Positions 1 through 48,933 of a DNA stretch of 48,933 nt are shown here, in pieces; within the stretch, counting starts at the first letter, position 1; each line of letters opens with the position of its first letter. The translations under genes were made by a program, and so were the position numbers. The notes beneath the pieces were generated by a model. It saw only the letters and a list, made by a program, of their open reading frames with translations. It did not search any database and was not told the DNA's origin. The stretch is from Spirochaetaceae bacterium (GTDB taxonomy: Bacteria; Spirochaetota; Spirochaetia; Treponematales; Treponemataceae). The stretch is from the NCBI GenBank assembly GCA_017936665.1, contig JAGBFB010000015.1:1-48933 (forward strand), given 5' to 3'.

Positions 1-133
1 TTGGTCATGGATTGGAAGTAATCTGTAGATTGGTTGCAACAGGTAGTTTTATCCGTCGTTATGGTGAATATATAGAAGATGGCACACCACTTGAAGGTGG
101 CTATGTTGAATGTACTTTCAAAAATGATGCAAA
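1..133. repeat. Terminal overlap (copy 1) showing circularity
   Basis: Bases 1-133 are identical to 48801-48933 and read in the same direction. The overlap falls inside one intact gene (purC), whose reading frame continues without a break across the join. This is what a circular contig cut at an arbitrary point looks like. The unique length is then 48,800 bp. The partition and replication genes elsewhere in the window support a circular plasmid. Confidence 0.93.
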
Positions 134-413
134 AGGCGATCCTTTAGTAACAAGTGAAGGTTTAGCTGCTCTTGGAGTTATGACTCAAGAAATGTTCAAC
201 AGCATGAAAGAACAAACATTAAAAATCACAAAAATTGTTGCTGATGATTTGAAATCAATTGGACTTGACTTGTGGGATATCAAATTTGAATTCGGATACA
301 ACAACGGTGAAGTTATTTTGATTGATGAAATTGCTTCAGGAAACATGAGAGTTTACAAAGACGGAAAAATTGTTGATCCAGTTGAATTAACAAAACTTAT
401 CAATAACCGCTAA
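1..413 (+). CDS. purC: SAICAR synthetase, 3' part (continues from 48530-48800)
   Basis: C-terminal 137 residues of the same gene. Codons run in frame over the join (position 48800 plus bases 1-2 form one Phe codon). The SAICAR synthetase signature LWDIKFEFG is present, followed by [13 protein letters not shown], which matches the usual DEI...R active-site segment. The total of 227 aa is typical of the short bacterial form. A TTG at position 12 is not the start; the true ATG is at 48530. The gene ends with TAA and is followed by a strong terminator at 446-505, so purC looks monocistronic. Confidence 0.93.
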
Positions 414-445
414 GAAATAAAATTTTTCTTAACAGAATTCATATA

Positions 446-505
446 AAAGCACTTATTGAAATCGTAGGATATTTTCTGAAAAGATTTCTTTAAGTGCTTT
501 TTTTT
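446..505 (+). terminator. Rho-independent terminator after purC
   Basis: AAAGCACTTA (446-455) pairs with TAAGTGCTTT (491-500). A second stem, GAAATC with GATTTC, lies inside it after a TT/TT bulge, and a run of T follows to 505. A small AGCCT-ctac-AGGCT hairpin lies further on near 530-543, between this gene and the end of the opposing XRE gene. Confidence 0.85.
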
Positions 506-549
506 ATGGAAATTTTGGACAAGGTGGAACAGCCTCTACAGGCTCAAAA

Positions 550-819
550 TTAAACTTGTTGTTTATTTTTTATTAAGACGATTTCGTTGATTTCTTTTTT
601 AAAAAGGTTGCTTAGTAAAAATAAATTTTCAAGAGAAGGCAGAGACTTTCCTTTTTCCCATTGATAAATTGTTTGTACAGCTTCAAATCCTAGAATTTCT
701 TTAAGTTCTTTTACTGAAAAATTAGCATTTTTGCGAAGTTTTTTGATGTGATTTCCTGTTGCTTCCATATCAATTACAGGATACTCTATGATTTTCTTAT
801 TCTCAAAAAAATTATACAT
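550..819 (-). CDS. Small XRE-family HTH regulator
   Basis: 89-aa DNA-binding protein. The helix-turn-helix spans about residues 20-75, with the pattern ATGNHIKKLR, then VQTIYQWEKGKSLPSLENL, typical of the XRE/Cro fold. A close relative is encoded at 29520-29774 on the same plasmid. Start: ATG at 817-819 with GAGGTAAG three bases upstream. That ribosome site is one arm of a perfect 8-bp inverted repeat (823-855), so the protein may control its own translation or transcription. The gene lies tail-to-tail with purC. The target is unknown. Confidence 0.75.
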   Translation of the reverse strand: MYNFFENKKIIEYPVIDMEATGNHIKKLRKNANFSVKELKEILGFEAVQTIYQWEKGKSLPSLENLFLLSNLFKKEINEIVLIKNKQQV

Positions 820-822
820 ACA

Positions 823-855
823 CTTACCTCTTGTTTGTTTTGATTATGAGGTAAG
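823..855 (-). promoter_or_regulatory. Inverted repeat covering the ribosome site of the XRE gene
   Basis: CTTACCTC (823-830) and GAGGTAAG (848-855) are perfect 8-bp arms 17 nt apart. In mRNA sense one arm contains the Shine-Dalgarno of the 550-819 gene. It could be an autoregulatory operator or an RNA hairpin that hides the ribosome site. Confidence 0.45.
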
Positions 856-900
856 CATAACATCTTTTATATGACAAAACTTCTCCAAAAATGGAGGTAT

Positions 901-1878
901 TTATCCAAAAACTTTCTTTTTTACTTTTTTCTTTAAATCTTTTTTATAATCTGTGTCAAAGAAAATTTTTTGATGATTTATTGCAAGTGCTATATTCAAC
1001 TTGTCTATATCATAAATCGTATTATCAAAAAAATATTTGATTATTTTATCACGCTCACTGAAATTTCTAAAACCTTTTCCTGCAAAATTCATGAATTTAA
1101 CCATTTCTTCAAAAGATAACTCTAAGCTATAGGCAACCATAATTGCATTGTCGGAGGAAATAGAGTCTTCAGGTTTCCCATTTAAAATTTTATTAAAAGT
1201 TTTTTCTGACATGTGGACGTCCTTGTATACATCTGTGTTTTTTTTCTTCTTTATTTTCATGATGGCTCGTAATCTATCCTGAAAAGAAAGATTTGACCTA
1301 AATGATAAAGCTTCTTCTATTGTTTCTATATTATAAAAAGTTATTTCCTCTTTTTTAGAAAGTTCATCTAGTGAAATATTGTTGTCTAATGCCCACATCA
1401 ATTTTTCAAATTCAGGATCTTCATTCTGATAATATTCTAAATCCTCTAGCGTAAAAATATCTTCCCAAGCTTCAGCAAGAGTTCCGTCTTTCCATTTACA
1501 AGGATCATCATAATCACTTTTTTTTTCTAGTTTGTATGACCAAAATTCCTCATAAGGATTATAATCGTTAGACGAAAAGTGTTTTTCTATTATTTCATCT
1601 ATATGGTCTTGATCGATTCGATGATGTACAGAAAGAAGTCTCCCTCCTTTCCAATGTTCGTAACCATGTTCGTAAATTACAGCGTCAGAAAATCCATCTA
1701 TTTCAAAATAGTCATTATCAATATATCCATTTGAAATACAAACAATAGTTTTTGCAGGAATAAATAAAATATTTGAAAAAGGCTCTCCATCTTCGTTTGT
1801 AAATTTTACTCCGCTAAGAATTCTTAGAAAAGATTTTGATTTATCATTGTTTAGATTTTTTAGGTTAATTTGTGACAA
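901..1878 (-). CDS. Two-part protein: unknown N-terminus plus XRE-like C-terminal domain
   Basis: 325 aa. The C-terminal ~110 residues (about 197-305) match a compact HTH-like domain that I recall next to or fused with macro-domain (Appr-1-p processing) and other bacterial proteins: SFQDRLRAIM, then MSEKTFNKI, ELSFEEMVKFMNFAG, FSERDKIIKYFF and YDIDKLNIAL. The first ~190 residues are acidic and aromatic-rich, and I do not recognise them. The start is a TTG at 1876-1878 with AAGGAG well placed upstream. The lysine-rich tail ends in KKKVKKKVFG. The function is unknown; a regulator that senses something through its N-terminal half is one possibility. The gene follows, in the same direction, the divergent unit that starts at 2058. 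Confidence 0.6.
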   Translation of the reverse strand: MSQINLKNLNNDKSKSFLRILSGVKFTNEDGEPFSNILFIPAKTIVCISNGYIDNDYFEIDGFSDAVIYEHGYEHWKGGRLLSVHHRIDQDHIDEIIEKHFSSNDYNPYEEFWSYKLEKKSDYDDPCKWKDGTLAEAWEDIFTLEDLEYYQNEDPEFEKLMWALDNNISLDELSKKEEITFYNIETIEEALSFRSNLSFQDRLRAIMKIKKKKNTDVYKDVHMSEKTFNKILNGKPEDSISSDNAIMVAYSLELSFEEMVKFMNFAGKGFRNFSERDKIIKYFFDNTIYDIDKLNIALAINHQKIFFDTDYKKDLKKKVKKKVFG

Positions 1879-2057
1879 AATTTTCTCCTTGGATTTGATT
1901 TTTATTATATCACATAAATTTGCTGATTCTAATGAAATTTAACAAATATTGAAATTATTTGTTAAAAACCAAGTTAGCATTTTTCTTGGACTTTATCAAA
2001 ATTTTTTTAAGAATAATAAGTTTCTAAAAATTCAACTAGATTAAAGCCCTGTTTTTT

Positions 2058-2102
2058 TTAAACTATTGGTTTAAAATTTTTTCATAATTTTTACTTTACT
2101 TT
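2058..2102 (+). promoter_or_regulatory. Box promoter (TTAAAC inverted repeat plus -10)
   Basis: TTAAACTATT-GGTTTAAAATTT at 2058-2079, then 17 nt, then TACTTT at 2097-2102. It matches the repeated plasmid promoter class but is a weaker copy: the ATGACA part is AAATTT. The expected transcript starts near 2109. Confidence 0.5.
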
Positions 2103-2108
2103 TTTTAT

Positions 2109-2215
2109 AAATGGGTTTACTTTTTACTTGTAGACTTAAGGTAGCAGATTAAGTCTTGAAAATTTTTCTTTAGAAGAATTAATAAATCATCTTCTAAAGT
2201 TGCTAGGAGGACACA
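2109..2215 (+). other. Structured leader of the 2216 gene
   Basis: About 107 nt between the inferred start and the ATG. Two hairpins can be drawn: AGACTTA with TAAGTCT, and TTTAGAAGA with TCTTCTAAA, separated by a T-rich linker. The second is followed by GCTAGGAGG, the ribosome site. The order (hairpin, U-rich linker, hairpin, ribosome site) resembles the larger RNAs at 35004, 36471, 36716 and 38034, but there is no U tract after the second hairpin. Nothing else was seen in the 1879-2057 part of the gap except the TTG gene's leader. Confidence 0.45.
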
Positions 2216-2764
2216 ATGAATTATTATGTAATCAAGAGAAATCGGAAAGATTACGAAATTGAAAAGTACAGTCAAGAAGAGTGGGAAACCGTAAAGGAAA
2301 AAATCGATCAGAATAATGTTGTTTATGTAACACAGGATTTGAATGATCCAAAAATTCAGCATTACGAATTAACAGAAATTATCTGGGGAAGAATTTACAA
2401 CAAATGTGCAGGAACGCATCAAAAGATTTATGTTGATTTAACAAGTGATATTGAACAAATGGAAAAAACTTTTCAAAAAAAATATGAAGAACTTAAACAA
2501 GATTTTGAAGAAGAATATAAAAAAATTCGTCAAAGAAGATTAGAACGATATAAAAAAGGACAAGAAAGAACAGAACAATACAACAGAAATCTTATCGAAC
2601 AATTCAATAAAATAATTCCAATGGAATTAGAAAAAGACGACGCTTTAAGATTATGGAAAAAATATAATTTTTTAATGCCACCACCAGATGTAATTAGTAA
2701 ATATAAATCAGAATCCGATATGTCTTGGACTGAATTTGCTATGTTTGTTGAAAGAACTTATTAA
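2216..2764 (+). CDS. Hypothetical coiled-coil protein
   Basis: 182 aa, not recognised. Residues ~75-135 form a highly charged helix (EKTFQKKYEELKQDFEEEY and onward) that should be a coiled coil. The N-terminal ~70 residues look globular, and the C-terminus holds a short PPPDVI segment. There is no signal peptide or membrane segment. The ATG is preceded by a perfect AGGAGG six bases upstream. The gene belongs to the box-promoter group through the 2058 promoter and has a structured leader. It stands alone, with a 1.1-kb gap behind it. Confidence 0.7.
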   Translation: MNYYVIKRNRKDYEIEKYSQEEWETVKEKIDQNNVVYVTQDLNDPKIQHYELTEIIWGRIYNKCAGTHQKIYVDLTSDIEQMEKTFQKKYEELKQDFEEEYKKIRQRRLERYKKGQERTEQYNRNLIEQFNKIIPMELEKDDALRLWKKYNFLMPPPDVISKYKSESDMSWTEFAMFVERTY

Positions 2765-3869
2765 AAAATATGCAAAATGTACCACTGGCAAGATAAAAGG
2801 TGTATACATTTGTTCGTAACTCTTTGTATTATATAGAGTTATCCTATATACAAAGGGGGGATAAATGTATACAATGTATACATTTAAAAAAGTTTACTAT
2901 AGTAAACAAATTATATTAAATAAAGGCAATAATGAACAAATGTCCATTGTATTTCAAAAATAATCTATGAACATAAAACCATGATTTTTAGATTTTCAAA
3001 AGAATCATCTTCTAGCATTGTAAATAAAAGTGTTTCGTCGTTTTCAAATTTATGATTCCGTAAAAAATAATCAAGATTTGTAACGTTAGACTTATCTTCT
3101 TTGCAAAAACTGTATAAATATACACGAAACAATTTCGTGCAAAAATCAGAATAAAACAACACTTCAAAAACGCTGTATATTGCGATTTTTTTATAAATCG
3201 ATATTATTTTCGTTTTTTGCGTAAAACTTTCCCATAGAGCTTCTACGCGCGTCTACGAAGGTATTTTTTGGATTTTTCGTAAAATAAAAAATTATAATTC
3301 GTGAACCAAACTTGACATAAAAGTGTAATAAAATGGTTTGTATGACCGATAGGCAAGATAAAGAATGGGTGTACCGTACCCAACAAAGCTATATAGAATA
3401 AGGTTTTGTTGATGTGTACCGTTGGTTTTTTTTGTGTACCGATTCCCGCCCTAAATTACTTGACAAAATTTACCTGAGATTATTATTTTTTTAGATTAAA
3501 AAGCATAAAATTACAAAATTATTGTATAAAAATACAAAAAAAGAAGAATTCTTGATGTAAAATTTTTATACCTGTGTCATATTTTGACACAGGTGTTGTG
3601 ATAAAATATTTTTGTCACCTTTTTTTGGAGCATATCATTATCAGAATATTTAATAATATGACTTACTAAGAAGTCTTGATAATACTGATCTTTTTGAATT
3701 ATGTTGGTAATACCGTAAAAATTCATCAAAAGGTAACAAATTTATGTTATAATTTTTCTATGAAAGTGAATTACAGTTAGTTATGAAATTTACTAAAAAA
3801 CGGATTTAATAACAGTTGTAGAAAGCAATCTCAATAAAAGTATGTGTAGTTAGATAATAAGGTGTTAAA
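2765..3869. other. Long intergenic region with palindromes and short direct repeats
   Basis: No convincing gene. It contains TGTATAC repeats at about 2810-2815 and 2865-2882; a perfect 16-bp palindrome GTTTACTATAGTAAAC at 2892-2907; three direct copies of GTGTACCG at 3369, 3414 and 3434; and a perfect hairpin ACCTGTGTCA/TGACACAGGT at 3570-3594. A TATAAT at about 3749 and AAGGTG before 3870 probably serve the helicase gene. A 65-codon GTG-start frame at 2965-3162 (minus) has no ribosome site and is not called. The palindromes look like protein-binding sites or remains of another control region. Confidence 0.5.
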
Positions 3870-6800
3870 ATGAAATTAGCAAAAAAGGTTTTACAATATT
3901 GGCATTTGATAGAAACTCTTTCTCCTAATGGTTTCCCTGAAGTAAAGGACAATATACTTTCAAAAAGTGTGAGATTTGGTAAATATTTAAATAAAAACAA
4001 TTCATGGTTAGAAGTTTCTGCATCGGATGAATTACGAGAGAAGTTTCCGATTCTTTATGAACAATCTGATTATTGTGTTGGAAAGGTTTCAAAAGAGGCT
4101 CTTATATCCTCTTTTTTTGAAAAAATAAATAAAAGGAATCCGTCAATTGAAGAAGAAGAAGGGGATTTATGTTTATTTGGGTTTATTACAAGTGGAGAAG
4201 ATGAAGAATATATTAAAGGCTCTTTTAGGATTTCTCCATTTATTTGGAGTATTAATAAATTAATATCCAAACAATCAATTAAAGTAAGTGGTTACAAGGA
4301 AGAATGTAATAATTCTGAGTATATAAATATTTTAGAATCAGATGACTCCATCAAAAAGAGAATAGAAGAACTATTTATTAAGTTGAAGGAGAAGTACCTT
4401 GCTTTTATAGCAGATTCATCTTCGATAAATATGGATGTTGCAGTGTTTTGGTCTCGATTTAAAGATGTTTCTGAAAAGGAAATCAAATCTGAGAAACTAC
4501 AACACGAAAGTTCTTTTATGAGTAGTTTTCTTCTTTCTGACTTGGAAATGGTTTTAGAAAACTATGAAAGAAATCAGTTATTGAAAGAATATATTGAAGT
4601 TCTAAATATGTCTCATAGCAATAAAACTGATATTAAAAAGGAAATTGATAAGGTAAACGATATACTATCGGCAGATTATATGCCAAGAGCTAAATGGCCA
4701 GGAAAATTTGCACCAGCGTTAATGCAACAGATTGCAATTAATTACTCGTGTAAAGGAGAAAATCCATTGCTTTCAGTTAATGGCCCTCCAGGAACTGGTA
4801 AAACGACTTTATTAAAGGAAATCATTGCTCAAAAGGTATACGAATTTGCATTGGCAATTTCAGAATATGATACTCCTGACCAAGCATTCATAGAATCAGA
4901 ATTCCCACAGAAAAATGATGTATTCAAAAAATGGTATAAACCTGCTGCAAGTATTTCAAAATATGGAATACTTGTATGTTCATGTAATAACTCTGCTGTA
5001 GAAAATATTAGTTTGGAACTTCCTGATTTGGATGAATTAAAAAATTCTATAGATGGAAGACCTTATAAAGATTTCTTTGAAAAAAAAGATATCTATTACA
5101 CGGAAAGTGCAACAAAGTTATTAAGGAAGAAGACAAAAAGCGAGAATTGTAATGCATGGGGATTAATATCAGCTCCATTGGGAAAATCAGAGAATATCTT
5201 TGATGTTGTAACTTCAATAAGTAATGAGATTAAATATAGGAAAAATAAAGATATTGAAGAAAAACAAAAAAATAATTTATTTAAGGAAGCAAAAGAAGAG
5301 TTCTTGGAACAAAAAAAGAAAGTAGAATCAAAAATAAATGAATATTCATCCTGTATAACAAATGATTATTTAGGAAGATTACAAACTGGAGATGAAACTT
5401 GTCAATATGAAAATCCATGGGCTATTGAAGCTTTAGATGTTGAGCGTGAAATACTTTTTATAAAAGCACTAAATTTAAGAAAAGAGTTTTTGCAATCTTC
5501 AAGATTTGTTAGGGATAATATAAAAATATTATTTCATTTTTGGGGTTATCGAGATCAAGATGCACAAGATATTAACTTTTCTGAAGATACTAAATATGAA
5601 ATATATAATGATCTTTTTCAGACTTTATCTATGGTTATACCAGTAATTTCAACAACTTTTGCTTCTGTTGGTACATTTTTAAGATATATAAATGAACCAG
5701 AGAAAATAGGACTGTTAATTGTTGATGAAGCAGGACAAGCAACTCCTCAAAACATGGTTGGTGTATTGTATCGTTCTAAGCACGCTGTAGTAGTAGGAGA
5801 TCCTTTACAGGTGGAGCCAGTAGTCACCGTTCCAAAATACTTTAATGAAATAATATCTGATTATGAATTAGACCAATATTTTAGTCAGAAAGAATCGGTA
5901 CAGACTTTTGCAGATAGAATGAATCCTATAGGCAGTTATATCAGTAATGAAAATACTGATAGTGGAAAACTATGGGTAGGATGTCCATTGCTTGTTCATC
6001 GAAGATGTCTTGAACCTATGTTTTCTATTTCCAATCGACTTTCCTATGATTCTACAATGATAAATCAAACAAAAAAGGATAATAAGTTTGAAAAAGTTGC
6101 AATGTTTGATAAATCTTACTGGTTTAATATAAAGGGCGAAGATAAAGGTAAAAATCATTCGGTTGAGGAACAAGCCCAATTTGTTGTTAATGTAATAAAA
6201 AACAAGAAAGCTGAAAATGAAAAATATAAGGTTTATGTAATATCTCCTTTTTCAACAGTTGTAAAACGAATTAATGCTTTATTAAAAGAAAATGATATTA
6301 AAGATATTGATTGTGGAACGGTTCATAAATTCCAAGGGAAACAGGCAGAAGAGGTCTTTTTTGTTTTAGGTTGTTCATTAAAAACAAAGGGTGCAGTTAA
6401 TTGGGTGAATGCTAATATTGTTAATGTTGCTGTAACACGTGCAAAGTTTCGATTATATATCGTAGGTGATAGAGAGTTATGGTTAGGAAATAGAAACTTT
6501 GAAATAGCTCAAGAATTACTACTAAATGGTCCTATTGATTACAAAACTCGTGATATTTCATTACAAAAGAGAATAAATAGTGTTATAGAATCTTTTTTTT
6601 CAAATGATGAATATAATATTTGTATAACAGATTCAATGTATCTTATAAAAAGAGGAAGAAAATGTTGGGATAAAGCTTGTGCTTTAGAAAATCCTGTTTA
6701 TGCAATTGCAGCAAATAGATTTGTTATGAAAAATGAAACAGATTTACAATTATTTTTCTCTCAGAATTCGTTTACTATTTTCAAAAACATAACAAAATGT

Positions 6801-7049
6801 GATGAGTTTTTTGAAACAATTCTTAATGCTTATGAAGTTTTGCATTTTGATAAAAAACTGGGATATTATGCAAATCATTGTTCATGCGGAAGATATCAGA
6901 AAGAAGAATATTTATTCTCAAAAGAAGATAAAAATGCCTCTTTCTATCCTGATATAACAAAGGAAAATTTTGAAATTATTCTGATAAAATTGAGTCAAGA
7001 TATTTTTATAAAAGCAGAAATATATAAGAATTTTTTATTTGACGATTAA
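3870..7049 (+). CDS. Large superfamily 1 (Upf1/Dna2-like) helicase
   Basis: 1059 aa. Motif I/Walker A NGPPGTGKTT at ~303-312; motif II LLIVDEAGQATPQ at ~613-625, with VVVGDPLQVEPV (motif III) after it; motif V TVHKFQGKQAEEV at ~815-827; motif VI VNVAVTRAKFRLYIVGD at ~850-866. This is the AAA_11/AAA_12 helicase arrangement with a long insertion (~350-560) containing charged helices. An unrecognised N-terminal ~280 and a C-terminal ~190 residues flank it. It should be an ATP-driven nucleic-acid helicase or translocase. Large proteins of this type are frequent in phage-defence islands, and a small gene follows 150 nt downstream. AAGGTG lies before the ATG. No nuclease domain was recognised, so the exact system is not named. 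Confidence 0.8.
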   Translation: MKLAKKVLQYWHLIETLSPNGFPEVKDNILSKSVRFGKYLNKNNSWLEVSASDELREKFPILYEQSDYCVGKVSKEALISSFFEKINKRNPSIEEEEGDLCLFGFITSGEDEEYIKGSFRISPFIWSINKLISKQSIKVSGYKEECNNSEYINILESDDSIKKRIEELFIKLKEKYLAFIADSSSINMDVAVFWSRFKDVSEKEIKSEKLQHESSFMSSFLLSDLEMVLENYERNQLLKEYIEVLNMSHSNKTDIKKEIDKVNDILSADYMPRAKWPGKFAPALMQQIAINYSCKGENPLLSVNGPPGTGKTTLLKEIIAQKVYEFALAISEYDTPDQAFIESEFPQKNDVFKKWYKPAASISKYGILVCSCNNSAVENISLELPDLDELKNSIDGRPYKDFFEKKDIYYTESATKLLRKKTKSENCNAWGLISAPLGKSENIFDVVTSISNEIKYRKNKDIEEKQKNNLFKEAKEEFLEQKKKVESKINEYSSCITNDYLGRLQTGDETCQYENPWAIEALDVEREILFIKALNLRKEFLQSSRFVRDNIKILFHFWGYRDQDAQDINFSEDTKYEIYNDLFQTLSMVIPVISTTFASVGTFLRYINEPEKIGLLIVDEAGQATPQNMVGVLYRSKHAVVVGDPLQVEPVVTVPKYFNEIISDYELDQYFSQKESVQTFADRMNPIGSYISNENTDSGKLWVGCPLLVHRRCLEPMFSISNRLSYDSTMINQTKKDNKFEKVAMFDKSYWFNIKGEDKGKNHSVEEQAQFVVNVIKNKKAENEKYKVYVISPFSTVVKRINALLKENDIKDIDCGTVHKFQGKQAEEVFFVLGCSLKTKGAVNWVNANIVNVAVTRAKFRLYIVGDRELWLGNRNFEIAQELLLNGPIDYKTRDISLQKRINSVIESFFSNDEYNICITDSMYLIKRGRKCWDKACALENPVYAIAANRFVMKNETDLQLFFSQNSFTIFKNITKCDEFFETILNAYEVLHFDKKLGYYANHCSCGRYQKEEYLFSKEDKNASFYPDITKENFEIILIKLSQDIFIKAEIYKNFLFDD

Positions 7050-7203
7050 TACTGTTAATTCAATTATTAAATTAGTATAGGAAAACTATATATTCTTTTT
7101 TAGTAGGAGAAAATAAAACAAAGGAGGATAAATTTCCTATAGAAAATCAAAACCAGATACTAGATTTATTATTCATAATAGATTTTTTATAAAGAAAGCT
7201 TCT

Positions 7204-7701
7204 TTGGTGGAATTTGTCTTTACTGATGTTTTATTTAAATTAACAACAGATAATACAAAAGTCTTAAAAAAATGGCTTGGTAACAGATACACACGAGCTG
7301 CTTTTCTAGATGAATTTAATAATAGTTTAGCTAAATCCAGAGTATCGAAATTTATTGAAAAAAGTTTTTCATCAAAAGTAAGTCACATCTTTTTTGATGT
7401 TGAAGATTCTGAATTATCACCTGAAGAAAACTATGAGTTGAATGTACTTATAGTTTTAGATTTTGATTCAATGTATAAAGAAAATTCAAAATTGAATGAA
7501 CAAGCAGTAAAGGAAGAATATGAAAAATATTTTGCTGATGCATTTGAAACAGATGGTGTAGATGTTTTTTTACGAGTAGTGACAGAAGATGAGATTTCTC
7601 TTATAGATTTACAAAACTACAAAAGATGGGATAAAGATAGTATTTCTTTTTCCAAGCAAAATCAAAGTTTTTCTATCGATGTAATAGATAAAATAATTTG
7701 A
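7204..7701 (+). CDS. Hypothetical protein downstream of the helicase
   Basis: 165 aa from the TTG at 7204; not recognised. The middle has alternating strands (SHIFFDVEDSE, ELNVLIVLDFDSMY) and a DVFLRVVTEDEISLIDLQNY segment, giving a small alpha/beta protein with an acidic bias. The start is uncertain. The reading frame stays open upstream to a TAA at 7129-7131, and a perfect AGGAGG (7122-7127) sits just before an ATT codon at 7132, but there is no ATG, GTG or TTG between. Either a rare ATT start is used, adding 24 residues, or the start has been damaged. It is probably co-transcribed with the helicase and may be its partner. Confidence 0.55.
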   Translation: MVEFVFTDVLFKLTTDNTKVLKKWLGNRYTRAAFLDEFNNSLAKSRVSKFIEKSFSSKVSHIFFDVEDSELSPEENYELNVLIVLDFDSMYKENSKLNEQAVKEEYEKYFADAFETDGVDVFLRVVTEDEISLIDLQNYKRWDKDSISFSKQNQSFSIDVIDKII

Positions 7702-8266
7702 TTTAAGTCTGAACTTTTTAAATAATGTTTAAAAATCTATATTTTAAGTTTTTATGTGAAATGCTGGGCACGATAAAACTATTTTTCAAATTTATATAGC
7801 AATTTATCAACAAATGCCTAGGGAGGCTTTACTTTTGAACAATTATGTAAAGCCATATTCAGCAGACAAAACATAAGTTAGGAATATCAGGAGTTTATCA
7901 AATGAATCTGCATGGTTTCTTAAAGCTGAAGAAAATAATGTTAGGGTCAGATTGATATGTTGATTTATCGAAAAATCATGTGTAAATGTTTGTGAAAAGA
8001 AATTTTTACAAGGTGAGTTTACTATTGATAAGCATAACGAACAGTGTCTTCGTAAAAAAAATAAGTTGTTTTTGTTTCTACATGATTAATATAAATATGT
8101 ATAGAGGGTGTGATACAAATCAGAATATTCTGGCTGACTTGTTAAAGAAATAGAGTAAAAAGATTTAAAAAAGTATATTAAAATATAATAAAATATGATA
8201 TACTATAGGGTGTATTTAATCATTTGATTATCTTTTGTATTGATAATTATTTATGGGGGATTTGTA
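7702..8266. other. Gap between helicase unit and HD unit
   Basis: 565 bp without an intact gene. Short open stretches with coding-like composition occur around 7840-8090 in several frames, which suggests decayed coding DNA. A repeat GGCTTTAC...GTAAAGCC (about 7824-7854) could form a hairpin. A TATACTATAG-type -10 at about 8200 probably serves the next operon. Confidence 0.4.
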
Positions 8267-8620
8267 ATGGCTTATATGATAGGTATTGAAGATTTGGTTG
8301 CAAATGCTTTAATACAGACTTTATCAAAGAATAGTGATATAAGGTTTTTGACATATTCGGATATTGAAAATTATGGAGCTAAGGTTGTTAAGATATTAAA
8401 TAATGAACAGGAAGAAGTTGTTCTTTTATTGTCAAGATCAAAAACTAATCAAATGTTACATGATTATTCGACTTTTTTTGAAGAAAAAAAAATTGACGGG
8501 CAACTTGGAATTAACTTAAAAGAATCAATAACGATAGATGATTTATCGGATGAATTTAGAAGTTATTTATCTCTAAAATTATTAAATGCATTTATTCGTG
8601 GTTATAAAGAAGTAAATTAA
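8267..8620 (+). CDS. Small partner protein of the HD phosphohydrolase
   Basis: 117 aa from the ATG at 8267, which has GGGGGA eight bases upstream; an earlier in-frame ATG at 8240 lacks a ribosome site. Not recognised. It is mostly helical with a strand-rich centre (KVVKILNNEQEEVVLLLSRS). It ends directly at the TTG start of the HD gene, so the two are translationally coupled and probably work together, for example as regulator or cofactor of the phosphohydrolase. Confidence 0.65.
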   Translation: MAYMIGIEDLVANALIQTLSKNSDIRFLTYSDIENYGAKVVKILNNEQEEVVLLLSRSKTNQMLHDYSTFFEEKKIDGQLGINLKESITIDDLSDEFRSYLSLKLLNAFIRGYKEVN

Positions 8621-10279
8621 TTGAAAAATAAAGTAAAAATTTTTAAGGATCCGATTTATGGATATATTGAAATAGAGAATGACTTAATAAGAAAAGTAAT
8701 TGATACTCCAAATTTTCAAAGACTAAGACGGATTATTCAAACTAGTTATGAGCCCCTTTATGCAGCAGCATTACATAATAGATTCACACATTCTATAGGT
8801 GTATATCATCTTGGGAAATTAGCTATAGAATCTATTTTATCAAAATCTGAAAATTTATTTCATTTTTTTCCAAATGTTAAAAAAATTTTTCTTTTAGCAT
8901 GTTTATTACATGATGTGGGACATGCTCCCTTTTCTCATACAGGGGAGGGATTTTATTTACCTGAACCTAAGGATGAAAAACAAACAAAAGATTTCACGCA
9001 AATTCATGACTTGTTAAAGAAAGTTGTAGATGATGAAACTTTTGCAAGAGATATTCCAGATACAAAAAGTGAAATAGCAAATCCTCATGAAATTATGAGT
9101 GCAATTATTGGATTAAATCAATATTCTGATTTATTTAAAACATCTAAAGAACGGAGTTTTTTTGCTAGAACGATAGTTGGGTATAGATATAAGACAGAAT
9201 CTCTTGAAAGTGATCTATTCAACTGTTTGATTGATTTATTGAATTCAAAATTTATTGATGTAGACAAATTAGATTATTTAATGAGAGATGCATATATGAC
9301 AGGTTTTGATACAATTAATATTGACTATGTGCGTTTATTAAATTCTTTACAGATATTTAAAAATGATAATGATGAAGCCTTTTTAGTTTATTCAAAAAAT
9401 GCTATAAGTGTTATAGAGAATGTTGTTTATGCACGTGATTTAGAAAAAAAATGGATACAATTACATCCTGCTGTGATTTATGATATGTATCTTGTTCAGA
9501 ATTCCATAAAAATTCTTAATGCAAAGATCAATGTAAAAGGGGCTAATGGAATACCCTTGGAATCGTTGTTTTCATATGAGGCTCTTACAGAAGAAGGGGT
9601 TACTATTGATAAAGATACATTTATTCATTATTTATGTGATGATGATATTGTTTATCTTTTAAAAAATAAGTATAAAAATGATTTTTTTAACACCTATCTA
9701 GATAGAAATAAACGAAGGCATCCATTATGGAAATCAGAAGCCGAGTATAGAGCTTATTTTTTACCTCCATTAACTGAAAGTCAAACGACATGGTTTAATA
9801 ATACCATGAATAAACTGATTAAATATATTGTTAAAAATGGGTATTCTTCTATTGATCAAACACTTATAGATGCAATTAATAATGAATATGATAAATATAG
9901 TGTAGAAACGGAGACTCTAGGGTTGAGTTCTCAAGAAATAAAGAAAAGAAAAGCAGAAAGAAAAGATTTCTTAAAAATATTAACTCCTTTAAAAGAATTT
10001 TCTGAAAAAAATGGTATAGATTTTGATTATGTGTTGTTACAAAGCGATCAATTTATAAGTTCTTTTGGTGAAGATGATTTTTCTAAAATAAAAATTCTTT
10101 TTAGAGATTATGATAAAAAGTCTATAGTAGAATTTGGAGAAATTGCTTCTCTGGATGCCAAAAAATCAAAGAACTTTGGAGAAAATTTCTATTATTTTTA
10201 TTATATAAGAAAACCTGAAACAAAGACTTTTAAGTTGGAAGATTTGGCGGAGATGATTCGTGCTAGTTATAGTCAATAA
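8621..10279 (+). CDS. HD-domain phosphohydrolase (SAMHD1/dGTPase-like)
   Basis: 552 aa. The start is a TTG directly after the stop of the upstream gene. The HD metal site is complete: NRFTHSIGVYHLG (His57 region), LLHDVGHAPFSH (His97-Asp98, ~95-106), a further His near the NPHEIM segment, and VDKLDYLMRD with the last Asp near 221. This pattern is typical of the dNTP triphosphohydrolase/SAMHD1 group, which cuts dNTPs to nucleosides plus triphosphate. The remaining ~300 residues are a family-typical but unassigned C-terminal region. Enzymes of this group can starve phages of dNTPs. With its small coupled partner and its position in a defence island, that role is plausible but inferred. Confidence 0.8.
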   Translation: MKNKVKIFKDPIYGYIEIENDLIRKVIDTPNFQRLRRIIQTSYEPLYAAALHNRFTHSIGVYHLGKLAIESILSKSENLFHFFPNVKKIFLLACLLHDVGHAPFSHTGEGFYLPEPKDEKQTKDFTQIHDLLKKVVDDETFARDIPDTKSEIANPHEIMSAIIGLNQYSDLFKTSKERSFFARTIVGYRYKTESLESDLFNCLIDLLNSKFIDVDKLDYLMRDAYMTGFDTINIDYVRLLNSLQIFKNDNDEAFLVYSKNAISVIENVVYARDLEKKWIQLHPAVIYDMYLVQNSIKILNAKINVKGANGIPLESLFSYEALTEEGVTIDKDTFIHYLCDDDIVYLLKNKYKNDFFNTYLDRNKRRHPLWKSEAEYRAYFLPPLTESQTTWFNNTMNKLIKYIVKNGYSSIDQTLIDAINNEYDKYSVETETLGLSSQEIKKRKAERKDFLKILTPLKEFSEKNGIDFDYVLLQSDQFISSFGEDDFSKIKILFRDYDKKSIVEFGEIASLDAKKSKNFGENFYYFYYIRKPETKTFKLEDLAEMIRASYSQ

Positions 10280-10729
10280 TAAATTGACATTAATATAAAA
10301 CTATGAAATATAACAAAGATTAGCAGACATATGTGTTTATTTTATAATCTACATAAATGATTTTAAAACAAAGGTGGAAAGTGTAAAATACATAATATAA
10401 ATCTAGAAGATTATCTTCGTTGTATATTTGAACAATCCGCTAATACTGATAGTTGGACTGAAGATGATTGGAAAAACCTACTGCCTTGGAACATAAAAAT
10501 CACATCGTTCATTCCACAAGGCATCTGGATTTAGTCCAAAAGGGTCGAAAATTGACGGACACCCAAATAAAGTAACATATCTTACTACCCATAATTAAAA
10601 TTCTGTCTACCAATGTACAAAAATTTTTATTATTTAAGCGTAAGTGTCAAATTTTAACCACCTACGTGTTATTTTTCCAGATTCCCTCTTCGTGAAATTC
10701 TGTAATTTAGTGTTTCTTTTAACTTTGAG
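10280..10729. other. Gap with a transposase remnant
   Basis: 450 bp. Apart from the IS66-like tail at 10397-10534, listed separately, nothing intact was seen. The region has an ordinary AT-rich spacer look and marks the beginning of a decayed stretch that runs to about 12.7 kb. Confidence 0.5.
10397..10534 (+). pseudogene. Remnant resembling the C-terminus of an IS66-family transposase
   Basis: An open stretch without its own start reads NLEDYLRCIFEQSA, then TEDDWKNLLPWNIKI, and ends in IWI and a stop. The element DYL...LLPWN is what I recall at the end of IS66 TnpC proteins. No other transposase part and no terminal inverted repeats were found nearby. It suggests that an insertion sequence once sat here and helped to shuffle this island. 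The family call is from memory of the motif only. Confidence 0.45.
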
Positions 10730-11017
10730 TTATACAATTTTTCTAAATTCTTTTTGCTCCTGTAAGTATTGTTTCTGCTTTTCTAATGGAGCATACGTAT
10801 TTCCTGTTTTTTCTAATGCACTATCCAATAACGATAAAAAATAAATATTCCTTTTGTTTGTAAATGAGAAGACAACATTTTCTGCATTCAAAGCTGTAAG
10901 AAAAACAATGAAAGATTTAATATCAAACTCTTCAATCATGTTTCTAGAAATATCCCGTAGATATGCTTTAATTCGAATGTAGTCTGAAAGTATTTTTGCA
11001 GAAAAATACCTTACCAT
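10730..11017 (-). CDS. Hypothetical protein in decayed cluster
   Basis: 95 aa; not recognised. Helical, with a C-terminal charged tail (PLEKQKQYLQEQKEFRKIV). The start ATG has only a weak GAAGAA upstream. A neighbouring frame just before it (about 11020-11097) reads a coding-like segment ending DAVKKW and a stop that overlaps this start, so the gene may be the end of a broken longer operon. It lies downstream of the 105-aa gene and the PP2C remnant. Confidence 0.4.
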   Translation of the reverse strand: MVRYFSAKILSDYIRIKAYLRDISRNMIEEFDIKSFIVFLTALNAENVVFSFTNKRNIYFLSLLDSALEKTGNTYAPLEKQKQYLQEQKEFRKIV

Positions 11018-11098
11018 TTCTTCACTGCATCTCTTAGGTTGCTAAAGTCTCTGTAATCGATAAAGTCTGAAATATATTCAAAATAAATAATGTTTCTT

Positions 11099-11416
11099 CT
11101 ATATAAGAGTATCAATAATTCCAATAATGTGTTTAATTAGAATATCTTCACAATCATTATGGACAGTTAAACTGTAAAACATCTTTGCGTATACCGTAAC
11201 AGCAATATTGAAATCAGTTTTCAAGTTCTTCCTATAAGAAACTTTTCTAATTTCCAGTGTGATGTTTTTATCAAGCAAAATAAAAAATAATCGGTTTCCT
11301 AGATTATCTTCATTAAAGCCAGCCTTTCTAAAAAAGGCTTTACACCACTCTGGATTATCTAAAATCAGGATATTATGTGTTGAAATAAGTTCTTCAAACT
11401 TTTCATAAATAGTCAT
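11099..11416 (-). CDS. Hypothetical protein following a PP2C-like gene
   Basis: 105 aa; not recognised. Its ATG overlaps the TGA of the PP2C-like C-terminal fragment (ATGA at 11413-11416), so it was once translationally coupled to the phosphatase. It looks like a small alpha/beta protein (NRLFFILLDKNITLEIRKVS in the centre). PP2C phosphatases are commonly grouped with sensor, VWA or kinase genes, so it may be a leftover partner of such a module. Confidence 0.5.
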   Translation of the reverse strand: MTIYEKFEELISTHNILILDNPEWCKAFFRKAGFNEDNLGNRLFFILLDKNITLEIRKVSYRKNLKTDFNIAVTVYAKMFYSLTVHNDCEDILIKHIIGIIDTLI

Positions 11417-12047
11417 ATGTATTCTCTTCTAGGTATTATTGCTGCAATGGAAATATCATCTCCACTACCCTGTTCTGAAAGTATTGGTAGAAAACTTTTG
11501 AGTTCTTCAATAGTTTTCTGTTTATCGTTTACAGTATTGTCTTTAAGGCTCAAAATAAAACCTGGTAATTTATTAGTATCAAATGAGTCGGTTAAATCGT
11601 ATAAACAGCTTCAAGAAGAGTTGTTCCGTATAGGGACGGAATTGTTTCTTCTTGTAATGGAAGATTCATTTTTAAGTTTTCACACAATTCCGATTCCTCA
11701 GAAGTTAATGGATTCTCATTGAAATCTCTAATAACAGTCTCTTTCCATTTAATTGATATTTTTACACACAGAAGCTTTAAATTTTTCTCAATTAAATCGT
11801 TCTTTTTTCCACGTATAAGAGGGATAATTTTTTTTAGAATTTCATTAGTACATTCTGTAGCAACGGTTACAGCAATTTGTGCTCCTTTTTCACTACGAAT
11901 GTACTTCTCTTCTCCATGACCGTCAGCAACAAGTGCATAAGCATAAGTTTTAAGTTTATCACTGGTTGCTGCACAATAGTCCTGAAGAGGTTTGTTTTCT
12001 TTCTTATGAGAACTTCCCTGACATCTTGCTGATAATGTAAAAAGCAT
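11413..12047 (-). pseudogene. PP2C-like serine/threonine phosphatase, internally deleted and frameshifted
   Basis: The N-terminal frame (12047 to 11592, 151 aa) has the PP2C start: SSHKKENKPLQDYC, ALVADGHGEEKYIRSEKGA (the metal-binding ADGHG), and YGTTLLEAVY. It then stops. The C-terminal PP2C end is present in another frame from about 11590 to 11413: DLTDSFDTN, then EQGSGDDISIAAII, the metal-site GSGDD. The ~100 residues normally lying between (the central GD.R and TDG segments) are missing. This is best read as a deletion that also shifted the frame. A functional phosphatase is not expected. The gene starts back-to-back with the 12051 gene, with only three bases between. Confidence 0.7.
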
Positions 12048-12050
12048 AAA

Positions 12051-12719
12051 ATGCTTCTATTCGAAAAGGCCATTGCCTTAGAATGTATCGGTAAAAAAAA
12101 TGAAGCAAAAGAGTTTTATGAGAAAGCTTCCGACGAAAAGAATGGACTTCCTGTTGCACATTGGAGAAAAAGAGCAAAATACTTCTCTAACAGATTAGAA
12201 AGAGGTGGATTCCTCTCCGATGATTTGAATTTTAATCAAAATATTTTTAATGTTCAGTGGGATTTGTATTTTAATATTCATTCATATTCTAATCTTGATG
12301 ATTATGTAAGATATCTTGCAATATCTTCTGTTTCCAGAATTGGATCAGAACCTGCTATGGCTATCGTTATCTTTAGGACATGTCTTGAAATTGGCTTATG
12401 GACTTATTTTGAAAAAGAAGTAAACCAAATTAATGATATTTATAAAAAGAAAAACCATTCGAAAAATAAAAATAGAAAACCACTTGATATTGGTCTTAAC
12501 AATTTATTAGATAATATGAATGATAAACCCTATAATCTTTTTAAGCCAAATGAATATAAAGTTTATGATAAGGTAAGAATTGCTGGGAATGAAGCTGTTC
12601 ATCCTGGTACATTAAAAGATGGAATACCATTTTATTATACTGAAGATCAATTAAGGTATATTATGCATAACTTCAATGAAACGATGAGATACCTAAATAT
12701 GCGTGCAGGGAAAAAATAG
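12051..12719 (+). CDS. TPR-like piece with DUF4145-type C-terminus, probably truncated at its start
   Basis: 222 aa. It opens directly in a TPR-like helix pair (LLFEKAIALECIGKKNEAKEFY), which normally lies inside a longer protein. The C-terminal half carries the DUF4145-type signature (AIVIFRTCLEIGLWTY, then VRIAGNEAVHPG), a domain frequent in defence-associated proteins. No ribosome site precedes the ATG. The start abuts that of the divergent PP2C remnant, so a rearrangement junction near 12048 probably removed the upstream part. It may be a pseudogene. Confidence 0.5.
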   Translation: MLLFEKAIALECIGKKNEAKEFYEKASDEKNGLPVAHWRKRAKYFSNRLERGGFLSDDLNFNQNIFNVQWDLYFNIHSYSNLDDYVRYLAISSVSRIGSEPAMAIVIFRTCLEIGLWTYFEKEVNQINDIYKKKNHSKNKNRKPLDIGLNNLLDNMNDKPYNLFKPNEYKVYDKVRIAGNEAVHPGTLKDGIPFYYTEDQLRYIMHNFNETMRYLNMRAGKK

Positions 12720-12934
12720 AGAATAAGACGACCTTGTAAATTTCAAATTTGTCTACGGAAACTAGCTTTCTGTGAAACTTTTTGCCTTGAAATTGAAACT
12801 GTGAAATCTTTTCAGTGAATTCAGTAGGCTGTGATAAAAATTTTTAATACAGATTTATTTTTCTGGCAGCAAACAGTTACTGTCTGAAATTCACTATAAA
12901 TTACATTGATTTTTTTATCAAATATTAAATTTAC

Positions 12935-12970
12935 AGCTAGTTTTCCCAGAAGAAATCTGGCTATTTTTTT
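12935..12970 (+). terminator. Probable terminator after the DUF4145-type gene
   Basis: CCAG-aagaaat-CTGG with flanking TAG/CTA pairing and a T7 run (12964-12970). It is a modest stem 220 bp after the stop. The rest of 12720-13016 shows nothing further besides the next terminator. Confidence 0.45.
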
Positions 12971-12982
12971 GAGTAATAAAAG

Positions 12983-13018
12983 TTTTTTTGAAATGATGCT
13001 GTTTTTTCATTTCTTTTT
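12983..13018. terminator. Bidirectional terminator
   Basis: GAAATGA (12990-12996) pairs with TCATTTC (13007-13013), with T runs on both outer sides, so it works in either direction. It sits at the end of the minus-strand 336-aa gene. Confidence 0.6.
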
Positions 13019-14027
13019 AAAACAAATAACGCTTAAACCACTGTGCTGTATCTGTATTAAAGTCATAACCCATATCATCTTTCATAAGAAATCTATACAA
13101 CATACAAAACATTGGATTCTGTAATTCTTTCTGAGAAAGAGTTTCTTCTTTTGTTACTAAAAAATGTCTGTAAAATAATCTGATTCCATTCTGTATCATT
13201 TCTTTAGAAGTTTCATTTATAAAGTCTTGTTTACTTAAAGAATCAAAAAAATTAGTAATAAAATATGCAGGGAAAATTTTTCTTCTAAATGTTAAATATA
13301 GGTCTTTTCCAGACATGTCAGGGAATGGTTGATATATTAAATTATCATCAGGAAGTAAATCTTCATTCATGAATAATTTAATTACTTTCCAACTTGGTCT
13401 AGAACTTTCACTTTTGGTCCATCTATTAATCAGGATTTTTAAGTCTGTAGAGTCCATTTCATCAATTTCATATTTTTTATCATTCCAATATTGAAAAAGT
13501 TGCTTTTTATCCTTAACAAGTGCAAGGAATAAATCAAATACACCTTCCAACGGTTCAACAATTTTTGTGTACTCATTAGATGGAAGGTAAAAATTAAACT
13601 GATATACAGCTGCAACAATAGAATCAAAACGACTATTTGTTTTTGTAAATACTTCTTGAGCTGAACGTTTATAAGCATTACAAATTGAATACATAATTGT
13701 ATATTCACAAAACTCACTGTCAGGAATTACATTTTGCGGAGTAAATTGAATTGCATGCAGATAAGGAATAAGTAAATCTAAAATAGCATACTTATCCCAA
13801 GTGTTTATGTAGTCTTTTTTAAGTGCCCAATCTGCAAACTCATTTAAGATATCCATAATACGTTGAAAATTTGTATCATGAATAATATCAAAATCATATT
13901 CTTTTTTTAGTAATTTCTGAATTTCTTTTTTCCGTGCTTCCCAGTTGTGCTCATAGAAATCCTTCATTGAATCCTGTCCAATTGCGTCAATAAAAAGTTT
14001 AATAATGTTGTTTGCTGTAAGTTTCAT
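13017..14027 (-). CDS. Hypothetical protein, 336 aa, in defence island
   Basis: Not recognised. It is an all-helical-looking soluble protein, rich in aromatic residues, without obvious nucleotide-binding or nuclease motifs and without membrane segments. The start is secure: ATG at 14027 with AAGGAGG seven bases upstream. It stands between the broken DUF262 gene and the decayed cluster, all on the same strand, but no coupling to either is visible. Its intact reading frame beside broken genes suggests it is still under selection. Confidence 0.7.
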   Translation of the reverse strand: MKLTANNIIKLFIDAIGQDSMKDFYEHNWEARKKEIQKLLKKEYDFDIIHDTNFQRIMDILNEFADWALKKDYINTWDKYAILDLLIPYLHAIQFTPQNVIPDSEFCEYTIMYSICNAYKRSAQEVFTKTNSRFDSIVAAVYQFNFYLPSNEYTKIVEPLEGVFDLFLALVKDKKQLFQYWNDKKYEIDEMDSTDLKILINRWTKSESSRPSWKVIKLFMNEDLLPDDNLIYQPFPDMSGKDLYLTFRRKIFPAYFITNFFDSLSKQDFINETSKEMIQNGIRLFYRHFLVTKEETLSQKELQNPMFCMLYRFLMKDDMGYDFNTDTAQWFKRYLF

Positions 14028-14115
14028 AACAGCCTCCTTATTAAAGTATGCTTGAATTGTACAGGGCTAATTCTTTGAAGTCATAACTTTTTAGGGAAAA
14101 TTTACTGAATCGCAT

Positions 14116-14555
14116 TTATTTTTCTGGCTTCAAATTAAATACAAGTTCATTCTTATCTTTTCCATACGCATCAAATACTTTATTTAATATTCTCATTTTT
14201 GCATTTGTTGAGTTATGTGTGTAGAGGTAAATATCTGTATCTATTTTAAACCAATCTCCTTGAGTACAGCCTTCATAAGATTTACCATTGCTGTAAAAAG
14301 AATAGAAATTGTTGTGATTCTCTGCTGTCCGTCAATTACCAAATAGTCAGATTTACCGCCCTTATTTGCAGCTGAAGTTACAATACTTCTAAAGAAATGT
14401 GACTTGCGGTCCTTCTTAATGATTTGAACAAGGTCATTAAAAAGTTGTTCACACTGTTTTGGCCGCCAGTCATAATTTCGCTGGTAAATCGGAATGATAT
14501 AACGGTTATCAGAACCATCGAGGAATTTTAGTAAAAGTTTGGCTTCTCCGTGCAT
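14116..14555 (-). pseudogene. Truncated, frameshifted DUF262 (GmrSD-like) gene
   Basis: The N-terminal 104 residues are a canonical DUF262 start: GEAKLLLKFLDGSDNRYIIP, then PIYQRNYDWRPKQCEQLF, and the DGQQR motif (VIDGQQRITTISIL). The frame stops at 14241. A second frame continues the protein briefly (KIDTDIYLYTHNSTNAK to FNLKPEK) and stops at 14116. Full-length proteins have several hundred residues, including the DUF1524 HNH nuclease, which is absent here. DUF262 proteins act in modified-DNA restriction (GmrSD, SspE/BrxU type). The fragment should not cut DNA. Confidence 0.75.
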
Positions 14556-14600
14556 AAAACTACTCCAACTTAATTAGGAAGTATAAGTTCATTTTTCAAT

Positions 14601-15641
14601 TTATGAATTTATTTGTTTTATTATTTCATTTACAAATTTTTTATATTCAAGAAATTCCTTATTATTATTCTCCAAAAATAATACCCAATTAATTAATCCT
14701 GCTAGATGATAGATATAATTTTGTTTTTCAATTTTCTCGTGTTCTATATGTGATTCTAATCCATATTTTTTTATAAAATATACTTGTTTTCTTATATCCT
14801 TCTTTTTTTTTGTTCCTGCTGAAATTTTTTGATTTAATATAACACCTGTAACTAATTGCCTATGATGTGATCTTAAAATTTGTGTTTTTCCTTCGTTTAA
14901 CTTCAAACCTTCTTCTGCTAAACATTTCCTGCAAAATTGAATTATTGTTCCAATTTGTTTATCACTAATATTTCCTGAAATGGTTATGTCATCTGAATAT
15001 CTAGTGTATCTAAAGCCTGCATTTGTAATATATTTACCAATCCTATTATCAATTCTTCTACAATAAAGATTTGAAATATAGGGACTTGTAGGAGCTCCTT
15101 GTGGAAGTACGCCCTCATATGTGCAAAGTCTAGATAGCATTCGTGAAAGATTTAATTCATATCCATATTTTCTGAATAATTTTACCAAAGATATTTGATG
15201 AATAGAAGGAAAGAAATCCTGAACATCTAACTTTATAATAACAGGTTGTTTTACATGAAAACGCACATTCGATTTTAATGATGTATTAGAAATATACGCT
15301 TTTGCATAAATACTAACCGGCATTTTTTGCAAAATATTTACAAGAATCCATTGTTGAATATTTTTTAAATCAGAATAAGGTTCTGTAATTGTTCTCATTT
15401 TTCCATTATGTTTTGGAATTTTGTATATTCTATAATTTTTATTCAAATTATTCGTAATTTTATAAAGAAATTGTATTTTACAGCCCAATAAAAGAGATAA
15501 GTGTTCTGTATCAAAGATTATAGGAACTTTGTTGTCATATAATTTTTTTGCATAATCTAAACATTCAGAAATAAATGAGTCTGGTAAATTTCTTTTTTTT
15601 GCAGAAATTTTAAATCTTTTTTGGTAGTTTCCCCAATCCAT
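14601..15641 (-). CDS. Retron reverse transcriptase
   Basis: 346 aa. Reverse-transcriptase blocks: KLDVQDFFPSI (~137-147, first catalytic Asp), LPQGAPTSPYISNL (~179-192), and RYSDDITISG with the catalytic YSDD at 215-218 (YADD is commoner). The retron-specific VTG segment (HRQLVTGVIL, ~260) is present. Length is typical of retron RTs. It makes msDNA from the ncRNA encoded immediately upstream (15651-15845), starting from the 2'-OH of a guanosine. No Shine-Dalgarno is visible before the ATG, as is common where the ncRNA lies just ahead. It is the last gene of a unit PRTase - winged helix - ncRNA - RT that begins right after hsdS. Confidence 0.92.
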   Translation of the reverse strand: MDWGNYQKRFKISAKKRNLPDSFISECLDYAKKLYDNKVPIIFDTEHLSLLLGCKIQFLYKITNNLNKNYRIYKIPKHNGKMRTITEPYSDLKNIQQWILVNILQKMPVSIYAKAYISNTSLKSNVRFHVKQPVIIKLDVQDFFPSIHQISLVKLFRKYGYELNLSRMLSRLCTYEGVLPQGAPTSPYISNLYCRRIDNRIGKYITNAGFRYTRYSDDITISGNISDKQIGTIIQFCRKCLAEEGLKLNEGKTQILRSHHRQLVTGVILNQKISAGTKKKKDIRKQVYFIKKYGLESHIEHEKIEKQNYIYHLAGLINWVLFLENNNKEFLEYKKFVNEIIKQINS

Positions 15642-15650
15642 ATATAAAAA

Positions 15651-15845
15651 AAGAGAAAATAGAGAACTACTTCTTACACATTTCGTATAGAAATCGTCAG
15701 ATTTCTATACGTAGGTCAAAAGACTGAGATGATTTTCCAAATCATACGAAGGCTTTTGACCTACGCTAAAAGGGTGTTCTCGTCTCGAATTACGACTCGT
15801 AATTCTATGCATTACTGCAAATGGCTAGTTCTCTATATTTCTCTT
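15651..15845 (-). ncRNA. Retron msr-msd RNA
   Basis: Read on the minus strand, the region has the full retron layout. The outer a1/a2 inverted repeat is 15826-15845 with 15651-15669 (about 19 pairs with one bulge). Just inside a1 is a TAGCC context suitable for the branch guanosine. An msr hairpin follows, GAATTAC (15787-15793) with GTAATTC (15798-15804). Then comes the msd: a long stem GTAGGTCAAAAG (15711-15722) with CTTTTGACCTAC (15753-15764), with inner ATGATTT/AAATCAT, and a second perfect 11-bp stem GTATAGAAATC (15685-15695) with GATTTCTATAC (15700-15710). The a1 end overlaps the stop codon of the winged-helix gene. The msDNA boundaries are inferred. Confidence 0.88.
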
Positions 15846-16138
15846 TAATTTCCTCCATTATATTTAGGTATATAAATATCTTCAAGTGATAATTGATTTT
15901 CATGTTTATTCTTTATCTTTGGGTGTTTTAATTCAAAGACTTCTATATTTTTTATAAATTCATTTCCTTTTTCAGTTACCGAATATCTTTCATTTTCATA
16001 TGCAATATAATTTAATTTTAGAGCTTCAACCAAAGTTCGTCCAATTTGTCCATATGTATATTTTTTTTGAAAAATTCTTTCTAATGATCCAGTTTGCTTA
16101 AGGTTCATAATAATAGAAGTTAAGAGATAATCATTCAT
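15845..16138 (-). CDS. Retron-associated winged-helix protein
   Basis: 97 aa from the ATG at 16138; an upstream in-frame start at 16186 lies inside the previous gene and has no ribosome site. GGAAG precedes the chosen ATG, which begins one base after the stop of the PRTase gene. The fold is a small winged helix (LLTSIIMNLKQTGSLERIF, then GQIGRTLVEALKLNYI and YENERYSVTEKGNEFIK as the wing). In retrons of this architecture a small DNA-binding protein accompanies the effector and probably holds it inactive together with msDNA. Confidence 0.75.
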   Translation of the reverse strand: MNDYLLTSIIMNLKQTGSLERIFQKKYTYGQIGRTLVEALKLNYIAYENERYSVTEKGNEFIKNIEVFELKHPKIKNKHENQLSLEDIYIPKYNGGN

Positions 16139-16139
16139 T

Positions 16140-16943
16140 TTATTTTTTCTTCCTTGGGAAAATAGGTTTTTTAGAGAAATTATCATACCAAAAAATTGGT
16201 AAAGTATTATTTGGTGTCTTTTTTAATGAGATCGCACCTTCACATTTTCCATACCCTCGTTGATAATCGTCAGGTACATTAAATCTTTTTTCCATAGAAT
16301 CTAATATTCCTAAATATTTATCTCGTACTGACACTTCCATATTTTCCGAAATACTTTTGTTATATTTATTCAAATAAACAATATTAAAACCACAATTTGT
16401 TAATAAATCATAACCTACACTCATTATTGCAAAACAAATTATATAAACTTGATTAGGTTTTAATTTATATTTCTGCATTTCTTGTTGAACATGAGCTAAA
16501 GCTTGATTTCCTGAACCAATGAAATCATCAATAAAAACAAAAATATCAGTTAGTTTTGCTTTTTCGATTTGAATTTCTAAGTTAATTTTCGTGTTCACAA
16601 AGAATGACTTTTGATAAAACTCCAAAGAATCTAGAAATGAAAATAAAAAATGACCACTTTTTTGCTTATTTGGATTCTCAATATCAATGATAGGTAAAAA
16701 AAATATTCTTTTTATTTTTGAAGAAATACAACTATCTAATTTTTGAAGCAAAGAAAAGAATAAAGAGACATACTGATCGAATTTGATTATCGAATATTGC
16801 TTAAATAATTCATAAAACAAATCTCTTTCATCATCTGTTAGATTATTACTTATTGCGAAAACTTTATCTTCAAGACTCCATCCAATGAATTGCTTATTAG
16901 CGAGTATCGGACTTATTTTTTCTATAAAGGCTTCTTTTGTCAT
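16140..16943 (-). CDS. Retron effector, phosphoribosyltransferase-like
   Basis: 267 aa. A type I PRTase-fold signature is visible: IFVFIDDFIGSGNQALAHV at ~135-153, where DDFIGSGNQ corresponds to the PRPP-binding loop. A strand AIMSVGYDLL and a long C-terminal segment with DYQRGYGKCEGAISL follow. Retrons carrying a PRTase plus a winged-helix protein are a described class (as I recall, type III in the Mestre classification), but the toxic reaction is not established from sequence. The ATG at 16943 overlaps the TGA of a nine-codon reading frame (ATGA) that bridges from hsdS. It is the first gene of the retron unit and is probably co-transcribed with the type I operon. Confidence 0.8.
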   Translation of the reverse strand: MTKEAFIEKISPILANKQFIGWSLEDKVFAISNNLTDDERDLFYELFKQYSIIKFDQYVSLFFSLLQKLDSCISSKIKRIFFLPIIDIENPNKQKSGHFLFSFLDSLEFYQKSFFVNTKINLEIQIEKAKLTDIFVFIDDFIGSGNQALAHVQQEMQKYKLKPNQVYIICFAIMSVGYDLLTNCGFNIVYLNKYNKSISENMEVSVRDKYLGILDSMEKRFNVPDDYQRGYGKCEGAISLKKTPNNTLPIFWYDNFSKKPIFPRKKK

Positions 16944-16966
16944 AAACGCCTCAATAATTCATTCAT
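16940..16966 (-). CDS. Eight-residue coupling peptide between hsdS and retron
   Basis: ATG at 16966 to TGA at 16940 encodes MNELLRRL. An AAGGAG inside the last codons of hsdS lies 8 nt before its ATG, and its stop overlaps the PRTase start (ATGA). It may simply deliver ribosomes to the retron effector. It could be a chance frame. Confidence 0.35.
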   Translation of the reverse strand: MNELLRRL

Positions 16967-16969
16967 TTT

Positions 16970-18268
16970 TTATATCTCCTTCTTCCCAGTTACACATTCG
17001 TAAATCAAGGATTTTTTATATTCTGTTAATTTTACAATAAGTTTTTGTTTTTGTTCTATAGCTGTATCGATGGCGGTGCATTTTTTGTCGAGGTAGTCGG
17101 CGATTTCTTTTTGTTTCTCTTTTGAAGGAATTAAAACCGGCAATCTTTTTAATAAATCCTGACTTAAAGAGGCTCTTGTTACTAGATTCATTTCTTTTAC
17201 AAAGAATCTTCTGTGAGCATCACTTGAAAAATAATATTTTGAGTAATCTGGAATAAGTTCATCTGTAAAAGGGCGAACACGAATAACAAATCCTGCAAAT
17301 GTTGCGTTTCCAATTGTTTTTAAGCAAACAGAAGTAAAACCGACTTCTTCAATTGTTTCTGATGTTCTCGTAAAGAAAATATCTCCTGCTTTTACAGAAT
17401 AGTTTTCTTGTTCTTCTGGTGTACTTTCTATTAAACCAGATACAGTTTCTGGTAAAACTAGGTTATTATAAACATCACCATAACTTACAAATGGATAACC
17501 AGAACCAAAGAATTCGCCACCTTTGCTTATTCCATTCTGACATTTTCCAATATATCGTAATCGTTTTATATTCCAGTCTAAAGGAATCTTGCCTAAATAT
17601 TCCACTCCAGAGTCTTTATAACTTTCATATGCACCGCAGGCTTTGCCATTTACAATTTTCACTTTTCCTGTAACGGCTTCGGTGATTAGAGATTGTTTGT
17701 AGGCTTTTAGTTTTTCTATTACATACTGTTGGTTCTGGATTGTTTCTTCAATTTTGCTACATTTTTTATCCAAATATGTGGCGATGCGCTGTTGGGTGGA
17801 TTTTGGCGGAAGAAGAATTGGTAGTGCTGCAAATTCACTATAATTTAAAGTATATCGAATATTTTTTGCATAATGATTGAATTTTCGCCCATCAAAGATA
17901 TATGAAAACCAATAATGAATAAAAAGAGGATTTGCTCTATCTTGGCAAGATAATACTTTATACGCTGGGGATATCATTCCGTCATATTGGCTGATTCCTG
18001 AGAAAACAGCTGACATATCAAGATCAAACAAACACATTACAACATCATTTTTTTTAACATATTGATATGTATCAAAACTTTCAGGGAGTTTTCCTTCTGC
18101 ATTATTTATATCTTTGCATTTAATACCACCTGTTGTTAATGATAAGAGTTGTGTACTATTTGAATTTTTGCCAACAATTTCTTTATTACAAATAAATGCA
18201 TTTTTATTTCGGTAAATTTCCCAATCCTCAGGAATCTCGCCAATCCATTCTACGCCGCTGTTTTTCAT
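16970..18268 (-). CDS. hsdS: Type I restriction-modification specificity subunit
   Basis: 432 aa with two target-recognition domains, each opened by a repeated motif (SGVEWIGEIPEDW at 4-16; SGVEYLGKIPLDW at ~222-234) and each followed by a conserved helical repeat (YLDKKCSKIEETI ... LITEAVTGKVK; YLDKKCTAIDTAI ... LIYECVTGKKEI). HsdS dictates the split recognition sequence and docks HsdM and HsdR. Both halves are complete, so the system should be active. The start overlaps the stop of the upstream nuclease gene by 4 bp. The recognition site cannot be read from sequence. Confidence 0.93.
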   Translation of the reverse strand: MKNSGVEWIGEIPEDWEIYRNKNAFICNKEIVGKNSNSTQLLSLTTGGIKCKDINNAEGKLPESFDTYQYVKKNDVVMCLFDLDMSAVFSGISQYDGMISPAYKVLSCQDRANPLFIHYWFSYIFDGRKFNHYAKNIRYTLNYSEFAALPILLPPKSTQQRIATYLDKKCSKIEETIQNQQYVIEKLKAYKQSLITEAVTGKVKIVNGKACGAYESYKDSGVEYLGKIPLDWNIKRLRYIGKCQNGISKGGEFFGSGYPFVSYGDVYNNLVLPETVSGLIESTPEEQENYSVKAGDIFFTRTSETIEEVGFTSVCLKTIGNATFAGFVIRVRPFTDELIPDYSKYYFSSDAHRRFFVKEMNLVTRASLSQDLLKRLPVLIPSKEKQKEIADYLDKKCTAIDTAIEQKQKLIVKLTEYKKSLIYECVTGKKEI

Positions 18269-19344
18269 TTCTGCACTCCATCAATAGTGTTGTGAGTTTC
18301 AGCAAAGATTTCTTTTTGGCGTTCAATTTCTTCTTCTAATTCTTTTTCGGTTGGAAGTAAGGTCAAATATTTACTTGCAAAAATCTGTTTTGATTCCTTG
18401 AGTACAGAATATTTTGCCACAGTTTTGTCGGTTTCTGAGCAGAGTAAGATTCCAATTGTAGGATTGTCATCTTCTTTTTTGTAAATATCATCGAACATAC
18501 GGACATAAAAATCCATTTGACCTACATCCCTGTGTGTAAGTGTATTCATTTTTAAATCTACAAGTACAAAGCATTTGAGAATAAAATTATAAAACACAAG
18601 GTCTATATAAAAATCTTCGGTTTCGGTTCGTACAAGTTTCTGGCGTTCTACAAAAGCAAAGCCTTTTCCCATTTCAAGAAGGAACTTTTGAATACTATCT
18701 ATAATTGCTTGTTCAAAATCACTTTCTTCATAGCTTTTATTTTCTGGAAGTCCAAGGAACTCCAATACATACGGATTCTTTACAAACTCTAACTTTTTAT
18801 CTTGAAAAAGTTTTGATTTTTTTTCCATTTCTTTTATTACAGGCTCTTTTACTTGAGAACTTAGCAGGCGTTCATAGTATTTTGTTCCTATATTTCTTTC
18901 TAAAGTTCTTGTATCCCAGTTCTGTGCAGAGCTTTCATTACAATACCAATCACGGGCTTCTTTCTGTGTAACGCGCATAATAAGTTTGTAATGACTCCAA
19001 GTCAAAATTCTCCACACTGCGGAGAATTTCTCTGGTTCAGTAAAACGTTCAAAAAACATACGGAAATTATATAAGCTTTGTGGAGAAAATCCTTTCCCAA
19101 ATTCTTTTGTTAATTCTTCTGAAAGATTTTTAATTATTTCTTTTCCGTATTCAGCTCTGATTTCACCTTTCTGTTCCTGCAAGACAATTCTTTTCCCTAT
19201 AAGCCAATAGGCATAAATCATTGCATAGTTAATATGATTTTTAACATACTGCCTTGACTGCAAAATTATTTCTTTTATATCTGAAACATAATTTTCTGTG
19301 AATATAACATCTGGTTCAAAGTAAGTTTTTAGTTCCTCTTTCAT
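18265..19344 (-). CDS. YhcG-like PDDEXK nuclease-domain protein (DUF1016)
   Basis: 359 aa. The N-terminal DUF1016 helical domain (YWLIGKRIVLQEQKGE, YGKEIIKNLSEELTKEFG, SPQSLYNFRMF) is followed by the C-terminal PD-(D/E)XK domain: DFYIDLVFYN, then CFVLVDLKM (D...D-x-K) and GQMDFYVR. Such proteins are often found inside type I R-M operons. The role is unsettled; a link to the restriction complex or to DNA repair is assumed. It sits between hsdM (3-nt gap) and hsdS (4-bp overlap), so its expression is tied to theirs. Confidence 0.88.
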   Translation of the reverse strand: MKEELKTYFEPDVIFTENYVSDIKEIILQSRQYVKNHINYAMIYAYWLIGKRIVLQEQKGEIRAEYGKEIIKNLSEELTKEFGKGFSPQSLYNFRMFFERFTEPEKFSAVWRILTWSHYKLIMRVTQKEARDWYCNESSAQNWDTRTLERNIGTKYYERLLSSQVKEPVIKEMEKKSKLFQDKKLEFVKNPYVLEFLGLPENKSYEESDFEQAIIDSIQKFLLEMGKGFAFVERQKLVRTETEDFYIDLVFYNFILKCFVLVDLKMNTLTHRDVGQMDFYVRMFDDIYKKEDDNPTIGILLCSETDKTVAKYSVLKESKQIFASKYLTLLPTEKELEEEIERQKEIFAETHNTIDGVQK

Positions 19345-19347
19345 CTT

Positions 19348-21084
19348 TTACTCTCCCATAATCTCAGATAGATTTGCCATTAGATTTTTTTCAAGTTCTT
19401 TAATTTCATCCATAATCTGTGAACTTGGCTTTGGAGCCTGATATTTATAGAAATATCTTGTAAAAGGAATTTCGTAGCCAACTACATTTTTCTTTTCTTC
19501 TATCCAGGCATCTTGGGCAAAAGGAAGAACTTCACGATTAAAATATTCGGTTATATCTTCTTTCAATGGAACATTTTCTGTATCACGCAGACTGGAATCT
19601 GCTTGCTTTTTTCCATTCTTTAAAACTAGATTTCCGTTTTCATCTTTTAATGGACGCTCTACAGTAATTGTTGTATAGCCAAAATCCTTTGTGTCAAAAA
19701 TCTTGCTCAACTCGCTTTCTTGAAATTGGGTGTATAGTTTAACAATCTGTTTGATATTTTCTTTTGAAATATCATTGCGTTTATTTCCAAGAGCTTTTCT
19801 TCTTTTTTCAAAAAGTGTATTTGCATTTATTAGCTGAACTTTATTTTTTCTATTTTCGGCTTTGTGATTATTAAAAATCCAAATGTAGGTTGCAATTCCT
19901 GTGTTGTAAAAAATATCATTTGGAAGAGCTATAATTGCATCAAGCAAATCGTGTTCAAGAATATATTTTCTAATATTGCTTGGACCACTTCCTGCATCTC
20001 CTGTAAATAACGGAGAACCATTATGAATTACAGCTGCTTTTCCATTTTCCTTGTCCATTTTTGCTATAATATTCATCATAAAAAGCATCTGGCTATCGCT
20101 GATTTTTGGAAGGCCTGGTCCAAAACGACCGTTTTCTCCTAAATCTGCTTCTTTTTCTACAGCAGCTTTTTCATTTTTCCATTCACGACCAAAAGGGGGA
20201 TTACTTAAAATATAATCAAAAGTAAGCCCACTAAATTTATCATCACTTAAGGTGTTTCCATTTCTGATATTTTCTGCTTGCTTTCCATCTTTACTTTTAA
20301 TAAGAATATCAGCTTTGCAGATAGCGTAAGTTTCATCGTTGATTTCTTGGCCATAACTTTCAAGGGTTACAGGAAGTTTTCTGCTTTCTATATATTCGCT
20401 TGCAACACTAAGCATTCCTCCTGTTCCACAGGCAGGGTCATAAACAGATTTTGAACATTCTTTTTTATTCTGAATATCTTCATCATCAATAAACAGAAGT
20501 TCTGTCATAAGTTCAATTACTTCTCGTGGAGTGTAATGTTGTCCAGCATCTTCATTGTGAGCCTCAGAAAATCTTCTAATCAATTCTTCAAAGATATATC
20601 CCATTTCAATATTACTGATTTTTTCTGGACTAAAATCTGCCTTTTCACTTACAAATTCTTGAAGAACTATATAAATCAAGTCTTTTTCTTTTAGTCTTTT
20701 CAGTTGATCTTCAAATTTAAATTTTCCAATTATTTCTTCTCGAATATTTTCAGAAAAACCATTAAGGTAATTCTCAAAATTTTTATTTATCTGATTGGGA
20801 TTTTCAACAAGAGTTTTAAGCGTAAAGTTTGAAGTATTATAAAAAGGATAACCTGTTATTTGTTGAAACTGAATGTTCTTTATTGCGTCTGACATCTTTT
20901 CAATTTGTTTTGCTTTTTCCAAAACTTTTTCATGGGTTGATTCAAGGATGCAGTCAAACCGACGGATTACTGTAAGTGGAAGAATTACCAATCCGTATTC
21001 GTGTGGCTTATAAGAACCAGTGAGTTTTTCTGCTATATTCCATAAAAGGTTTGCTTTTTCAGTTACATTTGATGTTAGAGACAT
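19348..21084 (-). CDS. hsdM: Type I restriction-modification methyltransferase subunit
   Basis: 578 aa. The helical N-terminus of HsdM is followed by GQHYTPREVIELM (~185), the SAM-binding YDPACGTGGML (motif I, ~218-228), and the catalytic SNPPFGREW (motif IV NPPF, ~286-294), giving an N6-adenine methyltransferase. A two-HsdM/one-HsdS complex methylates; with HsdR it cuts unmodified DNA. The ATG follows one base after the Fic stop codon, so the two are coupled. Confidence 0.95.
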   Translation of the reverse strand: MSLTSNVTEKANLLWNIAEKLTGSYKPHEYGLVILPLTVIRRFDCILESTHEKVLEKAKQIEKMSDAIKNIQFQQITGYPFYNTSNFTLKTLVENPNQINKNFENYLNGFSENIREEIIGKFKFEDQLKRLKEKDLIYIVLQEFVSEKADFSPEKISNIEMGYIFEELIRRFSEAHNEDAGQHYTPREVIELMTELLFIDDEDIQNKKECSKSVYDPACGTGGMLSVASEYIESRKLPVTLESYGQEINDETYAICKADILIKSKDGKQAENIRNGNTLSDDKFSGLTFDYILSNPPFGREWKNEKAAVEKEADLGENGRFGPGLPKISDSQMLFMMNIIAKMDKENGKAAVIHNGSPLFTGDAGSGPSNIRKYILEHDLLDAIIALPNDIFYNTGIATYIWIFNNHKAENRKNKVQLINANTLFEKRRKALGNKRNDISKENIKQIVKLYTQFQESELSKIFDTKDFGYTTITVERPLKDENGNLVLKNGKKQADSSLRDTENVPLKEDITEYFNREVLPFAQDAWIEEKKNVVGYEIPFTRYFYKYQAPKPSSQIMDEIKELEKNLMANLSEIMGE

Positions 21085-21085
21085 G

Positions 21086-22180
21086 TTATTTCTCCATCTT
21101 ATTCAATTTATATATTCTATTTTTATTTGCGCCACTGGGAAGAATTACATTTTCTTCTACTAATTTAGCAAATATTTTTCTTACTCCCGCAGGAGAAAGA
21201 CCTGTTATATTTTGAGCAATTGAGCTGTTTATGCTGTCGTTGTTTTTTAGATACTCAAGAATAATATCGCTACTTTTCTCTTTTATCGCTACTTTATCGC
21301 CAGTAATTATATCATTTATCGCTACTTTTTGCTCGTATTTCTTCAATATTTCTTCTGAATTTATTACAAGATAGCGGTTTTTTAATTCGTGTTTTTCGTT
21401 CAAAAGTAGATTTTTAAAAAAGTTTTCCAAAAAACTGGTATCCATGTAGATTTGCTTTTGAATATTTGTATAGTTTGCTCGAACAAGTGCGTTTCTAAAA
21501 TACCAAGAATGTTTAGCAAAAATATCATTTGAAACATCATAACCAAGTGAACGCAAATATTTGATTATAAAAACAGCTGTAGTTCTAGTGTTGCCTTCTC
21601 TAAAAGGATGAATTTGCCAGAGGTTTGCTGTAAATCTTGAAAGATGTTTTATAATTTCTTCTTGAGAAAGACCTATGTAATTAAATTTCTTTTCTTGTTC
21701 AAAATCATATTCTATTGTCTTTTGTATCAAATCATAACCAGAATAATAAACAGTATCGCCCTGTAAAACCCATTCTTTTTTTGTAATGTTTACATCACGG
21801 ATTCTTCCTGCAAATTTAAATACGCCAGTAAATAATCGCTTATGGATATTCAAAAATTCAAGTGGAGTAAAAGAAAAGGTATCTTCGCTGAGTAATTCTG
21901 TTATGTGAGAAGAAACTATATCAGCTTCTTCTTTTGCTTCATCATCTTCATCTTTTGAACTCTTTGTTTCATAATATGTTTTTATTAAATTTTGAGCTTC
22001 CTTTATTGAAATTTCACCTTCAATATTTTTTTTTGCTGTTTCAATTAAATAAGCAGATGGTTTTAAGTTATCAACTGCCTGTAATCCAATAGCGGTCTGC
22101 CAAGCATATGTTTTCTTTTTTTTATCTGGTTCACCTTGAACTAAGTATTGTTCAAAGTCTTCAAAATTAAAATCGTCCAT
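21086..22180 (-). CDS. Fic-domain protein with winged-helix C-terminus
   Basis: 364 aa. The active motif HPFREGNTRT (~196-205) fits the Fic consensus HPFxxGNxR and suggests AMP transfer to a hydroxyl group of a target protein. It follows a beta-hairpin flap (~143-165) and the N-terminal helices. The C-terminal ~80 residues form a winged helix (SSIAQNITGLSPAGVRKIF, then LPSGANKNRIYKL), as in many DNA-binding Fic proteins. It is embedded between hsdR and hsdM. Fic in a type I operon is seen in several bacteria, but its target is unknown; it could modify a restriction subunit or regulate the operon. Confidence 0.88.
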   Translation of the reverse strand: MDDFNFEDFEQYLVQGEPDKKKKTYAWQTAIGLQAVDNLKPSAYLIETAKKNIEGEISIKEAQNLIKTYYETKSSKDEDDEAKEEADIVSSHITELLSEDTFSFTPLEFLNIHKRLFTGVFKFAGRIRDVNITKKEWVLQGDTVYYSGYDLIQKTIEYDFEQEKKFNYIGLSQEEIIKHLSRFTANLWQIHPFREGNTRTTAVFIIKYLRSLGYDVSNDIFAKHSWYFRNALVRANYTNIQKQIYMDTSFLENFFKNLLLNEKHELKNRYLVINSEEILKKYEQKVAINDIITGDKVAIKEKSSDIILEYLKNNDSINSSIAQNITGLSPAGVRKIFAKLVEENVILPSGANKNRIYKLNKMEK

Positions 22181-22188
22181 TTTATCCT

Positions 22189-25100
22189 TTATGCAATATT
22201 TAATTTGTGTGTAAGATGCTCATAAATTGGCATTCTCATTTCATCCTTAAAAGAATTCAAAAATTCTTCATTTGTTGTAAGAACATCCCGAACCTTATCT
22301 GTTATTTCCAATGATTCAAGTGTTGTTTTTACAAAAATGTACATGCCATCATTTCCATTATATTTTAGTTCATATTTTGGATACTGTTTTATCAATCCAA
22401 TGTTACAGAAAGACTTATCTGCTGCAAAACTCTTTTTAAATGCACTAAGGGCAGGAACAATATCTTCCTCTGCAAAATCTGTTCCAAAGCGAGAGTTTAT
22501 TCGACTTACCATTTCTTGCACTGTAGTAGGAGCTGGCTTAGGAGGTTCTTTTGCTCCACCATCTGAACCAGGTCGAACTATAGAACCATCACCTTCAACA
22601 AGTTTTATTGCTTCTGTCATTTCAAAATCAATTTTATAATCAGAAAGTTCAATAAGTTTTTTTATGTCAGAAGGTTTTATAACATCGTCCGGCGTTACTG
22701 ATTTTAATCTCAACATTGGATTAACAAGTCTTAAATATAATCCAAGTTTTACAAGTTCTGCGTCTTTTATATTTTCAATATTTTGCAAAAACATAAATAC
22801 TTTTACATATCGAATACATTTATGTTTAAACTCTTTTTTGTCTTCATCTCTTAATTTTTTATAGCGGGCGATAAAATCTGCAACAAGATTCATAGTTTGT
22901 TGAGCAATATTGTCTTTTGGAATATCTGTATTATTCAATTTATTAAGAATTGAAATATATTCTTCTATTTCTGTTTTTTCGATGATAGAATACTTTTCAA
23001 TTTTTTCTCTTAGTTGTTTTAATTCTTCTATTGTATATTCACCTTCTAGTTCTATTTTTCCGTAATAAGTTTGAAAGGCTTCTTTTATTTCTTCTCTGTC
23101 GTTTACAAAATCAAGAATAAAACAATCTCGTTCAGCAAGTTTTGCATTGTTAGACATTGTTCGATTTAAGCGACTTAAGGTCTGCACAGTCTTTATGTTA
23201 TGAAGAGGCTTGTCTATATACATTACGCTTAATAGCTTTTCACTAAAACCTGTCTGATATTTATCTGCAACAACGATAAAACGGTATTTATCTCCCTTAA
23301 AGACTTCTGGAGTTTGGTTTTCTGAAATTGTTTTTCCTTCTTCTTCCATATTATTAATTGGAAAAGAGTTCATTTGGCTTTCTGTTTTGCCATCAATATC
23401 ACCAGAGAATGCAACAAGTACACCCCAGTTTGTGTGTCCTTTTTGTGTAAGTTTATCCCGCAAGGTTCTGGCATAAAGAACAGCTTCTTTTCGTGAAGAA
23501 GTGACAACCATTGCCTTGCCCTTTCCATCAATTGTTTTTGAACCAATCTTTTCAAAGTGTTCTATTATGATATCTGTGATTTTAGCAATACGATGTTCAT
23601 GTTCTGCAACATATTTTGCAGTCATTCCGTAAATTGCTTTTGTGTCATATTGATTATTATCATCTTCATTTTTTATGCGAAGATTATAATATTGTTTATA
23701 AGTTGAATAGTTTACAAGAACATCTAATATATATCCTTCTTCAATTGCCTGTTGCATTGAATAAACATGAAAGGGTCTAAAACCATCTACATCTTTTCCA
23801 GATTTTGAATCTTTTACTTTACAAGGAACACCGAACATTTGAAGTGTTTGTCCAGTTGGCGTTGCAGTAAAAGCAAAAAAACTCATATTTGACTGCTTTC
23901 CTGTAGCAACTTGTCTTAAGATTTTTTCCTGTTCTTCGTCAGATGCATCTCCTTCTTCTGGAGTATCATCTTGATCTTCAGCTTTTATCTGAGATTCTGC
24001 ATCTGCACCAAGCCCAAGTTTTACCTTTCCAGAGGCCGTTCCTGTTTGTGATTGATGAGCTTCATCGGCAATTACTGCAAATCTACGATTTGGATTTTTA
24101 GCTTTTATTTCTTCAAGTTCTTTGTAAATCATAGGGAACTTTTGAATTGTACTTATGATAATTACATTGCCAAGTTTTATATAATCAATAATTTCAGAAG
24201 ATTTTTTTGCAATTTTAACAGTTCCATCTTTTGGGTTAAAAGACATAATAGTATTACGAGTCTGTTTATCAAGAACTCGGCGATCATTCAGAATGATTAT
24301 TGTATCAAATACTTTTTCATTTTTATCTGTAAAATATAGATTATTTAAATGGAATGCCAACCAAGCAATTGTGTTAGATTTACCAGATCCAGCACTATGT
24401 TCTACAAGATAGTTTTTTTGTGAACCATTAGTAGCAACATCATTTAATAGTTTTCGAACAACATCTAACTGATGATATCTAGGGAAAATTAAAGTTTCTT
24501 CTTTTGTTTTTGAATCTACTTCTAAAGTTATAAATGATTGGATTATATCAAGAAGACTTTCTTTTGTAAGAACTTTTTCCCAAATATAGTCTGTTGCAAA
24601 TTTCCCTTGAGATGCTTTTGGATTGCCTTTTCCGCCCTGATTACCAGCACCATTTGAGCCAAGATTAAAAGGTAAAAAATTAGTTCCTAATTTTGCGAGT
24701 TTTGTTGTCATAGAGGCATTTGTTGTGTCTACAGCAAAATGAACAAGAGGTCCTGTTTTAAATTTAAAAAGAGGTTCTGCAATACTTCTAAGTTTGTACT
24801 GAGTCTGTGCTTCAATGTAATCTTGCCCCTGTAATTCAAATTTTAATTCTGCAGTAATTACTGGAATACCATTTATAAACAGTACAATATCTGGAATTGG
24901 AGTATGAACAGACTTTCCTGCATCCCCGATTAATTGATTTACAACTGTAAAAATATTTTTTTTATAAAGATTAATTGTTTCTGGATTTAAGGTATTTTCG
25001 GGTTTCCAGTATACTGTGTCAAATTGAATGGAGCGAAACACAAAACCTTTTCTAAATAAGTCTAATGTACCTTGATTTTTTCTTGAAGTTAGAAGTTCTT

Positions 25101-25323
25101 CAATAAGTTTTTCTTCAGCTTCTTTTTCAGAATCAAATTTGTCACAAAGGCAGGTCCAATTATCAGGTTGTGTTTCTTTTATAAAAGAAATGAAAGTTTG
25201 TGGAAGAAGAGCTTTTTGAGGATTATATTCATTGTTGTTACCTTGAATATATCCACTTTTTGAAATGAGTAAATTAACAATGTATTTTTCAAAATCCTTT
25301 TCAGAATAATCTATATCTGACAT
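22189..25323 (-). CDS. hsdR: Type I restriction endonuclease/translocase subunit
   Basis: 1044 aa from the ATG at 25323, which has AAAGGAAG upstream; a further in-frame ATG at 25347 lacks one. The N-terminal PD-(D/E)XK nuclease has PDIVLFINGIPVITAELKF (~150-170 with D and ExK). The SF2 motor follows: HSAGSGKSNTIAWL (Walker A, ~307), VIADEAHQSQTG (DEAH-type, ~416), FFAFTATPTGQTL (motif III), and VADKYQTGFSEKLL and TLSRLNRT (motifs V-VI, ~690-730). It translocates and cuts unmethylated DNA. It is the first gene of the unit hsdR-fic-hsdM-yhcG-hsdS-retron. All parts look intact. Confidence 0.95.
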   Translation of the reverse strand: MSDIDYSEKDFEKYIVNLLISKSGYIQGNNNEYNPQKALLPQTFISFIKETQPDNWTCLCDKFDSEKEAEEKLIEELLTSRKNQGTLDLFRKGFVFRSIQFDTVYWKPENTLNPETINLYKKNIFTVVNQLIGDAGKSVHTPIPDIVLFINGIPVITAELKFELQGQDYIEAQTQYKLRSIAEPLFKFKTGPLVHFAVDTTNASMTTKLAKLGTNFLPFNLGSNGAGNQGGKGNPKASQGKFATDYIWEKVLTKESLLDIIQSFITLEVDSKTKEETLIFPRYHQLDVVRKLLNDVATNGSQKNYLVEHSAGSGKSNTIAWLAFHLNNLYFTDKNEKVFDTIIILNDRRVLDKQTRNTIMSFNPKDGTVKIAKKSSEIIDYIKLGNVIIISTIQKFPMIYKELEEIKAKNPNRRFAVIADEAHQSQTGTASGKVKLGLGADAESQIKAEDQDDTPEEGDASDEEQEKILRQVATGKQSNMSFFAFTATPTGQTLQMFGVPCKVKDSKSGKDVDGFRPFHVYSMQQAIEEGYILDVLVNYSTYKQYYNLRIKNEDDNNQYDTKAIYGMTAKYVAEHEHRIAKITDIIIEHFEKIGSKTIDGKGKAMVVTSSRKEAVLYARTLRDKLTQKGHTNWGVLVAFSGDIDGKTESQMNSFPINNMEEEGKTISENQTPEVFKGDKYRFIVVADKYQTGFSEKLLSVMYIDKPLHNIKTVQTLSRLNRTMSNNAKLAERDCFILDFVNDREEIKEAFQTYYGKIELEGEYTIEELKQLREKIEKYSIIEKTEIEEYISILNKLNNTDIPKDNIAQQTMNLVADFIARYKKLRDEDKKEFKHKCIRYVKVFMFLQNIENIKDAELVKLGLYLRLVNPMLRLKSVTPDDVIKPSDIKKLIELSDYKIDFEMTEAIKLVEGDGSIVRPGSDGGAKEPPKPAPTTVQEMVSRINSRFGTDFAEEDIVPALSAFKKSFAADKSFCNIGLIKQYPKYELKYNGNDGMYIFVKTTLESLEITDKVRDVLTTNEEFLNSFKDEMRMPIYEHLTHKLNIA

Positions 25324-25638
25324 ATTATTTCTTCCTTTCCCATCCATTCTACCACAAATTCCCCAAATTTTCCATATACACCCTCATTGGTTTTTGCAAT
25401 CGTTTCTAAAGCTGATTCTTTTTTGATGTGATTAACATAATGGGAAAAACTTATCAGTTTTATGACCTGAATAAATCATACAAATTCGCTGATTCCCTGT
25501 CTAAAACTGTGGAAGCAAATTTTTTCTAGATCTGGATAGACAATTGATTTAAAATCGCGTCTCATATAGACAGCCCATACATCAGTATCCTTAGATAAAT
25601 TTGAAATATCATTCGATGTACTGAACAAAATGAACACG
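25324..25638. other. Gap upstream of hsdR with coding-like remnants
   Basis: About 315 bp that must include the hsdR promoter. Two stretches on the minus strand read like coding sequence without starts, for example DTDVWAVYMRRDFKSIVY followed by DLEKICFHSFRQG, ending near 25490. They look like the tail of a lost gene. No terminator or repeat stands out. Confidence 0.35.
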
Positions 25639-26490
25639 CTACTTCCCACTAATCACAATTTCTTGGTAGAGTAAACTGATTTCTTTATGTGAAAAATCTT
25701 TGTTTTTTACAACTGATAAAATTTCTTCATCAGAATATTTTTCATTTGGATAAAGTACAACTACGGATTTATCATTTTCTTGAAGGAAATGAGTTTTTCC
25801 AAAATCTGTGTATCGGGTTGCACCAATAGAAAAAATCATTTTGTTGATTTTATCATCGTAGTTCAAATATGAATTTAGATTTTCTGTTGGACCTTCGTCA
25901 ATTTGATTGTTCAATTTTTCAATTATCCAACTGAGAAGTTTTTCGTAAATATAACTGTAATCTTTTATAAATGAAGTTTCGCCGTATTGAAAAATTTTAT
26001 CATTACGAATTAAAAAACAAGCAATTTTGTAATTGTTAATAATTCCCTTTTCTGAAAACTCATCAATTGGAATTAAATTTTTTGCAAGACCTTTTGAGGA
26101 TGAACCCCAGTTTTTCTTTTGGCTTATTTTTTTTGCACCGTCTTTTCTTATGGAACAATCGTTTGAAGCTCCAAATACAATAGGAATAATTTTTTCAACT
26201 TTGTCATTATTCCAAATCACATCGCAAATAATTGCACATTCTGGTTCAATTTGTAGATTTTCTTCATCTTTAGGAAAGATAATTTTTTCGCTACTAAAAG
26301 GAAAAGTTTTTAAAAATTCTGGAATCAAAATATTTTTAGATGGAATATATGTTGGAAAAATTGCCTTTGGAGCGTTTTCTTCCTTAGTCTTAATATTTGT
26401 AAAATCTTTAGCTTCTCCAGCTTGTTCAAGATGTCCTGTAAAATTTCCTGCAACACCAAAAGTTGCCATTTCTTCTAAATTGTAATTCAT
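25639..26490 (-). CDS. DUF5718-family protein
   Basis: 283 aa. The N-terminal FGVAGNFTGHLEQAGEAKDF is the family hallmark as I recall it. Other family-like segments are FPTYIPSKN, PECAIICDVIW and GASNDCSIRKDGAKKISQKK. It resembles fumarylacetoacetate hydrolase-type folds by general look, but no activity is assigned. Start either ATG 26490 or the ATG seven codons later, which has AGAAG upstream. It follows the MATE gene by 58 nt on the same strand and may be co-transcribed with it. Confidence 0.7.
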   Translation of the reverse strand: MNYNLEEMATFGVAGNFTGHLEQAGEAKDFTNIKTKEENAPKAIFPTYIPSKNILIPEFLKTFPFSSEKIIFPKDEENLQIEPECAIICDVIWNNDKVEKIIPIVFGASNDCSIRKDGAKKISQKKNWGSSSKGLAKNLIPIDEFSEKGIINNYKIACFLIRNDKIFQYGETSFIKDYSYIYEKLLSWIIEKLNNQIDEGPTENLNSYLNYDDKINKMIFSIGATRYTDFGKTHFLQENDKSVVVLYPNEKYSDEEILSVVKNKDFSHKEISLLYQEIVISGK

Positions 26491-26548
26491 ATTTTTTAGT
26501 TTAAATTAAAAACTATTTTACTACAAGATAATCTGGAATTAGATGATA

Positions 26549-27904
26549 TTAAATTTTTGGGGATTTTTGTTTTTTTAACATTAAATAATAAATAACGCAC
26601 ATTATAATTTGCGAAAAAGTTGCTATTGGTGTTGAAAGTCCAATTAAAAATAAATTTGTGTTTGGAAGATTTTTCATTAAAAATACCATAGGAATTCTGA
26701 TTGCTATACCACCAATTAATCCTTGAATCATAGTGAAAAATGTTTTTCCCATTCCGTTGAAATATCCTATAAAACAAAACATAAAAGAAGTTAAAAATGT
26801 GTCTATGGCGTAGGCTTTTAAGTATAAATGTCCACTAGAAATTACAGCAGAATCTTTTGAGAAAATTCCAGCTAGAATATCTCCACGAATAAATGAGAAA
26901 GTTCCAATAAAACAAGCTATAGCAAGAGAAATTGCAATTCCCCATTTTAGAGAAAGTTTTGCACGTTTTTCAAATCCTCCACCGATATTTTGAGCTACAA
27001 AAGCACTTAAACTTTGAGAAATTGCTGAAGGTATTAGCATAATAAATCCACAAACTTTTTCTGCAACCCCAACTCCAGCAGAGGCAATTAACCCAAGGGA
27101 ATTTACAACTGATTGAATAACTAAAAAAGAAATACCAACTAAAAAATCTTGAAGTGCAATAGGTGCTCCGAGTTTTATTTGTTGTCTACAATAATATCCA
27201 TCAAGTTTTATATAATCTTTATGAAATGCAAAAGGAAGTTTAGATTTTTTTCCTCGTTTAACAATTATTATCAATGAAATTATTACGCTTAGAGCTTGTG
27301 CTAAAACTGTGGCAAGAGCTGCTCCAAAGGCTCCAAGTTTGAAAACTGCTACAAAAATCAAGTCTCCAACAATATTTACAACACAAGCAATAGAAACTGT
27401 TATTAAAGGAGTTTTAGAATCTCCAATTCCACGGAAAATAGAACCTAACAAATTATAAAAAACTATAAAAATTAATCCTGCTCCACAAACTTTTACATAT
27501 TCACAAGTTTCAATAAAGGCTTCTTCTGGTGCGTGTAAAAGTTTTGCTAGAGATTGTGTAAAAATTATTGTTATTATTGATAAAATTAAACCCAAAATTG
27601 TAAAAAGCACAATTCCAGAGCCAATTGTTTTTCCTGCTTCCTCTGGTTTTCCTTCCCCAATTTTTTGTCCTACAAAAACTGTAACTCCCATTGTTAATCC
27701 AACAATAAGACTTTGCAAAGTAAGAAGAAGCATACTTCCTGTAGAAACTCCAGAAACATCTTGGGTTGTTCCAAATTGACCAACAATCAATAAATCAATT
27801 CCACCGTATAAGGCTTGTAAAAACATTGCCAATAAAACAGGAATTGCAAATTTTAGTAAAGTAGATAAAACATTCCCTTGAGTAAGATTCTTAGTTTCTT
27901 TCAT
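26549..27904 (-). CDS. MATE-family efflux transporter
   Basis: 451 aa with twelve hydrophobic segments in two repeated halves. It starts LTQGNVLSTLLKFAIPVLLA with the QALYGGIDLLIVGQFG segment of the first helices; the mirrored second half begins near IKLGAPIALQDFLVGISFLV. Such proteins export cationic drugs or dyes using a Na+ or H+ gradient in the inner membrane. AAAGG lies eight bases before the ATG. A divergent extended -10 promoter (28087-28105, minus strand) may drive it with a 180-nt leader. The substrate is unknown. Confidence 0.9.
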   Translation of the reverse strand: MKETKNLTQGNVLSTLLKFAIPVLLAMFLQALYGGIDLLIVGQFGTTQDVSGVSTGSMLLLTLQSLIVGLTMGVTVFVGQKIGEGKPEEAGKTIGSGIVLFTILGLILSIITIIFTQSLAKLLHAPEEAFIETCEYVKVCGAGLIFIVFYNLLGSIFRGIGDSKTPLITVSIACVVNIVGDLIFVAVFKLGAFGAALATVLAQALSVIISLIIIVKRGKKSKLPFAFHKDYIKLDGYYCRQQIKLGAPIALQDFLVGISFLVIQSVVNSLGLIASAGVGVAEKVCGFIMLIPSAISQSLSAFVAQNIGGGFEKRAKLSLKWGIAISLAIACFIGTFSFIRGDILAGIFSKDSAVISSGHLYLKAYAIDTFLTSFMFCFIGYFNGMGKTFFTMIQGLIGGIAIRIPMVFLMKNLPNTNLFLIGLSTPIATFSQIIMCVIYYLMLKKQKSPKI

Positions 27905-28086
27905 TTTGTAAACCTTTTAATAGTAAAAAATAATTTTAATTTAGGTTATTGTATTAGGATTAAATTATTTGTCAACAAGTGTTGCTTTTAAGAAAAACTG
28001 AAAAGAATGTTTTTAGATTAAAGCAAAATGTCAATATTTCCCTATGATTTTTTTGGAAGAAGAACATTTTTATCAAACTCATTGAA

Positions 28087-28105
28087 TTTATTATACCACA
28101 GAAAA
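28087..28105 (-). promoter_or_regulatory. Extended -10 promoter, repeated sequence
   Basis: Minus strand TTTTCTGTGGTATAATAAA holds TGGTATAAT, an extended -10. The identical 19 bp recur at 33933-33951 upstream of the PHP phosphatase gene, in the same relation (divergent from a box promoter). Confidence 0.5.
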
Positions 28106-28126
28106 TTATTTTTTAGTTCTACAATT

Positions 28127-28171
28127 TTAAACCACAAGTTTAATGATTATTTATCAATACTGTATTATCTT
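28127..28171 (+). promoter_or_regulatory. Box promoter of the DIP1984 gene
   Basis: TTAAACCACAA-GTTTAATGATT at 28127-28148, with a -10 TATCTT at 28166-28171 (17 nt) or TATTAT at 28163-28168. The leader of ~22 nt carries GGAGG. Confidence 0.6.
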
Positions 28172-28199
28172 AGAAACATAAACGAATGGAGGAAAGAAA

Positions 28200-28778
28200 A
28201 TGACTTTACAAAAAGCAATGCGTATTAGAGCTGAACTCAAAAAAGAAATCAGTAATTTGAATGAACTAATCCACGATTATCCTCATCAAATTTCATTTGA
28301 AAATAGGATTCCAGAACCAGAAGAGCTTCGTGCAAAAAGAGAAGAAAAATCTCTTAGCCTTGATGGAATGAATTATGAAGATGTAATTAAACGTATGTTT
28401 ACAATTACAGATATCATTTTAGAATTAAATATCGCAATTGAAAAAGCAAACCGCGAAGGTCACAATCTTTTATTTAAAGAAGCTTCTATAAAATCAAAGA
28501 TTTCTTTGCTTGATTATCAGATAAATTCTGAAAGAGTTATTAAGCCTGAAGTTGAAAGACTTGATTATGACTATGATCACATGGATGAAAAAGGAAATTT
28601 TAAGCGAGTAAAAGTTACAACTTATAATTATGCTATGCTAACAGATGAAACTTTTGGAATATCATTGATTGAATACAAGAAGAAATTAAATAAAGAATTG
28701 GAAGAAGTTCGTGATGAACTATCTGCTTTTAATGCAAGTCGTAAAATTGACTATGAATTGCCAGAAGGTATTTTATAG
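28200..28778 (+). CDS. DIP1984-family protein
   Basis: 192 aa, two long helical halves. It starts LQKAMRIRAELKKEISNL and has a central DIILELNIAIEKAN and a conserved-looking KASIKSKISLLDYQ type segment (here EASIKSKISLLDYQINSE). This matches the DIP1984 (formerly septicolysin) family, small bacterial proteins of unclear function. GGAGG lies seven bases before the ATG. It is preceded by a box promoter and so belongs to the same regulon as the metallophosphoesterases. A structured non-coding stretch follows. Confidence 0.75.
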   Translation: MTLQKAMRIRAELKKEISNLNELIHDYPHQISFENRIPEPEELRAKREEKSLSLDGMNYEDVIKRMFTITDIILELNIAIEKANREGHNLLFKEASIKSKISLLDYQINSERVIKPEVERLDYDYDHMDEKGNFKRVKVTTYNYAMLTDETFGISLIEYKKKLNKELEEVRDELSAFNASRKIDYELPEGIL

Positions 28779-28786
28779 TACAGATT

Positions 28787-29166
28787 TGCAGTAAATTTAG
28801 TTTTTGCGGAGAAAACTACACTTGGTTTTAAAAGAATATTTCAGATAAACTGATTTATGCTTTTGAAATCAAGTTCCATCTGGTATCCGCTTTTGGGAAT
28901 TGTACCCAAGGAGAATAACAGCTGGTTTCAGGTATATTACCTGAACAGAGGCAACGAAAATTCGCCTTTAAAAATATAAAACTATAATTTTTTATGAACC
29001 GGATTTTCCGTATTGTTTGTTTTATCTTTTTAATTTATGTGGCTGTTTAAAAATTGAAGAATAATTCAAAGTTGTAAAAATTCAACACTTATTCATATAT
29101 CAGATGGAAACTGCAAATTTGGGCGTCGGTTGAAGTTCTTTTGGACGGATTCCGACGCTTTTTTTT
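28787..29166 (+). ncRNA. Structured non-coding stretch ending in a terminator
   Basis: No gene in about 380 bp, but several hairpins: TTGGG-aattgta-CCCAA (about 28894-28910), TTCAGGTA-tat-TACCTGAA (28927-28945), and a final GCGTCGG (29123-29129) with CCGACGC (29152-29158) plus T8, a strong terminator. A degraded box (GTTTAAAAATT at ~29047) lies upstream of the last part. GCTAGGAAG after the T tract is also seen after the terminator of the 36471 RNA. It may be one RNA or a 3' UTR plus a short leader RNA. Function unknown. Confidence 0.45.
29123..29166 (+). terminator. Rho-independent terminator
   Basis: A perfect 7-bp GC-rich stem GCGTCGG/CCGACGC, loop of 22 nt, then T8. Confidence 0.85.
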
Positions 29167-29298
29167 GCTAGGAAGTCTTTTAAATTAAAGATTTGCTATA
29201 ATAGACAAAGAAATATATCTGTGTTAGAATTTTAACATAAGCGTTGAAACGCAGAAAAGTTGGCTTGTGCTGGCTGATTCTTACAAGGAGGTTCAGAG

Positions 29299-29466
29299 AT
29301 GAACGCTATTTTAATTAAGAACATCATTTTAAGTTGTCTCAATCATAGTGAACATTGTTTATTCCCGCGTGAAGTCTCTAAACATTCGGAGTCTAAGAAT
29401 TTTGAAAGCATTAAAGCGTGCAGTTTTTTGTCCTGCACAAAACCAATTTTTTTAGTGGAGTTTTAG
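29299..29466 (+). CDS. Small hypothetical protein, 55 aa
   Basis: ATG at 29299 with a near-perfect AAGGAGG nine bases upstream; ends TAG at 29464-29466. A TATAAT at 29197-29202 could start its transcript. The peptide begins MNAILIKNIILSCLNHSEHC and ends CTKPIFLVEF. Not recognised; cysteine- and serine-rich after a hydrophobic start. It could be a real small protein or a leader peptide of the following XRE/tRNA unit. The good ribosome site is the main support. Confidence 0.45.
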   Translation: MNAILIKNIILSCLNHSEHCLFPREVSKHSESKNFESIKACSFLSCTKPIFLVEF

Positions 29467-29519
29467 CGTAACCTTCCTTTTTTATTGCGTTGGAACTCTG
29501 CAACTTAAGGAGTATCAAC

Positions 29520-29774
29520 GTGAAAACAACATATCAAAAACCTGTTTTGGATTTAACAGCAACAGGAGCAAAAATCAAATCAATCATGAAACTACGAGGC
29601 GTTTCACCTCGTCAGGTACAAATCATTCTCAATTTTCCTTTTGTTCAAACTATTTATAATTGGTTTTCTGGAAAAAATATGCCATCCATTGATAACCTAA
29701 TAGTTCTTTCTGAAATTCTTGAAGTTTCCATCAATGATTTACTTGTAACAAACACTGTAGAAATTGAAATTTAA
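29520..29774 (+). CDS. Small XRE-family HTH regulator (paralogue of 550-819)
   Basis: 84 aa from a GTG at 29520 with AAGGAG seven bases upstream. HTH pattern: DLTATGAKIKSIMKLRG, VSPRQVQIILNF, VQTIYNWFSGKNMPSIDNL. It shares the ATG..IK, VQTIY.W..GK..PS..NL..LS framework with the XRE protein at 550-819, so the plasmid carries two copies of this type. It lies just before the tRNA gene. Targets unknown. Confidence 0.75.
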   Translation: MKTTYQKPVLDLTATGAKIKSIMKLRGVSPRQVQIILNFPFVQTIYNWFSGKNMPSIDNLIVLSEILEVSINDLLVTNTVEIEI

Positions 29775-29810
29775 ACTTCTGCTTCTATCAGTGTTTAAAT
29801 AAATTTTTAT

Positions 29811-29883
29811 GTGGACGTTGGCGGAGAGGTAACGCGCTTGGCTGTGGACCAAGATTTCACCAGTTCGATTCTGGTACGCCCAC
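29811..29883 (+). tRNA. tRNA-His (GTG anticodon)
   Basis: A full cloverleaf can be drawn. The acceptor has 8 positions including the extra G(-1) opposite C73, as tRNA-His requires. The D-arm contains GGCGGAGAGGTAAC. The anticodon stem CTTGG/CCAAG holds the loop CTGTGGA (anticodon GTG). The T-arm is ACCAG-TTCGATT-CTGGT. CCA is not encoded. One acceptor pair is A-C (position 4/69), where a chromosomal copy would be expected to have G-C or A-U. Finding a tRNA gene on a plasmid is unusual. It could supply histidine decoding or have served as an integration site. Confidence 0.85.
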
Positions 29884-29924
29884 CTTTTAAAAATGTAATA
29901 CAACAAAATTACAGGAGGAATACT

Positions 29925-30095
29925 ATGGCAGGAGCAAGTAAAAACGCTCGAAGAACTTTCACAACTCACAAATTTTTCTGTTTATGTGGTGGAGAAATTT
30001 CAATGAAAACAGTTTTTGACAACGGCAGACTTAAAAATCTTGCAGAATGTTCAAAATGCAAACGAACTGAAAGACGTCCAAAAGATTTCAATTAA
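29925..30095 (+). CDS. Small zinc-ribbon protein
   Basis: 56 aa; ATG with AGGAGG six bases upstream. Basic N-terminus (MAGASKNARRTFTTHKF), then CLCGG at ~20-24 and CSKCKRTERRP at ~43-53: two CxC/CxxC knuckles, a likely zinc-binding ribbon. It resembles small conserved spirochaete proteins of unknown role. It begins 41 nt after tRNA-His, and the two may share a transcript. Confidence 0.7.
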   Translation: MAGASKNARRTFTTHKFFCLCGGEISMKTVFDNGRLKNLAECSKCKRTERRPKDFN

Positions 30096-30108
30096 AAAAT
30101 TGTTAAAG

Positions 30109-30152
30109 CAAAAAAACTTCTTCAATCTAATTCTATACAGATTGAAGAAGTT
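30109..30152 (-). terminator. Terminator between convergent genes
   Basis: A perfect 14-bp stem AACTTCTTCAATCT (30115-30128) with AGATTGAAGAAGTT (30139-30152); T7 follows on the minus strand. It ends the 30206-31408 gene and can also stop readthrough from the zinc-ribbon gene. Confidence 0.85.
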
Positions 30153-30205
30153 TACAAGACAGTTTTACTTTTTGCTGATTATAAATCAAACGTAATATTT
30201 ATAAT

Positions 30206-31408
30206 TTACTCATGTTTTTTCAAACAACTGAAATAAAAATTCTCAGCTTCATCATAACTTTCAAACATAAATTGATATTCCCAGCATGACTCTAAAAGTT
30301 TTTTGATAGCTGTTTTATAATCAACAGAAAAATAAGCTTTTATTTCATTTACAATAAATTCAATTCTATATTCTCGTAAAAAAACTTCTTTTTGCTGTAA
30401 TGTTAACGGTGGAGTCCATCTGTCATCATTAAGGGAAAAATGTTTTATATATTCATTTAATTTATCTAGTGGAATAAATAAATCTTCTACAAATTTCTCT
30501 GCTTCATTTTGTGTAGATGCCATTTCATATCTGATTTGATCATATGTAAAATTAAATTCATCATCTTTTGCAATCATATAGTATAATTGCTTTGCAATTT
30601 CTTTTAAGTATTTTTCTTTTGTGTTACAGTATTGTTCATTGATGACAATTATTGGTTGTGCAATTTCCAAATTAGCATCGTTAACTAAAAATCTAGTACA
30701 GAATCCAGCAATTTTGTTATTTGCAAGATTTACCTTAAAAATAGATATTCCTAATTGCTGAACAAAATCCGTTATATTATAAAGTAAATTTTTTCCATTT
30801 CTAAATTTGTTATAAGCTTTTTTAGTTATTTTTGAGTAACCTTCTTGTTTTCTTTTTAACAACTTTTTAAAATCTTCTCTTCGCTCAAAGAAAGTATATA
30901 CACTCCCATTATCATCAAGAGTATCCCACAACTCAAAAGATTCTAACCAAGAATCCGTATTTATATAATTCTTAATTTTATTTACAATTTTAGGTAATTG
31001 AATTTTAAATGATTTCTTATCTTCTAATGTCATTTCTCCCATACAACGTATTCTAAACCCTGAAAAAGATTGATTTTTATCAGATTCTAAATTAATTTCA
31101 TGTAATTTTGATTTTTTACTACGAAGTATTTTTTCAGCCTCTTCAAGTTCACTCTCTGATGCATGAATTAAATCATTCCAATTTCTAAAACCAGTTATTT
31201 TAGCTATAAGATGTTGAGCACGGACAAGTATTATTTCCGACCTATCTTTATCATTCCAATTGAGAGCAGTAAAGAATTCGTCCATATTATAGAACTTGTT
31301 TTCATAATGATAAGAAATAGTTCCGTCGTCTCTTATTGTAATTGATTGAGTTTTCCAGTCTTTTAAAAGACTTTTTGATTCTTGCTTGAAAAAATTTATA
31401 TTAGACAT
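30206..31408 (-). CDS. ImmA/IrrE-like protein with a lost metal site
   Basis: 400 aa. Residues ~255-325 follow the ImmA/IrrE outline: IIVINEQYC, then a helix at the HExxH position, then NEAEKFVEDLFIPLDKL, the usual E..A..F...LL.P. Where HExxH should be, the sequence is KEIAKQLYYM, so zinc peptidase activity is not expected. The N-terminal ~95 residues contain a GFRNWNDLIHASESELEEAE segment, which I recall at the N-terminus of some glyoxalase-superfamily and related proteins. It may be a regulator or antitoxin-like protein derived from a peptidase. It stands alone, on the minus strand, closed by a strong terminator. Confidence 0.55.
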   Translation of the reverse strand: MSNINFFKQESKSLLKDWKTQSITIRDDGTISYHYENKFYNMDEFFTALNWNDKDRSEIILVRAQHLIAKITGFRNWNDLIHASESELEEAEKILRSKKSKLHEINLESDKNQSFSGFRIRCMGEMTLEDKKSFKIQLPKIVNKIKNYINTDSWLESFELWDTLDDNGSVYTFFERREDFKKLLKRKQEGYSKITKKAYNKFRNGKNLLYNITDFVQQLGISIFKVNLANNKIAGFCTRFLVNDANLEIAQPIIVINEQYCNTKEKYLKEIAKQLYYMIAKDDEFNFTYDQIRYEMASTQNEAEKFVEDLFIPLDKLNEYIKHFSLNDDRWTPPLTLQQKEVFLREYRIEFIVNEIKAYFSVDYKTAIKKLLESCWEYQFMFESYDEAENFYFSCLKKHE

Positions 31409-31621
31409 AATGATTCTCCTTGAACATCATAAAATTGGAAATGCTTTTTGTCAGTACCAAAACAGCAATATCCATATAGATGCTCTTTGGTAATCATTAA
31501 GAATTTGAAATGGTATGATTAAAATCTTTGCACTGACCGCATGCTCTACCAAGGGAACAGTTTTATTGTATTAGAGAAAAATAATTATGTCAAATGAAAA
31601 AACATAATAGAAGATTTTTGT

Positions 31622-32374
31622 TTATAACATCCTCATCTCCAAAACCCGTTTCCCATTTTCAAAAATCACTTTTTCAAGTTCTCCCACAGGCATATCTAAG
31701 ATTTTTGCAATATCACCGTAAATTTTTTCTATTAGATTGACGCTTGTGTCATTTCCACCCAGCCAAGGGTCCGCAGTTGGATTGTCGGTTTCGGCTAGAA
31801 TCAAGTTTTTAGGAGTGATTTTTAGCAAATGTTGCAAATAAGGATTTCTACAAGTTTCACAACCGAAAGTCTGCAAATATCCTCGCTGCAAAAAAAGTTG
31901 GAAAACATCTTCTGGGCCATTGTACCAATGAATTATTGGCTTTACCTTTGGATAATCTTCCAAAATCTGGGCAATTTCTTTTTCCGCCCCCTTGGTGTGA
32001 ATTACGCAATATTTTTCAGTTTCGTTACAATGAGCCAAAATGTATCTAAAAACTTTTTCTTGAGCAGTTTTACTAACATTTTTTGCCCAGTAAAAATCCA
32101 TGCCAATTTCCCCAATGATTTTTGACTGATTCAAAGCCTCATCTAATTTTTCAAGGTGATATTCATACTTTTCTGCATTTTCAGGATGTACTCCAAAAGT
32201 GGGAACAACTTTCAGCCCTTTTTCATTACAGTTTTTGGCAATTTCTTTGTTTTTCTCAAAGAATTCTAAATCCACAGAAGATGCCACAATCATTCCAGAG
32301 AAATTTGCAATTTCCTTGTAAAGTTGATTTTTATCCTGATACCAATCTAAATGTGTATGAAAATCAATTATCAT
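31622..32374 (-). CDS. TatD-family metal-dependent hydrolase
   Basis: 250 aa from the ATG at 32374 with AAAGG upstream; a TTG five codons earlier is less likely. Amidohydrolase motifs in order: IDFHTHLD (~3-10), GEIGMDFYW (~95-103), CVIHTKGAE (~127), PIIHWYNG (~147), LAETDNPTADPW (~198-209). TatD proteins are metal-dependent 3'-5' DNases/quality-control hydrolases. Length is typical. It sits alone between the ImmA-like gene and a divergent metallophosphoesterase. Confidence 0.9.
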   Translation of the reverse strand: MIIDFHTHLDWYQDKNQLYKEIANFSGMIVASSVDLEFFEKNKEIAKNCNEKGLKVVPTFGVHPENAEKYEYHLEKLDEALNQSKIIGEIGMDFYWAKNVSKTAQEKVFRYILAHCNETEKYCVIHTKGAEKEIAQILEDYPKVKPIIHWYNGPEDVFQLFLQRGYLQTFGCETCRNPYLQHLLKITPKNLILAETDNPTADPWLGGNDTSVNLIEKIYGDIAKILDMPVGELEKVIFENGKRVLEMRML

Positions 32375-32476
32375 AAAAACCTTTTTCAAAAAATTTATAC
32401 TTCAAACAAATTTTAGCATAAAAAAGTCCATTTATTCATATTTCCGAACAATTTTTTTTATCTTTTCCTAAAAAAC

Positions 32477-32521
32477 TTAAACCACCAGTTTAATGACATA
32501 CAAATCTTTAGTAATTACAAT
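32477..32521 (+). promoter_or_regulatory. Box promoter of metallophosphoesterase 1
   Basis: TTAAACCACCA-GTTTAATGACA at 32477-32498, 17-nt spacer, -10 TACAAT at 32516-32521. The ATG follows after exactly 6 nt, so the transcript should begin at the start codon. Confidence 0.75.
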
Positions 32522-32527
32522 TTTATT

Positions 32528-33169
32528 ATGGAAAAATATTTTGATTCATTAAATCAAATTGATATTACACAAGGATTCTCTCCAGAAAAAATTTATATCA
32601 CAAGCGATTTACACCTTTTTCACAAGAACATTATTAAATATGTAAATCGTCCTTTCGATTTTTCCCCGGAAGGTTGCAGCAAAATGAATGAGTTTTTGCT
32701 TAAAAAGTTTGATGAGCTTCCAGAAGATTGTGTAATTTGGAATCTTGGCGATGTGATTTTGAATCGAAATATTTTGCAAGAAAGAACTTCCGCTGTAATT
32801 TGGCGAATGAAACAAAATCGGAAAATCAACTTGATTTTGGGAAATCACGACAAGCAATGCAAAAAGGAAAAAGACGAAACTTATATTGAATATTTTACAA
32901 AATCAGGTTTTGATATGGTTTTTAATAAACCAATTATTTTTAACAACAAATATATTTTTTCTCACGAACCAGTTTTTATTCCAGAAAACAGGGATTTTAT
33001 CAATCTTCACGGACACACTCATAATCGATTTGTAACAGAAGATTTTTTCTTAAGTGAATACAACAAAACTTTTCCCAAAAAGAAAGTAAATCCAAAAAAA
33101 TACATAAATGTCTGTATGGACGCACATAATTTTGAGATTCTAAAACTAAGTGAACTGATTGAGTTTTAA
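32528..33169 (+). CDS. Calcineurin-like metallophosphoesterase 1
   Basis: 213 aa with all five motifs: IYITSDLHLFHKNI (D-x-H, ~22), WNLGDVI (GD, ~75), LGNHDKQ (GNHD, ~103), IFSHEPV (H, ~147), and NLHGHTHNR (GHxH, ~163). It should be a two-metal phosphodiesterase or phosphatase. No ribosome site exists upstream; with the -10 six bases before ATG the mRNA is predicted to be leaderless. Two other such enzymes on this plasmid share the same promoter layout. Its stop is 13 bp from that of the convergent PHP gene. Confidence 0.88.
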   Translation: MEKYFDSLNQIDITQGFSPEKIYITSDLHLFHKNIIKYVNRPFDFSPEGCSKMNEFLLKKFDELPEDCVIWNLGDVILNRNILQERTSAVIWRMKQNRKINLILGNHDKQCKKEKDETYIEYFTKSGFDMVFNKPIIFNNKYIFSHEPVFIPENRDFINLHGHTHNRFVTEDFFLSEYNKTFPKKKVNPKKYINVCMDAHNFEILKLSELIEF

Positions 33170-33182
33170 CTGGAGCGGAAAT

Positions 33183-33917
33183 CTAAATTTTAACTTTCAC
33201 ATTGTAGCGGCTTTCCATTTCTTCTGTGGAATGAGAATCTAGTGCAAATACAGTCTGAACTTTCTTTTTTGCTGTTTTGTTAAACTCTTCTAGCAAAAGC
33301 CAAAAATCTTTTCTAAACACATTCTTTTTTGGCTTTGTGTAAGAACTTATGTTTATTTCCAAAGGCACTCCGTATTCCGAAGATGCAGAAAAAAGCCGCT
33401 TTGAAAGTTCTGTTAATTCTTCTGACCATTCTTTTTGACGCTTAAAACACCTATCGGGATGAGCTACCACATCAAAAAGCCCAGATTTTATTCCTTCAAT
33501 CATAGCTTCAATACAAAGTCTATGCTCAATTTCGTTTTTTTTCTCACTTTCTAAAAAACAAGTGAAAGTATCTTCATATTGAGCCATGTGCTGACCACAA
33601 ATTAACAAATCTACTTTGGGATGATTTTTCAAAAACCAAAAATAATCTAAATATTTGGGTAAATATTCAACTTCAAAACCAATTTTAATATCAATTTGTG
33701 TAGCGTAAAGTTTTTTTAAGTTTTCAAAAGAATCCAAATATTCTTCTAATTCTTCAAAATCCATTCGATTTCCAAAAGGATTTTCCGGAAAAGGCACGTG
33801 GTCTGTAAAAGTAATGCTTTTTGCTCCAAGACTTATAGCCTTTTTTACCAGGATTTCATCAGTTTCTTCAGAACCATGCTTACATCGCCTTGTATGAACA
33901 TGAAAAAATTCTTCCAT
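33183..33917 (-). CDS. PHP-domain phosphatase (HisK-type histidinol-phosphatase)
   Basis: 244 aa. PHP motifs: FFHVHTRRCKHG (~4-15), ITFTDHVPFP (~37), GFEVEYLP (~79-86), ICGQHM (~104), FDVVAHPDRC (~147-156), and ALDSHS at the end (~228). The arrangement fits HisK-like histidinol-phosphate phosphatases, which remove the phosphate in histidine synthesis; other PHP phosphoesterases cannot be excluded. GAGGCG precedes the ATG. An extended -10 promoter lies at 33933-33951. It shares a 46-bp divergent control region with metallophosphoesterase 2. Confidence 0.82.
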   Translation of the reverse strand: MEEFFHVHTRRCKHGSEETDEILVKKAISLGAKSITFTDHVPFPENPFGNRMDFEELEEYLDSFENLKKLYATQIDIKIGFEVEYLPKYLDYFWFLKNHPKVDLLICGQHMAQYEDTFTCFLESEKKNEIEHRLCIEAMIEGIKSGLFDVVAHPDRCFKRQKEWSEELTELSKRLFSASSEYGVPLEINISSYTKPKKNVFRKDFWLLLEEFNKTAKKKVQTVFALDSHSTEEMESRYNVKVKI

Positions 33918-33932
33918 TTTGCGCCTCTTTTG

Positions 33933-33951
33933 TTTATTATACCACAGAAAA
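33933..33951 (-). promoter_or_regulatory. Extended -10 promoter of the PHP gene
   Basis: Minus strand TTTTCTGTGGTATAATAAA, identical to 28087-28105; the TATAAT lies about 18 nt before the ATG. Confidence 0.55.
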
Positions 33952-33963
33952 GAAGGATGAGCA

Positions 33964-34008
33964 TTAAACTATTGGTTTAATGAACTTTCCCCAAAATTCA
34001 ATTATAAT
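33964..34008 (+). promoter_or_regulatory. Box promoter of metallophosphoesterase 2
   Basis: TTAAACTATTG-GTTTAATGAAC at 33964-33985, 17-nt spacer, perfect TATAAT at 34003-34008, then 6 nt to the ATG at 34015. Confidence 0.78.
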
Positions 34009-34014
34009 AACCCT

Positions 34015-34863
34015 ATGGGAAAAACTTCAGTTTATTTTACAAGCGATTTACATTTGGATCATTATTGCGACTCTTCTTCTGAACTTACAGCCTTTGTAGA
34101 AAAATTTTTGCCAAAAGCAGAAGTTTTGTGCGTGGCTGGAGATACATCTGACAATCCAAAATTGTTTGTTGATTTTTATCGTCTTGTTTCAAAACGCTAT
34201 AATCAGATTTTTCTTATTTTTGGGAACCACGATTTAACAGTTCAGCACCATGATTATTTTTTGCAAAATCCTTTTACAAAAACGCAAGACAAACTAAACT
34301 GGCTAAAGGAAAAACTTTCAGAACTTCCAAATGTTACCTTGTTAGACGGAACTGTGGCCACATACAAAAATATTAAAATTGGTGGCACAATGGGATTCAA
34401 CGATTTTTCTGTGGGCTCAAATATTTATCCAAAAACAAAATCGGAGCTTAAAAAAGAATGGCTTTGTTGGTTTGATAATGTGAATTGGCACTACAAAAAC
34501 AACGACCCAGACATTATTTTAAAACAAGAACTTTTAAAACTTGAGTCTGTAATTCGCCAAAATCCTGACATTGTGATGACTCATTTTTTGCCAACGGCGG
34601 TGGGAATTCCAGAAAAATATCAAGCAGAAATTACAAACGCTTTTTTTTATTTTGATGCAAACAGATTTTTAAACAAAATGAAAAACAACTCAATTTGGCA
34701 GGCAGGTCATGCCCACGATTTTAGCAAAAAAATCTACTCTAGAAAAACTGGAATCTTCAAAAAGAAAGTAAACCTGCTTGTAAATCCTGTTGGATATCCC
34801 TTTGAAACAAAAAACAAATTCAGCCTAAAATCTCGCTGTCAGTATTTTTTGCTTTGGATATAA
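34015..34863 (+). CDS. Calcineurin-like metallophosphoesterase 2
   Basis: 282 aa. Motifs: VYFTSDLHLDHY (~6-17), VAGDTSDN (~43), IFGNHDL (~71), VMTHFLPT (~186), QAGHAHDF (~232). A two-metal phosphoesterase of the same superfamily as the enzymes at 32528 and 46492, but not a close copy of either. It is predicted leaderless: no Shine-Dalgarno, -10 six bases before the ATG. A non-coding RNA promoter follows 90 bp downstream. Confidence 0.88.
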   Translation: MGKTSVYFTSDLHLDHYCDSSSELTAFVEKFLPKAEVLCVAGDTSDNPKLFVDFYRLVSKRYNQIFLIFGNHDLTVQHHDYFLQNPFTKTQDKLNWLKEKLSELPNVTLLDGTVATYKNIKIGGTMGFNDFSVGSNIYPKTKSELKKEWLCWFDNVNWHYKNNDPDIILKQELLKLESVIRQNPDIVMTHFLPTAVGIPEKYQAEITNAFFYFDANRFLNKMKNNSIWQAGHAHDFSKKIYSRKTGIFKKKVNLLVNPVGYPFETKNKFSLKSRCQYFLLWI

Positions 34864-34952
34864 TTTTTCTTCCTTCATGATTTTATTTTACAAGAACGGA
34901 AAATAAAGTCGTTAGACTGTTGGTTGTAAAATTTAATTTTGTTACAGTTAAT

Positions 34953-34997
34953 TTAAACCATCAGTTTAATGACAAAGACTCAACTTCGGCATAAAAT
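34953..34997 (+). promoter_or_regulatory. Box promoter of structured RNA B
   Basis: TTAAACCATCA-GTTTAATGACA at 34953-34974, 17-nt spacer, TAAAAT at 34992-34997. The expected RNA start is near 35004. The 90 bp before it, after the metallophosphoesterase stop, show nothing else. Confidence 0.75.
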
Positions 34998-35003
34998 AAA
35001 AAT

Positions 35004-35260
35004 AAGATAAGGTTCGAAGAAAGACACAGTGGTTATGTTGGCTAATTGGTTGCCAGGATAATCCCGTCTGAGGACCTTTTTGGGCAGCACCCACTTGTTG
35101 GCGGAAGTAAGAGCCTTCAAGTGCGTATCCACAAAGGCGTTGACCGTTTTTATGGAATCTGTCTTTCCCCAAGCAGCGTTTGCTAGTGAAGTCTGGCAAC
35201 TTGAGTTTTCACGTCGGCGGGATTGGTTTGCTGTTGAAAACTCAAGGCTTGGGGATTTTT
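35004..35260 (+). ncRNA. Structured RNA B (homologous to RNA C at 37791-38034)
   Basis: About 257 nt from an inferred start to a T6 tract, 16 bp before the ATG of the next gene. Core: P1 GGCAG (35083-35087) with CTGTC (35159-35163); hairpin CACTTG/CAAGTG; P2 CCCCAAGC (35167-35174) with GCTTGGGG (35247-35254), then ATTTTTT. Inside P2 is a 12-bp stem (35200-35211 with 35235-35246) capped by CGGCG-GGATTGGTT-TGCTG. RNA C shares AGCACCCACTTG, ATGGMATCTRTC, GAAGTYYGG and the GGATTGGTT loop, with compensatory changes in P1 and P2. A 5' part (35004-35082) has no match in C. It may be a trans-acting RNA or an attenuator leader for the 35277 gene. Confidence 0.75.
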
Positions 35261-35276
35261 TCTACTAGGATTTTAT

Positions 35277-36362
35277 ATGAAAGAAAACGGAAAAATATTT
35301 AATAGATTTGAGTGGAATAAAATAATTGCAAAATCTTCTGAAGAATTAAAAGAAAAATTCCCAGTAAAAAATTTAATCGGAAAAAAAATAAAAGCTTTGA
35401 ATGCCATTGGACTTCTTCACGACTGTTGTATGGAAAGTAATATTATTAGAGAAAATACCCATTTAATAATACACAATGAACCTTTCGTTTTTGTGTTTGA
35501 AGACGATTCAACTTTTGAATTCCAACTAATGTGGGCAAAAGAATATTATTTCTCTCAAAATCAAATTTCAAAAGATATTACAGATGGAATGAATCATTGC
35601 GAAATTGATACAAATATTTTTTTTGAAAAAATAATCGGAAGAAAAATCACAGATATTCAACTTGATAAAAATATAACTTTTTTTACAGATTCTGAATTTT
35701 CACTAAAAATAGAATTTTATGATACAAATCACAGTATGATTTCCCTTATGAAAAATAACCACTATTCAAGAATTGATTCTGATGTTTATTTTTCAGCTAT
35801 AAAAAATATAAACCAAATTCCAATTAAAGAAGGTCATAATACATCTTCGTTCTTTTGGATTATGCCAGTAAATGAACTAGATTCCAAAGAAAAAGGTTTT
35901 TATGAAGTTGAAGAAGAAACTAATGCAGAATTTTCTATTGAAGAAGATTATATTATTAATTATTTAAAAGAATTTTTATTAAAGCATTTTGATTCTTCTC
36001 TTTATAAAGTTTGCAGAAATCCAGAAGATGGAATTCCAGAGTTTGAATGGAATTTTTATGAATACAAAACAGTCAAAAAAATCATAGAAGAAATAAAAGA
36101 AGTTTGCCACTTGTTAAAAACTGATTACAAAAATGAAAAAACTTTGTGGTTTAGAACTAGAAATTGCAAATTTTACTTGCCATCCAATCAAGAAAAATTA
36201 CGCAACTATAAGGGCACAGATTCTTCAGTTATTCTTGAAGATAAAATGACGGAAAAAGAAATTAACACTGCCATAGATTTTTATAATCGTTTTATTTTTC
36301 AAATGGAACAAATGATGAAATATTATCCAAATCATCAGTTCATTAACTTTATGGGACCATAG
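35277..36362 (+). CDS. Hypothetical protein, 361 aa
   Basis: Not recognised with certainty. The C-terminal end (YNRFIFQMEQMMKYYPNHQFINFMGP) has the look of a small family of uncharacterised bacterial proteins that end in an ISxMGP-type motif. The N-terminal third has EFPVKNLIGKKIKAL and a strand-rich segment. Mostly acidic, soluble, no catalytic motif seen. AGGA lies 8 bases before the ATG and only 7 bases after the terminator of RNA B, so expression depends either on readthrough of that terminator or on a separate start. Confidence 0.6.
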   Translation: MKENGKIFNRFEWNKIIAKSSEELKEKFPVKNLIGKKIKALNAIGLLHDCCMESNIIRENTHLIIHNEPFVFVFEDDSTFEFQLMWAKEYYFSQNQISKDITDGMNHCEIDTNIFFEKIIGRKITDIQLDKNITFFTDSEFSLKIEFYDTNHSMISLMKNNHYSRIDSDVYFSAIKNINQIPIKEGHNTSSFFWIMPVNELDSKEKGFYEVEEETNAEFSIEEDYIINYLKEFLLKHFDSSLYKVCRNPEDGIPEFEWNFYEYKTVKKIIEEIKEVCHLLKTDYKNEKTLWFRTRNCKFYLPSNQEKLRNYKGTDSSVILEDKMTEKEINTAIDFYNRFIFQMEQMMKYYPNHQFINFMGP

Positions 36363-36470
36363 AAAAATAATTTTAAAAAAAAGCTCTAAGCCTGATATGC
36401 AGATAGATAAAACAACAAAATTAAACTATCACTTTATTGTTTATTTTCTTTGTATGATTATAATTTAATT
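36363..36470 (+). promoter_or_regulatory. Box-like promoter of structured RNA D1
   Basis: TTAAACTATCA-CTTTATTGTTT at 36421-36442 is a diverged box; TATAAT at 36459-36464 is 16 nt further. The inferred start is near 36471. The same TTAAACTATCACTT half is seen in the AAA+ operon promoter at 46433-46454. Confidence 0.55.
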
Positions 36471-36597
36471 ATCCAATTGACCGATTCAACTGTAGTATGT
36501 TTTCAGTATGATATGGTTGGATTTTTGCTTCCGACGTAAGTATTTTTACTCGAAGACAATTTTTTGTTCTTCAGGCTGAAATCGGAAGCTTTTTTTC
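36471..36597 (+). ncRNA. Structured RNA D1
   Basis: Starts with P1 ATCCAA (36471-36476) pairing with TTGGAT (36517-36522), followed by TTTTT. P2 GCTTCCGA (about 36527-36534) pairs with TCGGAAGC, then T7. Inside P2 lie two small hairpins. The plan (P1 at +1, U-rich linker, long P2, U tract) matches RNAs B, C and D2 but the sequence does not, apart from CTAGGAAG just after the T tract, also found at 29168. Only a 23-codon frame follows. Confidence 0.55.
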
Positions 36598-36609
36598 TAG
36601 GAAGCGGAG

Positions 36610-36681
36610 ATGATTTTTCATCAAAGAGTTCCACAATGGGGAGGACTTGTGCTGCCCAACTTTTTTAAACCACAAGTTTAA
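36610..36681 (+). CDS. Possible 23-aa peptide after RNA D1
   Basis: ATG at 36610 with AGGAAGCGGAG just upstream; begins MIFHQRVPQWGGLVLPNF and stops at 36679-36681 inside the next box promoter. It could be a leader peptide, the remains of a lost gene, or chance. Confidence 0.25.
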   Translation: MIFHQRVPQWGGLVLPNFFKPQV

Positions 36682-36709
36682 TGACAAATTAAAAATGGAA
36701 TTATAAAAT
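36665..36709 (+). promoter_or_regulatory. Box promoter of structured RNA D2
   Basis: TTAAACCACAA-GTTTAATGACA at 36665-36686, 17-nt spacer, TAAAAT at 36704-36709; RNA start near 36716. The box is identical to those at 28127 and 38064 through TTAAACCACAAGTTTAATGA. Confidence 0.75.
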
Positions 36710-36715
36710 GTAAAG

Positions 36716-36856
36716 TGTTGGGCGTAGAGATTGCACTTGTTGTGTCCTGCCCGATTTTTTGAGGCTTGTTTCGGGTGAGGATTTGGGCGCTTTTGGGGAA
36801 AGGGGTATCCTAGATACTGAATTGATGCTATCGTTTTCTCAGAAACAAGCCTTTTT
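36716..36856 (+). ncRNA. Structured RNA D2
   Basis: P1 begins almost at +1: TTGGGC (about 36718-36723) with GCCCGA, then TTTTTT. P2 is a perfect 11-bp stem AGGCTTGTTTC (36762-36772) with GAAACAAGCCT (36842-36852) and T5. The ~70-nt P2 interior is G-rich and not obviously paired. The next gene's ATG is 24 nt past the T tract with GAGGG upstream. Same overall plan as RNAs B, C and D1; no clear primary-sequence match. Confidence 0.6.
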
Positions 36857-36880
36857 ATTGAAACTTTTGAGGGCGAAAAG

Positions 36881-37276
36881 ATGAACAAACTTTCATATAA
36901 AACCGAAAATTTTGTAGGAAATGACGGTTACAAAGATATTGAGTTTACAGCCTATTTTTATCTTGTAGATGATAAAAAACTTGATTTTGGTTCAAATTAT
37001 CTACCAGCGACTTGTTGGGATATTTTAGACGATGAAGATGATGAAACCGACGAAAATCACAAAATGGTAGTTTTATGCACATGTATTTGTGGACAATGGG
37101 CATGTGATTCTTATATTGCAAAAGGCGTAGATTTTTATGCAGGAGAATGGGCAAAGGAACATAATTGCGAACTAGTGCATTTCCCTCCTGATTATGAAAA
37201 ATATGGAAAAATTGCTTGTTCCGTAAGAAATGAAGAAATGGTAAAACTTGCTGATTTTGTACTTATTTTTTCATAA
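36881..37276 (+). CDS. Hybrid protein with a truncated SLOG/DUF2493-like C-terminus
   Basis: 131 aa. The last ~45 residues (GEWAKEHNCELVHFPPDYEK, then YGKIACSVRNEEMVKLADFVLIF) follow the DUF2493/SLOG pattern A.E.G..V..FPADW.KYGKAAGPIRNREMA.YAD.LI.FWDG. The protein stops at LIFS, just where the family would continue with WDG-S-GT. The first ~85 residues, with CTCICGQWACDSY, look like a different family. It therefore looks like a fusion of two gene pieces cut off at its 3' end, where it overlaps the convergent nucleotidyltransferase gene by 85 bp. Driven from the RNA D2 promoter. Function doubtful. Confidence 0.5.
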   Translation: MNKLSYKTENFVGNDGYKDIEFTAYFYLVDDKKLDFGSNYLPATCWDILDDEDDETDENHKMVVLCTCICGQWACDSYIAKGVDFYAGEWAKEHNCELVHFPPDYEKYGKIACSVRNEEMVKLADFVLIFS

Positions 37277-37578
37277 ACTAAAATTCCTTCTTGAACAACT
37301 GTATTTTCGAGTGTGTTAATAAATTCTGCTCTTTCAGTAAAAACAGATTCGTTATTTATGATTATATCAACAGGTCTTCTTTTTATACCTTTTAAACTTA
37401 AGTATGCCTTGGAAATAGTTTCATTCGTAACTTGAAAATTTTTATTCATGATAATATAAAAGTCATAATCACTTTCTATATTTTCATTACCACGTGCAAA
37501 AGAACCAAAAAGATATATTTTTAATGGATCAAGAATTTTTACAAACTGTTTTATAATATTTTGTATTTCTTCATTCAA
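37192..37578 (-). CDS. MNT-type minimal nucleotidyltransferase
   Basis: 128 aa. The motif LFGSFARGNENIESDYDFYI (~23-42) gives the GSxARG...SDxD catalytic pattern of MNT nucleotidyltransferases, with PVDIII (~90) as the third acidic position. MNT proteins are usually the antitoxin half of HEPN-MNT pairs, where they AMPylate the toxin, but no HEPN gene follows. The usual end (EGILVYE) is followed by ~23 extra residues that run antisense into the 36881 gene, so the natural stop and any downstream toxin were probably lost at a junction near 37.27 kb. Preceded by a small antitoxin-like gene (3-nt gap). Confidence 0.72.
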   Translation of the reverse strand: MNEEIQNIIKQFVKILDPLKIYLFGSFARGNENIESDYDFYIIMNKNFQVTNETISKAYLSLKGIKRRPVDIIINNESVFTERAEFINTLENTVVQEGILVYEKISTKSASFTISSFLTEQAIFPYFS

Positions 37579-37581
37579 AAT

Positions 37582-37779
37582 TTAATTTTCCCTTCGATAT
37601 TCAGCGATTTCTCGGTTTATTTCTTCTAGGGTGATATTTTGACAACCGTTTTTTTCGGCATCTTCTTGCATTGCAAGAATGTTTTCCATAGCAGAAAAAT
37701 AGCTATTTGAGAAAAGCTTCAAAAAAATGCGAAAGAAGCTGTTTTTTCTAAAAATGTCAAAAAGTTTGATTGATAGCAA
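37582..37779 (-). CDS. Small antitoxin-like protein (partial)
   Basis: 65 aa from a TTG at 37779, or 36 aa from the ATG near 37689. The C-terminal AMQEDAEKNGCQNITLEEIN, then REIAEYRREN, matches the common tail of RelB/Phd-like antitoxins (NG...MTLEEINAEI). The usual DNA-binding N-terminus is not recognisable, so the gene may be truncated. It lies 12 nt beyond the terminator of RNA C, and would depend on that promoter. Paired with the MNT gene. Confidence 0.45.
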   Translation of the reverse strand: MLSIKLFDIFRKNSFFRIFLKLFSNSYFSAMENILAMQEDAEKNGCQNITLEEINREIAEYRREN

Positions 37780-37790
37780 ATATTTTCCCC

Positions 37791-38034
37791 AAAAAAAGCA
37801 CTTGCCAAAGTGGTTACGCTCTATATGCGAGTTAGCACTTTTCCAAATGCCAACCTTGTGCCTCTGTTTTTCAACAGCGAACCAATCCCGCTGAGGTGAA
37901 AAAACAAAGTTGCCCGAACTTCATCGAACAAACACTGCACAAGGTAAAATCGATAGATGCCATATCTACGGTAATCGCTCAATATGACTACACACCTGAG
38001 TTTCTCGGATTATACGCTCAAGTGGGTGCTATCT
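37791..38034 (-). ncRNA. Structured RNA C (homologous to RNA B)
   Basis: About 244 nt on the minus strand. It begins at P1: GATAG (38033-38029) with CTATC (37956-37952). Hairpin CACTTGAG/CTCAGGTG follows. P2 is CCTTGTGC (37944-37937) with GCACAAGG (37861-37854), enclosing a 12/13-bp stem and a hairpin CAGCG-GGATTGGTT-CGCTG (37893-37875). A separate terminator follows, GCATTTG (37850-37844) with CAAGTGC (37804-37798) and T7. Compared with RNA B, P2 changes four base pairs and all stay paired; P1 changes C-G to U-A. Shared unpaired blocks include AGCACCCACTTG and GGATTGGTT. Unknown family. Confidence 0.78.
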
Positions 38035-38040
38035 TTTTTT

Positions 38041-38085
38041 AGTATACTTTTGATTTTCTGGGCTGTCATTAAACTTGTGGTTTAA
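38041..38085 (-). promoter_or_regulatory. Box promoter of structured RNA C
   Basis: Minus strand TTAAACCACAA-GTTTAATGACA (38085-38064), 17-nt spacer, TATACT (38046-38041). The predicted +1 (about 38034) falls exactly at the 5' strand of helix P1. Confidence 0.78.
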
Positions 38086-38213
38086 AAAGAGATTATTTTG
38101 TCAAACTTTTTTATTATTTACAAATTTCAGCTTTTCATAACACAATCAATCCCCCTACCCTATCAGCGTTTTTGAAAAAATCATTTCTTATAAAAAATAA
38201 ACTACTTTTCAAG
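38086..38213. other. Spacer between RNA C promoter and iterons
   Basis: AT-rich. It contains CCCCTACCCTATC at 38152-38164, a short G/C motif that recurs near iterons at about 39803-39813 (related), 42601-42611 and also at 47312-47324. No gene. Confidence 0.4.
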
Positions 38214-38777
38214 GTCACACTTCTCTTAAAAAAATCGATTTGAGGACAAAAAAAAAGTAACAGTTCTCTTAAATCGAAAAAAGCAGAGAGTAATGGAAAG
38301 AAAGTAACTTTTATTACAAGGTAACAATTCTCTTAAACATAATATTATCTGAAAGGAAGGTAACAGTTCTACTAAAATTCGACACAAAATAATTTTCTTT
38401 TTATACGATTAATATTTTTTATGAATATTGGTCAACAAAACTTTTCAAAATGATATAAAGTAACAGTTCTCTTAAATTAAAAGTAACATTTCTCCTAAAG
38501 TTATTAACAAAATTCCTGTGGAAAACTCAAGTTTTCCGTAACAGTTCTCTTAAAAATCACAAATTATATATTTCTTTATATTGCAAAGAATTAACTTTTT
38601 TATACAAAAACATCATAACAATTCTCTTAAAAAAGAGTCACAATTTTCTTAAATCTTCTATATATACTAATAATAACTATTAATATATTTAAAAACTAAT
38701 AATAGTATCCAAAAATTGTGGAAAACTATAAATAATTTAGTAAAACTGTTACCTATATTCTTTAAGAGAATTGTTAC
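38214..38777. repeat. Iteron array, probable replication origin
   Basis: Copies of GTAACAGTTCTCTTAAA or close variants start at 38214, 38257, 38321, 38360, 38460, 38483, 38538, 38615 and 38637 (plus sense), and an inverted copy lies at 38761-38777, touching the rep stop codon; a half copy is at 38743. Spacing varies from 22 to ~100 bp, with AT-rich stretches between, including a nearly pure AT block at 38660-38740. This is the usual form of an iteron-controlled plasmid origin. Further single copies lie at 39783-39799 and 42541-42557. Confidence 0.88.
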
Positions 38778-39770
38778 TTAAATATCAGTTGTAATTAAAG
38801 CATATCTAGGATCTTCTTTTAAAACAGGAGTAGGACTTTTAAAGAGAGTAATTCCAGAACCATCTTTAGAAAAATCTATTTTTACTTCTGGATAATGCTT
38901 TAATTTTATTTCTTTAAGAAGTTCAACAATTCTAGCATAATTTACATTAACAAGATTGCTATCTTTTCCTTCATCAACAGGAATAAATTGTTCAACAAGT
39001 TTATGCCGAGGAATAAAAGTAGAATCGGTTAATCCATTATTTCTGTAAACAAGCCAAGCATACAAATCTTTTCCAATTGGGCTATCAATATTTTTGTAAA
39101 CTTCATAATTAATAGGAACTGCATGTTGAATACAAAAATCACAAAATTCTGGAGAAAGCAAGATTTTAAATCGCCCTACTCGTTTAGTTTCAGAACCATC
39201 ATCTATTTCTTGATATTGAATTCCTGTTGTAAAACGAATATTTCCTGTAGATTTTGTTGTAACAATTACATCTTTTTTTGGATATTGTCCATCTTCATAC
39301 AAATCTTGAAACAAAATTCCATTTTTCAATTCTTTGACTTCTTGGTCAAAAGTGAAAGCTGCACTGGAAAAACATTCAAGTTGTTCTTTTATGTCTTTTC
39401 CTCGTTGCTTTGGTAATTGAAGTTCTTTTAACAAATCTGCCATAGAGGCATATTCAATCATTAAGGAATTATTTTTGTTTGGAGAAATTACAGCATGAGT
39501 TGTTAAAATTGAAAGTAATAATCTTCCATATCTTCCGTAAGGAACATTTTTTGGAGAGGACAATGTTAAAGTAACGCCGTTACTTCCCTTTCTTACGAAA
39601 GTTGTTTTGTGAATATTTTTAAAAGGTAGTGAAGCCGTTGTAAAAAAACTTGGAAGATATCCAATTTGTCTTTTTACTGGTTTAGTTTCTTCAAGAGAAT
39701 TAAATAATTCATTAGTTGAATTATCTACAACTTGAAGTTCTGTTTTTTCAGATATTTTTTTTCTTCCCAT
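38778..39770 (-). CDS. Plasmid replication initiator (RepA_C-type)
   Basis: 330 aa. The segment VPYGRYGRLLLSILTTHAV (~76-94), followed by helical SMADLLKELQLPKQRG and SSAAFTFDQ, and further on IDSPIGKDLYAWLVYR, fits plasmid-encoded RepA proteins of the RepA_C family, which bind iterons and open the origin. Its stop codon abuts an inverted iteron, and an iteron lies 13 bp upstream of its start, so it probably represses itself. AGGTAAC before the start is part of the iteron. It is transcribed in the same direction as parA and its partner, probably as one unit. Confidence 0.82.
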   Translation of the reverse strand: MGRKKISEKTELQVVDNSTNELFNSLEETKPVKRQIGYLPSFFTTASLPFKNIHKTTFVRKGSNGVTLTLSSPKNVPYGRYGRLLLSILTTHAVISPNKNNSLMIEYASMADLLKELQLPKQRGKDIKEQLECFSSAAFTFDQEVKELKNGILFQDLYEDGQYPKKDVIVTTKSTGNIRFTTGIQYQEIDDGSETKRVGRFKILLSPEFCDFCIQHAVPINYEVYKNIDSPIGKDLYAWLVYRNNGLTDSTFIPRHKLVEQFIPVDEGKDSNLVNVNYARIVELLKEIKLKHYPEVKIDFSKDGSGITLFKSPTPVLKEDPRYALITTDI

Positions 39771-39782
39771 GTCATTTTTTAG

Positions 39783-39799
39783 GTAACAGTTCTCTTAAA
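39783..39799 (+). repeat. Iteron upstream of rep
   Basis: A perfect GTAACAGTTCTCTTAAA between the partition partner gene and rep. A likely autoregulation site. CCCTACTCCCCTAC follows immediately. Confidence 0.8.
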
Positions 39800-39805
39800 C
39801 TTTCC

Positions 39806-40171
39806 CTACTCCCCTACTTTTTCAATTCCGTTACGAGATACTTTTAATCGTCCGGCTTTTACTTCTTTCATGATGTAATTTACTGCGTTTTCTACACCTT
39901 GAACTAAAGTAACTTCATTTGCAGAAAAGAAAGCTTTAAATTCAGCTTTTTTTCCTCGTGAAAAATGTAAGTTTGCAACGTCGTTATATTTTCCTTTTGC
40001 TTCGCTTTTAGTAGAAGTTTCTGACTGAATATTTTCTGTTGCAGGAGTTTCTATTTTTTCTTCTGGTTCATTAACACTAGACATATTATTTGCAATCTGA
40101 TTTTTAAAATCTTCAGGCAAAAAAGATGAATGTGTTTGCGTGTTAGTTTTTATTTTTGTTGCAATCGCCAT
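39806..40171 (-). CDS. Probable partition partner (ParB-like role)
   Basis: 121 aa. A disordered, Ser/Thr/Glu-rich N-terminal half (MAIATKIKTNTQTHSSFLP onward) is followed by a compact C-terminal ~60 residues (SRGKKAEFKAFFSANEVTLV, then NYIMKEVKAGRLKVSR) that could be a ribbon-helix-helix or other small DNA-binding fold. It begins 10 bp after parA and has no HTH of the classic ParB type. By position it is the centromere-binding partner of ParA. The fold is inferred. Confidence 0.6.
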   Translation of the reverse strand: MAIATKIKTNTQTHSSFLPEDFKNQIANNMSSVNEPEEKIETPATENIQSETSTKSEAKGKYNDVANLHFSRGKKAEFKAFFSANEVTLVQGVENAVNYIMKEVKAGRLKVSRNGIEKVGE

Positions 40172-40181
40172 TTGATTCCCC

Positions 40182-40931
40182 TTATTTTACCAAGTCTGCA
40201 AGTTTTTTGAAGGCGTCTAATGTGTTTTGTTTTGCACCTTGTTGCTGAATAGTTTTTCTAAAAATTGTTGCAGATTTGAAATTTTGGTCCTGAGGAATTT
40301 CAACGATATTGAAATCTGTATTTTTTAGAGCTTCGATAATTTCGTTTGCTAATTTGTAAGATTTGTTTACTTCGTTTAAAACGATAGTTTTGAAAACCGG
40401 ATTGATGCGTTTTCGTTTTTGACAATCTTTTAAGTTATTTCTAAAAATTTGAAGTCCGTCTTGTGAATATCCATCGGCTTTTACAACTACTACAATTTCA
40501 TCAACGGCAGCAAGGATGTTTTCTTCAAAGGCTTCAAATGCAGGTGATGTATCAAAAATACAATAATCAAAGCCGAGATTTTCTATTACGTTTACAAGGT
40601 CAACGAAAATAAATGGTTCGCGAGTTGCTTGCATTGAGCGATACAATTTCAAATCATTTGTGTCACCATCTGAAATTGCAAGTGTTGGAATTAAATATAA
40701 ATTTGGAACTGTGGTCGGAATAATTGCTTTTTCGACTTCAACTTTTCCGAATAACACTTCTCCTAAATCGTACTCAAAACTTTCGATAAGGTTGCTTGTG
40801 CTGTTGCCTTGACTATCAGCATCTATAAGTAAAACTTTTTTTCCTTCCATTGCAAGTTGAGCTGCAAGTGATACACTTACGGTGGTTTTTCCTACTCCAC
40901 CTTTTTGTATCGCAATAACTATTTTTTTCAA
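40182..40931 (-). CDS. parA: ParA-family partition ATPase
   Basis: 249 aa. Deviant Walker A QKGGVGKTT (residues 9-17) with the signature lysine; LLIDADSQGNSTSNLI (A' motif, ~34-49); DYCIFDTSPAFE (Walker B, ~122). The lack of an N-terminal HTH puts it with type Ib-like small ParAs, which move plasmids over the nucleoid. GAGGACAC lies upstream of the ATG. Transcribed first in parA-partner-rep. A repeat-rich region upstream (41040-41145) is the likely centromere. Confidence 0.92.
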   Translation of the reverse strand: MKKIVIAIQKGGVGKTTVSVSLAAQLAMEGKKVLLIDADSQGNSTSNLIESFEYDLGEVLFGKVEVEKAIIPTTVPNLYLIPTLAISDGDTNDLKLYRSMQATREPFIFVDLVNVIENLGFDYCIFDTSPAFEAFEENILAAVDEIVVVVKADGYSQDGLQIFRNNLKDCQKRKRINPVFKTIVLNEVNKSYKLANEIIEALKNTDFNIVEIPQDQNFKSATIFRKTIQQQGAKQNTLDAFKKLADLVK

Positions 40932-41039
40932 AGTGTCCTCCCAAACCCATTGATTTTGCGATAGTAGAATTATATCATTTTTTATTAGAAAAAGTCAACA
41001 AAAAAATATTGCAATTCTAATATATCTAATAAAGAATGT

Positions 41040-41145
41040 TAGATATGTTAGATAAAATCTACTATAAAATATACTAAAAAAAATGATAAAAAATATACTA
41101 ATTCTACTATAAAATATACTAAATCTACTATTTTATAGTAGATTT
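41040..41145. repeat. Centromere-like repeats upstream of parA
   Basis: Two identical 20-bp direct repeats at 41058-41077 and 41103-41122 (TCTACTATAAAATATACTAA), further ATATACTA units between them, and a palindrome with 10-bp arms AAATCTACTA/TAGTAGATTT at 41121-41145. TTAGATATGTTAGAT lies just before. Such repeats upstream of parA usually bind the partner protein, acting as centromere and operator. Confidence 0.7.
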
Positions 41146-41328
41146 GTAAAGACCTCACCAGATTGCTCAGAATGCGTTCAAAATAAAAAATTGATAAATA
41201 TGTCGACTGAGCAAAAAGGGGCGTGTTTTGGGCGTTTTTGTGTATTTTAAAAAATTTTACTTTTTCAAAAAAAATATAGTTTTAAGAAATTAAAATTTTA
41301 TTTTCTCTGGATTTTCTGGAATAAAAAT
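41146..41328. other. Spacer with an inverted repeat
   Basis: TTGCTCAG (41163-41170) and CTGAGCAA (41207-41214) are perfect 8-bp arms 36 nt apart, followed by GGGGCGTGTTTTGGGCG, an unusually GC-rich patch for this plasmid. Possibly part of the centromere or a terminator of leftward RNA. No gene. Confidence 0.35.
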
Positions 41329-41372
41329 TTAAACCAAATGTTTAATGAAAATTTTGAATTTTGCATTATAAT
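41329..41372 (+). promoter_or_regulatory. Box promoter of the double-XRE gene
   Basis: TTAAACCAAAT-GTTTAATGAAA at 41329-41350, 16-nt spacer, TATAAT at 41367-41372, then 6 nt to the ATG at 41379. Confidence 0.75.
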
Positions 41373-41378
41373 GAAATC

Positions 41379-42512
41379 ATGAAACATTTTTATTTTGCTC
41401 CAAGGGTAAACCTAAAAAAATCTATGGAAAATATCCTTTTACTTTTTAAGGAAAAAAAATTTTCTCGTGAGGAAGTAGAATCAATTTTGTTTAATCCCTA
41501 TGGACTAAAAGAAACTGGGAATAATATTTCAAACGATAAATTTTTATTAGATAAGAATTTTTTAAATAGAGATACAAAGTTTAGTGAAAGAACATATTAT
41601 GACTGGAAAAATGGAGAGCACTTTCCACAACTTGATATAATTTTTTTGATGGCACAAATTTTGCAAAAACCTGTAGAATCTATTTTTATTTACGACTATA
41701 TTTTTGTTGAATCTTTACCATTGAAAAAATCAAAAGATAAAAATGAAAAAGGCACAATGGTGCATTCTGTAAAAAAATCAATTTATTTTGAAGAAGAAAA
41801 TCTTTCAATCGAAGAATTACAATCAAAATATCCAAATGAATTTGAAGACCTTATTAGTATAAATTCAGATTATTTTAATTACGATGAATTTGAAAAGCCA
41901 ATTTATTATTGTGCAAATAATCCAAAGGATGTTTTTGTTTGTCCTAGTACAGATCCTGAAGAAATAAAAGAAAGTGTTTCTCAAATAATTGAAAAAATTA
42001 AAATCAAACCAAAAATTTTGACAACTATTTTAAATGAAAAAAATGTTCAAACTGTATCAAATTGGAAACGAAAAGAGCGCAAACCCAAAACAGAAACTCT
42101 TTTAAATTTTGCAAGATTTTTAAACTTTGATTTTGTTCAATTTTGTAGAGTTTCATTTTGTGCTACAAAAAAAGTTCCTTTTGACGGAAGACAATTTGAA
42201 CTTTTGTACGAAAAAATACATAACAAAAATTGTTTTGCAAAAGAATACGAAGCATACAAAATTGAAATGGTAAAACAAATTAAGAAATATAAAAATTTTC
42301 TTGAAAAAATGTATGCAGCGGATAGGGCAGAGTGGGATAAAAAATCTTTAGAAGAATTGATAAATGAAGATTTACTACAAATTACAAATAATGATTATTT
42401 AGAATTTGAATTGGAACCTCATTTTTTGTGTTACATGAAAGAACGAATGGAAAAAGAAAATTTTCATGATGATTTTATTTTTAACTATATAAAAGATTGT
42501 TCAGAATATTAG
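41379..42512 (+). CDS. Protein with two XRE-like HTH domains
   Basis: 377 aa from the ATG at 41379; a TTG six codons earlier lies upstream of the predicted transcript start. The first HTH is near residues 60-105 (RTYYDWKNGEHFPQLDIIFL), the second near 205-255 (LNEKNVQTVSNWKRKERKPK, then TETLLNFARFLNF). An acidic linker joins them and the last ~110 residues are helical. Two DNA-binding domains in one chain could hold a two-site or inverted-repeat operator. It sits under a box promoter itself and its mRNA is predicted to be leaderless, so it is a reasonable, untested candidate for the regulator of the box regulon. An alternative is control of replication or partition next door. Confidence 0.7.
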   Translation: MKHFYFAPRVNLKKSMENILLLFKEKKFSREEVESILFNPYGLKETGNNISNDKFLLDKNFLNRDTKFSERTYYDWKNGEHFPQLDIIFLMAQILQKPVESIFIYDYIFVESLPLKKSKDKNEKGTMVHSVKKSIYFEEENLSIEELQSKYPNEFEDLISINSDYFNYDEFEKPIYYCANNPKDVFVCPSTDPEEIKESVSQIIEKIKIKPKILTTILNEKNVQTVSNWKRKERKPKTETLLNFARFLNFDFVQFCRVSFCATKKVPFDGRQFELLYEKIHNKNCFAKEYEAYKIEMVKQIKKYKNFLEKMYAADRAEWDKKSLEELINEDLLQITNNDYLEFELEPHFLCYMKERMEKENFHDDFIFNYIKDCSEY

Positions 42513-42540
42513 TAGTTTGGATAATTCATATTAGAAAGTT

Positions 42541-42557
42541 TTTAAGAGAACTGTTAC
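42541..42557 (-). repeat. Outlying iteron
   Basis: A perfect inverted copy TTTAAGAGAACTGTTAC, 2.7 kb from the rep start, 28 bp after the double-XRE stop. AAGGGTAGGGG follows at 42601-42611, as near other iterons. It may mark part of the origin or a handcuffing site. Confidence 0.75.
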
Positions 42558-42677
42558 CCGAGAGATGAATCTAATTTCAAAATCTTCAAAAAAATTTTGG
42601 AAGGGTAGGGGATTGTAGTTTTATTGAATAAGTTGTTTAGTAAAATTAAGTTTTCTATTGCGGTAAATAAGTTTGTT

Positions 42678-42734
42678 TTTTATTAGAGTTTTTCCTAAAA
42701 TTACATGATATAATAGAAAAAAACTCTAATAAAA
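42678..42734. terminator. Long inverted repeat between convergent genes
   Basis: TTTTATTAGAGTTTTT (42678-42693) and AAAAACTCTAATAAAA (42719-42734) are perfect 16-bp arms with a 25-nt loop. It lies between the double-XRE gene and the convergent AAA+ gene and would stop transcription in both directions. Confidence 0.6.
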
Positions 42735-42758
42735 GTATGTATCAGATTTTTGTGGAAA

Positions 42759-44165
42759 TTACATAGAAGAAATTCTCCTAAAATAATCTGGAAGTTTCCA
42801 TTTTTGATTTGAAAAATCTCTTTTTCCTCTATAATGTTCCCAGCCACCATAAAGTTCGCTATCAGAAAATAATGCAATTCTTTCTCCAGTTTTGTCATCA
42901 ACACGCATTGTTTTTGCAAAAAGTTCTGTGAAAGCATCATTTATGCTTCTTGAATCGCATTTTGATATTTTGATAATTTCATCTTTGATTTCATTAGATA
43001 ATACTTCTGGAAAACATTCTTTTTTTAGGTTGTTGTTTTTTAGCCAGTTTTGATAAAAATTATCAATAACAATATTTCTAAGTTGTTCTTCGGTATAGTC
43101 TGGGATTTCAAAAATTCTTAGGCGATTCAAAATTGGTTTTGGAATATTTTCTATAGAATTTGCTGTAAAAATATAGTTAATTCCTGAAGCGTCTACATCA
43201 ACACCAAAAAAATTGTCTCTAAAATTTTTGGATGTACTTCTTTCCAAAATCGAATAAAAGATTGTTTCTATAGAATATTTGTTATCAGAATTAATCTTAT
43301 CAAGTTCATCAAAATGAATTATTGGATTTTTTATAGGATGACCGTCATCTTCTGCAAACATAGATTCTAAAATTAAACCTTGTTTTGCATCTGTATATCC
43401 AGGATCACTTCCTACACAGGTAAAAGTTGGAACATCGTTTCCTAAATCAATTCTGATAGGAGGTTTGCCTTGAAAAATCTTTGCAAATTCGTAAACATAA
43501 GAAGTTTTTCCACATCCAGCATTGCCTAAAAGAAGAATTGGCTTAATGCTAAATTCTCCATAGATTTTCATTTTAGACAATTCAATTTGTTCTCGTATAT
43601 AAGTTTGAAAAACTTTCATGTTTGGATAATTTTTGTCAAGATTATTTAAGTCCTTTATTTTTTCATCAGAAATAGTTAAATATTTTACAGGACCAGAAAG
43701 TTTTTTTGCAATTTCTTGTATTTGTTCTTGTTTTTCAGCTTTTAAACTATTTATCGATGGTAGCGAAAAATCTGGAGCAAGTATATATTCTTCTTGTAGA
43801 TTAAAATTCCAGTTTGGAATTTTTCCGTCTTGTGATAAATATAGTACTTTAGTATCTTTGCAAAAAATACATTCTTCTGAGTCTGATTCTTTTTCTAAAA
43901 AGAATTTATTACAGTTTGTACAAAACTTAAAAATATAAGTATCGTTATATAAATCAATAATTTTTCCATCACGAAAAATTTCTAAAAGTGCAAAAGTCTC
44001 AGATTTAAAAAAATGATTTTCTACTTTATTTGATTCATCAATGATGATTTGTTCATCTGGTAAAATAAAATATTCTTCATCTGAGATTTCATAGTTAATT
44101 TTAAGTTCGATTAAAACTTCTTCTAATTTTTGAAGAATTGGTGAAGTTAATTTTTGTTTACTCAT
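42759..44165 (-). CDS. AAA+ ATPase with N-terminal zinc ribbon (Lon-like ATPase module)
   Basis: 468 aa. A four-cysteine ribbon (C82, C85, C99, C102 in CTNCNKFF...ECIFCKD) precedes the ATPase: Walker A LLLGNAGCGKTS (~208-220), Walker B IIHFDELDKI (~280), sensor 1 YIFTANSIENIP (~340), and an arginine-finger region LNRLRIFEIPDY. The order and the GCGKTS/DELDK wording resemble the ATPase of Lon, but the Lon protease domain is absent. It follows the larger AAA+ gene by 31 bp, and the two probably work as one system. A remodelling or unfolding role is likely; the target is unknown. Confidence 0.75.
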   Translation of the reverse strand: MSKQKLTSPILQKLEEVLIELKINYEISDEEYFILPDEQIIIDESNKVENHFFKSETFALLEIFRDGKIIDLYNDTYIFKFCTNCNKFFLEKESDSEECIFCKDTKVLYLSQDGKIPNWNFNLQEEYILAPDFSLPSINSLKAEKQEQIQEIAKKLSGPVKYLTISDEKIKDLNNLDKNYPNMKVFQTYIREQIELSKMKIYGEFSIKPILLLGNAGCGKTSYVYEFAKIFQGKPPIRIDLGNDVPTFTCVGSDPGYTDAKQGLILESMFAEDDGHPIKNPIIHFDELDKINSDNKYSIETIFYSILERSTSKNFRDNFFGVDVDASGINYIFTANSIENIPKPILNRLRIFEIPDYTEEQLRNIVIDNFYQNWLKNNNLKKECFPEVLSNEIKDEIIKISKCDSRSINDAFTELFAKTMRVDDKTGERIALFSDSELYGGWEHYRGKRDFSNQKWKLPDYFRRISSM

Positions 44166-44196
44166 AATTTTCTCCTTTTGTCAGTTTATTTTCTTA

Positions 44197-46380
44197 TTAA
44201 ATTGAAAAACCAATTTTATTTTGATTTTCAAAACTACGATTTTTTTGTTTTACCAATCTTATAAGTTCTTGGCAAATAAATTCTGAATTGATTTTTTCTT
44301 TTGCGATAAAATGCATTTTTTTGAAAAGATTTCCAAAATCGCCTGGTGTAACTTCTCCAGATATGAAAATCTTTTCTTTTTGATTTTCAGTGAGAGAAAA
44401 ATCTTTAAAATACGTATCGCACAAAATATCAAATCCTTCTTTTGTAAGGTTATTGAATTTTACATGAAAATTGAAACGACGATCTGTTGCCTTATCAAAA
44501 TTTTCTGGAAGATTTGTGTTGCAAATCATAATTCCTGTAAATTCTTCCATTTGAGTAAGAAATTCATTTACCTTAAAATCTTCGTGACGATTTGGAGAGC
44601 CTCCTCTTGAATGAAGAAAAGTATCAGCCTCATCAAAAAGTAAAATTGAATTTGTTTCGGTTGCTTCATCAAAGGCTTTTTTGATGTTTTGTTCAGTTTC
44701 GCCAGAATATGTGCTGATAATATCGGAAGCGTGAACAATCTTAAGTGGCATATCAAGTTTTTTTGCAATTTCTTTTGCAAAGGCGGTTTTTCCTGTTCCA
44801 CTAGGTCCAGAATTTTTGATTAAACATCCAATTTTTTCTTCCTGATTTGCTTCCCAGGATTTTGCATTTGTTAAAGCTTCTACAATTTCAGAAATTTTTG
44901 GTTCTGTGTTTAAGGCTTCTAAGGAATATCGAGAAATTTTCTTTTGTTTAGGAGAAACCTCTAAGTTAAATTTATTATGAATCAAAGTTTTTACATCATT
45001 TTTGGAAAAGATTTCACCATGAGAAAAAAGAGTTGCAATTTCTAGCCAATTTTCTGGGTTGATTTTATGTATTTTGCATTCATCAACTATTGTTTTTAAA
45101 AGCGAAAGGGGAATATTTTTGTTGTTTGCAAAAAATCGCTTTGCACAATAAAAATATTTGTTTTCTTTTGGAAGTTTTAGTTTCCAAGAAAAAGAAATAT
45201 TTATGGTTATTGAGTTCAAAGCTTCAATCAATTGTTGAATTTTTGAATTACTTTCTACAGGTTCATCGTAAAACAAAATTATCGGAGTTTTTATCTTTGA
45301 TAAAAGTTCAAAGTTTTTTACGGCATTATTGTTTTTAGAAAATATTTGCTTAAAAATATTATTTTCATCTTGTTCTTCGGTTAGTAATTCTTTTAAATAT
45401 TTTGAATCAATTGAAAGAATTGAATTTTCAATATAACATTCTTTTGCAAGAGCATAAATATAAAAAACTAATTCTTTTTTGTTTCCTGAAAAAGTTTTTG
45501 AAGAAAGAGTTTTTATTGAAAAATTTTTTTCTGAAAAACAATAATTTATAAAATTTTTTATTCTGTAATCATTGCTTCCAAAAATAAGTTCAAAAGAAGA
45601 TTCTTTATTTTCAAAAGATTTAGAGATGAGTTTTGAAAAAATTGAAAAATCTTGTTTGTTTAATTTTAGAACATCTTTGTAATCAACACTGTCCATTTCA
45701 AAATCAGAAGTGATTTTATTTTTTGTAAAAGTTTGATTTCGGTTTTGAAAATAAGAATTAACATAATCAGCTGGTTCCCAAAAGTCAGAAAATAATCCGA
45801 GATTTACAAACTTTTCGTTTAAAAGTCTTGTGTTTTGATGGTCTGTGAAAGTTTCTTTTTCAAGAATGTGTAGAAAATTTTCTTCTTTGACTTCATTTGG
45901 TACATTTGTTGGATAAAGCCATCCCCATTGAGAATTTAAAATATTTGTAAGAAAAAAAGTTTGTTCAGTTTTATTTAAATCCAAGCCTTCAAAAAAGTTT
46001 TGTAGAAAGGGATTTTGCAAAGAGGCTTCTAATGGATTTGAAAAAGATTTATCCTTATTTTTTTCTTTATATTCAGCTCTTAATTTTGATTCAAGTATAA
46101 AAAGAACAACAGAATAAGGAGTGAAATTTTCGGTTAAATCTTTGCAAAGGGAATTAAGAACATCTTCAAAATCAAATACGTTTTCATTTTTAAGGTTGTT
46201 AAATTTTTCTGTTTCATGTTGTTCTAATAAGTTTAGATAAATATTAGAACAGCATTTTACAACGTCGTATGAAAACACTTTACAAAGTAATTCTTTGGAA
46301 AAAATTACTTGTTCAAGATTTGTATGCAAAAAAAGATATGCAATCAAATCTTCATTGTTAAAATCAATTTTTTCTGTCAT
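44197..46380 (-). CDS. Large AAA+ ATPase (FtsH/spastin-type module, no protease)
   Basis: 727 aa. The ATPase lies at the C-terminus: Walker A GPSGTGKTAFAKEI (~524-537), Walker B SILLFDEADTFLHS (~575-588), sensor 1 MICNTNLPENFDKA and an arginine finger TDRRFNF (~630). The first ~500 residues are an unrecognised helical region with acidic and Phe/Asn-rich stretches, probably substrate binding. GGAGGTGA lies seven bases before the ATG. It is the first gene of a two-gene unit with the Lon-like ATPase and is driven by a box promoter. No homologous system is known to me; defence, plasmid upkeep or protein quality control are possible. Confidence 0.75.
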   Translation of the reverse strand: MTEKIDFNNEDLIAYLFLHTNLEQVIFSKELLCKVFSYDVVKCCSNIYLNLLEQHETEKFNNLKNENVFDFEDVLNSLCKDLTENFTPYSVVLFILESKLRAEYKEKNKDKSFSNPLEASLQNPFLQNFFEGLDLNKTEQTFFLTNILNSQWGWLYPTNVPNEVKEENFLHILEKETFTDHQNTRLLNEKFVNLGLFSDFWEPADYVNSYFQNRNQTFTKNKITSDFEMDSVDYKDVLKLNKQDFSIFSKLISKSFENKESSFELIFGSNDYRIKNFINYCFSEKNFSIKTLSSKTFSGNKKELVFYIYALAKECYIENSILSIDSKYLKELLTEEQDENNIFKQIFSKNNNAVKNFELLSKIKTPIILFYDEPVESNSKIQQLIEALNSITINISFSWKLKLPKENKYFYCAKRFFANNKNIPLSLLKTIVDECKIHKINPENWLEIATLFSHGEIFSKNDVKTLIHNKFNLEVSPKQKKISRYSLEALNTEPKISEIVEALTNAKSWEANQEEKIGCLIKNSGPSGTGKTAFAKEIAKKLDMPLKIVHASDIISTYSGETEQNIKKAFDEATETNSILLFDEADTFLHSRGGSPNRHEDFKVNEFLTQMEEFTGIMICNTNLPENFDKATDRRFNFHVKFNNLTKEGFDILCDTYFKDFSLTENQKEKIFISGEVTPGDFGNLFKKMHFIAKEKINSEFICQELIRLVKQKNRSFENQNKIGFSI

Positions 46381-46409
46381 AGTTCACCTCCGATAAAGTT
46401 TCTATAATT

Positions 46410-46454
46410 ATTTTATGCTAAAAAACGTATTTTGACATTCAAGTGATAGTTTAA
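46410..46454 (-). promoter_or_regulatory. Box promoter of the AAA+ operon
   Basis: Minus strand TTAAACTATCA-CTTGAATGTCA (46454-46433), 17-nt spacer, TAAAAT (46415-46410). The right arm is less conserved. The leader of ~22 nt has a good ribosome site. Confidence 0.65.
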
Positions 46455-46491
46455 AATTTTGAAGGGAATCAAAGAAAAAGTTAAGATAACT

Positions 46492-47256
46492 TTACTCTAA
46501 AACAATTCCTGCGTAGTACAAGGGAATAAACTTACTAGTTTTTCTGTTGTCATAGCCCCAACTTGTGTGCCAGTGCCCGAAAAACCATTTTTTGTAGGTC
46601 ATTATTTCGTTGATTTTGTCGTTAAAGCGAACAGCTTTGTCTTTTCTGTAAAGTTCACGATATTTTGGGTCATCACAACTTGATTCAACCAAAGAAATTC
46701 CTTCGATTGGTCCAGTGTGGGAAAGAATATAATCAACTTGCGTACCATGTTCTTCGATTCGCTTTAGGCAAGAAATTTCTTCTTCGTCAGACATAAGTTC
46801 TTGTTCCCAATAACTTACATTGAGTTTTCGGAATTCCTTGTCTTGACTTTCTGCACCTCCTAAAACAAGAAAGGATTTTCCTTCAATGTTATAGAAGTGA
46901 CCTCGTTTAAGGAAAAAAATATTTTTGCTTACTTTAAGAGTTCTGTTACCAAACATTTCAACTTCTGGAAGTTTTTCTATCATGTTGTAGTTCTCGTGAT
47001 TTCCCATTACAGCAAGAATTGTAAAAGGTTTTTGATTTAGCCAATTTAAAAGATATTTATCTTGTTTATCAGTTGGATGAATACCTTCTTCGTCAACTGC
47101 ACAATCGCACCAAGGAAGACCAAAATCCCCTAAGATAATGAGATTTGTAATTTTTTCGTGACTGCTTTGTTGCCAATAACAATAATTTCTAAGCTTCTTT
47201 ATGGAAAGGCTTTTCATATCAATTGTATTGTGCAAATCTCCAGTAATGTAAATCAT
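46492..47256 (-). CDS. Calcineurin-like metallophosphoesterase 3
   Basis: 254 aa. Motifs: IYITGDLHNTID (D-x-H, ~2-13), LIILGDFGLPW (GD, ~39-49), VMGNHENY (GNHE, ~83-90), ILSHTGP (H, ~178), FFGHWHTSWG (GHWH, ~229-238). A typical two-metal phosphoesterase. No ribosome site lies upstream, and the -10 is six bases before the ATG, so the mRNA is predicted to be leaderless, like the enzymes at 32528 and 34015. The three are only distantly similar, so they are not recent duplicates. It is divergent from the methyltransferase gene. Confidence 0.88.
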   Translation of the reverse strand: MIYITGDLHNTIDMKSLSIKKLRNYCYWQQSSHEKITNLIILGDFGLPWCDCAVDEEGIHPTDKQDKYLLNWLNQKPFTILAVMGNHENYNMIEKLPEVEMFGNRTLKVSKNIFFLKRGHFYNIEGKSFLVLGGAESQDKEFRKLNVSYWEQELMSDEEEISCLKRIEEHGTQVDYILSHTGPIEGISLVESSCDDPKYRELYRKDKAVRFNDKINEIMTYKKWFFGHWHTSWGYDNRKTSKFIPLYYAGIVLE

Positions 47257-47262
47257 GATTTT

Positions 47263-47307
47263 ATTTTAAGCGATAATTTAATAACTTGCATTAAACTTAC
47301 GGTTTAA
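47263..47307 (-). promoter_or_regulatory. Box promoter of metallophosphoesterase 3
   Basis: Minus strand TTAAACCGTAA-GTTTAATGCAA (47307-47286), 17-nt spacer, TAAAAT (47268-47263), 6 nt to the ATG. GATAGGGTAGGGG follows at 47312-47324, a motif also seen beside iterons. Confidence 0.75.
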
Positions 47308-47436
47308 AGTTGATAGGGTAGGGGAGGATAAAAACACAATATTTTTGTGTAATATTTTTTTGTAGAAAATAAATGAATTCTGTATTAAAATGAATAAAAG
47401 TTTTGCTAAGAAATCGGTTATTTTAGGAAATATATT

Positions 47437-48423
47437 ATGGATAAAAAAGAAAGAGCAAGTAATAACAGAACTTTAACGTTGAACTCAGAAGAAATTGATT
47501 TTTTAAAAGCAAATTTGGTAACTTCCAAAAATATAAATGAAACAAAAGATTTAATTAATAAAACACTTAATGGCGATGTAATTGAAATGCTAAAATTTCT
47601 TCCTGATGAATTTGCAAATTTAATTATCATTGACCCACCTTATAATCTTACAAAAAATTTTAACGGAATGAAGTTTAATTCTCGTTCAGAAAATAGTTAT
47701 GATGAATATTTAGAAACATGGTTTCCTGAAGTATGTAAGAAATTAAAACCAAATGGATCTTTGTACATGTGTGGGGATTGGAAATGTACTGCCTCATTAC
47801 AGCGAGCAATAGAGAAAGAATTAACCATAATGAATCGAATTACATGGCAGAGAGAAAAAGGTCGTGGAGCAAAATCAAATTGGAAAAATGGCATGGAAGA
47901 TATTTGGTTTGCAGTAAAAAATTCTGATGATTATTATTTCGATGTTGAATCTGTAATGATGAAACGAAAAGTGTTAGCTCCTTATAAGATAGAAGGAAAT
48001 CCTAAAGATTGGGATGAAAGTGAAGAGGGTAAATTTCGTTTAACATATCCTTCAAATTTTTGGGATGACATATCTATTCCTTTTTGGTCCATGCCTGAAA
48101 ATACGGACCATCCAACTCAGAAACCAGAAAAACTTTATGCAAAATTAATTTTAGCTTCTTCCAAAGAAGGTGATGTTGTTTTTGATCCTTTTCTTGGAAG
48201 TGGAACTACAAGTGTTGTGGCAAAAAAACTCAACAGAAAATACTGTGGTATCGAATTAAATGAAGAATATTGTTTGTGGGCAGAAAAACGTCTTAAAATT
48301 GCAGATACAGACAAATCTATTCAAGGTTATTCCGACGGTGTATTTTGGGAAAGAAACTCATTAAATTTGCAACAAAATCAGCAAAAAAATCCTTGCATGA
48401 AAAAAAATCATAAAAAGTTTTAA
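47437..48423 (+). CDS. Orphan DNA N6-adenine or N4-cytosine methyltransferase
   Basis: 328 aa. The catalytic IIIDPPYNLTKNF (motif IV DPPY, ~67-79) comes first and the SAM-binding FDPFLGSGTTSVVA (motif I, ~249-262) last, the order of beta-class methyltransferases such as M.DpnA/CcrM-like enzymes. ENTDHPTQKPEKLY (~225) is also family-typical. AGGAAA lies before the ATG. No restriction enzyme is adjacent, so it is a solitary methylase. It may protect the plasmid from host restriction or mark DNA for regulation. The lysine-rich tail (KKNHKKF) is short and unassigned. Confidence 0.88.
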   Translation: MDKKERASNNRTLTLNSEEIDFLKANLVTSKNINETKDLINKTLNGDVIEMLKFLPDEFANLIIIDPPYNLTKNFNGMKFNSRSENSYDEYLETWFPEVCKKLKPNGSLYMCGDWKCTASLQRAIEKELTIMNRITWQREKGRGAKSNWKNGMEDIWFAVKNSDDYYFDVESVMMKRKVLAPYKIEGNPKDWDESEEGKFRLTYPSNFWDDISIPFWSMPENTDHPTQKPEKLYAKLILASSKEGDVVFDPFLGSGTTSVVAKKLNRKYCGIELNEEYCLWAEKRLKIADTDKSIQGYSDGVFWERNSLNLQQNQQKNPCMKKNHKKF

Positions 48424-48465
48424 TAAAAAAATTTTTGTTATGATATCAAAAATATCAATAATAAC

Positions 48466-48494
48466 TTGATTTACATTTATAATTTTTATAAAAT
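48466..48494 (+). promoter_or_regulatory. Probable purC promoter
   Basis: TTGATT at 48466-48471 and TAAAAT at 48489-48494 are separated by 17 nt, 35 nt before the purC ATG. No TTAAAC inverted-repeat box is present, so purC appears to be outside the plasmid-wide promoter class described at other loci. I saw no purine riboswitch in the short leader. Confidence 0.45.
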
Positions 48495-48529
48495 ACAGAT
48501 GAATCTTAATTCATTCAAAGGAATAATCA

Positions 48530-48933
48530 ATGAAAACTATTTACGAAGGTAAAACAAAAAACGTTTACAGTCTTGAAAATGGCAATGTTTTGTTAAAATT
48601 CAAAGATGACTGTACAGGAAAAGATGGTGTTTTTGATCCAGGTGAAAATACTGTTGGTTTAACAATCGAAGGAATTGGAAAAGCTAATCTCATTACTTCT
48701 ATCCACTATTTTGAATTATTGAAAAAAGCTGGAATCAAAACACACTACATTAGTGCAAATATTGATGACGCAACTATGGAAGTTCTTCCTGCAACAGTTT
48801 TTGGTCATGGATTGGAAGTAATCTGTAGATTGGTTGCAACAGGTAGTTTTATCCGTCGTTATGGTGAATATATAGAAGATGGCACACCACTTGAAGGTGG
48901 CTATGTTGAATGTACTTTCAAAAATGATGCAAA
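48530..48933 (+). CDS. purC: Phosphoribosylaminoimidazole-succinocarboxamide synthase (SAICAR synthetase), 5' part
   Basis: First part of purC; the gene continues at base 1 and ends at 413, giving 227 aa on the closed circle. SAICAR synthetase joins aspartate to CAIR using ATP, step 8 of de novo IMP synthesis, in the cytoplasm. The N-terminus has the family ATP-binding start (YEGKTKNVY, residues 5-13) and then [11 protein letters not shown]. The ATG at 48530 is preceded by an AAAGGA ribosome site 7-12 nt upstream. A promoter with TTGATT (48466-48471) and TAAAAT (48489-48494), 17 nt apart, fits. It is unusual to find this single purine gene on a plasmid with no other pur genes beside it. The call is firm; why it sits here is unknown. 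Confidence 0.93.
48801..48933. repeat. Terminal overlap (copy 2) showing circularity
   Basis: Second copy of the 133-bp end repeat. It should be removed when the replicon is closed; it is not a biological duplication. Confidence 0.93.

Follow-up and report, generated by a model that had tools for sequence, protein, structure and literature searches.

We firmly place the predicted RNAs D1 and D2, on comparative evidence, in a family of small RNAs that spans Treponema, is built of modules with covarying stems, and is linked to a promoter set of mobile elements. The following can be read off the sequences directly: the promoter pattern, the modules with their covarying stems, how widely they occur, and the fact that two modules, M1 and M2, are reverse complements of stretches of mobile-element genes.

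The window, i.e., the whole stretch of 48,933 bases that was analyzed, is a contig of a 2.58-Mb draft genome (23S was not found in the assembly). The contig contains iterons as well as a RepA_C gene and ParA, and is thus in all likelihood a plasmid. Irregularly spaced repeats (GTAACAGTTCTCTTAAA, 38221-38777) adjoin RepA_C and are the likely replication iterons. The contig also contains a reverse transcriptase, an HTH gene and a PRTase that match type III-A retron models (14601-16943, minus strand; PADLOC E 8e-129, 1e-56), type I restriction-modification genes with interspersed Fic and YhcG-type nuclease genes (16970-25347, minus strand), and a tRNA-His gene (29812-29884) next to an XRE gene. 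A search of plasmid and phage records for DNA like that of the window returned nothing useful.

Anatomy of D1, D2 and their neighbors

According to the original prediction, D1 and D2 begin at +1 with a helix P1, followed by a U-rich linker (T5 and T6, respectively), a helix P2 of 8 and 11 bp, and a U tract; all of these elements were found in place (Table 1). The accompanying claim that the two RNAs have no similarity to RNAs B and C has to be amended, as P2 of D1 resembles P2 of RNA B (31 nt, 74% identical, P about 0.001 compared to shuffles). RNA B (28960-29165) has a relative in another genome (G145, locus L093, G145:C46), with 94% identity over 68 nt and 85% over 71 nt. A CTAGGA sequence had also been described as shared after the terminators. 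Four of the five copies do follow such hairpins, where they amount to a Shine-Dalgarno-like TAGGA; however, the sequence is not over-represented (5 versus 5.0 expected on the plus strand), and we rejected it as a special motif. The short ORF behind D1 may not be a gene. What had been overlooked is the palindromic operator-promoter, the conservation of the loops, and the homolog E on the other strand.

Table 1. Predicted features around D1 and D2 and further putative operator-promoters in the window
Feature	Position	Strand	Description
Operator-promoter	28127-28178	+	Ahead of 192-aa gene (28200-28778)
XRE-type regulator	29490-29774	+	55% identical to XRE gene in the G228 array (another genus)
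Operator-promoter	32477-32528	+	Ahead of metallophosphoesterase gene
Divergent operator-promoter	33929-34015		Between PHP-domain gene (-) and metallophosphoesterase gene (+)
Operator-promoter of RNA C	34953-34997	+	Palindrome pattern
RNA C	35004-35266	+	Weak M12-like element, M1 (from 35082), M2 (to 35257), U tract; homolog of E
Gene after C, 361 aa	35277-36362	+	Matches in 13 related genomes; no Pfam family matched
D1 promoter	36421-36470	+	Degenerate palindrome TTAAACTATCACTTTATTGTTT (36421-36442), -10 TATAAT (36459-36464)
D1 P1 (module M3)	36471-36522	+	Stem ATCCAA/TTGGAT (36471-36476/36517-36522), conserved loop GACC-N5-AACTGTAGTATGTTTTCAGTATG; then T5, as read from the sequence
D1 P2, terminator-like	36527-36596	+	8-bp helix GCTTCCGA/TCGGAAGC (36527-36534/36582-36589), U tract 36590-36596, then CTAGGA 36597-36602; 3' half like P2 of RNA B (29135-29165)
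23-codon ORF after D1	36610-36681	+	23 aa from ATG 36610 (MIFHQRVPQWGGLVLPNFFKPQV); end within D2 operator
D2 operator-promoter	36665-36709	+	TTAAACCACAAGTTTAATGACA; -35 ATGACA (36681-36686), 17-nt spacer, -10 TAAAAT (36704-36709)
D2 P1 (module M4)	36717-36754	+	Stem TTGGGC/GCCCGA (36718-36723/36749-36754), conserved loop AGAGATTGCACTTGTTGTGTCCTG (36726-36749); then T6
D2 P2, terminator-like	36762-36856	+	11-bp helix (36762-36772/36842-36852), U tract
Gene after D2, 131 aa	36881-37276	+	ATG 36881; C-terminal YspA/SLOG-like PF10686 match, slightly below curated cut-off
RNA E	37791-38034	-	M1, M2, M5 (TAACTCGCATATAGAGCGTAACC), terminator-like end; homolog of C
Operator-promoter of RNA E	38041-38085	-	Palindrome pattern
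Operator-promoter	41329-41379	+	Ahead of HTH_3 gene (41361-42512)
Operator-promoter	47256-47307	-	Ahead of metallophosphoesterase gene

Conserved loops, variable stems and their spread

The folding energies of D1 (z = -2.2) and D2 (z = -1.5) are only moderately unusual, compared to that of C (z = -4.3); it is the conservation of the loops that takes D1 and D2 far beyond chance. The P1 loops of D1 (AACTGTNGTATGTTTTCAGTATG) and D2 (AGAGATNGCNCNNGTTGTRTCCTG) are found again, almost identical, in other Treponema genomes, where they are enclosed by differing stems that show compensatory changes. There are 15 occurrences of the D1 loop in 10 of the 274 family genomes, with 0 matches for the control; among 84,980 species it was found in Treponema only, and its carriers among named genomes are Treponema or unclassified Spirochaetaceae. 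The D2 loop is present without mismatch at 14 additional sites. Elsewhere, one M3 loop is enclosed by GCCCAA/TTGGGC, GTCCTA/TAGGGC, GTCCGC/GCGGAC and other stems, and M4 stems include TTGTGC/GCACAA and TTTTGAAC/GTTCAAAA. M5, which is part of E, likewise recurs with differing stems and retains its internal CGC/GCG pair and loops.

We compared the numbers of double-change cells in the stems to those in shuffles: 7 versus 3.0 for the D1 type (1/500), 5 versus 1.4 for the D2 type (2/500), and 22 versus 7.4 for the related module M5 (0/500). Because the rows are few and related, these counts should be read as support and not as probabilities. Between C and E, 10 base pairs are compensated. Compensatory changes in helices, indicative of structured non-coding RNA, are thus present in M5, in the D1 and D2 types, and in C/E.

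A covariance model built from C and E (R1) has about 98 matches in 41 genomes, many of them clustered, and the matches divide into two modules, M1 and M2, found singly or jointly. At least six modules (M1-M6) belong to the set and are found reshuffled between RNAs, C and E of the window among them; for example, one RNA of genome G056 contains M1, M3, M5, M4 and other hairpins in tandem. At locus L086 (about 2020-1480, minus strand), a single predicted RNA of ~480 nt, preceded by one operator-promoter, has many tandem hairpin modules. Rfam 15 recognized only one tRNA over the whole window at the gathering cut-off, and only chance-level matches in the D1/D2 region at a permissive E-value. A 17-mer of C that matches viral contigs was taken as chance.

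Two known kinds of hairpin have to be considered here. The first is the integron attC site: P1 of D1 has the form RYYYAAY...GTTRRRY, ATCCAAT...GTTGGAT and GCCCAAT...GTTGGGC resemble R''/R' boxes, and imperfect hairpins lie among arrays of many small genes. However, attC sites have conserved boxes (RYYYAAC...GTTRRRY) and a variable centre, whereas the putative boxes vary here (GTCCGC/GCGGAC, AACTCT/AGAGTT) and the loop is fixed; P1 of D2 is oppositely oriented, and the sites follow promoters instead of lying at cassette ends. We rejected attC on this stem/loop pattern and position, as a very improbable identification.

The second is the palindromic element of Rickettsia, a hairpin found both between genes and in frame within genes. 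Mobile repeats of this kind could have spread through intergenic and coding DNA and been reused as terminators or leaders, with no function in trans. The modules do share this distribution, since M3 lies in frame within an AraC-type gene and M1 within several genes and after a tRNA gene. However, repeats of the Rickettsia type are copied whole, stems included, whereas here the stems are unrelated, differ with compensation and surround kept loops, the reverse of copy-and-paste, and a dedicated promoter precedes most copies. The search for AraC homologs without the hairpin yielded no close one, hence no empty site. We consider such repeats an improbable explanation. In the AraC-type regulator (locus L078, 1090-2094), the D1-type hairpin is located in the linker, on the opposite strand.

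The shared operator-promoter and the organization of the units

The promoter type of C, D2 and E has the palindrome TTAAA[C/G]N5[G/C]TTTAATGACA 17 nt upstream of the -10 box. In all three, TTAAAC-N5-GTTTAA is followed by TGACA, with exact 17-nt spacing to the -10 (C, 34953; D2, 36665; E, 38085, minus strand); D1 has a degenerate operator copy (36421). We take these sites for a promoter of the sigma-70 type under operator control. Copies of the short palindrome cluster on the window contig (6 sites in 49 kb versus 2 in the remaining 2.5 Mb), and in a family-wide scan the full operator-promoter was found in 80 of 274 genomes, compared to ~4 matches for the reversed control. In relatives, the inner pair is often exchanged (TTAAAG...CTTTAA), and many sites are divergent, flanked by a -10 in each direction. 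Because the palindrome has a -10 box at a distance of 17 +/- 1 nt on at least one side, a recombination site was set aside as its explanation. The operator-promoter heads small genes as well as RNAs. It should be noted that arrays L050-L054 also contain PIN, HEPN, BrnT, Schlafen/AlbA, metallophosphoesterase and PHP genes, some of which share this promoter type.

Two functional ideas had been put forward for D1 and D2, attenuator leaders and independent small RNAs that acquired adjacent genes. If they were attenuators, P1 and P2 would toggle between terminator and antiterminator and thereby control the gene behind. Genes do come after C, D2 and E, which end just ahead of a start codon (for E, that of a short gene at 37779-37582, with a second one at 37578-37192), and in D1 the 3' strand of P1 may pair alternatively with the 5' strand of P2 (-8.4 kcal/mol); on these grounds, readthrough control may operate in the window. 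However, the alternative pairing is weak in D2 (-6.1 kcal/mol), the downstream genes differ, and in several relatives a U tract directly follows the D1-type P1, so that P1 is not an anti-terminator there. Furthermore, among the 35 RNA units of all arrays with a placeable terminator, 30 lack any ORF within 45 nt of the terminator and 5 have one that close; E is outside this sample because the terminator-placing rule placed none for it. In relatives, the P1 modules of D1 and D2 occur in stand-alone units consisting of operator-promoter, RNA, U tract and next promoter. With 30 of 35 units having no close gene, most units look like independent small RNAs. This second idea is the better fit and is well supported outside the window, whereas inside it genes additionally follow C, D2 and E; an attenuator class as such is unlikely.

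Having many units of one element under a common promoter-operator is a feature of establishment-type regulons, and the best published parallel is the establishment regulon of the pLS20-family conjugative plasmids, which have EGeRS2/Reg operators and EGeRS1 structured leaders (PMC8708921). Many short operons per plasmid have a common promoter in that family, with an operator on one or both sides, and EGeRS1 consists of structured repeated sequences directly before ribosome sites that showed no promoter (PMC8708921). The common operator-promoter of many units on one plasmid is a shared trait; unlike in the pLS20 family, it also makes stand-alone RNAs of interchangeable hairpins here, and the candidate regulator is of the XRE type instead of RHH, in a system known from sequence alone. 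We infer that the XRE protein of the window is a candidate operator-binding protein; repression by this protein and induction on entry are proposed by analogy only. Plasmid leading-region anti-defence islands likewise bring together small, variable genes in mobile DNA, and use ssDNA promoters (PMC11541004); in contrast, the sites described here resemble operator-bearing promoters of the sigma-70 type in double-stranded DNA, and RNAs are prominent among the units.

Antisense resemblance and the proposed role

M1 is the reverse complement, in frame, of coding sequence adjoining PBECR1 domains (Pfam 5e-7), and M2 is that of a coding stretch within a MuF_C/LPD3 protein (6e-18, 7e-11). In type I toxin-antitoxin systems, a structured antisense RNA is complementary to the toxin mRNA. 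M1 is similarly structured and complementary to a toxin-type mRNA (PBECR1); however, it is encoded apart from its target gene and in series with other modules. PBECR1 nuclease domains and MuF_C/LPD3 proteins are typical of mobile elements (for the protein class, see PMC5512222). The array RNAs, read in translation, look like differing M1 coding variants. Together with the antisense match of M1 and M2 to genes of mobile elements, this suggests that the array RNAs may be aimed at rival elements.

Other results bear on this suggestion. The coding copies of M1 seem to keep the hairpin pairing, which the antisense model does not require and which counts against it, and a codon-phase test of M1 showed a third-position excess in coding and RNA copies alike. 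The search for a coding target of the D1 loop yielded only the AraC-type gene, which seems to carry the hairpin itself. In five relatives, MCP genes contain sequence that resembles the D2 loop in antisense; chemotaxis receptors were rejected as its likely target, because the MCPs of this genome match no better than shuffles and most of the matches come from a single orthologous group. For M5, no reading frame was consistent in antisense. Loop-to-loop pairing, the few tRNAs at hand, and the D2 loop elsewhere in the window gave nothing above chance, the M3, M2a and M2b matches of the pairing scan being the window's own unmasked copies. Peptides antisense to M3 and M12 had no phage matches, and those of M3 no plasmid match either.

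Alternatively, the RNAs could bind proteins. Nucleases, anticodon nucleases or defence effectors would recognize or cleave the fixed loops and be titrated by the RNAs as decoys, and the antisense likeness of M1 and M2 would reflect origin instead of pairing. A fixed loop on a free stem is typical of RNA recognized by a protein or ligand, and M5 keeps its internal pair and loops in the absence of a reading frame. Some array RNAs (L054, about 4550-4640; L051, after 1668; L060, after 2560) end, as seen by eye, in a tRNA-like element with a T-arm (GCGGGTTCGACTCCCGC), for which ARAGORN makes no call. Against decoys, there is no known partner, and M1 occurs in long copies that resemble variants of coding sequence. 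We regard them as rather unlikely.

Our preferred explanation is that of modular Treponema small RNAs in an operator-promoter set that forms a plasmid-entry or conflict regulon, with the RNAs acting in trans; as a whole, it has somewhat less than an even chance. In it, hairpin modules are strung together into each RNA, every module combining a constant loop with a stem that is free to change, and a hairpin followed by a U tract forms the end. A sigma-70-type promoter with a palindromic operator would make C, E, D2 and, in degenerate form, D1, and would also drive many small genes on the plasmid or mobile island. The plasmid-borne XRE repressor would silence the set in residence, and expression would burst upon entry into a new cell. 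The loops would then base-pair in trans, M1 with mRNAs of PBECR1-type nucleases, M2 with MuF_C/LPD3-type mRNAs, and those of D1 and D2 with further partners; in cases where the RNA has a gene behind it, that gene may also be expressed by readthrough. The inter-element role in trans is the reading that we favor, at similarly less than even odds. A more specific version, in which mobile elements carry libraries of caged antisense hairpins, with loops matching conserved stretches of rival genes, recombined as modules into long multi-target RNAs and fired jointly from a single set of operator-controlled promoters on host entry, is speculative and should be considered doubtful.

This widespread and previously undescribed set of structured RNAs is absent from Rfam, combines fixed loops with swappable stems, and is linked to a mobile-element promoter present in 80 of 274 Treponema-family genomes. 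It makes the behavior of gut-spirochaete plasmids and islands at entry concretely accessible to study. Should the loops prove to act in trans on rival elements, the mobile and recombinable weaponry against such elements would extend from proteins to RNA modules; should they not, modules with a fixed loop and a free stem still provide a ready test set for finding their readers.
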